Positions 1 through 64,000 of a stretch of DNA of 64,000 nt are shown piece by piece. Within the stretch, counting starts at the first letter, position 1. The number at the start of each line of letters is the position of its first letter. The stretch lies in the NCBI GenBank assembly GCA_947650365.1, contig CANTAL010000021.1:1922001-1986000 (forward strand), given 5' to 3'. A program made the position numbers and the translations under genes. Under the pieces are notes generated by a model. It did not search any database. It was not told the DNA's origin and was given only the letters and a program-made list of their open reading frames with translations. This DNA comes from Chamaelirium japonicum. Lineage: Eukaryota; Streptophyta; Magnoliopsida; Liliales; Melanthiaceae.

Positions 1-103
1 CATTTGCCACGGGTATTGGTGTGAAGTAAGGAGGAATCTAAATTCCAAAACACCACTTCTAAATAATATAATTAAATCTCTCCATTCTCTTCTCTCTTCT
101 CCC

Positions 104-222
104 ATGTATTAGAGTTTCCCATAGATTGCTTAGGACCTAAGTAAGCTTACCCTATAAATAATATACGACCCCTTTAGGGTGGGGCACGTTTGACGACTCT
201 TCCTTTCTCCCATCTCATAACA
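104..222 (+). repeat. GA-leader LTR fragment with TATA box and primer site
   Basis: Downstream two thirds of an LTR. It reads from the GGATTAGGG-like box through CCTATAAATA and GACCCCTTTAGGGTGGGGC to the LTR end CATAACA, followed by TTTATCAGCACGA at the primer-site position. Confidence 0.75.
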
Positions 223-890
223 CTTTATCAGCACGAACATGTTGAGCCCAGCTGACCAGTCGTAAGAAAACAGAAAGAGAAACGAAGACAGAAGTGGAGT
301 TTTGGAATTTAAATTCCTTCTTACTTCACACCTATACCCGTGGCCAATAGACTAGAGCAGGACTTCTTCACTCTTCTCTCTTTGCTAATCTCTTATTTCT
401 CTTTTCTCTTCTTCTCTTACTTCTGTCTATATTTCTCTATTCGTTTATTGAGAGAAGAAGAGGAGTTTAACAAAGGCAGAAGAGAGATAAGAAGCAAGAA
501 GAGAACGGAGAGATAAATAAAGAGAAAAGAGAGAACTAAACACCTATACCCGTGACCAATAGACTGGTGCAGGACTTCTTCTCTCTTCTCTCTTCATTTA
601 TCTCTCCATTTTCTTCTCTATTTTTCTTTCTCTTCTGTCTTCATTTCTCTATCCGTTTATATAGAGAAGAAGTGGAGTTTAACGAAGACAGAAGAGAGAT
701 AAGAAGCGAGAAGAGAACAGAGAGATAAATAAATAGAGAAGAGAGAAGATGTCCTGCTCTAGTGCTTTGGTCATGGGTATAAGTGTGAAGTAAGAAGGAA
801 TCTAAATACCAAAACTCTACTCGGTCTTGGTTTCTCTTACTGTTTTCTTTCGACTGGTCGGCTGGGCTCGACATATTCGTTCTGACAACA

Positions 891-1013
891 TGTTGTGAGA
901 TGAGAGAAAGGGAGAGCCATCAAATATGCCCTACCCTAAAGGGGTCGTATATTATTTATAGGGAAAGCTTACTTAGGGCCTAAGCAATATATGGGAAACC
1001 CTAATCTATAGAC
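891..1013 (-). repeat. GA-leader LTR fragment (minus)
   Basis: Reverse-oriented LTR piece. It starts TGTTGTGAGATG, contains TATTTATAGG (the TATA box on the minus strand) and runs to the AACCCTAATC box. A degenerate primer-like site lies just to its left. Confidence 0.75.
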
Positions 1014-1572
1014 AAAGAGAAAAGAAAACGGGGAGATTTAATTATATTATTACGAAATAGAGTTTTTAAATTTAGATTCCTTCTTACTGTACACCTATAC
1101 CCGTGGCGAATGGACTGGAACAGGACTTCTTTTCTCTTCTCTCTTCGTTTGTCTCTCCGTTCTCTTCTCTCTTCTCATAACACGTTATCAATATGAACAT
1201 GTCGAGCCCAACCAACTAGTCATAAGAAAACAGAGAGAGAAATAATGATAGAAGAGAGAGAAAATAACGGAGAGATAAATAAAGAGGAAAGATAGAAGAA
1301 CTCCTGCTCTAGTCCATTGGCCACACGTATAGTTGTAAAGTAAGAAGGAATCTAAATTCCAAAACTCTACATAAGAAAGATAAGAAGAAAGAAGAGAAAG
1401 AAGAGATAAATAAAGAGAGAAGAGAGAAGAAGTCCTACTCCAGTCCATTGGCCACGGGTATAGATGTGATGTAAGAAGGAATCTAAATTCCTAAACTCCC
1501 CTTTTGTCTTTGTTTCTCTCTCCATTTTCTTGTGACTAGTTAGCTGGGCTCTATATGTTTGTACTGATAACG

Positions 1573-1722
1573 TGTTATGAGATGGGAGAAAGAGAGAGCC
1601 GTCAAACGTGCCCCACCATAAAAGGGTCGTATATTATTTATAGGGTAAGCTTCCTTAGGGCCTAAGCAATCTATAGGAAATCCTTATCCATAGGAGATAT
1701 CCGACGGTGGATAGTCATCCTT
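1573..1722 (-). repeat. Nearly complete GA-leader LTR (minus)
   Basis: It begins TGTTATGAGATGGG next to the antisense primer site and holds the TATA box. It continues past AATCC into the upstream part (GATATCCGACGGTGGATAGT), which most copies in the array have lost. Confidence 0.75.
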
Positions 1723-1956
1723 CATACTTCACACCTATACCCGTGGCCAATAGAATAGAGCAATACTTTTTTTCTCTTCTCTTTTTGTTTATCTCTTCGT
1801 TCTCTTCTCTCTTTTTCTCTCATCTCACCACACGTTATCAGTACGAACATGTCGTGCCCAGCCGTCTAGTCACAAAAAAACGGAGAGAGAAACAAAGACA
1901 ACAGAGAGAGAAGAAGAGAGAAGAGAACGAAGAGATAAATGAAAAAAGAAAAGAAG

Positions 1957-2103
1957 GATGACTATCCTTCATCGGATCTCTCCTAAGGATTTGGATTTCC
2001 TATAGATTTCTTTGGCCCTAATTAATCTTACCCTACAAATAATATATGACCCCTTTAGGGAGGGGCACGTTTGATGGCTCTCTCTTTCTCCCATCTCATA
2101 ACA
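1957..2103 (+). repeat. Nearly complete GA-leader LTR (plus)
   Basis: It runs from the upstream box ATCGGATCTCTCC through a TATA-like CCTACAAATA to CATAACA. A mutated primer-like site, TATTATCAGCC, follows directly. Confidence 0.7.
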
Positions 2104-2664
2104 TATTATCAGCCTGAAAATATCGAGCCCAACTGACTAATCAGAAGAAAAGAGAGAGCGAAACAAAGATAGAAATAGAGCTTTGGAATTTAGATTCCTT
2201 CTTACTTCACACCTATACTCGTGGCCAATGGACTGGAGTAGGACTTCTCTTTTTACTTTACTTATCTCTCCGTTCTCTTCCCTCTTCTTCTCTCTCTTGT
2301 ATGGAGTTTCGGAATTTAGATTCATTCTTACTTCACACCTATACCCATGGCCAATGGACTGGAGCATGACTTCTCTCTTCTCTCTTCATTTATCTCTCTG
2401 TTCTCTTTTCTTTTCTTCTCTCACTTCTGTCTTTATTTCTCTCTCCGTTTTCTTATGACTCGTCGGCTGGGCTCGACATGTTCGTGCTGATAATATGTTA
2501 TGACAAGTGAGAAGAAAACGAAAAGATAAATAAAGAGAGAAGAGAGAAGAAGTCCTACTTCAGTCCATTCACCATGGGTATAGGTGTGAAGTAAGAAGAA
2601 ATCTAAATTCCAAAACTCCACTTCTCAATATTATAATTAAATCTCTCATTTGTCTTCTCTATTC

Positions 2665-2787
2665 TCCCATTGATTAGGGTTTCCTATAGATTGGTTAGGC
2701 CCTAAGTAAGCTTACCCTATAAATTATATACGACCCCTTTAGGGTGGGGCACATTTGACGACTCTCCCTTTATCCCATCTCATAATA
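2665..2787 (+). repeat. GA-leader LTR fragment (plus)
   Basis: It contains GATTAGGGTTTCC, CCTATAAATTATATACGACC and the LTR end, then ATTATCAGCACGA. A GA leader follows. Confidence 0.7.
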
Positions 2788-3291
2788 CATTATCAGCACG
2801 AATATGTCAAGCCAAGTTGACCAGTCGTAAGAAAACGGAGAGTGAAACGAAGACAGAAGAGTGAGAAGAAGAAAGAAGAGAACGGAGAGATAAACGAAGA
2901 TAGAAGAGAGAAGAAGTCCTGCACCAGTCCATTGGCCACGAGTATAGATTTGAAGTAAGAAGGAATCAAAATTCCAAAACTCTACTTCTTAATTTTTATA
3001 TGACCCCTGATGATAAGGCACGTTTGACGAATCTCTCTTTCTCCGATCACACAACACGTTATCTACAAGAACATGTTGAGCCCAGCCGACCAGTCACAAG
3101 AAAACGGAGAGAGAAACAAAGACAGAAGGGAGAGAAGACAAGAAAAGAGAACAGAGAGATAAACGAAGAGAGAAGAAGTCCTGCTCCAGTATATTGGCCA
3201 TGGGTATAGGAATGAAGTAAGAAGGAATCTGAATTCAAAAACTCCACTTCTTAATAATATAATTAAATATCTCTGTTCTCTTCTCTCTGCT

Positions 3292-3415
3292 CCTATGGAT
3301 TAGGATTTCCTATAGATTGCTTAAGCCCTAAGTAAGTGTACCCTATAAATAATACATGACCCCTTTAGGGTAGGGCATGTTTAACGCCTCTATCTCTTTC
3401 TCCAAAATCACAACA
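3292..3415 (+). repeat. GA-leader LTR fragment (plus)
   Basis: TATA box CCTATAAATAATA, LTR end CACAACA, then the primer-like site CGTTATCAGTACGA and a well-kept leader. Confidence 0.75.
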
Positions 3416-3764
3416 CGTTATCAGTACGAACATGTCGAGCCCAACCGACCAGTCGCAAGAAAATGGAAAGAGAAACGGAGACAGAAGAGAGAAAAGAAGA
3501 GAGAAGAGAATGGAGAGATAAAAGAAGAGAGAAGAAGTTATGCTCCAGTCCATTGGCCATGGGTATAGGTGTAAAGTAAGATGGAATCTAAATTCCAAAA
3601 CTCCACTTCTGTCTTCGTTTTTCTCTTTGTTTTCTTGCGACTGGTCGGGTGGGCTCAATACGTTCGTGCTGATAGCATATCTGGTTTAATTAAGAAGGAA
3701 TCTAAATTCCAAAACTTCACTTCTTAATAATATAATTAAATTTCTTCGTTCTCTTCTCTCTTCT

Positions 3765-3963
3765 TCTATAGATTAGGGTTTCTCATATATTGCTTAGGCC
3801 CTAAGTAAGCTTACCCTATAAATAATATTCGACCCCTTTAGGGTTGGGCACGTTTAATGACTCTCTCTTTCTCCCATCTCATAAGACTTACCTTATAAAT
3901 AATATACGACCCCTTTAGGGTAGGGCATATTTGATGGCTTTCCCTTTCTCCCATCTTATAACA
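3765..3963 (+). repeat. Two GA-leader LTR fragments in direct tandem
   Basis: One LTR piece ends near 3885 and is joined directly to a second beginning at the TATA box (TTATAAATAATATACGACC). The second ends CTTATAACA before a primer-like site that soon changes into CT-rich leader sequence. The duplicated promoter core resembles the 226-bp LTRs found later in the window. Confidence 0.65.
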
Positions 3964-4418
3964 CGTTATCTTTTGTTTCTCTCCCCGTTTTCTTTGTTTC
4001 TCTCTCTTTCTCTTATAGTATAAAATAAAATAAATAATTATTAATAGAAAAGAGATAGAAAATTATTTTAAACTAGAGAGAGCAGGACTTCTTTTCTCTC
4101 CTCTCTTTGTTTATCTTTTTATTCTTTTTTTTTCTCCCATCTCATAATATATTATCAGCACGAATATATCGAGCCTAGCCGTCCAGTCGCAAGAAAACAG
4201 AGAGAAAAACGAAAACAGAAGTAGAGTTTTTGAATTTAGATTTCTTTTTACTTCATACTAATACCCATGGCTAATGGACTGGAGCGGGACTTCTTCTCTC
4301 TTCTATCTTCGTTTATCTCTCCGTTCTCTTCTCTCTTCTTCTCTTTCTTCTGTCTTTGTTTCTCTCTCCAATTTTTTATGACTGGTCGGTTGGGCTCGAT
4401 ATATTCGTGCTGATAACG

Positions 4419-4586
4419 TATTGTAAGATGGAAGAAAAAGAGGACCGTCAAGCGTGCCCCACCCTAAAGGTATTGTATATTATTTATAGGGTCAGCTTAC
4501 TTAGGGCTTAAGCAATCTATGAGAAACCCTAATCCATAGGAGTGGTCTGACGGTGGATAGCAATCTGATCGAATGATCTCTCAACA
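4419..4586 (-). repeat. Full-length 168-bp GA-leader LTR (minus)
   Basis: One of the few complete LTRs. Read on the minus strand it starts TGTTGAGAGATCATTCGATC, holds CCACCGTCAGACC, GGGTTTC and the TATA box, and ends next to the primer-like site CGTTATCAGCACGA. The AT-rich body abuts its upstream end. Its length equals that of the plus-strand copy at 5107, which helps define the family boundaries. Confidence 0.82.
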
Positions 4587-5106
4587 GTTGTAATATTTTT
4601 TATTTTTTTGAAGAAAAATGTAAAATATTTTTAAAGCAAACAAATTGAGTGTGCCTCATCCTTTCTTTACTTCCTATTATTTAATTAATTTAATTATTTA
4701 ATAAATTAAATAGTTAAATAACTAAATAAATATTTAATTATCTTCTCTCTTCTCACTTCATTTTATTACAATAATAATTAAGTGGAGTGTTGTTACTATT
4801 AATAGTTTAATTAAAACGAAGAGAGAAGAGAATTTACTATAATAATCATAGTAACGTTGAGATAATACTATTGAGAAGTTGAGTTTTAGAATTTAGATTT
4901 CTTTTTACTTCACACCTATACCCGTGGGAATAGACTTGAGTAGGACTTCTTCTCTCTTCTCTCTTATTTATCTTTGTTTAAATTATTAAATAATTTAAAA
5001 AAATTATAAATTAAGTTTTTAGTAAAATAATTAATTTAAAAAAACAAATTTTTTGCTTTAAAAATAACTAATATTTTTTTTTAAAAAAAAATTAAAATAT
5101 TACAAT
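4587..5106. repeat. AT-rich internal body between two inverted full LTRs
   Basis: AT-rich sequence made of TTAAATAATT-like runs. A partial unit with GA/CT leader pieces and ACTTCACACCTATACCCGTG sits inside it (about 4865-4970). Complete LTRs in opposite orientation flank it (4419-4586 and 5107-5274), so the whole could fold back. I see no coding sequence. Confidence 0.7.
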
Positions 5107-5274
5107 TGTTATAAGATCGTTCGATCGGATGGATGCCCACCATCGGATCTTTCTAATGGATTAGGGTTTCCCATAGATTGCTTAGGCCCTAAGTAAAATA
5201 ACCCTATAAATAAAATACGATCCTTTTAGGGTTGAGTACGTTTGACGGCTCTCTTTTTCTCCTATCTCACAACA
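5107..5274 (+). repeat. Full-length 168-bp GA-leader LTR (plus)
   Basis: Reference copy for the family. It starts TGTTATAAGATCGTTCGATC, continues with GGATGGATGCCCACCATCGG, has CCTATAAATAAAATACG, and ends CTCACAACA. CATTATCAGCACGA follows at the primer-site position. The box ATGGATGCCCACC and the start TGTTAT also occur in the Copia LTR at 12,150 and 17,771, so the two are probably related. Confidence 0.85.
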
Positions 5275-6724
5275 CATTATCAGCACGAATATGTCAAGCC
5301 CTATGGAATCTAATTAAATAAATATTTAATTAATTACAGAACTTCTTCTCTCTTCTCTCTTCGATATGTTCGTACTGATAATGTGTTTTGAGATGGAATA
5401 AAGTGAGAGCTATCAAACATGCCCCACCCTAAAGGGGTCATATAATATTTAAAGAAAAGAAAAGAGAACGGAGAGATAAACAAAGAGAGAAGAGAGAAGA
5501 ACTCCTACTCTAGTCCATTGGCCACGGGTATAGTTATGAAGTAAGAACGAAGCTAAATTCTAAAACTCCACTTCTCAATATTTATACGACCCATTAGATC
5601 TCGACCAACTCTTCATTTATTATACTTATTTAATCTCACAACACGTTATCAGCACGAACATATCGAGTCTAGCCGACCAGTCATAAGAAAACGGAGAAAG
5701 AAACAAAGACAGAAGAAAGAGAAGAAGAGAACGGAGAGATAAACAAAAAGAAAAGAGAGAAAAAGTCCTACTTTGGTCCATTGGCCAGGGTATAGGTGTA
5801 AAGAAAGAAAGAATATAAATTCCAAAACTCCACTTCTGTCTTCGTTTCTCTCTCTGTTTTCTCATGACTGCTCGGCTCGACTCGACATGTTCGTATTGAT
5901 AACATGTTGTAAGATGGGAGAAAGAGAGAGCTATCAAATATGCCCTACCCTAAAGGGGTCGTATAAATATTAAGAAGTAGAGTTTTGGAATTTATATTCC
6001 TTCTTACTTCACACCTATACCCATGGCCAATAGACTGGAAAGGCCATAGGTATATTATTTATTAGGTAAGATTACTTTGGGCCTAAGAAATCCCTAGGAG
6101 ATTACTTAGGGCATAAGCAGGACTTCTTTTCGTTTGTCTTCTTGTTTATCTCTCTGTTCTTTTCTCTCTTTCTCCTACCTCATAACACGTTATCTGTACT
6201 AACATATCGAGCCCAGCTGACCAGTCGCAAGAAAACAAAGAGAGAAGAGATGACAAAAGAGAGAGAAGAAGAGAGAAAAGAACGGAAAGATTTAATTATA
6301 TTATTGAGAAATAGAGTTTTGGAATTTAGATTCCTTCTTAATTCACACCTATACCCGTGGCGAATGGATTGGAGTAGAACTTCTTCTCTATTTTCTCTTC
6401 GTTTGTCTCTCTGTTCTCTTCTTTCTTTTCTGTCTTTGTTTCTCTCTCTGTTTTCTTTGTGACGGTCTACTGGGCTTGACATATTCATGCTGAATGGGAG
6501 ATATTATTTAACTAATATTATTTTTAGTCCTACTCTATGTTTAATCTCTTTTTAGTCATGCCAATAAACTAGAATAGGACGTTTTTTCTCTTCCCTTTTC
6601 ATGTATCTCTCCGTTCTCTTCTCTCTTCTTCTCTCCCTCTTCTTCTCTCCCTCTTTTGTCTTTGTTTCACTCTCTATTTTCATGCGACTGGTCGGCTGGG
6701 CTCGATATGTTCATGCTGATAACG

Positions 6725-6870
6725 TGTTGTGAGATGGGAGAAAGAAAGAGCCATCAAACGTGCTCCACCCTAAAGGATAATATATTATTTTTAGGGTAAA
6801 CTTACTTAGGACCTAAGCAATCTATAGGAAACCCTAATCTATGGGAGAGATCTGACGGTGGACAACTATC
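6725..6870 (-). repeat. Nearly complete GA-leader LTR (minus)
   Basis: It begins TGTTGTGAGATGGG beside the antisense primer site and contains TTTTTAGGGTAAAC in the TATA region. It reaches the upstream part GAGATCTGACGGTGGACAAC and then joins a minus-oriented leader end. Confidence 0.75.
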
Positions 6871-6940
6871 CTTCTTCACACCTATACCCGTGGTGAATGG
6901 ACTGGAGCTGGACTTCTTTTCTCTTCTTCTCTTTCTAATT

Positions 6941-7014
6941 ATCGGATAGTTGTCCACTATCGGATCTCTCCCATGGATTAGGGTTTCGTATAGATTGCAT
7001 AGGCCCTAAGTAAG
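6941..7014 (+). repeat. Upstream half of a GA-leader LTR (plus)
   Basis: It carries TCCACTATCGGATCTCTCCC, GGATTAGGGTTTCG and GGCCCTAAGTAAG. It then switches straight into a leader end (AAGAAGTTCTGC), skipping the TATA box and primer site. Confidence 0.65.
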
Positions 7015-7099
7015 AAGAAGTTCTGCTCTAGTCCATTGGCCACGGGTATAGGTGTGAAGTAAGAAGAAATCTAAATTCGAAAACTCCACTTCTCAATAG

Positions 7100-7440
7100 T
7101 ATCATCTCAACGTTATTATAATTATCATATTAATGTTACTATAATTTTTTAAATTAAATTAAAATTTTATTTAATTATTAAATAATTAAATAATTTAGTT
7201 TTTAGTAAAATAATTAATTTATTTAATAATTTAAATATCTAATTATTTAATTAAATTTCTTATTTAATTTATTTATTATTATTTAATTATTAAATTAGGT
7301 AATTATTTAATTATTTAATTATTTAAATTATTTAATAAATAAATAATAATTTAATTATATAATTAATTTATTAATTTATTTTATTAGTTATTTCTTTAAT
7401 TATTATTTTATTTTTAAATAATTAAAAAATTAGTTAATTA
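7100..7440. repeat. AT-rich internal body of a GA-leader unit
   Basis: It begins right after a leader end with the box TATCATCTCAACGTTATTAT and then becomes TTAAATAATTAAAT-like sequence. I see nothing coding or structured beyond the AT runs. Confidence 0.65.
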
Positions 7441-8118
7441 TTTAAACGGAGTGAGAGAACGTAGAGATAAATAATAGTGCCCCACCCTAAAGAAAATTTA
7501 TAATAACATTGATTATTTTAGGTTCATGCTTAGAAAAGAGAGAGCCGTCAAATATGCCCCACCCTAAAGGGGTCCTATATTATTTATTGAGAAGTTGAGT
7601 TTTGGAATTTAGATTCCTTCTTACTTCACACTACTTCATACTACTTCACACCTATACCCGTGGCTAATGGACTAGAGTAGGGCTTCTTTTCTCTTCTCTT
7701 TTTGTTTCTCTCTCCGTTTTCTTGTGACTGGTTAGCTGGGCTCGATATGTTCGTACTGATAACATACTGTGAGATGGAAGAAAGAGAGATCTGTCAAACA
7801 TGCCTTACCCTAATTCGATTTCTTCTTACTTCACACCTATATCTGTGACCAATGGACTAGAGTAGGATTTCTTCTATTTCCTCTCTTCATTTATCTCTCT
7901 GTTCTTTTCTCTCTCTTCTGAGGAGTTTTGGAATTTAGATTCTTTCTTACTTCACACCTATACCCGTGGCTAATAAACTGGAGCAGGACTTCTTCTCTCT
8001 TCTCTCTTCATTTATGTCTCAGTTCTTTTATCTCTTCTTCTCGCTCTTTTGTCTTCATTTCTCTCTTCATTTTCTTGCGACTGGTCGGTTGGGCTCGACA
8101 TGCTCATGCTAATAACGT

Positions 8119-8265
8119 GTTATGATGTGGGAGAAAGAGAGAGTCATCAAATGTGCCCCACTCTAAAACGATAATATATTATTTATAGGGTAAGTTTACT
8201 TAGGACCTAAACAATCTATAGGAAACCCTAATCCATGGGAGAGATCCGATGGTGGACAGTCATCC
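8119..8265 (-). repeat. Nearly complete GA-leader LTR (minus)
   Basis: It starts TGTTATGATGTGGG, has TATTTATAGGGTAAG, and extends to GAGATCCGATGGTGGACAGT before joining a leader end. Confidence 0.72.
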
Positions 8266-8337
8266 TTCTTACTTCACACCTATACCCGTGGTGAATGGAC
8301 TGGAGCAGGACGTCTTCTCTTTTCTTCTCTCTCTAAT

Positions 8338-8430
8338 TATCGGATCACTATCCACCGTCGGATCTCTCTCATTGATTAGGGTTTCCTATAGATTGCTTAG
8401 GCCCTAAGTAAGATTACTCTATAAATAATT
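8338..8430 (+). repeat. Upstream part of a GA-leader LTR (plus)
   Basis: It carries ATCCACCGTCGGATCTCTC, GATTAGGGTTTCC and TCTATAAATAATTAGG, then breaks off into a leader fragment and AT-rich sequence. Confidence 0.65.
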
Positions 8431-9180
8431 AGGATTGACCAGTCATATCTACATTATTATGATTATCATAGTAATGTTACTATAATTTTTTTAATTAAAT
8501 TAATCATTTATTTAATTATTAAATATTTAAAATAATTTAATAATTTAAATAAATAAGTTTTTTGTAAAATAATTAATTTACTCAATTATTGAATTATCTA
8601 GTTATTTAATTAAATTTATTATTTTATTTTATTTATTATTATTATATTATTAAATAATTCAATTAAGCAACTATTTAATTATTTAAATTATTAAATAAAT
8701 AAATAATTATTTAATTATATAATTAATTTATTAATTTATTTTATTAATTATTTCTTTAATTATTATTTATCTTTATTTAAAATATTATTTAGTGAAGAAA
8801 TATGTTAAATAGATTATTTAATTAAATAAATAAATAATTTTATTAAAAAAAATATTTTTTTATAATCATAATAACGTTGAGATGATTTAAATAACTAATT
8901 AAAGAAATAATGATTATTATAGTAATATTACTATAATTTAAAAAAATTAAACTATGATAATTTAATAAATAGGGTTTCTATAATATTTCTTCATATATTA
9001 GTTAAATTAATCATCTATTCAATATTAAATAAATCATTTATTTTACTAAATACTTAATATTTAAATTATTTAAATTATTAAATTATTTAATAAATAAATA
9101 ATTTAATTAAAAAATTTATAGTAACATTACTATGATAATCTTAATAACGTTGAGGTTATTCTTTTTTAATTAAATTATAA
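8431..9180. repeat. AT-rich bodies, partly back-to-back
   Basis: Very AT-rich. The body-start box TTATTATGATTATCATAGTA appears near 8455, and its reverse complement near 8865 and 9140, so two or more bodies lie in opposite orientation. No coding sequence is visible. Confidence 0.65.
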
Positions 9181-11560
9181 ATGAAGAGAGAAGAGAAGAA
9201 AAGTCCTGCTCCAGTCTATAAATAAAATAAATAAGCAATCTTCTATCTGACAATGTGTTTCAGCACGAACATATCGAGCCCAGCCGACCAGTCACAAGAA
9301 AACGAAGAGAGAAACAAAGACAGAAGAGATAGAAGAATAGAGAAGAGAACGGAGAGATAAACGAAGAGAGAAGAAGTCCTACTCCAGTCCATTGGCCATG
9401 GGTATAGGTGGGAAGTAAGAAGGAATCTAAATTCCAAAACTCCACTTCTCAATAGTATCATTTCAACGTTATTATGATTATCATATTAAATTAACTTCTC
9501 TCTTTGTTTTAATTTAATGATTAACTTAATTAAAAAAATTATTGTAGCATTATTATGATATATGATTATTTCACTAATTATAATGTTGAGGTGAATGAAG
9601 AGAAGTAGAAGAAAAAAGACCTATATTTAATATATTGTAGGTAGAAGAGATATAAATATTGATTAGGTATGAATATTATTTATAAGAGATATTTAAATTC
9701 CGATTAATTGATTGCAGGACTTCTTCTCTCTTCCCTATTCTCTCTTCTCTCTTCTTTCTTCAATATGTTCATACTGATGACGTGTTGTAAGATAATTTAA
9801 TATTTAATAATTCACTCGGTGTTTATCTCTCTGTTCTCTTCTCGCTTTCTCCCACCTCATAACACGTTATTAGCACGAACATATCGAGCCCAACCGACCA
9901 GTCATAAAAAAACAAAGATAGAAACAAAGACAGAAGAGATAGAAGAAGAGAGAAGAGAACAGAGAGATAAACGAAGATAGAAAAGAGAGAAGAAAACATA
10001 AGAGAACGGAGAGATAAACAAAGATAGAAGAGTGAAGAAGTCCTGCTCCAGTCCATTCGCCACGGGTATAAGTATGAAATAAGAAGGATAGCTGTCCATC
10101 GTCGAATCTCTCTCATGGATTAGGATTTCCCATAGATTGCTTAGGCCTATCCTATAAATAATATATGACCCCTGTAGAGTGGGGCATATTTGATGGCTCT
10201 CTCTTTCTCCCATCTCACAATACGTTATCAGCACGAACATATTGAGCCAAGTCGACCAATCAAAAGAAAACGGGAAGAGAAACAAAGATAGGAGTAGAGT
10301 TTTAGAATTTATATTCTTTTTTACTTCATACCTAAATCCGTGGCGAATGGACTCGAATAAAACTTCTTCTCTCTTTTATCTTTGTTTATCTCTCTGTTCT
10401 CTTCTCTCTTGTTCTCTCTCTTCTATCTTTATTTCTCTTTCTATTTTCTTGTGACTGGTCGGCTGGGCTCAACATGTTTATGCTGATAATGTATTCTGAG
10501 ATGAGAAAAGAAAAGAGAAGAAAGAAGTAAGAAGGAATCTAAATTCCAAAACTCCACTTCTCAGTATTTATATTACCCTTTTATTGTAGCACACGTTTAA
10601 CAACTCTCTCTTTCTCACATCTCACAACACGTTATCAGCATGAACAAATCGAGCCCAACCGATTAGTCATAAGAAAACAGAGAAAGAAATGAAGATAGAA
10701 GTAGAGTTTTGGAATTTAGATTCCTTTTTACTTTACACCTATACTTCACACGGATATAAGTATGAATTAAGAAGGAATCTAAATTTCAAAACTCCACAGA
10801 AGAGAGAGAAGAAGAAAAAAGAGAGAACGAAAAGAGGAACAAAGACAGAAAAGAGAGAATAAAAAAGAAAAGAACGGAGAGATAAACGAAGATAGAAAAG
10901 AGAAGAACACCTATTCTATTCCATTGACCACGGGTATAGGTGTGAAGTAAGAAGGAATCTAAATTCCAAAAGTTCACTTTTGTCTTTGTTTCTCTCTCCA
11001 TTTTCTTGCGACTGGTCAGTTGGGCTCGATATGTTCATGCTGATAACGTATTGTGAGATGGAAGAAAGAAAGAAGAGAACGGAGACATAAATGTGTTAAG
11101 CTTAAATTAAATGAAATTTATTAAATATATTATTAATAATTTAATTTAATAAATAACATAAGAGATATTTAAATAATTTAAATTTATTTAAAAATTTTAT
11201 TAACTAGTTATTTAATTATATTTTTAGTATTAATAATATAAAATAAACTAATTAAATAAATATTAAGAGAGAAGAGAAACAAAGTCCTACTCCAGTCCAT
11301 TCGCCATGGGTATAGGTGTGAAGTAAGATGGAATCTAAATTGCAAAATTCCACAAAAGAGAGAGAAGAAAAGAGAAAAGAACGGAGAGATAAATAAAGAG
11401 AGAAGAAGTCCTACTCTAGTCAATTGGCCACGGGTATAGGTATGATATAGGAAGGAATCTAAATTCTAAAACTCCACAAAAGAGAGAGAAGAAGAGAAAA
11501 AAAAACAGAGAGAAAAACAAAAATAGAAGAGAGAGAAGAAGAGAGAAGAGAACATAAAGA
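9181..11560. repeat. GA-leader array with AT-rich patches
   Basis: Partial units with sense primer-like sites near 9260 (degenerate), 9868, 10,223 and 10,631, and antisense ones near 9790, 10,490 and 11,048. AT-rich patches lie at 9470-9720 and 11,090-11,260. This is the last sequence outside the duplicated block. No gene is seen. Confidence 0.7.
10087..10222 (+). repeat. Nearly complete GA-leader LTR (plus)
   Basis: It runs from GGATAGCTGTCCATCGTCGA through CCTATAAATAATATATGACC to CTCACAATA, followed by the intact primer-like site CGTTATCAGCACGA. Confidence 0.75.
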
Positions 11561-11689
11561 TAAATAAAGAAAGAAGAGAGAAGAAGTCCTGCTCCAGTCC
11601 ATTAGCCACGGGTATAGGTGTGAAGTAAGAAAGAATCTAAATTCCAAAACTCCACTACGCAATAGTATCATCTCGATGTTATTATGATT

Positions 11690-12149
11690 ATCATAGTAAT
11701 GTTACAATAATTTTTTTAATAAATTAACCATTTATTTATTTATTAAATATTATAAATAATTTAATAATTAAGTTTTTAGTAAAATAATTAATTAAATATA
11801 ATTGTTATAGTATAAATAGTTATTTAATTATCTAAATAAAATAATTATTGCAAATTAGAGTTTTTGAAATTTAGATTCCTTCTTACTTCACACCTATACC
11901 CTTGGCCAATGGACTGGAGCATGACTTTTTCTTTCTTTATTTATCTTTTTGTTCTCTTTTCTCTTTTTTTTTCTTTTCTGTGGAGTTTTGAAATTTAGAT
12001 TCCTACTTACTTCATACCTATACCCGTGGTGAATGGACTAGGCAGGATTTCTTATCTCTTCTCTTTTAATATTTATTTAATTAGTTTACTTTATATTGTT
12101 AATATTAAAAAAATATTTAAATAACTAGATAATTAAATAATTAAATTAA
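11690..12149. repeat. AT-rich bodies plus a short minus unit, left of the Copia element
   Basis: AT-rich body sequence follows TATCATCTCGATGTTATTAT. A minus-oriented unit piece lies at 11,860-12,060. Positions 12,145-12,149 (ATTAA) are the left target-site duplicate of the Copia element. Block B has the matching stretch at about 36,226-36,695. Confidence 0.75.
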
Positions 12150-12305
12150 TGTTGGGGAAAAACTCATCTTATTATTCACCAAAGCCCCTATATATAGGCA
12201 TAATATGCCATAGGGATAGAGACGGGGTAAATCTCTAAATCCCTTGAATCCGGGGGTCTTTATCCGGTGGGCATCCATATCCGATGCAACCACCGTTTCA
12301 TAACA
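12150..12305 (-). repeat. Copia 3' LTR (left side of the window copy)
   Basis: 156 bp. On the minus strand it starts TGTTATGAAACGGTGG and ends CCCCAACA, with a TATA-like CCTATATATAGG. It has two differences from the right LTR. Confidence 0.93.
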
Positions 12306-12720
12306 CTCCCCCTTGGATGCCCACTTTTCAAAACATTGCCTCGTTAAAACCTTACTAAGGAAAACCCAATGGGACAAAACCTTTAGTGAAGGAAAAAGAG
12401 TACAACGCGTTCTTCAGGAACGTAGTTCTTCAGGAACATATTCGTCTGGAATCTTAGTGGGTGCGACTTACACTGCCTCATTAAAACCTTTCGATGGAAA
12501 AACCCTGTGGGAAAAAACCTCATTGCAGGAAAAAGAGTACAATGCGCAAAAGACATTCTTCTGGATGTCTCCATCTGCATCTGCAGGATGCTCCCCCTCA
12601 TCTTTATCCTATATTTTATTACAAGTATTGCTTACATCAATCTTTAAAAGAAAAGTACTCCCTCCCCCTAATACATTTAAGATGCTACTTCCCACCCTGT
12701 TAATACATCAATTTAAAATA
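12306..12720 (-). repeat. Copia 3' non-coding region with two-copy direct repeat
   Basis: Between the pol remnant and the 3' LTR lies a non-coding stretch with two related blocks of about 70 bp, near 12,341-12,410 and 12,476-12,545. Each holds TTAAAACCTT-like sequence followed by GGAAAAAGAGTACAA. From memory, similar blocks occur downstream of pol in other plant Copia elements; their role is unknown. The open frames here are composition shadows. Confidence 0.7.
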
Positions 12721-12724
12721 AAAT

Positions 12725-14420
12725 TCACATGCTCTGTTGGTGAAGTCTCCTCATGCCAATCTGATTTACCAACTTCTGGAATGTAGACTTTGGAAGCGCC
12801 TTGGTGAAGAGATCTGTCAGGTTCTCAGTTGACTTCTCCTGCTTTATAATAGTCTCTTCATTCTCTTGGAGTTCATGGGTGCAGAAGAATTTCAGGGAGA
12901 GTTGCCTTTGATGAAGCCACTTTGAATTTGAGCTAGGCATGCTGCATTACTTTTAAGAAACACATAACATATTTGTGATCTCCCTTTATGGGGATCAGAT
13001 AAATAATCTGAGTCTGCATATCCAATTGGGTTAGTCTTTTTACATGAATAGTATAAACCAATGTCAAATGTCCCCTTTAGGTATCTAAATATGTCCTTTA
13101 TACCATTCCAATATCTATGTGTAGATACAGAAATATATCTAACAAGTAGATTAACAGAAAATGGAATATCAGATCTAGTGCATTGAGATAAATAAATAAT
13201 TGCACCTATTGCACTTAAATAGGGTACTTCAGGACCCAGGGTACTTCAGGACCCAAGATATCTTCATTTTGTTTTCTAGGCTTGTATAGGTCTTTGTTAA
13301 CATCTAAAGACCTTACAAGTGGATAACACTTATCCGTATTAAATCTCTTCAGGAGATTTTCAATATATTTTGTTTGATGGACTAAGGTCCCATCCTAATT
13401 ACGTTCGATCTGCAGGTCGAGGCAAAATTTGACTCATCCAGGTCTTTCATTTCAAACTCCTTTTAAGATAGCCAGCAGTCTTCTCAATCTCTTCGGGAGA
13501 TCCTATTAGATTTATCATCTACATATACTGCTGCTATTATAAATCCATTCTGGGATTTCTTAATAAATACGCATGGGCATATATTATAATTTTTATAGCC
13601 TTTCCTAGACAGATATTTACTGAGCCGATTGTACCACAATCTTCTGGATTGTTTCAGACTGTACAATGCTCATTTTAATCTAATTGAATGCGTATTTCTA
13701 GATTTGGAGTTTGGTAAATCAAATCCTTCAGGGATTTTCATATATATTTCACTATCTAGGTTACCGTATAGGTAAATTAAATCCTTTAGGGATTTTACAT
13801 GGTTCAGTATCATTATCATCACCCTTCATTATCTCATTTGTCATAGTATATAAAAATATATCATCAACGACTATTTCTTTTCTATTCCATATTTCCCCTG
13901 AGTATGTGTAGAACACAGATATCTCATCATTGTTGGGTACCGGTACCTCTTTCCCAGTCTCTTCTAGGATCTGGGGCATAACCTCTTCCGGAGCGATATG
14001 CTTTAATTTAGGGAAATTGGATTTTTGATTCATGACATCTTCCGGACCGTCATGAATCCTCTCTTCAGGAGAGTTTATATTAAGAACAGCTTCTTCAGGA
14101 GCTGTATGGTGTGATATGCTATTTAATCTGCTCTTCCAGGGAGCTAAATCTTTGGAACCTATAGGTCTGCCACGCTTCTGGCGTGTGTCAGACTCATTTA
14201 CTGTCATTCTCCTAACGTCATGCTCACATTGGGGAGTCCTGGGGTCTAGATGAGACAGAATGAAAGTATTCCACGATAATTCACGTCGTTCCTTCGTGGA
14301 CAGGACGTTTATTATCTTTCTTATCTCCCCCTAACGACGGGAAGGCTGTCTCATCAATGTGACAATCTGCAAATCTTGCGGTAAAAATGTCACATGTTAA
14401 GGGTTCTAAATATTTGATAA
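12725..14420 (-). pseudogene. Copia pol remnant: integrase end, connector, RT, RNase H
   Basis: Minus-strand protein remnants appear in the normal Copia order. Near 14,210-14,410 is the end of the integrase region (DPRTPQCEH is recognisable), then the basic connector KRGRPIGSKD near 14,150. Reverse transcriptase is seen near 13,484-13,666 through LKQS...LWYNRLSKYL and the YVDD motif. The RNase H tail lies near 12,725-12,940 with DLFTKALP and IGMRRL. It is broken in several places and is treated as a fossil. These motifs make Copia certain; I could not decide the lineage. Confidence 0.85.
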
Positions 14421-14944
14421 TGTGCTAAGGAATAACCACAAAAGTTTTCTACGATCGTTTTTATCATTATTGTCCTAGGATATCCTAAACAATCATGCTA
14501 GATATTAAAAATTATAGGATTATGGAGCTTCTGGCTCACTATTTATCTTGGATTAGTACTGAGCTGTTGGCTCATATTTCCATGTGACACAACAATCCCA
14601 ATGTGAGTGAAGTATATCCCTAAGGATAAATTGGAGAATTTCTCTAGAGTAAACTATAGTTAATATACATGTCTTCCTTAGATTCTATTTCCTTACAGAG
14701 AAATAACATATTATTTGATATAAGGTTCTGACAACTTAGATATATAGGAAATGAAAAATATTTAATAAGAGAGATCTAAAAGATATCAAACAACCGAAAT
14801 ATCAACTATAATAAATCAAACAACTGTTCTGATAAAAATAAACGATATGATAATCTAACAAGCAAATGAAATATTAACTACTAGAAATCAAACAGTTATT
14901 CTAATAAACGATAGCAGTTTATCACTAAAAATATCCTGTCCCCC
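14421..14944 (-). other. Copia interior without recognisable coding sequence
   Basis: Protease and the integrase core would be expected here. I recognise no motif of either. The sequence is AT-rich and belongs to the element. Confidence 0.6.
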
Positions 14945-16018
14945 CTAGTTGTCGTTGAAGAAATCAGAAGTTGTGAGCTTGGTTTCTCCTTGCATCTTAT
15001 TGAGTTCATCTTCAAGGAGGTCATCATTGTCGAGGGCAAACATTGCATTACCCTCGGCTTTCTGTGATGCTTGAAAGTTTGCCACCTCTTCTTTAGATGT
15101 ACGACAGTTACAAGACCAATGGCCTTCACGCCCACACTTGAAACAAGTGTCTGTAGGCCACTTATTAGAAGGAGAGTCTTCTGTCACTAGTTCTGCGTGC
15201 CAGGGCTTGTTACTCTGTTTCTTGAAATTTGTATTTTGCTGCGGATTGAGTCCACCTCTGCTGGGGTGGCCACGCCTGCCTCTACCTCGGTAGCCTCCTC
15301 TGCTGGGGTTGCCATCTTTGTCGCCCCTGCCACTTCTGCCGGAGTGGTTATGGTGACCACCTCTTCCAAACCTTCCTCTGCCTCTACCTCTGTGGTATCC
15401 TTCATTGGCATGCGCTTCAGGGAACGCAAATGCTCCAGTTGGTCTGGAGTTGTGATTCTTCATAAGAACTTTATTGTTCTCCTCTGCAACTAAGAGTACC
15501 GAAATCAGATCTGATATTTTCTGGAAGTTTCGCTCCCGATATTGTTGTTGCAGTAGGATGTTCGTTGCATGGAAGGTGGATAGAGTCTTATCGATCATCT
15601 GTCCTTGGGTAACTGGCTCTCCACATAGCTCAAGTCGGGACACGATATTAAACATTGCAGAATTATATTCTGCGACTGATTTAAAATCTTGGTAGCGCAG
15701 GTTTATCCATTCATTCCTCGCTGCTGGAAGGATGACAGCCCTTTGATGATCATATCTATCCCGTAGGGATTCTCACAGAACTAAGGGGTCTTCAACGGTT
15801 AAATATTCGTTCTTCAGGTCTATATGTAGGTGACGACGCAGAAAGATTGTCGCTTTAGCCTTGTCTTCAGGACTAAGTCTTTCCGTGCCTGTAGGCCTTA
15901 TAATCGCCTTACCCAACTTGATTGATTGTAGATGGAGCTTAGCATCTAGCCTCCATGCTAAGTAATTATTGCCGTTGACATCAAGTGCGACGAACTCCAA
16001 CTTTGTAAGGTTAGACAT
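14945..16018 (-). pseudogene. Copia gag remnant
   Basis: The N-terminal part (from 16,018 on the minus strand) reads MSNLTKLEFVALDVNGNNYL, the typical start of a plant Copia gag with the UBN2-like fold. It is followed by the stretch with EYLTVEDPLVL. The C-terminal part has a Gly/Arg-rich segment and a CX2CX4HX4C zinc knuckle (CFKCGREGHWSCNC, about 15,107-15,148). Gag forms the particle that packages element RNA. The gene is broken and is listed as a fossil. Confidence 0.85.
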
Positions 16019-16904
16019 CTGGGGACGGGATAGGAGCCTAGTTAATTGATAGATTAAAGACTATCGAATTCTATGAACATCGAAATCCTAACCGTTATGG
16101 AACAAATAGTTAAGATGTATCCATAGCCACATTGTACTGTCTCGGCTGACAAGGGCCGAGCTCACACACAGGCTATGGATGAGGTTAAAGATTATCATTT
16201 TACCTATTCAACATATGTCCATAAACAAAATAATATTCGGTATTGGCACTGGTAATAGTGAAAATCATTTTATCTAACAATGATAAAATTAATACACACT
16301 ACGAGATATAAATATCTATCTTAACCATAGTTATATATTCATGTATGCACGCATGTTTATATATTCATTAATTACTATGATTACCATATTCATCACATAT
16401 GCATATAGAGATATATTATAGAAAACAATTTGACATATCATGTACAAAGCCTATTAATACTGGTTATTAATAGGGTCCTTTTAGAAACCACTTGCCAAGG
16501 TAGAGCGGGTTCTATGGAACCGTCATGCGCCTTGCCATGCTTTTCTAAAATGTTCTAATTAACTAAAGTACATCTAATGAAGAAAATGATATTTTATGTA
16601 CATAGAACTGGTAAGAGATTCGAGACTTAAATACATCATAGAGTCTGTTACAATTAAGGACAATTCTGTCCTTGTTTGTAAAATAGATATTGCAAATTGG
16701 TCCCTTAGGGGCTAAACAGTTTAGTACATAAATAATGTGTATGAAATAGAAAAATCTGACCGTACCGATGCTTCCGGAATGGTTCGGATACCCAAAATTC
16801 ATATATGGATTGAACAATTTGGCTATATATCGGGCTTACAAAAGAGTATTTAAATGAACAGTGTATATCAAAACATTCAATCAAATGTATGTGAGTGCAT
16901 ATAA

Positions 16905-17110
16905 GAATGGACGGGTTGGATATGCAATACAGTCGGGTCGGGTCGGGTCTGTACAATACAGTCGGGTCGGGTCTGTATAAATCCAGTTGGGCCGGGCCTG
17001 CAGTGTGCAGTCGGGTCTGTACTATGCAATCGGGCCGGGCCTGCATGTAATAAACGGGTCGGGCCTGCTACATATACAGATCGGGTCTGATTATATATAA
17101 ACCGATAATA
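16905..17110. repeat. Degenerate GC-rich tandem repeat in the Copia leader
   Basis: About seven imperfect repeats of a motif like CGGGTCGGGTCTGTACAATA with spacing near 25-30 bp. The stretch is much more GC-rich than the AT-rich surroundings. Confidence 0.75.
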
Positions 17111-17544
17111 CTAAACTACCCTCCATATTAATTCAAATTTTCAATCTATATGCCATCAGCTTCTTTGTTAAAGGATAGAAACAGAGTAATCGTTTTCTCT
17201 TGGGTCTGGATCTAGGAGCACCTAAAACCATTCGAGTTGGTTTCGGTGTGGCCGTGGTTGGTCGGATGCCGAACTACCTTGCACAGGCCCTTGGGCATGC
17301 GATGCATGAAGTCGGCAACCTGGTTTGTATGAAGCCGTACAAGGCCTCGAGCAACTTGGGGTTGATCCGTCGATGGGTTCGGGGTCTCGGACGGATCGAG
17401 CTTTGAGCAGTCATGTTAGGTAACTGATCTTCACCTCGGGCAAAAGACGGTGCCGGGTCTTTGGTCTCCGGCCGAACATGACCGGCATGCAATGTAAAAG
17501 GTGATACAGGCGTACCTGGTTCAGAGAAGACCTGTTAGGTAATC

Positions 17545-17672
17545 GGAGTCGGAGCCGGGGAGGACGAGAGCCGGGGTTCGCACGTAACGAGACCCGGAGG
17601 TCTCCCGAGACGGGATCCGGAGCCGGGGAGGATGGGATCCAGAGCCGGGGAGGATGAGATCCAGAGCCGGGT
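17545..17672. repeat. Short tandem repeat with GAGCCGGGGAGGA core
   Basis: Four copies of AGAGCCGGGGAGGA-like sequence separated by GATGGGATCC-like spacers, inside the Copia leader near the 5' LTR. Confidence 0.75.
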
Positions 17673-17770
17673 GAGAGAAGGTCTTTCTCTCTTCTTCTCT
17701 TCCTCTCTCTCTCTCTCTCAGATCTCTCTCTGGAGCGATGGGGACGGTCGGCCAGATCGTGCTGATAACG

Positions 17771-17926
17771 TGTTGGGAAAAAACTCATCTTATTATTCAC
17801 CAAAGCCCCTATATATAGGCATAATATGCCATAGGGATAGAGACGGGGTAAATCTCTAAATCCCTTGAATCCGGGGGTCTTTATCCGGTGGGTATCCATA
17901 TCCGATGCAACCACCGTTTCATAACA
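17771..17926 (-). repeat. Copia 5' LTR (right side of the window copy)
   Basis: 156 bp, the partner of 12,150-12,305. The element's minus-strand transcript would start here. A TATA-like CCTATATATAGG lies near 17,809. TSD ATTAA follows at 17,927-17,931. Confidence 0.93.
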
Positions 17927-18240
17927 ATTAATTAATTATTTTACTAAAAACTTAATTATTAAATTATCTAATTATTAAATTATTTAATAATTAAATAAAT
18001 AATTATAGTAATAGTACTATGATAATCATAATAACGTTGAGATGATACTATTGAGAAGTGAAGTTTTGGAATTTAGATTTTTTCTTACTTCACACCTATA
18101 TCCATGATGAATGGAGTAAAGAAAGACTTCTTCTCTCTTCTCTCTTCGTTTATTTCTTCGTTTTCTTTTCTCTTCTTCTCTCTCTTATATCTTCGTTTCT
18201 CTCTATATTTTCTTCTCTTTTCTGTCTTTGTTTCTTTTTC

Positions 18241-18344
18241 TCATAGATTGTTTAGGCCCTAAGTTAGCTTACCCTATAAATAATATACGACCCCTTTAGG
18301 GTGGGGTATGTTTGATGGCTCTCTCGTTCTCCTATCTCAAAACA
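18241..18344 (+). repeat. GA-leader LTR fragment (plus)
   Basis: TATA box CCTATAAATAATATACGACC, end CTCAAAACA, then CATTATCAGCATGA and a GA leader. Confidence 0.72.
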
Positions 18345-20286
18345 CATTATCAGCATGAACATATCGAGCCCAACCGACCAGTCACAAGAAAACGGAGAGT
18401 GAAACAAAGATAAAAGAGAGAAAAGAAGAGAGAAGAGAACAGAGAGATAAACAAAGAGAGAAGACAGAAGAAGATAGAAGAGAACAGAGAGATAAACGAA
18501 GAGAGAAGAGAGAAGAAGTCCCACTCCAATCCATTGACCATGGGTATAGGTGTGAAGTATAAAGGAATCCAAATTCCAAAACTCTACTTGTTAATATTTA
18601 TATGACCCCTTTATAGTGGGGCTCGTTTGACGGCTCTCTCTTTCTCCAATCGCATAACACGTTATCAGTATGAACCTATTGAGCCCAGCCGACCAGTCGT
18701 AAGAAAACAAAAAAAGAAATGAAGATAGAAGTGGAGTTTTGGAATTTAAATTCCTTCTTACTTCACACCTATACCCGTGATTAATGGACTGGAGTAGGAC
18801 TTCATCTCTCTTCTCTCTTTGTTTATCTCTTTATTCTCTTATCTCTCTTCCGTCTTTATTTCTCTCTCCGTTTCTTATGACTGGTCGGTTGGGCTCGATA
18901 TATTCCTACTAATAACATGTTATGAGATGGGAGAAAGAAAGAGCCGTCTAACGTGCCCCACCCTAAAGGGGTCGTACATTATTTATATGGTAAGTGTTGT
19001 GAGATGGGAGAATAAGAGAGCCATCAAACATGCCCCACCCTAAACAGGTCGTATAAATATTGAGAAGTAGAGATTTAGAATATAGATTCCTTCTTACTTT
19101 ACACCTATACCCGTGGCCAATGGACTAGAGCAGGACTTCTTCTCTCTTCGTTTATCTCTCCGTTCTATTCTCTCTTCTTCTCTCTCTTCTGTCTTTGTTT
19201 CTTTCTCTGTTTTTTTCATAATCATATATTAGTTAAATAACATAGAGCCGGACTTCTTCTCTCTTCTCTCTTTATTTATCTCTCCATTCTCTTCTCTCTT
19301 CTCATAACACGATATCAACACAAACATGTCGAGCCCAGCAGACCAGTCATAAGGAAACAAAGAAAGAAACAAAGAAAGAAAAGAGAGAAGAAGAGAAAAG
19401 AGAATGAAGAGATAAGCGAAAAGAGAAGAGAGAAGTCATACTCCAGTCCATTGGCCATGGGTATAGCAGTAAAGTAAAAAGGAATCTAAATTCTAAAACT
19501 TCACTTTACAATATTTATACGATCGTTTTAGGGTGGGGTATATTTGATGGCTCTCTCTCTCCCATCTCACAATATGTTATCAGCACGAACATGTCGATCC
19601 CAGCCGACCAGTCATAAGAAAACGAAGAGAGAAACAAAGACAAAAGAGAAAAGAAGAGAGAAAAGAACGGAGAGATAAATAAAGATAGAATGGAGAAGAA
19701 GTCCTACTCTAATCGAAAACTCTATAGAAGAGAGAAAAGAAAAGAGAATAGAACAGAGAGATAAATGAAAAGAGAAGAGAGAAGAAGTCCTGCTCCAATC
19801 CATTGGCCATGGGTATAGGTGTGAAGTAAGAAGAAATCTAAATTCAAAAACTCCACTTCTGTCTTTGTTTCTCTCTCCGTTTTCTTGGGACAGGTCGGTT
19901 GGGCTTGATATATTCGTGCTGATAACGTGTTGTGAGATTGGACAAAGAGAGACCCGTCAAACATGGCCCACCATAAAGGGGTCGTATAAATATTGAGAAG
20001 GGGAGTTTTAGAATTTAGATTCTTACTTACTTCGCACCTATACTCATGGCCAATGGACTGGAGTAGGGCTTCTTCTCTCTTTATTTATCTCTCTGTTCTC
20101 TTCTCTATTCTTCTCTCTCTTCTGTCTTTGTTTCTCTCTTTATTTTTTTACGACTGGTCGGCTGGGCTCGACATGTTCATGCTGATAACGTGTTGTGAGA
20201 AGAGAGAAGAAGAGAGAATAGAGAAGAAGTAAAAAACTCCACTTATTAATAATATAATTAAATCTCTATATTCTCTTCTCTCTTCT

Positions 20287-20408
20287 CCCATAGATTAGGA
20301 TTTCCTATAGATTGCTTAGGCCCTAAGTAAGTTTAACCTATAAATAATATACGATCCTTTTAGGGTGGGTCACATTTGATAGCTCTCCCTTTCTTCCATC
20401 TCATAACA
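20287..20408 (+). repeat. GA-leader LTR fragment (plus)
   Basis: It runs from GATTAGGATTTCC through ACCTATAAATAATATACGA to CTCATAACA, followed by a mutated primer-like site. Confidence 0.7.
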
Positions 20409-20640
20409 TGTTATCTGTACGAATATGTCGAGCCCAACTGACCAGTCGCAAGAAAACGGAAAGAGAAACGAAGGCAGAGGAGATAGAAGAGAACACAGAT
20501 ATAAACAAAGATAGAAGAGAGAAGAAGATCAACTCCAGTCCATTGGCCATGGGTATAGGAATGAAGTAAATAGGAATCTAAATTCTAAAACTCCACTTCT
20601 CAATAATATAATTAAATCTCACTAGTCTCTTCTCTCTTTT

Positions 20641-20762
20641 CCTATGGATTAGGGTTTCCCATAGATTGCTTAGGCCCTAAGTAAGCATACCCTATAAATA
20701 ATATATAACCCCTTTAGGGTGGAGCACGTTTGATGGTGCTCACTTTCTTCTATCTCATAATA
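20641..20762 (+). repeat. GA-leader LTR fragment (plus)
   Basis: CCTATGGATTAGGGTTTCCC, CCTATAAATAATATA, LTR end CTCATAATA, then CGTTATCAGCAC. Confidence 0.72.
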
Positions 20763-21155
20763 CGTTATCAGCACAAATATGTCGAGCCCAACCGACTAAC
20801 TACAAGAAAACGGAGAGAGAAATGAAGACAAAAGAGAGAGATAAAAAGAGAAGAGAAAAGAAAAAAGAGAGAAGAGAGAAGAAGTCCTACTCCAGTCCAT
20901 TGGCCACAAGTATAGGTGTGAAGTAAGAAGGAATCTAAATTCCAAAACTCCACAAAAAAGAGAGAAGTAGAGAGAAGAGAATAGAGAGATAAATAAAGAG
21001 AGAAAAGAGAAGAAGTCCTACTCCAGTCCATTGGCCACGAGTATAGGTGTGAAGTAAGAAGGAATCTAAATTCCAAAACTCTACTTCTGTCTTCGTTTCT
21101 CTCTCTATTTTCTTACGACTGGTCGGATGGGCTCGATATTTTCATGCTGATAACG

Positions 21156-21279
21156 TGCTGTGAGATGGGAGAAAGAGAAAGTCATCAAACGTGCCCTACC
21201 CTAAAGGGGTCGTATATTATTTATAGGGTAATCTTACTTAGGGCCTAAGCAATCTATGAGAAACCCAAATCCATGGGAG
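21156..21279 (-). repeat. GA-leader LTR fragment (minus)
   Basis: It starts TGCTGTGAGATGGG after the antisense primer site CGTGCT-like end and has TATTTATAGGGTAATC. It runs to AATCCATGGGAG and joins a leader. Confidence 0.7.
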
Positions 21280-21467
21280 AAGATAGAAGAGAACGAAGAA
21301 ATAAACAAAGATAGAAGAGAGAAGAAGTCTTACTTCAGTCCATTGGCTACAGGTATATGTGTAAAGTTAGAAGGAATCTATATTCCAAAACTCCACTTCT
21401 GTCTTCATTTCTCTCTCTGTTTTTTTACGATTGGTCAGCTGGGCTTGACATGTTCGTGCTGATAATG

Positions 21468-21590
21468 TGTTGTGAGATAAGAGAAAGAGAGAGTCGTCAA
21501 ACGTTCCCAACCCTAAGAGGGTCGTATATTATTTAAAAGGTAAGATTACTTAGGGCCTAAGCAATCTATAGGAAACCCTAATCCATATGA
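21468..21590 (-). repeat. GA-leader LTR fragment (minus)
   Basis: It starts TGTTGTGAGATAAG after TTCGTGCTGATAA, has TATTTAAAAGGTAAG in the TATA region, and ends near AACCCTAATCC. Confidence 0.7.
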
Positions 21591-22241
21591 GAGATAAAGA
21601 AGAGAACAAAGAGATTTAATTACGTTATTGAGAAATGGAGTTTTGGAATTTAGGTTCCTTCTTACTTCGTACCTATACCCGTGGTAAATGGACATGAGCA
21701 GGACTTCTTCTTTCTTCGTTTATCTCTCTGTTCGCTTCTCTCTTCATTTATCTCTCTGTTCTCTTCTCTCTTCTCACAATATGTTATCAGCATGAACATG
21801 TCAATCCCAACTGACTAGTCACAAAAAAACAGAGAGAAACGAAAACAGAAGAGAGAAAAGAACGAAGAGAACAGAGAGATAAATGATGTGAGAAGAGAGA
21901 AGAGAGAAGAAGACCTACTCTAGTGCATTGGCCACAGGTATAGGTATGATGTAAAAAGGAATCTAAAATCCAAAACTCTACTTCTCAATATTTATACGAT
22001 CCCTTTAAGGTAGGGCACGTTTGACGGCTCTCTTTTTGACTCATCTCACAACACGTTATCAGCACGATGATTTCGAGCTCAACCGACCAGTCATAAGAAA
22101 ATGGAGAGATAAACGAAAACAGAAGAGATAGAAGAAGAGAGAAGAGATCAGAGAGATAAATAAAGAGAGAAGAGAGAAAAAGTCCAGCATTATTCCATTG
22201 GCCACAGGTATAGGTTTGAAGTCAGAAAAAATCCGACAACG

Positions 22242-22364
22242 TGTTGTAAGATAGGAGAAAGAGAGAGCCGTCAAACGTGCCCTATCCAAAAGGGGTCATA
22301 TATTATTTATTGTGTAAGCTTACTTAGGGCCTAAGTAATCTATGGTAAACCCTAATCCATGGGA
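22242..22364 (-). repeat. GA-leader LTR fragment (minus)
   Basis: It starts TGTTGTAAGATAGG, has TATTTATTGTGTAAGC, and ends AACCCTAATCCATGGGAG. Confidence 0.68.
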
Positions 22365-22814
22365 GAAGAGAGAAGAGAACGAAGAGATTATAATTATATT
22401 ATTGAGAAGTAGAGCTTTGGAATTTAGATTCCTTCTTACTTCATACCTATACCCATGGCGAATGGATTAGAGCAGGACTTCTTCTCTCTTCGGTTATCTT
22501 TTTATTCTCTTCTCTCTTCTCAAAACACATTATCAGCACGAACATGTCGAGCCCAGCCGACCAGTCACAAGAAAACAAAGAGAAAAACGAAGATAGAAGA
22601 GAGAGAGAGAAACGAAGATAGAAGAGAGAGAAGAAGAGGGAATAAACAAAGAAAGAAGAGAGAAGAAGTCCTAGTCCTGTCCATTGACCACGGGTAAAGA
22701 TGTGAAGTAGGAAGGAATGTAAATTCCAAAACCCAACAGAAGATTAAAAAGAAGAGAGAAGAGAACAGAGAGATAAATAAAGAGAGAAGAGAGAAGAAGA
22801 CCTACTCTAGTTCA

Positions 22815-22947
22815 TTATCCACCGTCGGATCTTTCTTTTGGAATAGGGTTTCTCATAGATTGCTTAAGTCCTAAGTAAGCTTACCATATAAATAATATAA
22901 AGGGTGGGGCACATATGACGGCTCTCTCTTTATCCCATCTTACAACA
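22815..22947 (+). repeat. Nearly complete GA-leader LTR (plus)
   Basis: It includes the upstream box ATCCACCGTCGGATC, ATATAAATAATATAAAGGG, and the end CTTACAACA, followed by CGTTATCAGTATGA. Confidence 0.72.
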
Positions 22948-24090
22948 CGTTATCAGTATGAACATATCGAGCCCAGCCGTTAAATAATTCATTTATCTCT
23001 CCCTTCTCTTTTCTCTTTTCTCTTCTCATAACACGTTATCAGCATGAACATGTCAAGCCCAGTCGACCCGTCACAAGAAAACAGAGAGAGAAATAAAGAC
23101 AGAAGAGAAAGATGAAGAGAAAAAAGAACGAAGAGATAAACAAACAGAGAAGAGAGAAGAAGTCCTGCTCCAAGCCATTGGCCACGGGTATAGCAGTGAA
23201 GTAAGAAGGAATCTAAATTCCAAAACTCTACTTCTCAATATTTATACGACCCCTTTAGGGTGGGGCATATTTGACGGCTCTCTCTCTCTCTCCAATCTCA
23301 GAACACGTTATCAGCACGAATATATCGATCCCAGCTGACAAGTCACAAGAAAATTGAGAGAGAAACAAAGATAGAATAGAGAAGAGAACAGAGAGATAAA
23401 CGAAGATAGAAGGGAGAAGAAGTTCTGCTCTAGTCCAAAACTCTATAGAAGAGAGAGAAGAAAAGAAAAGAGAACAGAGAGATAAATAAAGAAAGAAGAA
23501 AGAAGAAGTCCTGCCCCAGTCTATTAGCCACGGGTATAGGTGTGAAGTAAGAAGAAATCTAAAATCAAAAACTCCACTTCTGTCTTTGTTTCTCTTTCTA
23601 TTTTTGTACGACTGGTTGGCTGGGCTCGACATATTCATGTTGATAATATATTGTGAGATAGGACAAAGGAGACCCGTTAAACGTGCCCCACCATAAAGGG
23701 GTCGTACAAATATTAAGAAGTAGAGTTTTAGAATTTAGATTCCTTCTTAATTCACACATATACCCGTGGACAATGGACTAGAGCAGAGCTTCTTCTCTCT
23801 TTATTTATCTCTTCATTCTCTTCTCTCTTCTTCTCTCTCTTCAGTCTTTTTTTCTCTCCGTTTTCTTATGACAGGTCAGCTGGGCCCGACATGTTCGTAC
23901 CGATAATGTGTTGTGAGAAGAGAAAAGAAGAAAGAAGAGAATGGAGAGATGAATAAAGAGAGAATAGAGAAGAAGTCCTGCTCCAGTCTATTCGTTACGG
24001 GTATAGGTATGAAGTAAGAAGGAATCTAAATTCTAAAACTCCACTTCTCAATAATATAATTAAATCTCCCCGTTCTCTTCTCTTCTCTTT

Positions 24091-24209
24091 CATGGATTAG
24101 GGTTTTCCATAGATTGCTTAGGCTCTAAGTAAGCTTACCCTATAAATAATATACGACCCCTTTAGGATGGGGCACGTTTGACGGTCGCTCTTTCTCCCAT
24201 CTCATAATA
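24091..24209 (+). repeat. GA-leader LTR fragment (plus)
   Basis: CATGGATTAGGG, CCTATAAATAATATACGACC, end CTCATAATA, then the intact primer-like site CGTTATCAGCACGA. Confidence 0.72.
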
Positions 24210-24696
24210 CGTTATCAGCACGAACATGTCGAGCCCAGCCAACCAGTCGAAAGAAAACGGAGAGAGAAACGAAGATAGAGGAGAGAGAAGAAGAGAGAAG
24301 AGAATGGAGATATAAACAAAGATAGAAGGGAGAATAAGTCCTACTCCAATCCATTGGTCACAGGTATAGGTGTGAAGTAAGAAGGAATCTAAATTCCAAA
24401 ACTCCACAAAAGAGAGAGAAGAAGAGAAAAAAGAATAGAGAGATAAATAAAGAGAGAAAATAGAAGAAGTTCTACTCCAGTCCATTGGCCACGGATATAG
24501 GTATGAAGTAAGAAGGAATCTAAATTCCAAAACTATACTTCTATCTTCGTTTCTCTCTCCGTTTTCATACGACTGGTTAGATGGGCTCGATATTTTTATG
24601 CTGATAACATATTGTGAGATAGGAGAAAGAGAAAGTCGTCAAACATGCCCCACCTTAAAGGGGTCGTATATCTATATAACATGGCATGGCGGTCTG

Positions 24697-24775
24697 CATG
24701 CTGACTAGACAAAATGGTACCAAATGCTGACTAGACAAAAAAATGCTTACTAGATAATACTGACAAGACAAAAAA
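24697..24775 (+). repeat. Subterminal tandem repeat of the Helitron-like element
   Basis: Four imperfect copies of ATGCTGACTAGACAAAA, close to the 5' end of the element. The same array is in copy B at about 43,477-43,555. Confidence 0.8.
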
Positions 24776-25904
24776 ATTAGAAAAAGAGAGTCTAGCTCAT
24801 TTTTTTAAACAGAATTTTATTGCTCCTAAATAATAAAAAAGAAAACCCAATAACCCAACCCCCCCAAATCGGGAAACCCTCACCCTCGACCCGCCGTTCC
24901 CGCCCCTTATCGGACTCCTCAATGCACCCCCTTCCTCTCGAGCTGCCTTGCCTCTTCCGTGCGAGATGATCGCCCACCTCATTATCCGCCCTTCACGCCC
25001 CACCCTTCACGCCATCGTCATCGCGTGGCCTTCAAACCCCCCTTCACGCCCTCCTCTTCCCCAGATCAGCCCCCCCTTATCGCGCTGTCCTGAGCGATGC
25101 CATCCCGAGCGAGATGATAGCCACCTTATCGCGCCGCCTGCTTTTCACGCTCCCCTCTTACCCAGATCAACCCCTCATATCCCGTCACCCCTTAAAATCT
25201 CGAGCCCCCCCTTCACGCTCCCCTCATCACACGTCGTTCATGCCCCCCTCTTCCCTAGATCGGTCACCCCTCAAAATCTCGAGCCCAGACCGTTGAAGGA
25301 AAGATCGTTCCATTCCTTTTTTGTCGTTCCCACAGATTGCGGTCGTGGATCTATGGAAGGAAAGGTTCTTTGCTGATCTCAATCGTCCCCAAATCACATT
25401 CAAAACTTTCCGTTTTTAATCCTCAAAATTCAGGTTATTTTGCTCCCCTTTCATTGAAAAATCGATTCGTATATTTATGCCAATCTCATATGAATTTTTT
25501 TTCTTTTTTACTCCCCTAAATTCAGATGATTTTGCTCCCCTATTTCACCATGGAAGGGAAAATCGATTCCGTATCTTTTTTCCGATATCATTCATCCCCA
25601 AATCGATTTTGCTCTTCGATTTCGTCCCTACAACTGCGGCAACCCTTTTGAATTAAAGAACGGAGAGAAGAGCTACCCTCGGAACACAAACCCATTACCA
25701 CCAACACGGCCACAGGTAAGCCGCATCCTCTTTGGAAATCATGCATTTCTGGAATGGCTCCAATTTTGTATCAGGTCTTTGATAAAATTTCTCTATATAT
25801 AATCGACCAAAGAAATCTAAAACTCTCGGAATAGCTCCAATTCAGTTTTTCAATGGCAATGTTTTTGTTTGAAAAGGTCTTCTTAATCCATACAGGACAG
25901 GCCG

Positions 25905-26460
25905 GACATAAGCCCCGTCAGAATTCCCATACCCATCTCTCTCTCTTGCTGATTTTTTTTTTTGGATGATTTTGTTTTTAATCAATGGTTTTATTGGTTT
26001 TTTTGCAGCGGTTATTCAACACCAAGGTGAGATCATTGTTATCTTGGTTTTCTTTGTCTGCAGAAAGAGAAATGCAACTCATCCCGAAGGTTTTTTTTAT
26101 TTCGGCGGCCCGATTGACATGGCAGCGTGCAACTGGTGGCTGAAAACCAGTAGCGACCTTAAAGTTCTTTACACCACCAGTTGCATGCTGCCTCAATCGG
26201 GCTGAGCGTGATTGGGAAAACCTTCGGGCTTAATAGCATTGCTCCTGCAAAAAACATTGTATGTAAGCCCCGTCAGAAATCCCGTTCCAATCTCTCTCTC
26301 TTGCTGATTTTTTTTTCTTGGTTTCTTAGAAGAAATTTGATATTTGTGTCTTGGCTTTTTTTTTATCTCTTGGTTCTCTTTGTCTGTGCAGAAATCATTG
26401 TTTTTAATCCCTGATTTTTTGTTTTGGTTTTTTTTGCAGCGATTATACAACACCAACACA
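25905..26460 (+). repeat. Duplicated exon/intron-like cassette
   Basis: Two related blocks begin TAAGCCCCGTCAGAA near 25,912 and 26,264. Each continues with TCTCTCTCTTGCTGATTTTT, then a poly-T tract ending GCAG, followed by CGGTTATTCAACACCAA or CGATTATACAACACCAA (near 26,009 and 26,440). The layout resembles an intron end plus a small exon copied in tandem. No continuous protein results, so it is described only as a cassette. Confidence 0.65.
26108..26202 (+). ncRNA. miRNA-precursor-like hairpin, copy A
   Basis: The left arm (26,108-26,139) contains GATTGACATGGCAGCGTGCA. The right arm (26,174-26,202) contains TTGCATGCTGCCTCAATC, its near reverse complement, with a small bulge and one G-U pair. 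The loop is about 34 nt. A stem near 30 bp with a short loop has the size of a plant miRNA precursor. I do not recognise a known miRNA. It could also be the footprint of a small foldback element. Confidence 0.5.
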
Positions 26461-26572
26461 TGTATCAAACCGAGGTGGGATATTCTTTTGCTAAGAAAAC
26501 AAAGTATTTATATCTATATAAAATTCAATTTCTATGCTTCTAAAAAGATGCCTTTGTTTTTAAAATCATATT

Positions 26573-26895
26573 TTGAAAACAACAGCGTCCCTTTGATACT
26601 GACATGCAAAGGGTCTCTCGGTGCACCACCGAGAGAACCATCTCTATTGTAATTTTATTTAAGAAACGATATTGATTTGGTGTATGACAATCTAAAAAAA
26701 TGTCAAAATTTATATATGTGGGTGATAAGTGTTTTTTAAAATCTAATCATATTTTGAAAACTACAATCTCCTTTTGCCACTGACATGCAAAGGGTCTCTC
26801 GGTGCACCGCTGAGAGACCCATCTCTTTTATACTTTTTTCTAAGAAACCATGTTGATTTGGTCGATGACAAATTAAAAAAAATGGCAAAATTCTT
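26573..26895 (+). repeat. Tandem 180-bp duplication, each copy with a short perfect hairpin
   Basis: Both copies hold GACATGCAAAGGGTCTCTCG. In the first, TCTCTCGGTG pairs perfectly with CACCGAGAGA around a 3-nt loop (26,614-26,636). In the second, a 13-bp stem with two wobble pairs spans 26,792-26,820. Downstream of the hairpin both copies share AAGAAAC, TTGATTTGGT and GATGACAA. Confidence 0.7.
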
Positions 26896-27113
26896 CTTAT
26901 TTTTTCTCCCCCTATTTCTTCCTATTTCCCTATTTGCATTTGTTTCTTTGTATGCTTCTAAAGGGAGGTTGTCTTTTTTGGCAAAATCAATCTGATTTTT
27001 TTTTCAGCAATTTATTCGAGCAAAATTCTTCTTATTTTTTCTCCCCCTATTTCTTTCTATTTCCCTATTTGCTTTTGTTTCTTTGTATGCTTTTAAAGGG
27101 AGGTTGTCTTAGC
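26888..27113 (+). repeat. Tandem duplication of about 125 bp, T/C-rich
   Basis: Both copies contain AAATTCTTCTTATTTTTTCT, CCCTATTTGC and AAAGGGAGGTTGTCTT (starts near 26,888 and 27,018). Confidence 0.75.
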
Positions 27114-27116
27114 TGG

Positions 27117-27118
<2 letters not shown>

Positions 27119-27158
<40 letters not shown>
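27119..27158 (+). repeat. (TC)20 microsatellite
   Basis: Twenty TC repeats directly before CTTGCAG. Copy B has fourteen at 45,897-45,924, so the tract length has changed since the duplication. Confidence 0.95.
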
Positions 27159-27160
<2 letters not shown>

Positions 27161-28018
27161 TGCAGTCATATTTCTCCTATCCCTTTTCCCCTGGGCGATC
27201 AGCTTTGCTCGATAGTCATGGAGATTTACAAGCTAAGATTGTAACTTTAGTTTTTTTTTATTTGCTATAATCTCTACATTATACTAATATTGTAGCTTTG
27301 ATTATTTGTTAATGAAATTTAGGGAATTAGTCACCTATCATTGGTATTGTGGATGGCCTTGATTTTTTCCCCTTTTTTTCTCCTCTTCTATCACGGTAGG
27401 ATCCAAAACTTGAAGGAGACCTAATTGACTGAACGTTTTGATTTCCAAAGCAGACTAATGGTGTGGTGACCAAATTGTGCTACTTTGATGTAACAAGTGC
27501 ATTTAGAACACAGCCAAGATAATGTTGTTCTTAGTCCTTAGAATAAAGATGATGACAGTGCATGATCTGAAACTTTAATGAAGAATCGGCTGTTATGAAT
27601 TTTGATTCAAACCTTAAGTTATAGGTATGTAGTCCCTATATAGCTTAAAATTTCCAAGTTTCATAATATGATTGAATACCACACAATTTTATAGAGATTT
27701 CCCTGCCTTATTCGGTTGCACTTGATGAATCAATTGGTGGAAGCTTAGTGCCATTTTAATAGTTTTCCTTTCCCTTTGAGTGATAAAAATTAGAGATGAA
27801 CCTGCCACATTAAGCTATAGATGATGACAGTGCATGATCTGAATATGTCTTAAATATCTACCTTTGCATTGTTTTCCAGTACTATTTTTTTTCTTTTCAT
27901 TCTGTCTAAGCAATTCTGATCATCAAATCTTCTCAAACTATTGTCAAAAAATAGCTGATTAATGGGTTGCAGAATGACATTCTCCCTGAAGCCCCTCCTC
28001 TGGCGCATAGCAGTACTA

Positions 28019-28290
28019 GCAGCGTGCGGGGGTACCGGATCTGGCGTTGTGTGGCCTCCTCCGATCCGACACGTCGAGCTGCACAAATCGGTGCCCTGAC
28101 ACCTCCGGGGCAAAACAACAGCGAGAGTGTGCGGGGGTGTCAGATCCGGCCCCTCGCCGCCTCCTCCAAGCCGACGCGCTGGGCTACTTGAATCGACACA
28201 ACAGTTGGAGCATACATGGTTGTCAGATCCATCCCTCTGATCTGCCGCCTCTTTCTCCGATCCGACACACCGATAACACCCGGTGTCTCC
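28019..28290 (+). repeat. Three degenerate GC-rich repeats of about 100 bp
   Basis: Blocks begin near 28,019, 28,120 and 28,205 with GTGCGGGGGTACCGGATC-like sequence and later CCGATCCGACAC-like sequence. The stretch is notably GC-rich and reads open in places, but nothing protein-like is recognisable. Confidence 0.6.
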
Positions 28291-28680
28291 TCCCTGCTCT
28301 CCCTCTCTTTCTTTCTCTCTCTCTCTCTCTGTACTGTCCCATTCTTTTCAATTTTTTCTCTCTCTCTATTTTGTTCTTTTTGTTCATTTACAGTTTTTTT
28401 CTATATGTTCAGGGGAGGGCGAGATCGGAGCGAGATTGGCCGGTGGCTCTTCCCTGCCCTCTCTCTCTCTATATATAGTTCATTTTTTCCTTCTTTATTT
28501 GGTTTCCTTTTTTTTGTTCTTTTACCGATTCTTCTTTTCTTTTCCTTCCCTATTTTTTTTTTATTTTCAGCTCTGTTTTTATTTTTGTTTTGTTATTTAT
28601 TTTTCCCTTTTTGTTATTTTTTTGTTCTTTCCGTTTTGTTTTTGTTTTTTTTAGCTTGCCAGATTCAACTCATTCAAGTT
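28290..28680 (+). other. T-rich low-complexity part of the Helitron-like element
   Basis: Long TTTTTTCTTTTC-like runs with a short GC-rich island (about 28,410-28,460, GGCGAGATCGGAGCGAGA). The open frames here are composition artefacts. Confidence 0.7.
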
Positions 28681-28954
28681 ATAGTTTTGTTTGTTTTAAA
28701 GAATCAATCAAATTATATTCAAATTTTTAAAATTCTTTATGAGCTATTGAATGTGTGATGCCGAAAGAGTTGAAATATTATCACATCTCAAGAAATTATG
28801 TCGCCACCTTTGAATTATTGTCACCTCCCTCAAAATATAGTTCTTGCCATCGAAATATTTTTTGCCGCTTTCGAAATCTTTTTTATGCCCTTGGACACGG
28901 GCTTTCGAATACGACGTTGTGGGTGGTAGTGGTGATATCTGGGGGATGTCTTTG

Positions 28955-29071
28955 CAACCGAAGGTAGCCCACTACAGTGCCGATAGGTGTGTTACCATCG
29001 AAGGCAGTCCAACTGTGTTTTGTCACCGAAGGCGGCCCACTGCAGAGCCGACAGGCACGGGCATGCACTAG
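28955..29071 (+). repeat. Three short repeats at the 3' end of the Helitron-like element
   Basis: Three related blocks start CGAAGGTAGCCCACTACAG, CGAAGGCAGTCCAACTGTG and CGAAGGCGGCCCACTGCAG, near 28,961, 28,999 and 29,027. The last runs into GGCACGGGCATGCACTAG, the element end. Confidence 0.75.
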
Positions 29072-29329
29072 TTATTTATAGGGTAAGCTTACTTAGGGCC
29101 TAAGCAATCTATGTGAAACCCTAATCTATAGGATATAGAAGAGAACGGAGAAATAAACAAAGAGAGAAGAGAGAAGAAGTCCTGCTCCACTCCATTGGCC
29201 ACGGGTATAGTTGTGAAGTTAGAAGGAATCTAAATTCTAAAACTCCACTTCTGTCTTTGTTTCTCTCTCCCTTTTCTTATGACTGGTCGGCTGGGCTCGA
29301 TATGTTTTTGCTGATAATGTGTTGCGCGA

Positions 29330-29440
29330 TAGGAGAAAGAGAGAGCCGTCAAACGTTCCCCACCCCAAGGGGATCTTATATTATTTATAAGGTTAGCTTA
29401 CTTAGGGCCTAACCAATCTATAGGAAACCCTAATCCATAT
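29330..29440 (-). repeat. GA-leader LTR fragment (minus)
   Basis: It starts TGTTGCGCGATAGG, contains TATTTATAAGGTTAGC, and ends AACCCTAATCC. Confidence 0.68.
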
Positions 29441-30322
29441 AAGAGATCAAGAAGAGAACGGAGAGATTTAATTGTATTATTGAGAAATAGTGTTTTGGAA
29501 TTTAGGTTCCTTCTTACTTCATACCAATACCCATGGTAAATGGACATGAACAAGACACCTCTCTTCGTTTATCTCTCTATTCTCTTCTCTTTTCTTCTCT
29601 CTTCTTACAACGCGTTATCAGAATAAAAAAACGACCAGTCATAAAAAAACGACCAGTCATAAAAAAACGGAGAGAGAAACGAACACAGAAGAGAGAGAAG
29701 AAGAGAAAAAAGAACAGAGAGAACAGAGAGATAAATAAAGAGAGAAGAAAGAAAAAAACCTGCTTCAGTGCAATGGCCACGGGTATAGGTGTGAAGTAAG
29801 AAGGAATCTAAAATCCAAAACTCCACTTCTTATGAGAAGTGGAGTTTTGGAATTTAGATTCCTTCTTACTTCACACCTATACCCGTGGCCAATGGACTGG
29901 AGTAGGACTTCTTCTCTCTTCTCTCTTCGTTTATCTCTCTGTTTTCTTATTATCATAAATTATTATATATTTATTAAATAATTTATATAAATTTATAAGC
30001 ACAAAAAATATTTTATTTCTCTTCTTCTCTCTTTATTTATCTCTCTGTTCTTTTCTCTCTTCTTCTCTCTCTTCTGTCTTCGTTTCTTGCACCGTTTTCT
30101 TGTGACTGGTCGACTAGGCTCGATATATTCATGCTGATAATGTGTTGTGAGAAGAGAGAAGAAGAGAGAAGAGAACAGAAAGAATAATAAAAAGAGAAAA
30201 AATAAGAAGTCTTACTCCAGTCCATTCACCATGGGTATAGGAGTGAAGTAAGAAGGAATCTAAATTCCAAAACTCGACTTCTCAATAATATAATTAAATA
30301 TCTTCATTCTCTTCCCTATTCT

Positions 30323-30443
30323 CCTATGGATTAGGGTTTCCCATAGATTACTTAGGCCCTAAGTAAGTTTACCCTATAAATAAATACGTTCCCTTTATAG
30401 TGGGGCATGTTTGATGGCTCTCTCTTTCTCCTATCTCATAATT
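30323..30443 (+). repeat. GA-leader LTR fragment (plus)
   Basis: CCTATGGATTAGGG, CCTATAAATAAATACG, and an end close to CTCATAAT before CGTTATCAGTATGA. Confidence 0.68.
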
Positions 30444-31462
30444 CGTTATCAGTATGAACATGTCGAGCCCAGCCGACCAGTCATAAGGAAACGAAAAAAG
30501 AAACAAAAACAAAAAAGAGAGAAGAAAAGAGAAGAGAACGGAGAGATAAACAAAGAGAAAAGAGAAAAGAAGTCCTACTCCAGTCCATTCGCCATGGGTA
30601 TAAGTGTGAAGTAAGAAGGAATCTAAATTCCAAAACTCCACTTCTCATTAGCATCATCTCGAAGTTATTATGATTATCATAGTAAATTCCAAAACTCTCT
30701 TCATTTTAATTAAATAATTAATTTAATTAAAAAAATTATAGTAACATTATTAATACGAAAAGAGAAGAAATCCTGCTCCAGTCCATTGGCCATGGGTATA
30801 CGTATGAAGTAAGAAGGAATCTAAATTACAAAACTCTACTTCTCAATATTTATATAACCCCTTTAGGGTGGGGCACGTTTGATGACTCTCTCTTTCTTCC
30901 ACTCTTAATATATTATCAGAATAAACATATTGAGCCCAGCCTACCAGTCAAGTGAAAACAGAGAGAGAAACGAACACAGAAGAGAGAGAAGAAGAGAGAA
31001 GAGAAAACATAGAGAAAAACAAAGACAAAAGAAAGAAAAGAAGAGAGAAGAGAATGAAGAGATAAACAAAGAGAGAAGAAGTCCTGCTCTAATCTATTAG
31101 CCATGAGTATAGGTGTGAAGTAAGATGGAATCTAAATTTAAAAACTCAACTTCTCAATATTTATACGACCCCTTTAGGGTGGTGCACATTGGACGGCTCT
31201 CTCTTTCTCTATCTCACAACACGTTATCAGTATGAACATGTCGAGCCTAGCCGATCAGTTATAAGAAAATGAAGATAGAGAAAAAACAAAAAAGAAAGAA
31301 CAAGATAGAAGATAACGGAGAGATAAATAAAGAGAAAAGAGAGAAGAAGTCCTACTACAGTCCATTGGCCACGGGTCTAGGTATAAAGTAAGAAGTAATC
31401 TAAATTCCAAAACTCCACTTTTCAATAATATAATTAAATCTCTCCATTCTCTTCTCTCTTCT

Positions 31463-31591
31463 CCCATGGATTAGGGTTTCCCATAGACTGCTTAGAACCT
31501 AAGTAAGCTTACTCTATAAATAATAAATAATATATGACCCATTTAGGGTGGTGCATGTTTGACAGCTCTCTCTTTCTCCCATCTCACAACA
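31463..31591 (+). repeat. GA-leader LTR fragment (plus)
   Basis: CCATGGATTAGGG, TCTATAAATAATAAATAATA (a short duplication in the TATA box), end CTCACAACA. Confidence 0.7.
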
Positions 31592-33409
31592 TGTTATTAA
31601 TACGAACATGTCGAGCCCAGCAGACCAGTCCTAAGAAAACAGAGAAATAAACAAAGACATAAGTGAAGTTTTGGATTAGAGTAGGACTTCTTCTTTCTTC
31701 TCTCTTTATTTATCTCTCTATTCCCTTCCCTCTTCTTCTCTCTCTTCTGTTAAGTTTTTGAATTTAGATTCCTTCTTACTTTGTACCTATACCCGTGGCC
31801 AATGGATTGGAGCAAGACCTCTTCTCTCTTTTCTTTTTATTTATCTCTCCGTTCACTTCTCTCTTCTTCTTTTTCTTTTGTCTTCGTTTCTCATTCTATT
31901 TTCTTATAATTGGTCGACTGGGCTCGATATATTCGTGCTGATAACGTGTTATGAGATGGGAGAAAGAGAGATCCATCACACGTGCCCTACCCCAAAGGGG
32001 TCATATAAATATTAAGAAGTGGAGTTTTGGAATTTAGATTCTTTTTTACTTCACACTTATACCTATGGCCAATGGATTGGAGCAGGACTTCTTTTCTCTT
32101 CTCTCTTCATTTATCTCACCGTTCTCTTCTATCTTTTTCTCTTTCTTTTATCTTTGTTTCTCTCTCCGTTTTCTTGTGACTAGTTGGTAGGGGTCAATAT
32201 GTTCGTGCTGATAACATGTTGTGAGAAAAGAGCAGAGGACCTAAATAAATTAATATAAATCTCTCTAGTTTTAATAATTAAGTAGAAGTCTTTCCTTATC
32301 TTCTGTCTCTTCTATGGAGTTTTGGAATTAAGATTCCTTATTACTTCATACCTATACCTGTGGCCAATGGACTGGAGCAATACTTCTTCTCTCTTCTCTC
32401 TTCGTTAATCTCTATATTCTCTTCTCGATTCTTCTTTTTCTTTTCCATTCTTCGTTCTCTTCTCTCTTCTTCTCTCTCTTCTATGGAGTTTTGGAATTAA
32501 GATTCCTTCTTACTTCACACCTATACCCTTGGCCAATGGATTGGAGCAAGACTACTTTTGCCCTTCTCTCTTCGTTTATCTCTCCGTTTTCTTCTCTCTT
32601 CAACCTAAATATTTAATTAAATAATATAATTATTTAAATGAGGGACAAACTAAGACAGAAGAGAAATAAGAAGAGAGAAGAGAACAGAGAGATAAATAAA
32701 GAGAGAAGAGAAAAAAAGTCCTGCTCCAGTCTATTAGCCATGGGTATAGGTGTGAAGTAAGAAGTAATCTAAATTCTAAAACTACATAGAAGAGAGAAAA
32801 GATAACAGAGAGATATATAAAGATATAAGTGGAGTTTTGGAATTTAGATTTCTTCTTACTTCACACCTATACCTGTGGACAATGGACTGGAGCATACTTC
32901 TTCTCTCTTCTTACTTCATTTATCTCTATATTCTCTTCTCTTTTCTTCTCTCTTTTCTGTGGAGTTTTGGAATTTAGATTCCTTCTTACTTTACACCTGT
33001 ACCCATGGCCAATGGACTGGAGCAGGACTTCTTCTCTCTTCTCTCTTCGTTTATCTCTCCATTCTCTTCTTTCTTCTTCTCTCTCTTCGATCTTTGTTTC
33101 TCTCTCTGCTTTTTTATGACTGGTCGGTTGGGCTCGATATTTTTATGCTGATAAAATGTTCTGAGGTGGAAGAAAGAAGAGAATGGATAGATTTAATTAT
33201 ATTATTAAGAAGTGGAGTTTCGGAATTTAGATTTCTTCTTACTTCATATCTATCTCCGTGGCCAATGGACTAGAGCAGGACTTCTTCTCTTTTCTCTCTT
33301 TATTTATCTCTTTGTTATCTTCTCTCTTCTTCTCTCTCTTCTGTCTTTATTTCTCTCTCCGTTTTCTTATGACTGGTCGGTTGGGCTCGATATGCTCGTG
33401 CTGATAACG

Positions 33410-33635
33410 TGTTATGAGATGAGAAAAAAAAAGAGTCGTCAAACGTGTCCCATCCTAAAAGGGTCATATATTATTTATAGAGTAAGCTTACTTAGGGCCT
33501 AAGCAATTTATAGGAAAGGGGTCGTATATTATTTATAGGGTAACCTTACTTAGGGCCTAAGTAATATATAGGAAACCATAATCCATGGGAGAGATCAGAC
33601 GGTGGATAGCCATCCCATCGAACGATCTTAGAACA
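33410..33635 (-). repeat. 226-bp GA-leader LTR with duplicated promoter core, copy A
   Basis: Complete LTR in minus orientation (TGTTCTAAGATCGTTCG at its start, primer site CGTTATCAGCACGA after its end). It is 58 bp longer than the 168-bp LTRs because the TATA region is duplicated in tandem: TATTTATAGAGTAAGC and TATTTATAGGGTAACC both occur. Blocks B and C hold exact-length counterparts. Confidence 0.85.
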
Positions 33636-34545
33636 GTTATAATGTTTTAATTTTTTTTTTAAAAAAATATAAATGATTTTTAAAATAAAAAATTCAGATT
33701 ACCTCATCTTCCTTCTTTACTTCCTATTATTTATTTAATTTAATTAGTTTAATAAATAAAATAATTAAATAATTAAATAATAAAATAAATATTTAATTAT
33801 ATTTATAATTAAATAACTAAATTATTTAAATAATTTATTTATTATTTAAATAATTTATTTATTATTTAAATATTAAAATAAATAAGTATTTATTTTATTA
33901 CTTCAAAAAATATTAAGTTATTTAAAAAAATATTTTATTATTTATATATTCAAGTAATTAACTAATTATTTAAATAATAAGTAAATAGTTATATAATTTA
34001 TTTTTAATTTTATAACTTAATTAAATAATTAATTTTTTTTTTAATTTCAATATATATTTTTTAATTTAATAAAATAATTCTTTAATTATTTAATTGTATA
34101 TTAATTTATTTTATTATTATTTATTTAACTATAAAATTATTTAATATTTAAATTATTTATTTATCTTAGTAAATAATCTATTTAATATATTTCTTCACTA
34201 AATGAGATTTTAAACATTTCAATAATTGACTAATTATTTAACTATTTAAAAATAAAATAATATTTTAAGAAATAACTAATAAAATAAAATAATTAATTAA
34301 TTATATAATTAAATCAATATTTCTTTATTTAATAATTTAAATATTTAAATCGGTATATAATTTAATTATTTAATAATATAATAAAAAAAATTAAAATAAA
34401 TAAATAAGTTTAAAAAATTAATTATTTTATTAAAAACATAATTAATAAATTATTTAAATAATTTAATAATTAAATAAATTATTAATTTAATTTAAAAAAA
34501 TTATAATAATATTACTATGATAAATCATAATAACATTGAGATGAT
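33636..34545. repeat. AT-rich body, copy A
   Basis: About 0.9 kb of TTAAATAATTAAAT-like sequence between the complete LTR and the body-start box (reverse complement near 34,505-34,550). It has no protein and no other structure that I can see. It is the largest internal region kept in the family. Confidence 0.75.
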
Positions 34546-36118
34546 ACTATTGAGAAGTGGAGTTTTGAAATTTAGATTCCTTCTTACTTAACACCTATAC
34601 CCGTGGACAATGGACTTGAGTAGGACTTCTTCTCTCTTCTCTCTTCATTTCTCACTCCGTTCTTTTCTTTCTTATTCTCTCTCTTCTATGGAGTTTTGGA
34701 ATTTAGATTTTTTTTACTTCATACCTATACCTATGGCGAATGGAGTGGAGCAGGACTTCTTATCCATGCGAGAAGAGAGAAGGGAATAAAGAGATTAATT
34801 ATATTATTGAGAAGTGGAGTTTTATAATTTAGATTCCTTCTTACTTCACATCTATACTCGTGGACTACATCCGGACTTTTTCTCTTTTCTCTTCGTTTAT
34901 CTCTCTATCCTCTTCTCTCTTCTTCTCTCTCTTCTGTCATCGTTTCTATCTCCGTTTTCTTGTCTCACCTGGGCACGACATGTTCGTGTTGATAACGTGT
35001 TGTGAGATGGGAGAAAGAAAGGGCCATCACACGTGCCGTACCCTAAAGAGGTCATATAAACATTGAGAAGTAGAGGTTTTGAATTTAGATTCCTTCTTAC
35101 TTTACACCTATACCAGTGGCGAATAGACTGGAGTAAGACTTATACTATCTTCTCTCTTCGTTTATCTCTTTATTCTCTTCTCTCTTTTGTCTTCATTTCT
35201 CTCTTGATTAAATAATTATATTATTTAATTAAATTATTTAGGTAGAAGAGAGAACAGAACGGAGAGATAAACAAAGAGAGAAGGGGAGACGAAGTCGTAC
35301 TCCAGTCCATTGGCCATGGGTATAGGTGTGGAGTAAAAAGGAATCTAAATTCTAAAACTCTACAGACGAGAGAGAAGAAGAGAGAAAAGAAGAAAGAAAA
35401 GAGAGAAGAATAGAGAAGAGAACGTAAAGATAAACAAAAAGATAAGATAGAAGAAGTCTTGCTCCAATCCATTGGCCACGGGTATAAGTGTGAAGTAATA
35501 AGGAATCTAAATTCCAAAACTCCATAAAAGAGAAAGAAGATAAGAACAGACTTCTATTTAATTATTAAAAATAGAGATATTTATATTATTTTCTTTAGGT
35601 TCTCTTCTCTCTTCTCACAACACATTATCAGTACGAACATGTTGAGCCCAACCAACTAGTCACAAGAAAATAGAGAGAGAAATAAAGACAGAAGAGAAAG
35701 AAAAAGAGAAAAAAGAACGGAGAGATAAACAAAAAGATAAGAGATTAGAAGTCCTTCTCCAGTCCATTCGCCACGGGTATAGGTATGAAGTAAAAAGGAA
35801 TCTAAATTCCAAAACTTCACTTCTCAATATTTATACGACCCCATTAGGGTGCAGCATGTGTGCCGGCTCTCTATTTCTCCCATCTCTCAACACATTATCA
35901 ACACGAATATATCATGCCCAGCCGACCAGTCATAAGAAAATGGAGAGAGAAACAAAGACAGAACAGAGAAGAGGACAAAGAGATAAACGAAGAGACAATA
36001 AAGAAGAAGTCATGCTCAAGTCCATTGGCCACGGGTATAGGTATGAAGTAAGAAGGAATCTAAATTCAAAAACTCTATAGAAGAAAGCGAAGAAGAGAGA
36101 AGAGAACGAAGTGATAAA
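34546..36118. repeat. GA-leader array, right end of block A
   Basis: Partial units, including an LTR remnant near 34,995-35,065 (minus) and sense primer-like sites near 35,626 and 35,897. The last bases (GAACGAAGTGATAAAT) match the right end of block B, which shows the duplication junction. Confidence 0.75.
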
Positions 36119-36225
36119 TAAAGAAAGAAGAGAGAAGAAGTCCTGCTCCAGTCCATTAGCCACGGGTATAGGTGTGAAGTAAGAAAGAATCTAAATTCCA
36201 AAACTTCACTTCGCAATAGTATCAT

Positions 36226-36820
36226 CTCGATGTTATTATGATTATCATAGTAATGTTACAATAATTTTTTCAATAAATTAACCATTTATTTATTTATTAA
36301 ATATTTTAAATAATTTAATAATTAAGGTTTTAGTAAAATAATTAATTAAATATAATTGTTATAGTATAAATAGTTATTTAATTATCTAAATAAAATAATT
36401 ATTACAAATTAGAGTTTTTGAAATTTAGATTCCTTCTTACTTCACACCTATACCCTTGGCCAATGGACTGGAGCATGACTTTTTCTTTCTTTATTTATCT
36501 CTTTGTTCTCTTTTCTCTTCTTTTCTCTTTTCTGTGGAGTTTTGAAATTTAGATTCCTACTTACTTCATACCTATTCCCGTGGTGAATGGACTAGGCAGG
36601 ATTTCTTATCTCTTCTCTCTTAATATTTATTTAATTAGTTTACTTTATATTATTAATATTAAAAAAATAATTAAATAACTAGATAATTAAATAATTAAAT
36701 TAATTAATTATTTTACTAAAAACTTAATTATTAAATTATCTAATTATTAAATTATTTAATAATTAAATAAATAATTATAGTAATAGTACTATGATAATCA
36801 TAATAACGTTGAGATGATAC
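36226..36820. repeat. AT-rich bodies with the Copia empty site
   Basis: Counterpart of 11,690-12,149 joined to 17,932-18,045. A short minus unit lies at 36,416-36,605. The uninterrupted target lies near 36,700. Confidence 0.82.
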
Positions 36821-39800
36821 TATTGAGAAGTGGAGTTTTGGAATTTAGATTTTTTCTTACTTCACACCTATATCCATGATGAATGGAGTAAAGAAAGACT
36901 TCTTCCCTCTTCTCTCTTCATTTATTTCTTCGTTCTCTTTTCTCTTCTTCTCTCTCTTATATCTTCGTTTCTCTTTACATTTTCTTCTCTCTTCTGTCTT
37001 TGTTTCTTTTTCTCATAGATTGTTTAGGCCCTAAGTTAGCTTACCCTATAAATAATATACGAACCCTTTAGGGTGGGGTATGTTTGATGGCTCTCTCGTT
37101 CTCCTATCTCAAAACACATTATCAGCATGAACATATCGAGCCCAACCGACCAGTCACAAGAAAACGGAGAGAGAAATGAAGATAAAAAAGAGAAAAGAAG
37201 AGAGAAGAGAACGGAGAGATAAACAAAGAGAGAAGACATAAGAAGATAGAAGAGAACAGAGAGATAAACGAAGAGAGAAGAGAGAAGAAGTCCCACTCCA
37301 GTCCATTGACCATGGGTATAGGTGTGAAGTATGAAGGAATCCAAATTCCAAAACTCTACTTGTTAATATTTATATGACCCCTTTATAGTGGGGCTCGTTT
37401 GACGGCTCTCTCTTTCTCCCATCGCATAACACGTTATCAATATGAACCTATTGAGCCCAGCCGACCAGTCGCAAGAAAACAAAAAAAGAAATAAAGACAG
37501 AAGTGGAGTTTTGGAATTTAAATTCCTTCTTACTTCACACCTATACCCGTGGTTAATGGACTGGAGTAGAACTTCATCTCTCTTCTCTCTTTGTTTATCT
37601 CTTTATTCTCTTATCTCTCTTCCGTCTTTATTTCTCTCTCCGTTTCTTATGACTGGTCGGTTGGGCTCGATATATTCCTGCTAATAACATATTATGAGAT
37701 GGGAGAAAGAAAGAGCCGTCTAACGTGCCCCACCCTAAAGGGGTCGTACCTTATTTATATGGTAAGTGTTGTGAGATGGGAGAATAAGAGAGCCATCAAA
37801 CATGCCCCACCCTAAACAGGTCGTATAAATATTAAGAAGTAGAGATTTAGAATATAGATTCCTTCTTAATTTACACCTTTACCCGTGGCCAATGGACTAG
37901 AGCGGGACTTCTTCTCTCTTTGTTTATCTCTCCGTTCTATTCTCTCTTCTTCTCTATCTTCTGTCTTTGTTTCTTTCTCTGTTTTTTCCATAATCATATA
38001 TTAGTTAAATAACATAGAGCCGGACTTCTACTCTCTTCTCTCTTTATTTATCTCTCTTTATTTATCTCTCTATTCTCTTCTCTCTTCTCATAACACGATA
38101 TCAACACAAACACGTCGAGCCCAACAGACCAGTCATAAGGAAACAAAGAAAGAAACAAAAAAAGAAAAGAGAGAAGAAGAGAAAAGAGAATGAAGAGATA
38201 AGCGAAAAGAGAAGAGAGAAGTCATACTCCAGTCCATTGGCCATGGGTATAGCTGTGAAGTAAGAAGGAATCTAAATTCTAAAACTTCACTTTGCAATAA
38301 TCGTTTTAGGGTGGGGCATATTTGACGGCTCTCTCTCTCCCATCTCACAACATGTTATCAGCACGAACATATCGATCCCAACCGACCAGTCATAAGAAAA
38401 CGAAGAGAGAAACAAAGACAAAAGAGAAAAGAAGAGAGAAAAGAACGGAGAGATAAATAAAGAAAGAAAGGAGAAGAAGTCCTACTCCAATCGAAAACTC
38501 TATAGAAGAGAGAAAAGAAAAGAGAATAGAACAGAGAGATAAATGAAAAGAGAAGAGAGAAGAAGTCCTGCTCTAATCCATTGGCCATGGGTATAGGTGT
38601 GAAGTAAGAAGAAATCTAAATTCAAAAACTCCACTTCTGTCTTTGTTTCTCTCTCCGTTTTCTTGGGTCAGGTCGGTTGGGCTTGATATATTCGTGCTGA
38701 TAACGTGTTGTGAGATTGGACAAAGAGAGACCCGTCAAACATGGCCCACCATAAAGGGGTCGTATAAATATTGAGAAGTGGAGTTTTAGAATTTAGATTC
38801 TTACTTACTTCGCACCTATACTCGTGGCCAATGGACTGGAGTAGGGCTTCTTCTCTCTTCTCTCTTTATTTATCTCTTTGTTCTCTTCTCTATTCTTCTC
38901 TCTCTTCTGTCTTTGTTTCTCTCTTCATTTTTTTACGACTGGTCGGCTGGGCTCGACATGTTCATGCTGATAACGTGTTGTGAGAAGAGAGAAGAAGAGA
39001 GAATAGAGAAGAAGTCAAAAACTCCACTTATTAATAATATAATTAAATCTCTATATTCTCTTCTCTCTTCTCCCATAGATTAGGGTTTTTTATAGATTGC
39101 TTAGGCCCTAAGTAAGCTTAACCTATAAATAATATACGATCCTTTTAGGGTGGGTCATATTTGATAGCTCTCCCTTTCTCCCATCTCATAACATGTTATC
39201 TGTACGAATATGTCGAGCCCAACTGACCAGTCGCAAGAAAACGGAAAGAGAAACGAAGACAGAGGAGATAGAAGAGAACGGAGATATAAACGAAGATAGA
39301 AGAGAGAAGAAGACCTACTCCAGTCCATTGGCCATGGGTATAGAAATGAAGTAAATAGGAATCTAAATTCTAAAACTCCACTTCTCAAAAATATAATTAA
39401 ATCTCACTATTCTCTTCTCTCTTTTCCTATGGATTAGGGTTTCCCATAGATTGCTTAGGCCCTAAGTAAGCATACCCTATAAATAATATATAACCCCTTT
39501 AGGGTGGAGCATGTTTGATGGTGCTCACTTTCTTCTATCTCATAATACGTTATCAGCACAAATATGTCGAGCCCAACCGACTAACTACAAGAAAACGGAG
39601 AGAGAAATGAAGACAAAAGAGAGAGATAAAAAGAGAAGAGAAAAGAAAGAAGAGAGAAGAAGTCCTGCTCCAGTCCATTGGCCACAAGTATAGGTGTGAA
39701 GTAAGAAGGAATCTAAATTCCAAAACTCCACAAAAAGAGAGAAGTAGAGAGAAGAGAATAGAGAGGTAAATAAAGAGAGAAAAGAGAAGAAGTCCTACTC

Positions 39801-42800
39801 CAGTCCATTGGCCACGAGTATAGGTGTGAAGTAAGAAGGAATCTAAATTCCAAAACTCTACTTCTTACTTCGTTTCTCTCTCTATTTTCTTACGATTGGT
39901 CGGATGGGCTCGACATTTTCGTGCTGATAACGTGCTGTGAGATGGGAGAAAGAGAAAGTCATCAAACGTGCCCTACCCTAAAGGGGTCGTATATTATTTA
40001 TAGGGTAAGCTTACTTAGGGCCTAAGCAATCTATGAGAAACCCAAATCCATGGAAGAAGATAGAAGAGAACGAAGAAATAAACAAAGATAGAAGAGAGAA
40101 GAAGTCCTACTTCAGTCCATTGGCTACAGGTATATATGTAAAGTTAGAAGGAATCTATATTCCAAAACTCCACTTCTGTCTTCATTTCTCTCTCTGTTTT
40201 TTTACGATTGGTCAGCTGGGCTTGACATGTTCGTGCTGATAATGTGTTGTGAGATGGGAGAAAGAGAGAGTCGTCAAACGTTCCCAACCCTAAGAGGGTC
40301 GTATATTATTTAAAAGGTAAGATTACTTAGGGCCTAAGCAATCTATAGGAAACCCTAATCCATATGAGAGATAAAGAAGAGAACAAAGAGATTTAATTAC
40401 GTTATTGAGAAATGGAGTTTTGGAATTTAGGTTCCTTCTTACTTCGTACCTATACCCGTGGTAAATGGACATGAGCAGGACTTCTTCTTTCTTCGTTTAT
40501 CTCTCTGTTCGCTTCTCTCTTCATTTATCTCTCTGTTCTCTTCTCTCTTCTCACAATATGTTATCAGCATGAACATGTCAACCCCAACTGACTAGTCACA
40601 AAAAAACAGAGAGAAATGAAGACAGAAGAGAGAAAAGAACGAAGAGAACGGAGAGATAAATGATGTGAGAAGAGAGAAGAGAGAAGAAGACCTACTCTAG
40701 TGCATTGGCCACGGGTATAAGTGATGTAAAAAGGAATCTAAAATCCAAAACTCTACTTCTCAATATTTATACGATCCCTTTAAGGTAGGGCACGTTTGAC
40801 GGTTCTCTTTTTGACTCATCTCACAACACGTTATCAGCACGATCATTTCGAGCTCAACCGACCAGTCATAAGAAAACGGAGAGATAAACGAAAACAGAAG
40901 AGATAGAAGAAGAGAAAAGAGATCAGAGAGATAAATAAAGAGAGAAGAGAGAAAAAGTCCAGCTTTATTCCATTGGCCACGGGTATAGGTGTGAAGTCAG
41001 AAAAAATCCAACAACGTGTTGTAAGATGGGAGAAAGAGAGAGCCGTCAAACGTGCCCTATCCAAAAGGGGTCATATATTATTTATAGTGTAAGCTTACTT
41101 AGGGCCTAAGCAATCTATGGTAAACCCTAATCCATGGGAGAAGAGAGAAGAGAACGGAGAGATTATAATTATATTATTGAGAAGTAGAGTTTTGGAATTT
41201 AGATTCCTTCTTACTTCATACCTATATCCATGGCGAATGGATTGGAGCAGGACTTCTTCTCTCTTCGGTTATCTTTTTATTCTCTTCTCTCTTCTCAAAA
41301 CACATTATCAGCACGAACATGTCGAGCCCAGCCGACCAGTCACAAGAAAACAAAGAGAAAAACGAAGATAGAAGAGACAGAGAGAGAAACGAAGATAGTA
41401 GAGAGAGAAGAAAAGGAAATAAACAAAGAAAGAAGAGAGAAGAAGTCCTAGTCCAGTCCATTGACCACGGGTAAAGGTGTGAAGTAGGAAGGAATGTAAA
41501 TTCCAAAACTCCACAGAAGATTAAAAAGAAGAGAGAAGAGAACAAAGAGATAAATAAAGAGAGAAGAGAGAAGAAGACCTACTCTAGTTCATTATCCACC
41601 GTCGGATCTTTCTTTTGGAATAGGGTTTCTCATAGATTGCTTAAGTCCTAAGTAAGCTTACCATATAAATAATATAAAGGGTGGGGCACATATGACGGCT
41701 CTCTCTTTATCCCATCTTAGAACATGTTATCAGTATGAACATATCGAGCCCAGCTGTTAAATAATTCATTTATCTCTCCCTTCTCTTCTCTCTTCTCTCT
41801 TCTCATAACACATTATCAGCATGAACATGTCAAGCCCAATCGACCCGTCACAAGAAAACAGAGAAAGAAATAAAGATAGGAGAAAGAGATGAAGAGAAAA
41901 AAGAACGAAGAGATAAACAAACAAAGAAGAGAGAAGAAGTCCTGCTCCAAGCCATTGGTCACGGGTATAGCAGTGAAGTAAGAAGGAATCTAAATTCCAA
42001 AACTCCACTTCTCAATATTTATACGACCCCTTTAGGGTGGGGCATATTTGACGGCTCTCTCTCTCTCTCTCCAATTTCACAACACGTTATCAGCACGAAC
42101 ATATCGATCCCAGCTGACAAGTCACAAGAAAATTTAGAGAGAAACAAAGATAGAATAGAGAAGAGAGCAGAGAGATAAACGAAGATAGAAGGGAGAAAAA
42201 GTTCTGCTCTAGTCCAAAACTCTATAGAAGAGAGAGAAGAAAAGAAAAGAGAACAGAGAGATAAATAAAGAAAGAAGAAAGAAGAAGTCCTACCCCAGTC
42301 TATTAGCCACGGGTATAGGTGTGAAGTAAGAAGAAATCTAAAATCAATAACTCCACTTCTGTCTTTATTTCTCTTTCTATTTTTGTACGACTGGTCGGCT
42401 GGGCTCGACATGTTCATGTTGATAATGTATTGTGAGATAGGACAAAGGAGACCCGTTAAACGTGCCCCACTATAAAGGGGTCGTACAAATATTGAGAAGT
42501 AGAGTTTTAGAATTTAGATTCCTTCTTAATTCACACCTATACCCGTGGACAATGGACTAGAGCAGGGCTTCTTCTCTCTTTATTTACCTCTCTATTCTTT
42601 TCCCTCTTCTTCTCTCTCTTCAGTCTTTGTTTCTCTCCGTTTTCTTACGACAGGTCAGCTGGGCTCGATATGTTCGTACCGATAATGTGTTGTGAGAAGA
42701 GAAAAGAAGAAAGAAGAGAATGGATAGATGAATAAAGAGAGAATAGAGAAGAAGTCCTGCTCCAGTCTATTCATTATGGGTATAGGTATGAAGTAAGAAG

Positions 42801-43450
42801 GAATCTAAATTCCAAAACTCCACTTCTCAATAATATAATTAAATTTCCTCGTTCTCTTCTCTTCTTTTTCATGGATTAGGGTTTTCTATAGATTGTTTAG
42901 GCCCTAAGTAAGCTTACCCTATAAATAATATACGACCCCTTTAGGATGGGGCACGCTTGACGGCTCGCTCTTTCTCCCATCTCATAATACATTATCAGCA
43001 CGAACATGTCGAGCCCAGCCAATCAGTCGAAAGAAAATGGAGAGAGAAACAAAGATAGAGGAGAGAGAAGAAGAGAGAAGAGAACGGAGATATAAACAAA
43101 GATAGAAGGGAGAATAAGTCCTACTCCAATCCATTGGTCACAGGTATAGGTGTGAAGTAAGAAGGAATCTAAATTCCAAAACTCCACAAAAGAGAGAGAA
43201 GAAGAGAAAAAAGAATAGAGAGATAAATAAAGAGAGAAAATAGAAGAAGTTCTACTCCAGTCCATTGGCCACGGATATAGGTATGAAGTAAGAAGGAATC
43301 TAAATTCCAAAACTATACTTCTATCTTCGTTTCTCTCTCTGTTTTCATACAACTGGTTAGATGGGCTTGATATTTTTGTGCTGATAATGTATTGTGAGAT
43401 AGGAGAAAGAGAAAGTCGTCAAACATGCCCCACCTTAAAGGGGTCGTATA
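36821..43450. repeat. GA-leader array of block B, left of the Helitron-like element
   Basis: Same order of units as 18,046-24,670. For example, LTR fragments near 37,013-37,116 (plus), 39,071-39,192 (plus), 41,020-41,140 (minus) and 42,870-42,990 (plus) match the block A copies. No gene is seen. Confidence 0.78.
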
Positions 43451-44888
43451 TCTATATAACATGGCATAGCGGTCTGCATGCTGACTAGACAAAATGGTAC
43501 CAAATGCTGACTAGACAAAAAAACGCTGACTAGATAATGCTGACAAGACAAAAAAATTAGAAAGAGAGAGTCTAGCTCATTTTTTTAAACAGAATTTTAT
43601 TGCTCCTAAATAATAAAAAAGAAAACCCAATAACCCAACCCCCCCAAATCGGGAAACCCTCAACCTCGACCAGCCGTTCTCGCCCCTTATCGGACTCCTC
43701 AATGCATCCCCTTCCTCTCGAGCTGCCTTGCCTCTTCCGCGCGAGACGATCGCCCACCTCATTATCCGCCCTTCACGCCCCACCCTTCACGCCATCGTCA
43801 TCGCGTGGCCTTCAAACCTCCCTTCACGCCCTCCTCTTCCCCAGATCAGCCCCCCCTTATCGCGCTGTCCTGAGCGGCGCCATCCCGAGTGAGATGATAG
43901 CCACCTTATCGCGCTGCCTGCTTTTCACGCTCCCCTCTTACCCAGATCAACCCCTCATATCCCGTCACCCCTTAAAATCTTGAGCCCCCCCTTCACGCTC
44001 CCCTTATCACACGTCGTTCATGCCCCCCTCTTCCCTAGATTGGTCACCCCTCAAAATCTCGAGCCCAGACCGTTGAAGGAAAGATCATTCCATTCCTTTT
44101 TTGTCGTTCCCACAGATTACGGTCGCGGCTCCATGGAAGGAAAGGTTCTTTGCTGATCTCAATCGTCCCCAAATCACATTCAAAACTTTCTGTTTTTAAT
44201 CCTCAAAATTCAGGTTATTTTGCTTCCCTTTCATTGAAAAATCGATTCGTATATTTATGCCAATCTCATATGAATTTTCTTTCTTTTTTACTCCCCTAAA
44301 TTAAGATGATTTTGCTCCCCTATTTCACCATGGAAGGGAAAATCGATTCCGTATCTTTTTTCCGATATCATTCATCCCCAAATCGATTTTGCTCTTCGAT
44401 TTCGTCCCTACAACTGCGGCAACCCTTGTGAATTAAAGAAGGGAGAGAAGAGCTACCCTCGGAACACAAACCCATTACCACCAACACGGCCACAGGTAAG
44501 CCGCATCCTCTTTGGAAATCATGCATTTCTGGAATGGCTCCAATATTGTATCAGGTCTTTGATAAAATTTCTCTATATATAATCGACCAAAGCAATCTAA
44601 AACTCTCAGAATAGCTCCAATTCAGTTTTTCAATGGCAATGTTTTTGTTTGAAAAGGTCTTCTTAATCCATACAGGACGGGCCGGACATAAGCCCCGTCA
44701 GAATTCCCATACCCATCTCTCTCTCTTGCTGATTTTTTTTTTTGGATGATTTTGTTTTTAATCAATGGTTTTATTGGTTTTTTTGCAGCGGTTATTCAAC
44801 ACCAAGGTAAGATCTTTGTTATCTTGGTTTTCTTTGTCTGCAGAAAGAGAAATGCAACTCATCCCGAAGGTTTTTTTTTATTTCGGCG

Positions 44889-44986
44889 GCCCGATTGACA
44901 TGGCAGCGTGCAACTGGTGGCTGAAAACCAGTAGCGACCTTAAAGTTCTTTACACCACCAGTTGCACGCTGCCACGTCAATCGAGC
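44889..44986 (+). ncRNA. miRNA-precursor-like hairpin, copy B
   Basis: The arms 44,889-44,920 and 44,955-44,986 are both 32 nt, with two mismatches, around a 34-nt loop. The right arm keeps three bases that copy A lacks, so copy B is probably closer to the original stem. I do not recognise the mature sequence. Confidence 0.5.
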
Positions 44987-45896
44987 TGAGCGTGATTGGG
45001 AAAACCTTCGGGCTTAATAGCATTGCTCCTGCAAAAAACATTGTATGTAAGCCTCGTCAGAAATCCCGTTCCAATCTCTCTCTCTTGCTGATTTTTTTTT
45101 CTTGGTTTCTTAGAAGAAATTTGATATTTGTGTCTTGGCTTTTTTTTTATCTCTTGGTTCTCTTTGTCTGTGCAGAAATCATTATTTTTAATCCCTGATT
45201 TTTTGTTTTGGTTTTTTTTGCAGCGATTATACAACACCAACGCATGTATCAAACCGAGGTGGGATATTCTTTGGCCAAGAAAACAAAGTATTTATATCTA
45301 TATAAAATTCAATTTCTATGCTTCTAAAAAGATGCCTTTGTTTTCAAAATCATATTTTGAAAACAACAGTGTCCCTTTGATACTGACATGCAAAGGGTCT
45401 CTCGGTGCACCACCGAGAGAACCATCTCTATTGTAATTTTATTTAAGAAACGATATTGATTTGGTGTATGACAATCTAAAAAAAATGTCAAAATTTATAT
45501 ATATGGGTGATGAGTGTTTTTTAAAATCTAATCATATTTTGAAAACTTCTTTTGCCACTGACATGCAAAGGGTCTCTCGGTGCACCGCTGAGAGACCCAT
45601 CTCTTTTATACTTTTTTCTAAGAAACCATGTTGATTTGGTCGATGACAAATTAAAAAAAATGGCAAAATTCTTCTTATTTTTTCTCCCCCTATTTCTTCC
45701 TATTTCCCTATTTGCATTTGTTTCTTTGTATGCTTCTAAAGGGAGGTTGTCTTTTTTGGCAAAATCAATCTGATTTTTTTTTCAGCAATTTATTCGAGCA
45801 AAATTCTTCTTATTTTTTCTCCCCCTATTTCTTTCTATTTCCCTATTTGCTTTTGTTTCTTTGTATGCTTTTAAAGGGAGGTTGTCTTAGCTGGAA

Positions 45897-45924
45897 TCTC
45901 TCTCTCTCTCTCTCTCTCTCTCTC
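45897..45924 (+). repeat. (TC)14 microsatellite
   Basis: Shorter counterpart of the (TC)20 tract at 27,119. Confidence 0.95.
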
Positions 45925-47068
45925 CTTGCAGTCATATTTCTCCTATCCCTTTTCCCCTGGGCGATCAGCTTTGCTCGATAGTCATGGAGATTTACAAGCT
46001 AAGATTGTAACTTTAGTTTTTTTTATTTGCTATAATCTCTAGATTATACTAATGTTGTAGCTTTGATTATTTGTTAATGAAATTTATGGAATTAGTCACC
46101 TATCATTGGTATTGTGGATGGCCTTGATATTTTCCCCTTTTTTTTTCCTCTTCTATCACGGTAGGATCCAAAACTTGAAGGAGACCTAATTGACTGAACC
46201 TTTTGATTTCCAAAGCAGACTAATGGTGTGGTGACCAGATTGTGCTGCTTTGATGTAACAAGTGCATTTAGAACACAGCCAAGATAATGTTGTTCTTAGT
46301 CCTTAGAATAAAGATGATGACAGTGCATGATCTGAAACTTTAATGAAGAATCGGCTGTTATGAATTTTGATTCAAACCTTAAGTTATAGGTATGTAGTCC
46401 CTATATAGCTTAAAATTTCCAAGTTTCATAATATGATTGAATATCCACACAATTTTATAGAGATTTCCTTGCCTTATTCGGTTGCACTTGATGAATCAAT
46501 TGGTGGAAGCTTAGTGCCATTTTTATAGTTTTCCTTTCCCTTTGAGTGATAAAAATTAGAGATAAACCTGCCCCATTAAGCTATAAATGATGACAGTGCA
46601 TGATCTGAATATGTCTTAAATATCTACCTTTGCATTGTTTTCCAGTACTATTTTTTTTCTTTTCATTCTGTCTAAGCAATTCTGAACATCAAATCTTCTC
46701 AAACTATTGTCAAAAAATAGCTGATTAATGGGTTGCAGGATGACATTCTCCCTGAAGCCCCTCCTCTGGCGCATAGCAGTACTAGCAGCGTGCGGGGGTA
46801 CCAGATCTGGCGTTGTGTAGCCTCCTCCGATCCGACACATCGAGCTGCACAAATCAGTACCCTGACACCTCCGGTGCAAAACAATAGCGAGAGTGTGCGG
46901 GGGTGTCAGATCCGGCCCCTCGCCGCCTCCTCCAAGCCGACGCGCTGGGCTACTTGAATCGACACAATAGTTGGAGCATACAGGGTTGCCAGATCCATCC
47001 CTCTGCTCTGCCGCCTCTTTCTCCGATCCGACACACCGATAACACTCGGTGTCTCCTCCCTGCTCTCC

Positions 47069-47107
<39 letters not shown>

Positions 47108-47843
47108 GTCCCATTCTTTTCAATTTTTTTTCTCTCTCTATTTTGTTCGTTTTGTTCATTTACAAATTTTTTCTATATGTTCAGGGGAGGGCGAGATCGG
47201 GGCGAGATTGGCCGGTGGCTCTTCCCTGCCCTCTCTCTCTCTATTTATAGTTCATTTTTTCCTTCTTTATTTGGTTTCCTTTTTTTTTGTTCTTTTACCG
47301 ATTCTTCTTTTCTTTTCCTTCCCTATTTTTTTTTATTTTTAGCTCTGTTTTTATTTTTGTTTTGTTATTTATTTTTCCCTTTTTGTTGTTTTTTTGTTCT
47401 TTCTGTTTTGTTTTTGTTTTTTTTAGCTTGCCAGATTTAACTCATTCAAGTTATAGTTTTGTTTGTTTTAAAGAATCAATCAAATTATATTCAAATTTTC
47501 AAAATTCTTTATGAGCTATTGAATGTGTGATGCCGAAAGAGTTGAAATATTGTCACATCTCCTGAAATTATGTCGTCATGTTTGAATTATTGTCACCTCC
47601 CTCAAAATATAGTTCTTGCCATCGAAATATTTTTTGCCGCTTTCGAAATCTTTTTTATGCCCTTGGACACGGGCTTTCGAATACGACGTTGTGGGTGGTA
47701 GTGGTGATATCTGGGGGATGTCTTTGCAACCGAAGGTGGCCCACTGCAGTGCCGATAGGTGTATTACCATCGAAGGCAGTCCAACTGTGTTTTGTCACCG
47801 AAGGCGGCCCACTGTAGAGCCGACAGGCACAGGCATGCACTAG

Positions 47844-50800
47844 TTATTTATAGGGTAAGCTTACTTAGGGCCTAAGCAATCTATGTAAAACCCTAATCTA
47901 TAGGAGAAGATATAAGAGAACGGAGAAATAAACAAAGAGAGAAGAGAGAAGAAGTCCTGCTTCACTCCATTGGCCACGGGTATAGTTGTGAAGTTAGAAG
48001 GAATCTAAATTCTAAAACTCCACTTCTGTCTTTGTTTCACTCTCCCTTTTCTTACGACTGGTCGGCTGGGCTCGATATGTTTTTGCTGATAATGTGTTGC
48101 GCGATAGGAGAAAGAGAGAGCCGTCAAACGTTCCCCACCCCAAGGGGATCGTATATTATTTATAAGGTTAGCTTACTTAGGGCCTAAGCAATCTATAGGA
48201 AACCCTAATCCATATAAGAGATCAAGAAGAGAACGGAGAGATTTAATTGTATTATTGAGAAATAGAGTTTTGGAATTTAGGTTCCTTCTTTCTTCATACC
48301 AATACCCATGGTAAATGGACATAAACACGACACCAATCTTCGTTTATCTCTCCGTTCTCTTCTCTTTTCTTCTCTCTTCTTACAACGCGTTATCAGAATA
48401 AACATGTCGACCCCAACCGACCAGTCACAAAAAAACGGAGAGAGAAACGAACACAGAAGAGAGAGAAGAAGAGAAAAAAGAACAGAGAGAACATAGAGAT
48501 AAATGAAGAGAGAAGAAAGAAAAAGACCTGCTTCAGTGCAATGGCCACGGGTATAGGTGTGAAGTAAGAAGGAATCTAAAATCCAAAACTCCACTTCTTA
48601 TGAGAAGTGGAGTTTTGGAATTTAGATTCCTTCTTACTTTACACCTATACCCGTGGCCAATGGACTGGAGTAGGACTTCTTCTCTCTTCTCTCTTCATTT
48701 ATCTCTCTGTTTTCTTATTATCATAAATTATTATATATTTATTAAATAATTTATATAAATTTATAAGCATAAAAAATATTTTATTTCTCTTCTTCTCTCT
48801 TTATTTATCTCTCTGTTCTTTTCTCTCTTCTTCTCTCTCTTCTGTCTTCGTTTCTTGCACTGTTTTCTTGTGACTGGTCGGCTAGGCTCGATATATTCAT
48901 GCTGATAATGTGTTGTGAGAAAAGAGAAGAAGAGAGAAGGAAACAGAAAGAATAATAAAAAGAAAAAAAAGAAGAAGTCTTACTCCAGTCCATTCACCAT
49001 GGGTATAGGAGTGAAGTAAGAAGGAATCTAAATTCCAAAACTCGACTTCTCAATAATATAATTAAATATCTCCATTCTCTTCCCTATTCTCCTATGGATT
49101 AGGGTTTCCCATAGATTACTTAGGCCCTAAGTAAGTTTACCCTATAAATAAATATGGTCACTTTATAGTGAGGCATGTTTGATGGCTCTCTCTTTCTCCT
49201 ATCTCATAATTTATTATCAGTATGAACATATCGAGCCCAGCTGACTAGTCGTAAGGAAACAAAAAAAGAAACAAAAATAAAAAAGAGAGAAGAAAAGAGA
49301 AGAGAACGGAGAGATAAACAAAGAGAAAAGAGAAAAGAAGTCCTACTCCAGTCCATTCGCCATGGGTATAAGTGTGAAGTAAGAAGGAATCTAAATTCCA
49401 AAACTCCACTTCTCATTAGCATCATCTCGAAGTTATTATTTTTATCATAGTAAATTCCAAAACTCTCTTTATTTTAATTAAATAATTAATTTAATTAAAA
49501 AAATTATAGTAACATTATTAATACGAAAAGAGAAGAAATCCTACTCCAGTCCATTGGCCATGGGTATACGTATGAAGTAAGAAGGAATCTAAATTACAAA
49601 ACTCTACTTCTCAATATTTATATGACCCCTTTAGGGTGGGGCACGTTTGATGGCTCTCTCTTTCTTCCACTCATAATATATTATCAGAATAAACATATTG
49701 AGCCCATCCTACCAGTCAAGTGAAAGTAGAGAGAGAAGAAGAGAGAAGAGAAAACAGAGAGAGAAACAAAGACAGAAGAGAGAAAAGAAGAGAGAAGAGA
49801 ATGAAGAGATAAACAAAAAGAGAAGAAGTCTTGCTCTAATCTATTAGCCATGAGTATAGGTGTGAAGTAAGATGGAATCTAAATTTAAAAACTTAACTTC
49901 TCAATATTTATACGACCCCTTTAGGGTGGTGCACATTTGACAGCTCTCTCTTTTTCTATCTCACAACACGTTATCAGTATGAACATGTCGAGCCTAGCTG
50001 ATCAGTTATAAGAAAACGGAGATAGAGAAAAAACAAAAGAGAAAGAACAAGATAGAAGATAACGGAGAGATAAATAAAGAGAAAAGAGAGAAGAAGTCCT
50101 ACTACAGTCCATTGGCCACGGGTCTAGGTATAAAGTAAGAAGTAATCTAAATTCCAAAACTCCACTTTTTAATAATATAATTAAATCTCTCCATTCTCTT
50201 CTCTCTTCTCCCATGGATTAGGGTTTCCCATAGACTGCTTAGACCCTAAGTAAGCTTACTCTATAAATAATAAATAATATATGACCCATTTAGGGTGGTG
50301 CATGTTTGATAGCTCTCTCTTTTTCCCATCTCACAACATGTTATTAGTACGAACATGTCGAGCCCAGCAGACCAGTCCTAAGAAAACAGAGAAATAAACG
50401 AAGACATAAGTGAAGTTTTGGATTAGAGTAGGACTTCTTCTTTCTTCTCTCTTTATTTATCTCTCTATTCTCTTCCCTCTTCTTCTCTCTCTTCTGTTGA
50501 GTTTTTGAATTTAGATTCCTTCTTACTTTACACCTATACCCGTGGCCAATGGATTGGAGCAAGACTTTTTCTCTCTTCTCTTTTTATTTATCACTCCGTT
50601 CACTTCTCTCTTCTTCTTTTTCTTTTGTCTTCGTTTCTCACTCTATTTTCATATAATTGGTCGACTGGGCTCGATATATTCGTGCTGATAATGTGTTATG
50701 AGATGGTAGAAAGAGCGAGCCATCACACGTGCCCTACCCTAAAGGGGTCATATAAATATTAAGAAGTGGACTTTTGGAATTTAGATTCTTTTTTACTTCA

Positions 50801-52178
50801 CACTTATACCCATGGCCAATGGATTGGAGCAGGACTTCTTTTCTCTTCTCTCTTCATTTATCTCTCCGTTCTCTTCTATCTTTTTCTCTTTCTTTTATCT
50901 TTGTTTCTCTCTCCGTTTTCTTGTGACTAGTTGGTAGGGCTCAATAGGTTCGTGCTGATAACATGTTGTGAGAAAAGAGCAGAGGACCTAAATAGATTAA
51001 TATAAATCTCCCTAGTTTTAATAATTAAGTAGAAGTCTTTCCTTATCTTCTGTCTCTTCTGTGGAGTTTTGGAATTAAGATTCCTTATTACTTCATACCT
51101 ATACCTGTGGCCAATGGACTGGAGCATTACTTCTTCTCTCTTCTCTCTTCGTTAATCTCTATATTCTCTTCTCGATTCTTCTCTTTCTTTTCTATTCTCC
51201 GTTCTCTTCTCTCTTCTTCTCTCTCTTCTATGGAGTTTTGAAATTTAGATTCCTTTTTACTTCACACTTATACCCTTGGCCAATAGATTGGAGCAAGACT
51301 ACTTTTGCCCTTCTCTCTTCGTTTATCTCTCCGTTTTCTTCTCTCTTCAACCTAAATATTTAATTAAATAATATAATTATTTAATTGAGGGAGAAACTAA
51401 GACAGAAGAGAAAGATGAAGAGAGAAGAGAACAAGGAGATAAATAAAGAGAGAAGAGAGAAGAAGTCCTGCTCCAGTCTAGTAGCCATGGGTATAGGTGT
51501 GAAGTAAGAAGGAATCTAAATTCTAAAACTACATAGAAGAGAGAAAAGAAGAGAAAAGATAACAGAGATATATATAAAGATATAAGTGGAGTTTTGGAAT
51601 TTAGATTTCTTCTTTCTTCACACCTATACCTGTGGACAATGGACTAGAGATGACTTCTTCTCTCTTCTCTCTTTATTTATCTCTATATTCTCTTCTCTTT
51701 TCTTCTCTCTTTTCTTCTCTCTTTTCGGTGGAGTTTTAGAATTTAGATTCCTTCTTACTTTACACCTATACCCATGGCCAATGGACTGGAGCAGGACTTC
51801 TTCTCTCTTCTCTCTTCGTTTATCTCTCTATTCTCTTCTTTCTTCTTCTCTCTCTTCGATCTTTGTTTCTCTCTCTGCTTTTTTATGACTGGTCGGTTGG
51901 GCTCGATATTTTTGTGCTGATAAAATGTTTTGAGGTGGAAGAAAGAAGAGAATGGATAGATTTAATTATATTATTAAGAAGTGGAGTTTTGGAATTTAGA
52001 TTCCTTCTTACTTTATATCTATCTCCGTGGCCAATGGACTAGAGCAGGACTTCTTCTCTTTTCTCTCTTCATTTATCTCTTTGTTATCATCTCTCTTCTT
52101 ATCTCTCTTCTGTCTTTATTTCTCTTTCCGTTTTCTTATGACTGGTCGGTTGGGCTCGATATGCTCGTGCTGATAACG
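47844..52178. repeat. GA-leader array of block B, right of the Helitron-like element
   Basis: Counterpart of 29,072-33,409 with the same units. The head-to-head junction recurs near 48,590-48,615. No gene is seen. Confidence 0.78.
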
Positions 52179-52404
52179 TGTTATGAGATAAGAAAAAAAA
52201 AGAGTCGTCAAACGTGTCCCACCCTAAAAGGGTCATATATTATTTATAGAGTAAGCTTACTTAGGGCCTAAGCAATCTATAGAAAAGGGGTCGTATATTA
52301 TTTATAGGGTAACCTTACTTAGGGCCTAAGTAATATATAGGAAACCATAATCCATGGGAGAGATCAGACGGTGGATAGCCATCCCATCGAACGATCTTAG
52401 AACA
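52179..52404 (-). repeat. 226-bp GA-leader LTR with duplicated promoter core, copy B
   Basis: Exact-length counterpart of 33,410-33,635, with the same 58-bp internal tandem duplication and the same ends. Confidence 0.85.
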
Positions 52405-53285
52405 ATTATAATGTTTTAAATTTTTTTTTAAAAAAAATATAAATGATTTTTAAAATAAAAAATTCAGATTACCTTATCTTCCTTCTTTACTTCCTATTAT
52501 TTAATTAATTTAATTAGTTTAATAAATAAAATAATTAAATAAATAAATAATTAAATAAATATTTAATTATATTTATAATTAAATAACTAAATTATTTAAA
52601 TAATTTATTTATTATTTAAATAATAAAATAAATAAGTATTTATTTTATTACTTCAAAAAATATTAAGTTATTTAAAAAAATATTTTATTATTTATATATT
52701 CAAATAATTAACTAATTATTTAAATAATAAGTAAATAGTTATATAATTTATTTTTAATTTTATAACTTAATTAAATAATTAATTTTTTTTTAATTTAAAT
52801 ATATATTTTATAATTTAATAAAATAATTCTTTAATTATTTAATTACATATTAATGTATTTTATTATTATTTATTTAACTATAAAATTATTTAATATTTAA
52901 ATTATTTATTTATTTTAGTAAATAATCTATTTAATATATTTCTTCACTAAATGAGATTTTAAATATTTCAATAATTGACTAATTATTTAACTATTTAAAA
53001 ATAAAATAATATTTTAAGAAATAACTAATAAAATAAAAGAATTAATTAATTATATAATTAAATAAATATTTCTTTATTTAATAATTTAAATATTTAAATC
53101 GGTATATAATTTAATTATTTATTAATATAATAAAAAAATTAAAATAATTAAATAAGTTTAAAAAATTAATTATTTAATGAAAAACATAATTAATAAATTA
53201 TTTAAATAATTTAATAATTAAATAAATTATTTTTTAAATTTAAAAAATTATAATAATATTACTATGATAAATCATAATAACATTG
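52405..53285. repeat. AT-rich body, copy B
   Basis: Counterpart of 33,636-34,545, slightly shorter through small indels in the AT runs. No coding sequence. Confidence 0.75.
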
Positions 53286-56200
53286 AGATGATACTATTGA
53301 GAAGTGGAGTTTTGAAATTTAGATTCCTTCTTACTTCACACCTATACCCGTGGCCAATGGACTTGAGTAGGACTTCTTCTCTCTTCTCTCTTTATTTCTC
53401 ACTCCGTTCTTTTCTTTCTTATTATCTCTCTTCTATGGAGTTTTGGAATTTAGATTTTTTTTACTTCATACCTATACCTATGGCGAATGGAGTGGAGCAA
53501 GACTTCTTCTCCATGCGAGAAGAGAGAAGAGAATAAAGGGATTAATTATATTATTGAGAAGTGGAGTTTTAGAATTTAGATTCCTTCTTACTTCACATCT
53601 ATACCCCTGGACTGCATCCGGACTTTTTCTTTCTTTTCTCTTCGTTTATCTTTCTATCCTCTTCTCTCTTCTTCTCTCTCTTCTGTCATCGTTTCTATCT
53701 CCGTTTTCTTGTCTCACCTGGGCTTGACATGTTCGTGTTGATAACGTGTTGTGAGATGGAAGAAAGAAAGGGCCATCACGCGTGCCGTACCCTAAAGAGG
53801 TCATATAAATATTAAGAAGTAGAGGTTTTGAATTTAGATTCTTTCTTACTTTACACCTATACCAGTGGTGAATAGACTGGGGTAAGACTTATACTATCTT
53901 CTCTCTTCGTTTATCTCTTTATTCTCTTCTCTCTTTTGTCTTCGTTTCTCTCTTGATTAAATAATTATATTATTTAATTAAATTATTTAGGTAGAAGAGA
54001 GAACAGAACGGAGAGATAAACAAAGAGAGAAGGGGAGAAGAAGTCATACTCCAGTCCATTGGCCACGGGTATAGGTGTGGAGTAAAAAGGAATCTAAATT
54101 CTAAAACTCTACAGACGAGAGAGAATAAGAGAGAAAAGAAGAGAGAAAAGAGAGAAGAATAGAGAAGAGAACGTAAAGATAAACAAAAAGATAAAATAGA
54201 AGAAGTCCTGCTCCAATCCATTGGCCACGGGTATAAATGTGAAGTAATAAGGAATCTAAATTCCAAAACTCCATAAAAAAGAAAGAAGATAAGAACAGAC
54301 TTCTATTTAATTATTAAAAATAGAGATATTTATATTATTTTCTTTAGGTTCTCTTCTCTCTTCTCACAACACATTATCAGTACGAACATGTCGAGCCCAA
54401 CCAACTAGTCACAAGAAAATGGAGAGAGAAATAAAGACAGAAGAGAAAGAAAAAGAGAAAAAAGAATGGAGAGATAAACAAAAAGATAAGATATTAGAAG
54501 TCCTGCTCCAGTCCATTCGCCACGGGTATAGGTATGAAGTAAAAAGGAATCTAAATTCGAAAACTCCACTTCTCAATATTTATACGACCCCTTTAGGGTG
54601 CGGCATGTGTGCCGGCTCTCTATTTCTCCCATCTCACAACACGTTATCAACACGAACATGTCATGCCCAGCCGACCAGTCATAAGAAAACGAAGAGAGAA
54701 ACAAAGACAGAAGAGAGAAGAGGACAAAGAGATAAACAAAGAGACAATAAAGAAGAAGTCCTACTCAAGTCCATTGGCCACGGGTATAGGTATGAAGTAA
54801 GAAGGAATCTAAATTCAAAAACTCCATAGAAGAAAGAGAAGAAGAGAGAAGAGAACGAAGTGATAAATGAAGAGAGAAGAGAGAAGAAGTCCTACTCCAA
54901 TCCTTTGGCCATGGGTATAGGTGTGAAGTAAAAAGGAATCTAAATTCCAAAACTTCACTTCTGGCCTCGTTTCTCTCTCTGTTTTCTTATGACTGGTCAG
55001 CTGGGCTCGACATATTCGTGCTGATAACGTGTTGTGAGATAAGAAAAAGAGAGAGCGTTAAATGTGCCCCACCCTAAAGGGGTCATAAATTATTTATTAT
55101 TTATAGGGTAAGCATACTTAGGGCCTAAGCAATCTATAGGAAACCCTAATCTATGGGAAAAGAGAGGAGAGAATGGCGAGTGTAAATTATATTATTGAGA
55201 AGTGGAGTTTTGGAATTTAGATTACTTCTTACTTCACACCTAGACCCGTGGTTAATGGACTAGAGCAGGACTTCATCTCTCTTCTGTCTTCGTTTATCTC
55301 TCCATTCTCTTCTTTCTTGTTCTTTCTCCTCTGCCTTCATTTCTCTCTTCGTTTTCTTGTGACTGATCGGCTGGGCTCGATATGTTCATACTGATAACGT
55401 ATTATGAGATAGGAGAAAGAGAAAGATGTCAAATATGCTCCACCCTAATGGGGTCGTATAAATATTGAGAAGTTGACTATTGGAATTTAGATTTCTTCTT
55501 ACTTCATACCTATATCCGTAGCCAATGGCCTGGAGCAGGACTTCTTCTCTCTTTGTTTATCTTTTCGTTCTCTTCTCTCATTTTCTCTCTCTTCTGTCTT
55601 CGTTTCTCTCTTCGTTTTCTCTTCTCTCTTTTTCTCTCTATTCTGTCTTCGTTTCTCTCTCTATTTTCTTGTGACTAGTAGGCTGTGCTCGACATTTTCG
55701 TGCTGATAACATGTTGTGAGGTAGAAGAATGAAATATCCATCAAATGTGCCCCACCATAAAGGTGTCATATAAATATTGAGAAATGGAGTTTTGTAATTT
55801 AGATTCCTTCTTACTTTATACCTATACAAGTGGCTAATGGACTGGAGTAAGACTTTTTCCCTTTTCGTGCTGATAATGTTACTGTAATTTTTTTAATTAA
55901 ATTAATTGTTTAATTAAAATAAAGAGAGTTTTGGAATTTACTATGATAATCATAATAGCATTAAGATGATACTATTGAGAAGTGGAGTTTTGGAATTTAG
56001 ATTCCTTCTTACTTCACACCTATTCCCATGGCGAATGGACTGGAGCATGACTTCTTATTTTTTCTTTATTTATTTATCTCTCCGTTGTCTTCTTTTTTCT
56101 TCTCTCTTTTGTCTTTGTTTCTCTCTCCATTTTCTTACGACTGGTCAGTTGGGCTCGACATGTTTATGCTGATAACGTATTGTGAATTAGGAGAAAGAGA

Positions 56201-57479
56201 GAGCCATCAAACATGCCCCACCCTAAAGGGGTCGTATATTATTTATAGGGTATGCTTACTTAGGGCCTTAGCAATCTATGGGAAACCCTAATCCATGGGA
56301 AAAGAAAGAAGAGAACGGAGAGATTTAATTATATTATTGAGAAGTAGAGTTTTGGAATTTAGATTCCTTCTTACTTCACACCAATACCCTTGGCGAGTGG
56401 ATTGGAGCAAGACTTCTCTCTTCTCTCTTTATTTATCTCTCTGTTCTCTTCTCTCTTCTCATAACACGTTATCAGCATGAACATATCGAGCTCAGCCGAC
56501 TAGTCATCAGAAAACGGTGCGAGAAACGAAGACAGAAGAGAGAGAAGAAGAGAAAAGAGAATGGAGAGATAAATAAAGAGAGAAGAAGAGAAATAAAATA
56601 TTTTTCATGCTCATAAATTTATATAAATTATTTAATAATTATATAACGTTTTATAATTAAATATTTAAATTATAACATTGAGATGATACTATTTAAATAT
56701 TTAAAGAAATGATATTCTTCATAATATTTGAAGAAATATTAATTAAAATAAATAAGTAATCTCCAATCTCACAATACGTTATCAGCATGAACATATCGAG
56801 CCCAGCAGACCAGTCACCAAAAAACATAGAGAGAAACGAAGACAGAAGAGAGAGAACGAAGGGAGAAGAGAACGGAGAGATAAACAAAGAGAGAAGAGAG
56901 AAGAAGTCCTGCTCCAGTCCATTCGCCACGGGTATAGGTGTGAAGTATGAAGGAATCTAAATTCCAAAACTCTACTTCTTAATAATATAATTAAATCTCT
57001 CCATTCTCTTCTCTCTTCTCCTATGGATTAGGGTTTCCTATAGATTGCTTAGGCATTAAGTAAGCTTACTCTATAAATAATATATGACCCCTTTAGGGTG
57101 CGACACATATAACGGTTCTCTTTTTCTCCCATCACATAATATTTATCAGTAGGAACATGTCGAGCTCAGCCGACCAATTACAAAAAATGGTGAGAGAAAT
57201 GAAGATAGAAGAGAGAGAATAAGAGAGAAGAGAACAAAGAGATAAATGAAGAAAGAAAAGATAAGAAGTCTTGCTCCACTCCATTCGCCATAGGTATAGG
57301 TATGAAGTAAAAAAAATCTAAATTCCAAAACTCCATAGAAGAGAGAGAATAAGAAAGAAAAGAACGGAGTGAGAAATGAAGAGAGAAGAGAGAAGAAGTC
57401 CTACTCAAGTCCATTGGCCACGGGTATAGGTGTGAAGTAAGAAGGAATCTAAATTTCAAAACTCCACTTCTCAATAGTA
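53286..57479. repeat. GA-leader array: end of block B, spacer and start of block C
   Basis: To about 54,867 it matches the end of block A. Beyond that come an older diverged copy (listed separately), LTR pieces near 55,035-55,155, 56,180-56,290 (both minus) and 57,010-57,145 (plus), and AT-rich patches at 55,870-55,970 and 56,590-56,760. No gene is seen. Confidence 0.72.
54960..56645 (-). repeat. Older diverged copy of part of the duplicated block
   Basis: This stretch runs parallel to about 60,350-62,040. Shared odd features in order are a duplicated TTATTTATTATTTATAG, GATTACTTCTTAC, CACCTAGACCC-like sequence, the AT insert TTTTTTTAATTAAATTAATT, and AAAACGGTGC before a GA leader ending GAGAAATAAAATATTT. 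Divergence is visibly higher than between A, B and C. Relative to A and B it is inverted. Confidence 0.65.
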
Positions 57480-58360
57480 TCATCTCAATGTTATTATGAT
57501 TTATCATAGTAATATTATTATAATTTTTTTAAATTAAATTAATAATTTATTTAATTATTAAATTATTTAAATAATTTATTAATTATGTTTTTCTTAAAAT
57601 AATTAATTTTTTAAACTTATTTAATTATTTTAATTATTTTTATTATATTATTAAATAATTAAATTATATACCAATTTAAATATTTAAATTATTAAATAAA
57701 GAAATATTGATTTAATTATATAATTAATTAATTATTTTATTTTATTAGTTATTTCTTAAAATATTATTTTATTTTTAAATAGTTAAATAATTAGTCAATT
57801 ATTGAAATATTTAAAATCTCATTTAGTGAAGAAATATATTAAATAGATTATTTACTAAAATAAATAAATAATTTAAATATTAAATAATTTTATAGTTAAA
57901 TAAATAATAATAATAAAAATTAATATGCAATTAAATAATTAAAGAATTATTTTATTTAATTATAAAATATATATTTAAATTTAAAAAAAAATTAATTATT
58001 TAATTAAGTTATAAAATTAAAAATAAATTATATAACTATTTACTTATTATTTAAATAATTAGTTAATTATTTGAATATATAAATAATAATTTTTTTTTTT
58101 AAATAACTTAATATTTTTTAAAGTAATAAAATAAATACTTATTTATTTTAATATTTAAATAATAAATAAATTATTTAAATAATTTAGTTATTTAATTATA
58201 AATATAATTAAATATTTATTTAATTATTTAATTATTTTATTTATCAAACTAATTAAATTAATTAAATAATAGGAAGTAAAGAAGGAAGATGAGGTAATCT
58301 AAATTTTTTATTTTAAAAATCATTTATATTTTTTTAAAAAAAAATTTAAAACATTATAAT
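57480..58360. repeat. AT-rich body, copy C
   Basis: Reverse-complement counterpart of the 0.9-kb AT bodies. It begins after CTTCTCAATAGTATCATCTC and runs directly into the LTR start TGTTCTAAGATCG. Confidence 0.78.
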
Positions 58361-58586
58361 TGTTCTAAGATCGTTCGATGGGATGGCTATCCACCGCCTG
58401 ATCTCTCCCATGGATTATGGTTTCCTATATATTACTTAGGCCCTAAGTAAGGTTACCCTATAAATAATATACGACCCCTTTCCTATAGATTGCTTAGGCC
58501 CTAAGTAAGCTTACTCTATAAATAATATATGACCCTTTTAGGGTGGGACACGTTTGACGACTCTTTTTTTTTCTCATCTCATAACA
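58361..58586 (+). repeat. 226-bp GA-leader LTR with duplicated promoter core, copy C
   Basis: It starts TGTTCTAAGATCGTTCGATG, holds CCTATAAATAATATACGACC and then, 58 bp on, TCTATAAATAATATATGACC. It ends CTCATAACA and is followed by CGTTATCAGCACGA. It is the only plus-strand copy of this variant, which makes its layout easy to read. Confidence 0.87.
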
Positions 58587-61500
58587 CGTTATCAGCACGA
58601 GCATATCGGGCCCAACCGACCAGTCATAAGAAAACGGAGAGAGAAATAAAGACAGAAGAGAGAGAAGAAGAGAGAAGATAACAAAGAGATAAATGAAGAA
58701 AGAAAAGAGAAGAAGTCCTGCTCTAGTCCATTGGCCACAGAGATAGATATGAAGTAAGAAGGAATCTAAATTCCGAAACTCCACTTCTTAGTAATATAAT
58801 TAAATCTATCCATTCTCTTCTTTCTTCAACCTCAGAACAATTTATCAACACAAAAATATCGAGCCCAACCGACCAGTCATAAAAAAACAGAGAGAGAGAA
58901 ATAAAGATCGAAGAGAGAGAAGAAGAAAGAAGAGAATGGAGAGATAAACGAAGAGAGAAGAGAGAAGAAGTCCTGCTCCAGTCCATTGACCATGGGTATA
59001 GGTGTAAAGTAAGAAGGAATCTAAATTCCAAAACTCCACAGAAAAGAGAGAAGAAAAGAAAATAGAAAATAGAGATAAATGAAGAGAGAAGAGAGAAGAA
59101 GTCCGCTCCAGTCCATTGTCCACAGGTATAGGTGTGAAGTAAGAAGAAATCTAAATTCCAAAACTCCACTTATATCTTTATATATATCTCTGTTATCTTT
59201 TCTCTTCTTTTCTCTCTTCTATGTAGTTTTAGAATTTAGATTCCTTCTTACTTCACACCTATACCCATGGCTAATAGACTGGAGCAGAACTTCTTCTCTC
59301 TTCTCTCTTTATTTATCTCCCTGTTCTTTTCTCTCTTCTTTTTTCTCTTCTGTCTTAGTTTCTCCCTCAATTAAATAATTATATTATTTAATTAAATATT
59401 TAGGTTGAAGAGAGAAGAAAACGGAGAGATAAATGAAGAGAGAAGGGCAAAAGTAGTCTTGCTCCAATCCATTGGCCAAGGGTATAGGTGTGAAGTAAGA
59501 AGGAATCTAAATTCCAAAACTCCATAGAAGAGAGAGAAGAAGAGAGAAGAGAACAAAGAATGGAAAAGAAAGAGAAGAATCGAGAAGAGAATATATAGAT
59601 TAACGAAGAGAGAAGAGAGAAGACGTATTGCTCCAGTCCATTGGCCACAGGTATAGGTATGAAGTAATAAGGAATCTTAATTCCAAAACTCCACAGAAGA
59701 GACAGAAGATAAGGAAAGACTTCTACTTAATTATTAAAACTAGAGAGATTTATATTAATTTATTTAGGTCCACTGCTCTTTTCTCACAACATGTTATCAG
59801 CACGAACATATTGAGCCCTACCAACTAGTCACAAGAAAACGGAGAGAGAAACAAAGATAAAAGAAAGAGAAAAAGATAGAAGAGAACAGAGAGATAAATG
59901 AAGAGAGAAGAGAAAAGAAGTCCTGCTCCAATCCATTAGCCATGGGTATAAGTGTGAAGTAAAAAAGAATCTAAATTCCAAAACTCCACTTCTTAATATT
60001 TATATGACCCCTTTAGGGTAGGGCATATGTGATGGCTCTCTCTTTCTCCCATCTCATAACACGTTATCAGCACGAATATATCAAGCCCAGTCGACCAATT
60101 ATAAGAAAATAGAGTGAGAAACGAAGACAAAAGAAAAAGAAGAAGAGAGAAGTGAATAGAGAGATAAATAAAAAGAGAAGAGAGAAGAAGTCTTGCTCCA
60201 ATCCATTGGCCACGGGTATAGGTGTAAAGTAAGAAGGAATCTAAATTCAAAAACTCAACAGAAGAGAGAGAAGAAGAGGGAAGAGAATAGAGAGATAAAT
60301 AAAGAGAGAAGAAAGAAGAAGTCCTACTCTAATCCAAAACTTCACTTATGTCTTCGTTTATTTCTCTGTTTTCTTAGGACTGGTCTGCTGGGCTCGACAT
60401 GTTCATACTAATAACATGTTGTGAGATGGGAGAAAAAGAGAGCTGTCAAACATGCACCACCCTAAATGGGTCATATATTATTTATTATTTATAGAGTAAG
60501 CTTATTTAGGGTCTAAGCAGTCTATGGGAAACCCTAATCCATGGGAGAAGAGCGAAGAGAATGGAGAGATTTAATTATATTATTGAAAACTGGAGTTTTG
60601 GAATTTAGATTACTTCTTACTTTATACCTAGACCCATGGCCAATGGACAGTAGTAGGACTTCTTCTCTCTTTTCTCTTTATTTATCTCTCCGTTATCTTC
60701 TATCTTATTCTTTCTCTTTTGTTTTTTCTCTATCTCCGTTTTCTTATAACTGATCGGCTAGGCTCGACATGTTCATACTGATAACGTGTTGTGAGATAGA
60801 GAAAGAGAGAGCCGTCAAATGTGCACCACCCTAAAGGGGTCGTATAAATATTGAGAAGTTGAGTTTTTAAATTTAGATTCCATCTTACTTCACACCTATA
60901 CTCATGGCTAATAGATTAGAGCAGGACTTTTTCTCTCTTTGTTTATCTCTTTATTCCCTTCTTTCTTCTTTTCTCTCTTCTATCTTTGTTTCTCTCTCTA
61001 TTTTCTCTTCTCTCTTCTTCTCTCTCTTCTGTGTTCGTTTCTCTCTCTATTTTCACTTGACTGGTAGGCTGGGTTCAATATGTTTATTCTGATAATATAT
61101 TATGAGTGGAAGAAAGAGAGAGCCATCAAACGTGCCCCACCCTAAAGGGGTCATATAAATATTGAGAAGTAGAGTTTTGTAATTTAGATTCCTTCTTACT
61201 TCATACGTATACCCATGGCCAATGGACTGGAGCAGGATTTCTTCTCTTTTCGTATTAATAATGTTACTATAATTTTTTTAATTAAATTAATTATTTAATT
61301 AAAATAAAGAGAGTTTTGGAATTACTATGATAATCATAATAACTTCGAGATGATGCTAATAAGAAGTGGAGTTTTGGAATTTAGATTCTTCCTTACTTCA
61401 GACTTATACCCATGGCGAATGGACTGGAGTAGGACTTCTTTTCTCTTTTCTCTTTGTTTATCTCTCCGTTCTCTTCTCTTTTCTTCTCTCTTTTTTGTTT

Positions 61501-62928
61501 TTGTTTCTCTTTTCGTTTCCTTACGACTGGTCGACTGGGCTCAACATGTTCATACTGATAACGAATTATGAGATAAGAGAAAGAGAGAGCCATCAAACAT
61601 GCCCCACAATAAAGGGACCATATTTATTTATAGGGTAAACTTACTTAGGGCCTAAGTAATCTATAGGAAACCCTAATCCATAGGAAAATAAGAAAGAGAA
61701 TGGAGATATTTAATTATATTATTGAGAAGTCGAGTTTTGGAATTTAGATTCCTTCTTACTTCACTCCTATAACCTTGGTGAATGGACTAGAGTAAGACTT
61801 CTTCTTTTTTCTCTTTTTATTATTCTTTCTGTTCTCTTCTCTCTTCTTTTCTCTTCTCACAACACATTATCAGCACGAATATATCGAGCCTAGCCGACCA
61901 GTCACAAGAAAACGGTGCAAGAAACGAAGACAGAAGAGAGAGAAGAAGAGAGAAAAGAACAGAGAGATAAATAAAGAGAGAAGAAGAGAAATAAAATATT
62001 TTTTGTGCTTAAAAATTTATATAAATTATTTAATAAATATATAATAATTTATGATAATAAGAAAACAGAGAGATAAACGAAGAGAGAAGAGAGAAGAAGT
62101 CCTACTCCAGTCCATTGGCCACGGGTATAGGTGTAAAGTAAGAAGGAATCTAAATTCCAAAACTCCACTTCTCATAAGAAGTGGAGTTTTGGATTTTAGA
62201 TTCCTTCTTACTTCACACCTATACCCGTGGCCATTGCACTGAAGCAGGTCTTTTTCTTTCTTCTCTCTTCATTTATCTCTCTGTTCTCTCTGTTCTTTTT
62301 TCTCTTCTCTCTCTTCTGTGTTCATTTCTCTCTCCGTTTTTTTGTGACTGGTCGGTTGGGGTCGACATGTTTATTCTGATAACGCGTTGTAAGAAGAGAG
62401 AAGAAAAGAGAAGAGAACGAAGAGATAAACGAAGAGAGGTGTCTTGTTCATGTCCATTTACCATGGGTATTGGTATGAAGTAAGAAGGAACCTAAATTCC
62501 AAAACTCTATTTCTCAATAATACAATTAAATCTCTCTGTTCTCTTCTTGATCTCTTATATAGATTAGGGTTTCCTATAGATTGCTTAGGCCCTAAGTAAG
62601 CTAACCTTATAAATAATATATGATCCCCTTGGGTTGGGGAACGTTTGACGGCTCTCTCTTTCTCCTATCGCGCAACACATTATTAGCAAAAACATATCGA
62701 GCCCAGCCGACCAGTCGTAAGAAAAGGGAAAGAGAAACAAAGGCAGAAGTGGAGTTTTAGAATTTAGATTCCTTCTAACTTCACAACTATACCCGTGGCC
62801 AATGGAGTGGAGCAGGACTTCTTCTCTCTTCTCTCTTTGTTTATTTCTCCGTTCTCTTCTATCTTCTCCTATAGATTAGGGTTTCACATAGATTGCTTAG
62901 GCCCTAAGTAAGCTTACCCTATAAATAA
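58587..62928. repeat. GA-leader array of block C
   Basis: Mirror image of 47,844-52,178. Primer-like sites lie in both directions, for example sense near 58,587, 59,798, 60,063 and 61,865, antisense near 60,417, 60,789 and 61,565. A head-to-head junction near 62,160-62,185 mirrors the one at 48,600. No gene is seen. Confidence 0.78.
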
Positions 62929-64000
62929 CTAGTGCATGCCCGTGCCTGTCGGCTCTGCAGTGGGCCGCCTTCGGTGACAAAACACAGTTGGACTGCCTTC
63001 GATGGTAACACACCTATTGGCACTGCAGTGGGCCACCTTCGGTTGCAATGACATCCCCCAGATATCACCACTGCCACCCACAACGTCGTATTCGAAAGCC
63101 CGTGTCCAAGGGCATAAAAAAGATTTTGGAAGCGGTAAAAAATATTTCGATGGCAAGAACTATATTTTGAGGGAGGTGACAATAATTCAAAGGTGACGAC
63201 ATAATTTTGGGAGATGTGACAATATTTCAACTCTTTCGGCATCACACATTCAATAGCTCATAAAGAAGTTTAAAAATTTGAATATAATTTGATTGATTCT
63301 TTAAAACAAACAAAACTATAACTTGAATGAGTTGAATCTGGCAAGCTAAAAAAAACAAAAACAAAACGAAAAGAACAAAAAAACAACAAAAAGGGAAAAA
63401 TAAATAACAAAACAAAAATAAAAACAGAGCTGAAAATAAAAAAAAAATAGGGAAGGAAAAGGAAAGAAGAATCGGTAAAAGAACAAAAAAAAAGGAAACC
63501 AAATAAAGAAGGAAAAAATGAACTATATATAGAGAGAGAGAGGGCAGGGAAGAGCCACTGGCCAATCTCGCCCCGATCTCGCCCTCCCCTGAACATATAG
63601 AAAAAAACTGTAAATGAACAAAAAGAACAAAATAGAGAGAGAAAAAAAATTGAAAAGAATGGGACAGTACAGAGAGAGAGAGATAGAGAAAGAGAGGGAG
63701 AGCAGGGAGGAGACACCGGGTGTTATCGGTGTGTCGGATCGGAGAAAGAGGCGGCAGAGCAGAGGGATGGATCTGACAACCCTGTATGCTCCAACTGTTG
63801 TGTCGATTCAAGTAGCCCAGCGCGTCGGCTTGGAGGAGGCGGCGAGGGGCCGGATCTGACACCCCCGCACACTCTCGCTGTTGTTTTGCACCGGAGGTGT
63901 CAGGGCACCGATTTGTGTAGCTCGACGTGTCGGATCGGAGGAGGCCACACAACGCCAGATCCGGTACCCCCGCACGCTGCTAGTATTGCTATGCGCAAGA
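62929..64000 (-). mobile_element. Helitron-like element, copy C, cut by the window end
   Basis: The plus strand starts CTAGTGCATGCC, which is the element's 3' end read on the minus strand. It again sits between the A and T of the same LTR. Only the last 1,072 bp are inside the window: the three short terminal repeats, the T-rich part (A-rich here) and the GC-rich repeats. Confidence 0.75.

Follow-up and report, generated by a model that had tools for sequence, protein, structure and literature searches.

A 168-bp LTR-like segment of Chamaelirium japonicum probably belongs to a large retrotransposon-derived satellite spreading as blocks

The birth of satellites from LTR retrotransposons is established for the Ogre 3′UTR in Lathyrus (PMC7004042) and for Sobo (PMC3648361), and distal blocks with transposon involvement are described in rye (PMC4857426). 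In Lathyrus sativus, short tandem repeats of the Ogre 3′UTR form long arrays mainly in primary constrictions (PMC7004042), so that, as in the satellite analysed here, non-coding LTR-retrotransposon sequence has turned into a long-array satellite. Unlike in Lathyrus, the part concerned here is a Copia-like LTR with its primer site and leader, the unit measures 1.0–1.3 kb, the clusters are mostly distal, and the arrangement is a heavily inverted mosaic. Sobo of wild potato (PMC3648361) is similar in its long monomer (4.7 kb) composed of LTR sequence plus other genomic DNA, whereas it is Gypsy-LTR-like and amounts to about 360 kb in one pericentromere; the satellite described here occurs at tens of thousands of places that form many clusters. 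Arrays of the Cassandra TRIM (PMC7215508) also alternate an LTR-like and an internal part head to tail with no known coding capacity; the Cassandra LTR includes 5S sequences, the primer site is TGGTATCAGAGC, and elements also occur singly in complete form. In contrast, the primer site here is CGTTATCAGCACGA, no 5S match at the Rfam threshold was found in the window (the whole 64,000-nucleotide stretch that was analysed), and none of the elements seen was both single and complete. The subtelomeric heterochromatin of rye with pSc200 and pSc250 likewise forms massive distal blocks, which arose through the activity of satellites and transposons with illegitimate recombination; PMC4857426 presents these satellites as transposon-flanked tandem families and not as LTR-leader derivatives.

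The retrotransposon-derived satellite is a kind already known, and the satellite described here would be a further member of it. No paper on this satellite was found in the open-licence literature, and open-licence papers yielded nothing related either for the primer-site sequence or for a Copia element primed by the tRNA-Ile anticodon arm; the term “primer binding site” in PMC7290377 denotes PCR primers.

The window covers positions 1,922,001–1,986,000 of C33, a 2.1-Mb contig of the 1.52-Gb assembly (3,253 contigs). An earlier note, made from the letters of this window, had described a coding-free LTR family copied by a local Copia element. Its observation was partly confirmed and its letters were largely right. 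A 168-bp segment exists at 5107–5274 (plus strand), with a TGTTAT start, ATCGGAT-GGATGCCCACC, the TATA-like CCTATAAATA and a CAACA end, and is followed at 5275–5288 (plus strand) by the primer-site-like CATTATCAGCACGA. The segment is one of ~90 mostly partial copies (90 alignments to it within the window) and sits inside a larger satellite unit. The GA leader attributed to it is absent from the copy at 5107, which stops soon after the primer site. An AT-rich stretch adjoins the segment upstream (4967–5106, plus strand) and has homologues in other copies; one of these, an inverted partner 79.5% alike by alignment (4421–4586, minus strand), shares the upstream homology. We used a 383-bp reference module (2623–3005, plus strand) that consists of an inverted leader piece, the LTR-like part, the primer site, the GA leader and an end module. 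Segments of this module make up 39,952 of the 64,000 bases, in agreement with the claim that the family occupies most of the 64 kb, which holds outside the inserts. Coding frames were not evident in the array, where the open reading frames listed, judged by eye, are low-complexity frames.

The local Copia element (12150–17926, minus strand) carries 156-bp LTRs at 12150–12305 and 17771–17926 with 2 differences between them, the primer site CGTTATCAGCACGA at 17757–17770 (minus strand) and the polypurine tract AAGGGGGAG, and is flanked on both sides by the 5-bp target duplicate ATTAA (12145–12149 on the left, 17927–17931 on the right). It thus shows the LTR pair, target duplicate, primer site and polypurine tract of a Ty1/Copia element. 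Copia-type gag and pol are present too, in separate open pieces: a reverse transcriptase piece at 13484–13669 (minus strand; Pfam RVT_2, 32.5 bits against a cut-off of 31.6, E 8.4e-8), and weak gag remnants below the cut-off (Retrotran_gag_2, E 0.017; zf-CCHC, E 0.002). A profile search of the other Copia pieces found no integrase and no further Copia domain in those searched. Elsewhere in the genome, pairs of Copia LTRs lie ~2.5 kb apart at C9:64,427,287–64,429,998 and C2:47,551,154–47,553,781, and are candidate short Copia derivatives of the sort that the earlier note had been after.

The Copia primer site CGTTATCAGCACGA, which is the reverse complement of TCGTGCTGATAACG, is complementary at 13 of 14 bases to the anticodon arm of tRNA-Ile(AAU), and the site of the 5107 copy at 12 of 14, with one mismatch beyond that of Copia (hand counts). 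The word TCGTGCTAATAACG, which we take to be the tRNA-Ile(AAU) anticodon arm, occurs at 9 exact places in the genome, as counted by word match. The sole mismatch between the Copia site and this arm falls on anticodon base 34, which in the mature tRNA-Ile(AAU) is inosine and would pair with C.

LTR-like ends and a primer site are no proof of a mobile family; what decided the matter here was the sequence flanking the copies, together with the lack of free 3′ LTRs. A genome-wide search was made with the 168 bp, the best 40 of 3,602 candidates were scored, and 28 loci, the window included, were fetched. All 28 were collinear with the window, to which the greater part of each aligned at 90.1–100% in one to three main pieces, and their LTR-like pieces were identical in kind and largely unchanged in order. 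They are thus copies of one mosaic block and not independent insertions, which for the 168-bp family were ruled out in the copies read. Because the fetched loci were the most similar ones and would be biased if taken alone, the flanks were examined genome-wide. A 26-mer spanning 8 bp of upstream sequence plus the LTR start matched 7,502 places and another lying wholly within the LTR start matched 6,669 (at most 2 mismatches), while the reversed control words for both matched none. Of 11 copies near the window, 9, among them three mutual duplicates, continue upstream of TGTTAT with near-identical sequence, as do all 12 fetched loci compared (8 distinct), and the pattern holds genome-wide; the upstream homology reached at least 137 bp in 66 of 66 pairs of these 12 loci, and more than 1 kb in some. 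TGTTAT, which the earlier note had read as a border, is therefore no terminus.

The 3′ side gave a matching picture. In 56.7 kb of unduplicated sequence, 101 of 107 segments with an LTR 3′ end continued past the primer site (the remaining 6 stopped between module positions 163 and 186), as compared to about half expected of two-LTR elements, which means that free 3′ LTRs are missing. Genome-wide, the LTR end with the primer site was found at 27,995 places and the LTR end at 32,926, a rough ratio since two different words were used. For Copia, the tract with the LTR start was found at 512 places and the LTR end with the primer site at 593, near the 1:1 ratio that real elements should have. No polypurine tract lies directly before TGTTAT in any of the 12 loci (8 distinct), as AAGGGGGAG does in Copia; a purine-rich ggaagtaaagaaggaaga followed by TGAGG occurs ~70 bp upstream of TGTTAT and would suit only another LTR start. 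The primer site was conserved at 0.907 compared to 0.861 and 0.875 for its neighbours, and ranked 50th of 305 twelve-mers, the best of which lay elsewhere.

The LTR-start word served to fetch 12 loci, and five of them (L033, L034, L038, L042 and L044, of which L038 and L042 are 92.6% alike) contained long direct self-repeats at 1,006–1,314 bp, with successive LTR-like starts in one orientation spaced about 1,030–1,307 bp apart. Head-to-tail monomers, as in a satellite, were thus found in these five loci, and the other seven as well as the window are mosaic. Units, neighbouring and separate, were 77.6–87.6% alike (alignment score 793 against 71–103 in 10 shuffles). When only the AT-rich part was aligned, the score was 474 against 165–188, and the identity of 84.7% has to be read against the 71.5–77.3% reached by shuffles, as chance alone gives fairly good alignments in AT-rich DNA. 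The unit runs from AT-rich DNA (up to about 0.9 kb) through a conserved stretch of ~140 bp, the 168 bp, the primer site and the GA leader to the end module. The window is a scrambled derivative of it, in which unit segments are joined both ways at few recurrent breakpoints. The unduplicated 56.7 kb held 157 adjacent junctions of 50 types, and five classes accounted for 106 of them: end module/TATA part (28), leader/inverted end module (24), end module/module start (22), end module/leader (17) and inverted leader/LTR end (15). Adjacent segments mostly overlapped by a few bases, and these overlaps would fit short-homology joining.

We regard it as probable that the 168 bp are part of a large retrotransposon-derived satellite that has captured a Copia-type LTR-leader segment and spreads as blocks. 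A Copia-type 5′ LTR with its primer site and leader would have been captured once in AT-rich host DNA, and the captured segment would have been amplified as a satellite by recombination, with tandem and inverted rejoining perhaps aided by short shared words at the joins. Blocks of tens of kilobases may then have spread via exchange between chromosome ends, either by unequal exchange or by break-induced copying, and the copy number would need no reverse transcription by Copia.

The rival that fares best, though it is unlikely, is that a TRIM-type non-autonomous family, once mobilised by a relative of Copia, fused into LTR-internal-LTR-internal arrays and only then expanded as a satellite. An LTR-like part, a primer site and an internal part follow one another head to tail with a period of about 1.0–1.3 kb, which would agree with such an origin, as would the Copia-like LTR ends with the primer site directly after the LTR, and arrays of this type are known for Cassandra TRIMs (PMC7215508). 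If the alternative start TGAGG were taken, the purine-rich stretch before it would even restore the order polypurine tract, LTR, primer site. Against this origin, the paired direct LTRs with 5-bp duplicates, the independent flanks and the polypurine tract directly before the LTR (TGTTAT) that a TRIM should have were not found in the sequence read, which contained no independent insertion, no free 3′ LTR and no bounded copy, and the places are clustered.

In most of the copies tested, the LTR-like segment resembles the Copia LTR more closely than expected by chance. The two have in common the LTR ends and the primer site, as the earlier note had seen, while the interiors of the 168-bp and 156-bp LTRs gave no convincing alignment. 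The global score of the 168 bp against the Copia LTR was matched by none of 1,000 dinucleotide shuffles (observed −11, opposite strand −21, shuffle mean −34, shuffle maximum −13) and the local score by 9 of 1,000. Of three further copies, two were equalled by at most 7 of 500 shuffles, globally and locally; for the copy at 4421–4586, 2 of 500 shuffles equalled the global score, but 451 of 500 equalled the local one. When the first 41 nt of the Copia LTR were scanned along 8 distinct satellite loci, the top match fell on an LTR-like start in all 8: on the central one in 6, and at the same phase of the preceding repeat in L033 and L044. The top scores were 27–33, the next-best elsewhere reached up to 31 and were highest again at neighbouring repeats, and the opposite strand, scanned in two loci, scored 18 and 20. 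The Copia LTR end with the primer region was likewise placed on the LTR-like end in 8 of 8 loci. The monomer thus holds recognisable retrotransposon sequence, as expected of a retrotransposon-derived satellite, with a homology that is short. The shuffle tests and the 8 of 8 phase matches point to a Copia-type LTR and leader as the likely source of the segment, a conclusion that we draw with moderate confidence.

An ordinary satellite with no retrotransposon ancestry, whose likeness to the Copia LTR and primer site would be coincidental, is doubtful in the extreme by our estimate. It would account for the LTR interiors, for the one copy whose local score shuffles so often equalled, and for the opposite strand, which also scored above the shuffle mean. 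Against it, both Copia LTR ends lie at the right phase of the unit in all 8 loci, no shuffle in 1,000 attained the global score of the 168 bp, and the TATA-like box and the tRNA complement follow in LTR order.

The distribution in the genome bears on how the satellite spreads. Among the 400 matches listed (four lists of 100 exact matches on contigs C1–C4, some loci being in several lists), 395 lie in megabase clusters: at 116.3–118.2 and 133.6 Mb of C1, 0.1–1.6 and 108.2–112.0 Mb of C2, 0.1–1.2 and 92.4–100.0 Mb of C3, and 0.1–2.5 and 93.3 Mb of C4. Most of these clusters are near contig ends, and we call them mostly distal because two, at 116–118 Mb of C1 and 108–112 Mb of C2, are 10–21 Mb from the end. 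The other 5 of the 400 matches listed are outside clusters; isolated exact family words at C2:72,878,931, C3:17,617,972, C2:15,318,806, C3:3,958,663 and C4:85,586,301 are possible seeds or source copies. Counts combined with local densities gave a satellite size of 52–79 Mb pooled over both samples, and about 48–105 Mb per sample and word. Since the local density samples were non-random, the size is an order of magnitude: tens of megabases, some 3–7% of the assembly.

Copia, in contrast to the family, is scattered: among the matches listed, 4 of 100 places of the tract with the LTR start, and 1 of 58 on C1–C4 of the LTR end with the primer site, lie inside family clusters. The proposal of the earlier note, in which the local Copia copies in trans a coding-free family that is active or was so recently, is left with hardly any probability. 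It would explain the LTR ends and primer site held in common and an array whose coding frames, by eye, are not evident. What speaks against copying by Copia is the collinearity of the loci, the one flank found genome-wide, the lack of a tract, the 3′ read-through and the clustered places, all of which fit block duplication; the paired-LTR copies with target duplicates, by whose presence or absence that proposal was to be judged, did not appear either, no copy bounded by two LTRs having been found in the sequence read. The earlier interpretation was thus probably right about the ancestry, a Copia-type LTR and leader, and probably wrong about the mode of spread.

The window also shows large duplications. 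The mosaic contains an 18.8-kb tandem duplication, with its first copy at 17926–36212 (plus strand; 96.4% to the second) and its second at 36698–54961 (plus strand). At 57260–64000 (minus strand) lies an inverted copy of 27999–34764 (96.3%) and 46765–53511 (96.0%). An insert at 24671–29071 (plus strand), which we name Helitron-like from its end signals only, begins with TC, ends with GCACTAG and sits between A and T in the TATA region of an LTR-like part; it recurs near 43.45–47.84 kb and, inverted, near 62.9–64.0 kb. The sole match in the window at the Rfam gathering score, to the mir-16 precursor family (44892–44983, minus strand; 39.1 against 36.5 bits), falls inside the second Helitron-like copy; as mir-16 is an animal family, it is probably a mere long hairpin.

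On seven contigs, the 168 bp form eight inverted pairs 44–89 kb apart: C33 1927107+/2002877−, C4 1933744+/2009508− and 2395714+/2484599−, C43 392186+/461981−, C36 1265561+/1335151−, C14 747116+/821422−, C12 69046273+/69130101− and C3 731586+/775752−. C33, C36, C43 and C14 are short contigs with no chromosome assigned, and C3 and C12 are long contigs. The pairs apparently represent one palindrome that was copied as a block from contig to contig. Within C33, the two inverted arms share 96.6–96.8% identity. Over 3.2 kb around the 168 bp, C3 and C12 are 98.8% alike, and either of them is 96.4–96.7% alike to C4. The block on C33 and the two on C4 are 99.0–99.6% alike, and all three carry Copia at a matching offset, 7,023–7,043 bp from the 168 bp; C33 may be part of the C4 chromosome. 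Two further inserts were observed by eye in the inverted arm on C33: a LINE-like one with an A-rich tail and AGTAAAAAGAAATCT on both sides (C33:2,003,255–2,009,100, from ~7255 of L031 to ~3100 of L032), and a Gypsy-type element with pol-like sequence (from C33:2,012,573 on, ~6573 of L032), which breaks the arm. A giant terminal-inverted-repeat transposon, which the plus/minus pairs at 44–89 kb could suggest, was set aside, as no terminus was seen, the right arm on C33 runs into the LINE-like insert and then the Gypsy-like element, and the 20 kb to the left of the window is filled by array pieces.

If identity is taken as a relative clock, these events can be put in a tentative order. The units would have diverged first, to about 78–88%. 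The Helitron-like insert would have preceded the 18.8-kb tandem duplication and the inverted copy (96.0–96.4%). Copia came later than the 18.8-kb duplication, because the left border of the second copy, near 36,700, still has the target site of Copia unoccupied. The three blocks on C33 and C4 would have parted after the Copia insertion. The likeness of C3 and C12 (98.8%), set against that of the C33 arms (96.6–96.8%), suggests that large blocks passed from one chromosome to another once the palindrome existed. The Helitron-like insert, Copia and the 18.8-kb duplications thus serve as internal markers for ordering steps.

It is a long shot that a Copia-primed TRIM-like element was concatenated as LTR-internal-LTR-internal, came to occupy chromosome ends in the form of a satellite tens of megabases in size, and now spreads between chromosomes as palindromic blocks. 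If this were true, a retroelement would have switched from transposition to block exchange, and its satellite would still carry tens of thousands of copies of an LTR promoter and a tRNA-Ile primer site. On the favoured explanation, by capture of a Copia-type segment, the finding means that an LTR-leader fragment can turn into a satellite accounting for a few per cent of the genome that carries it.
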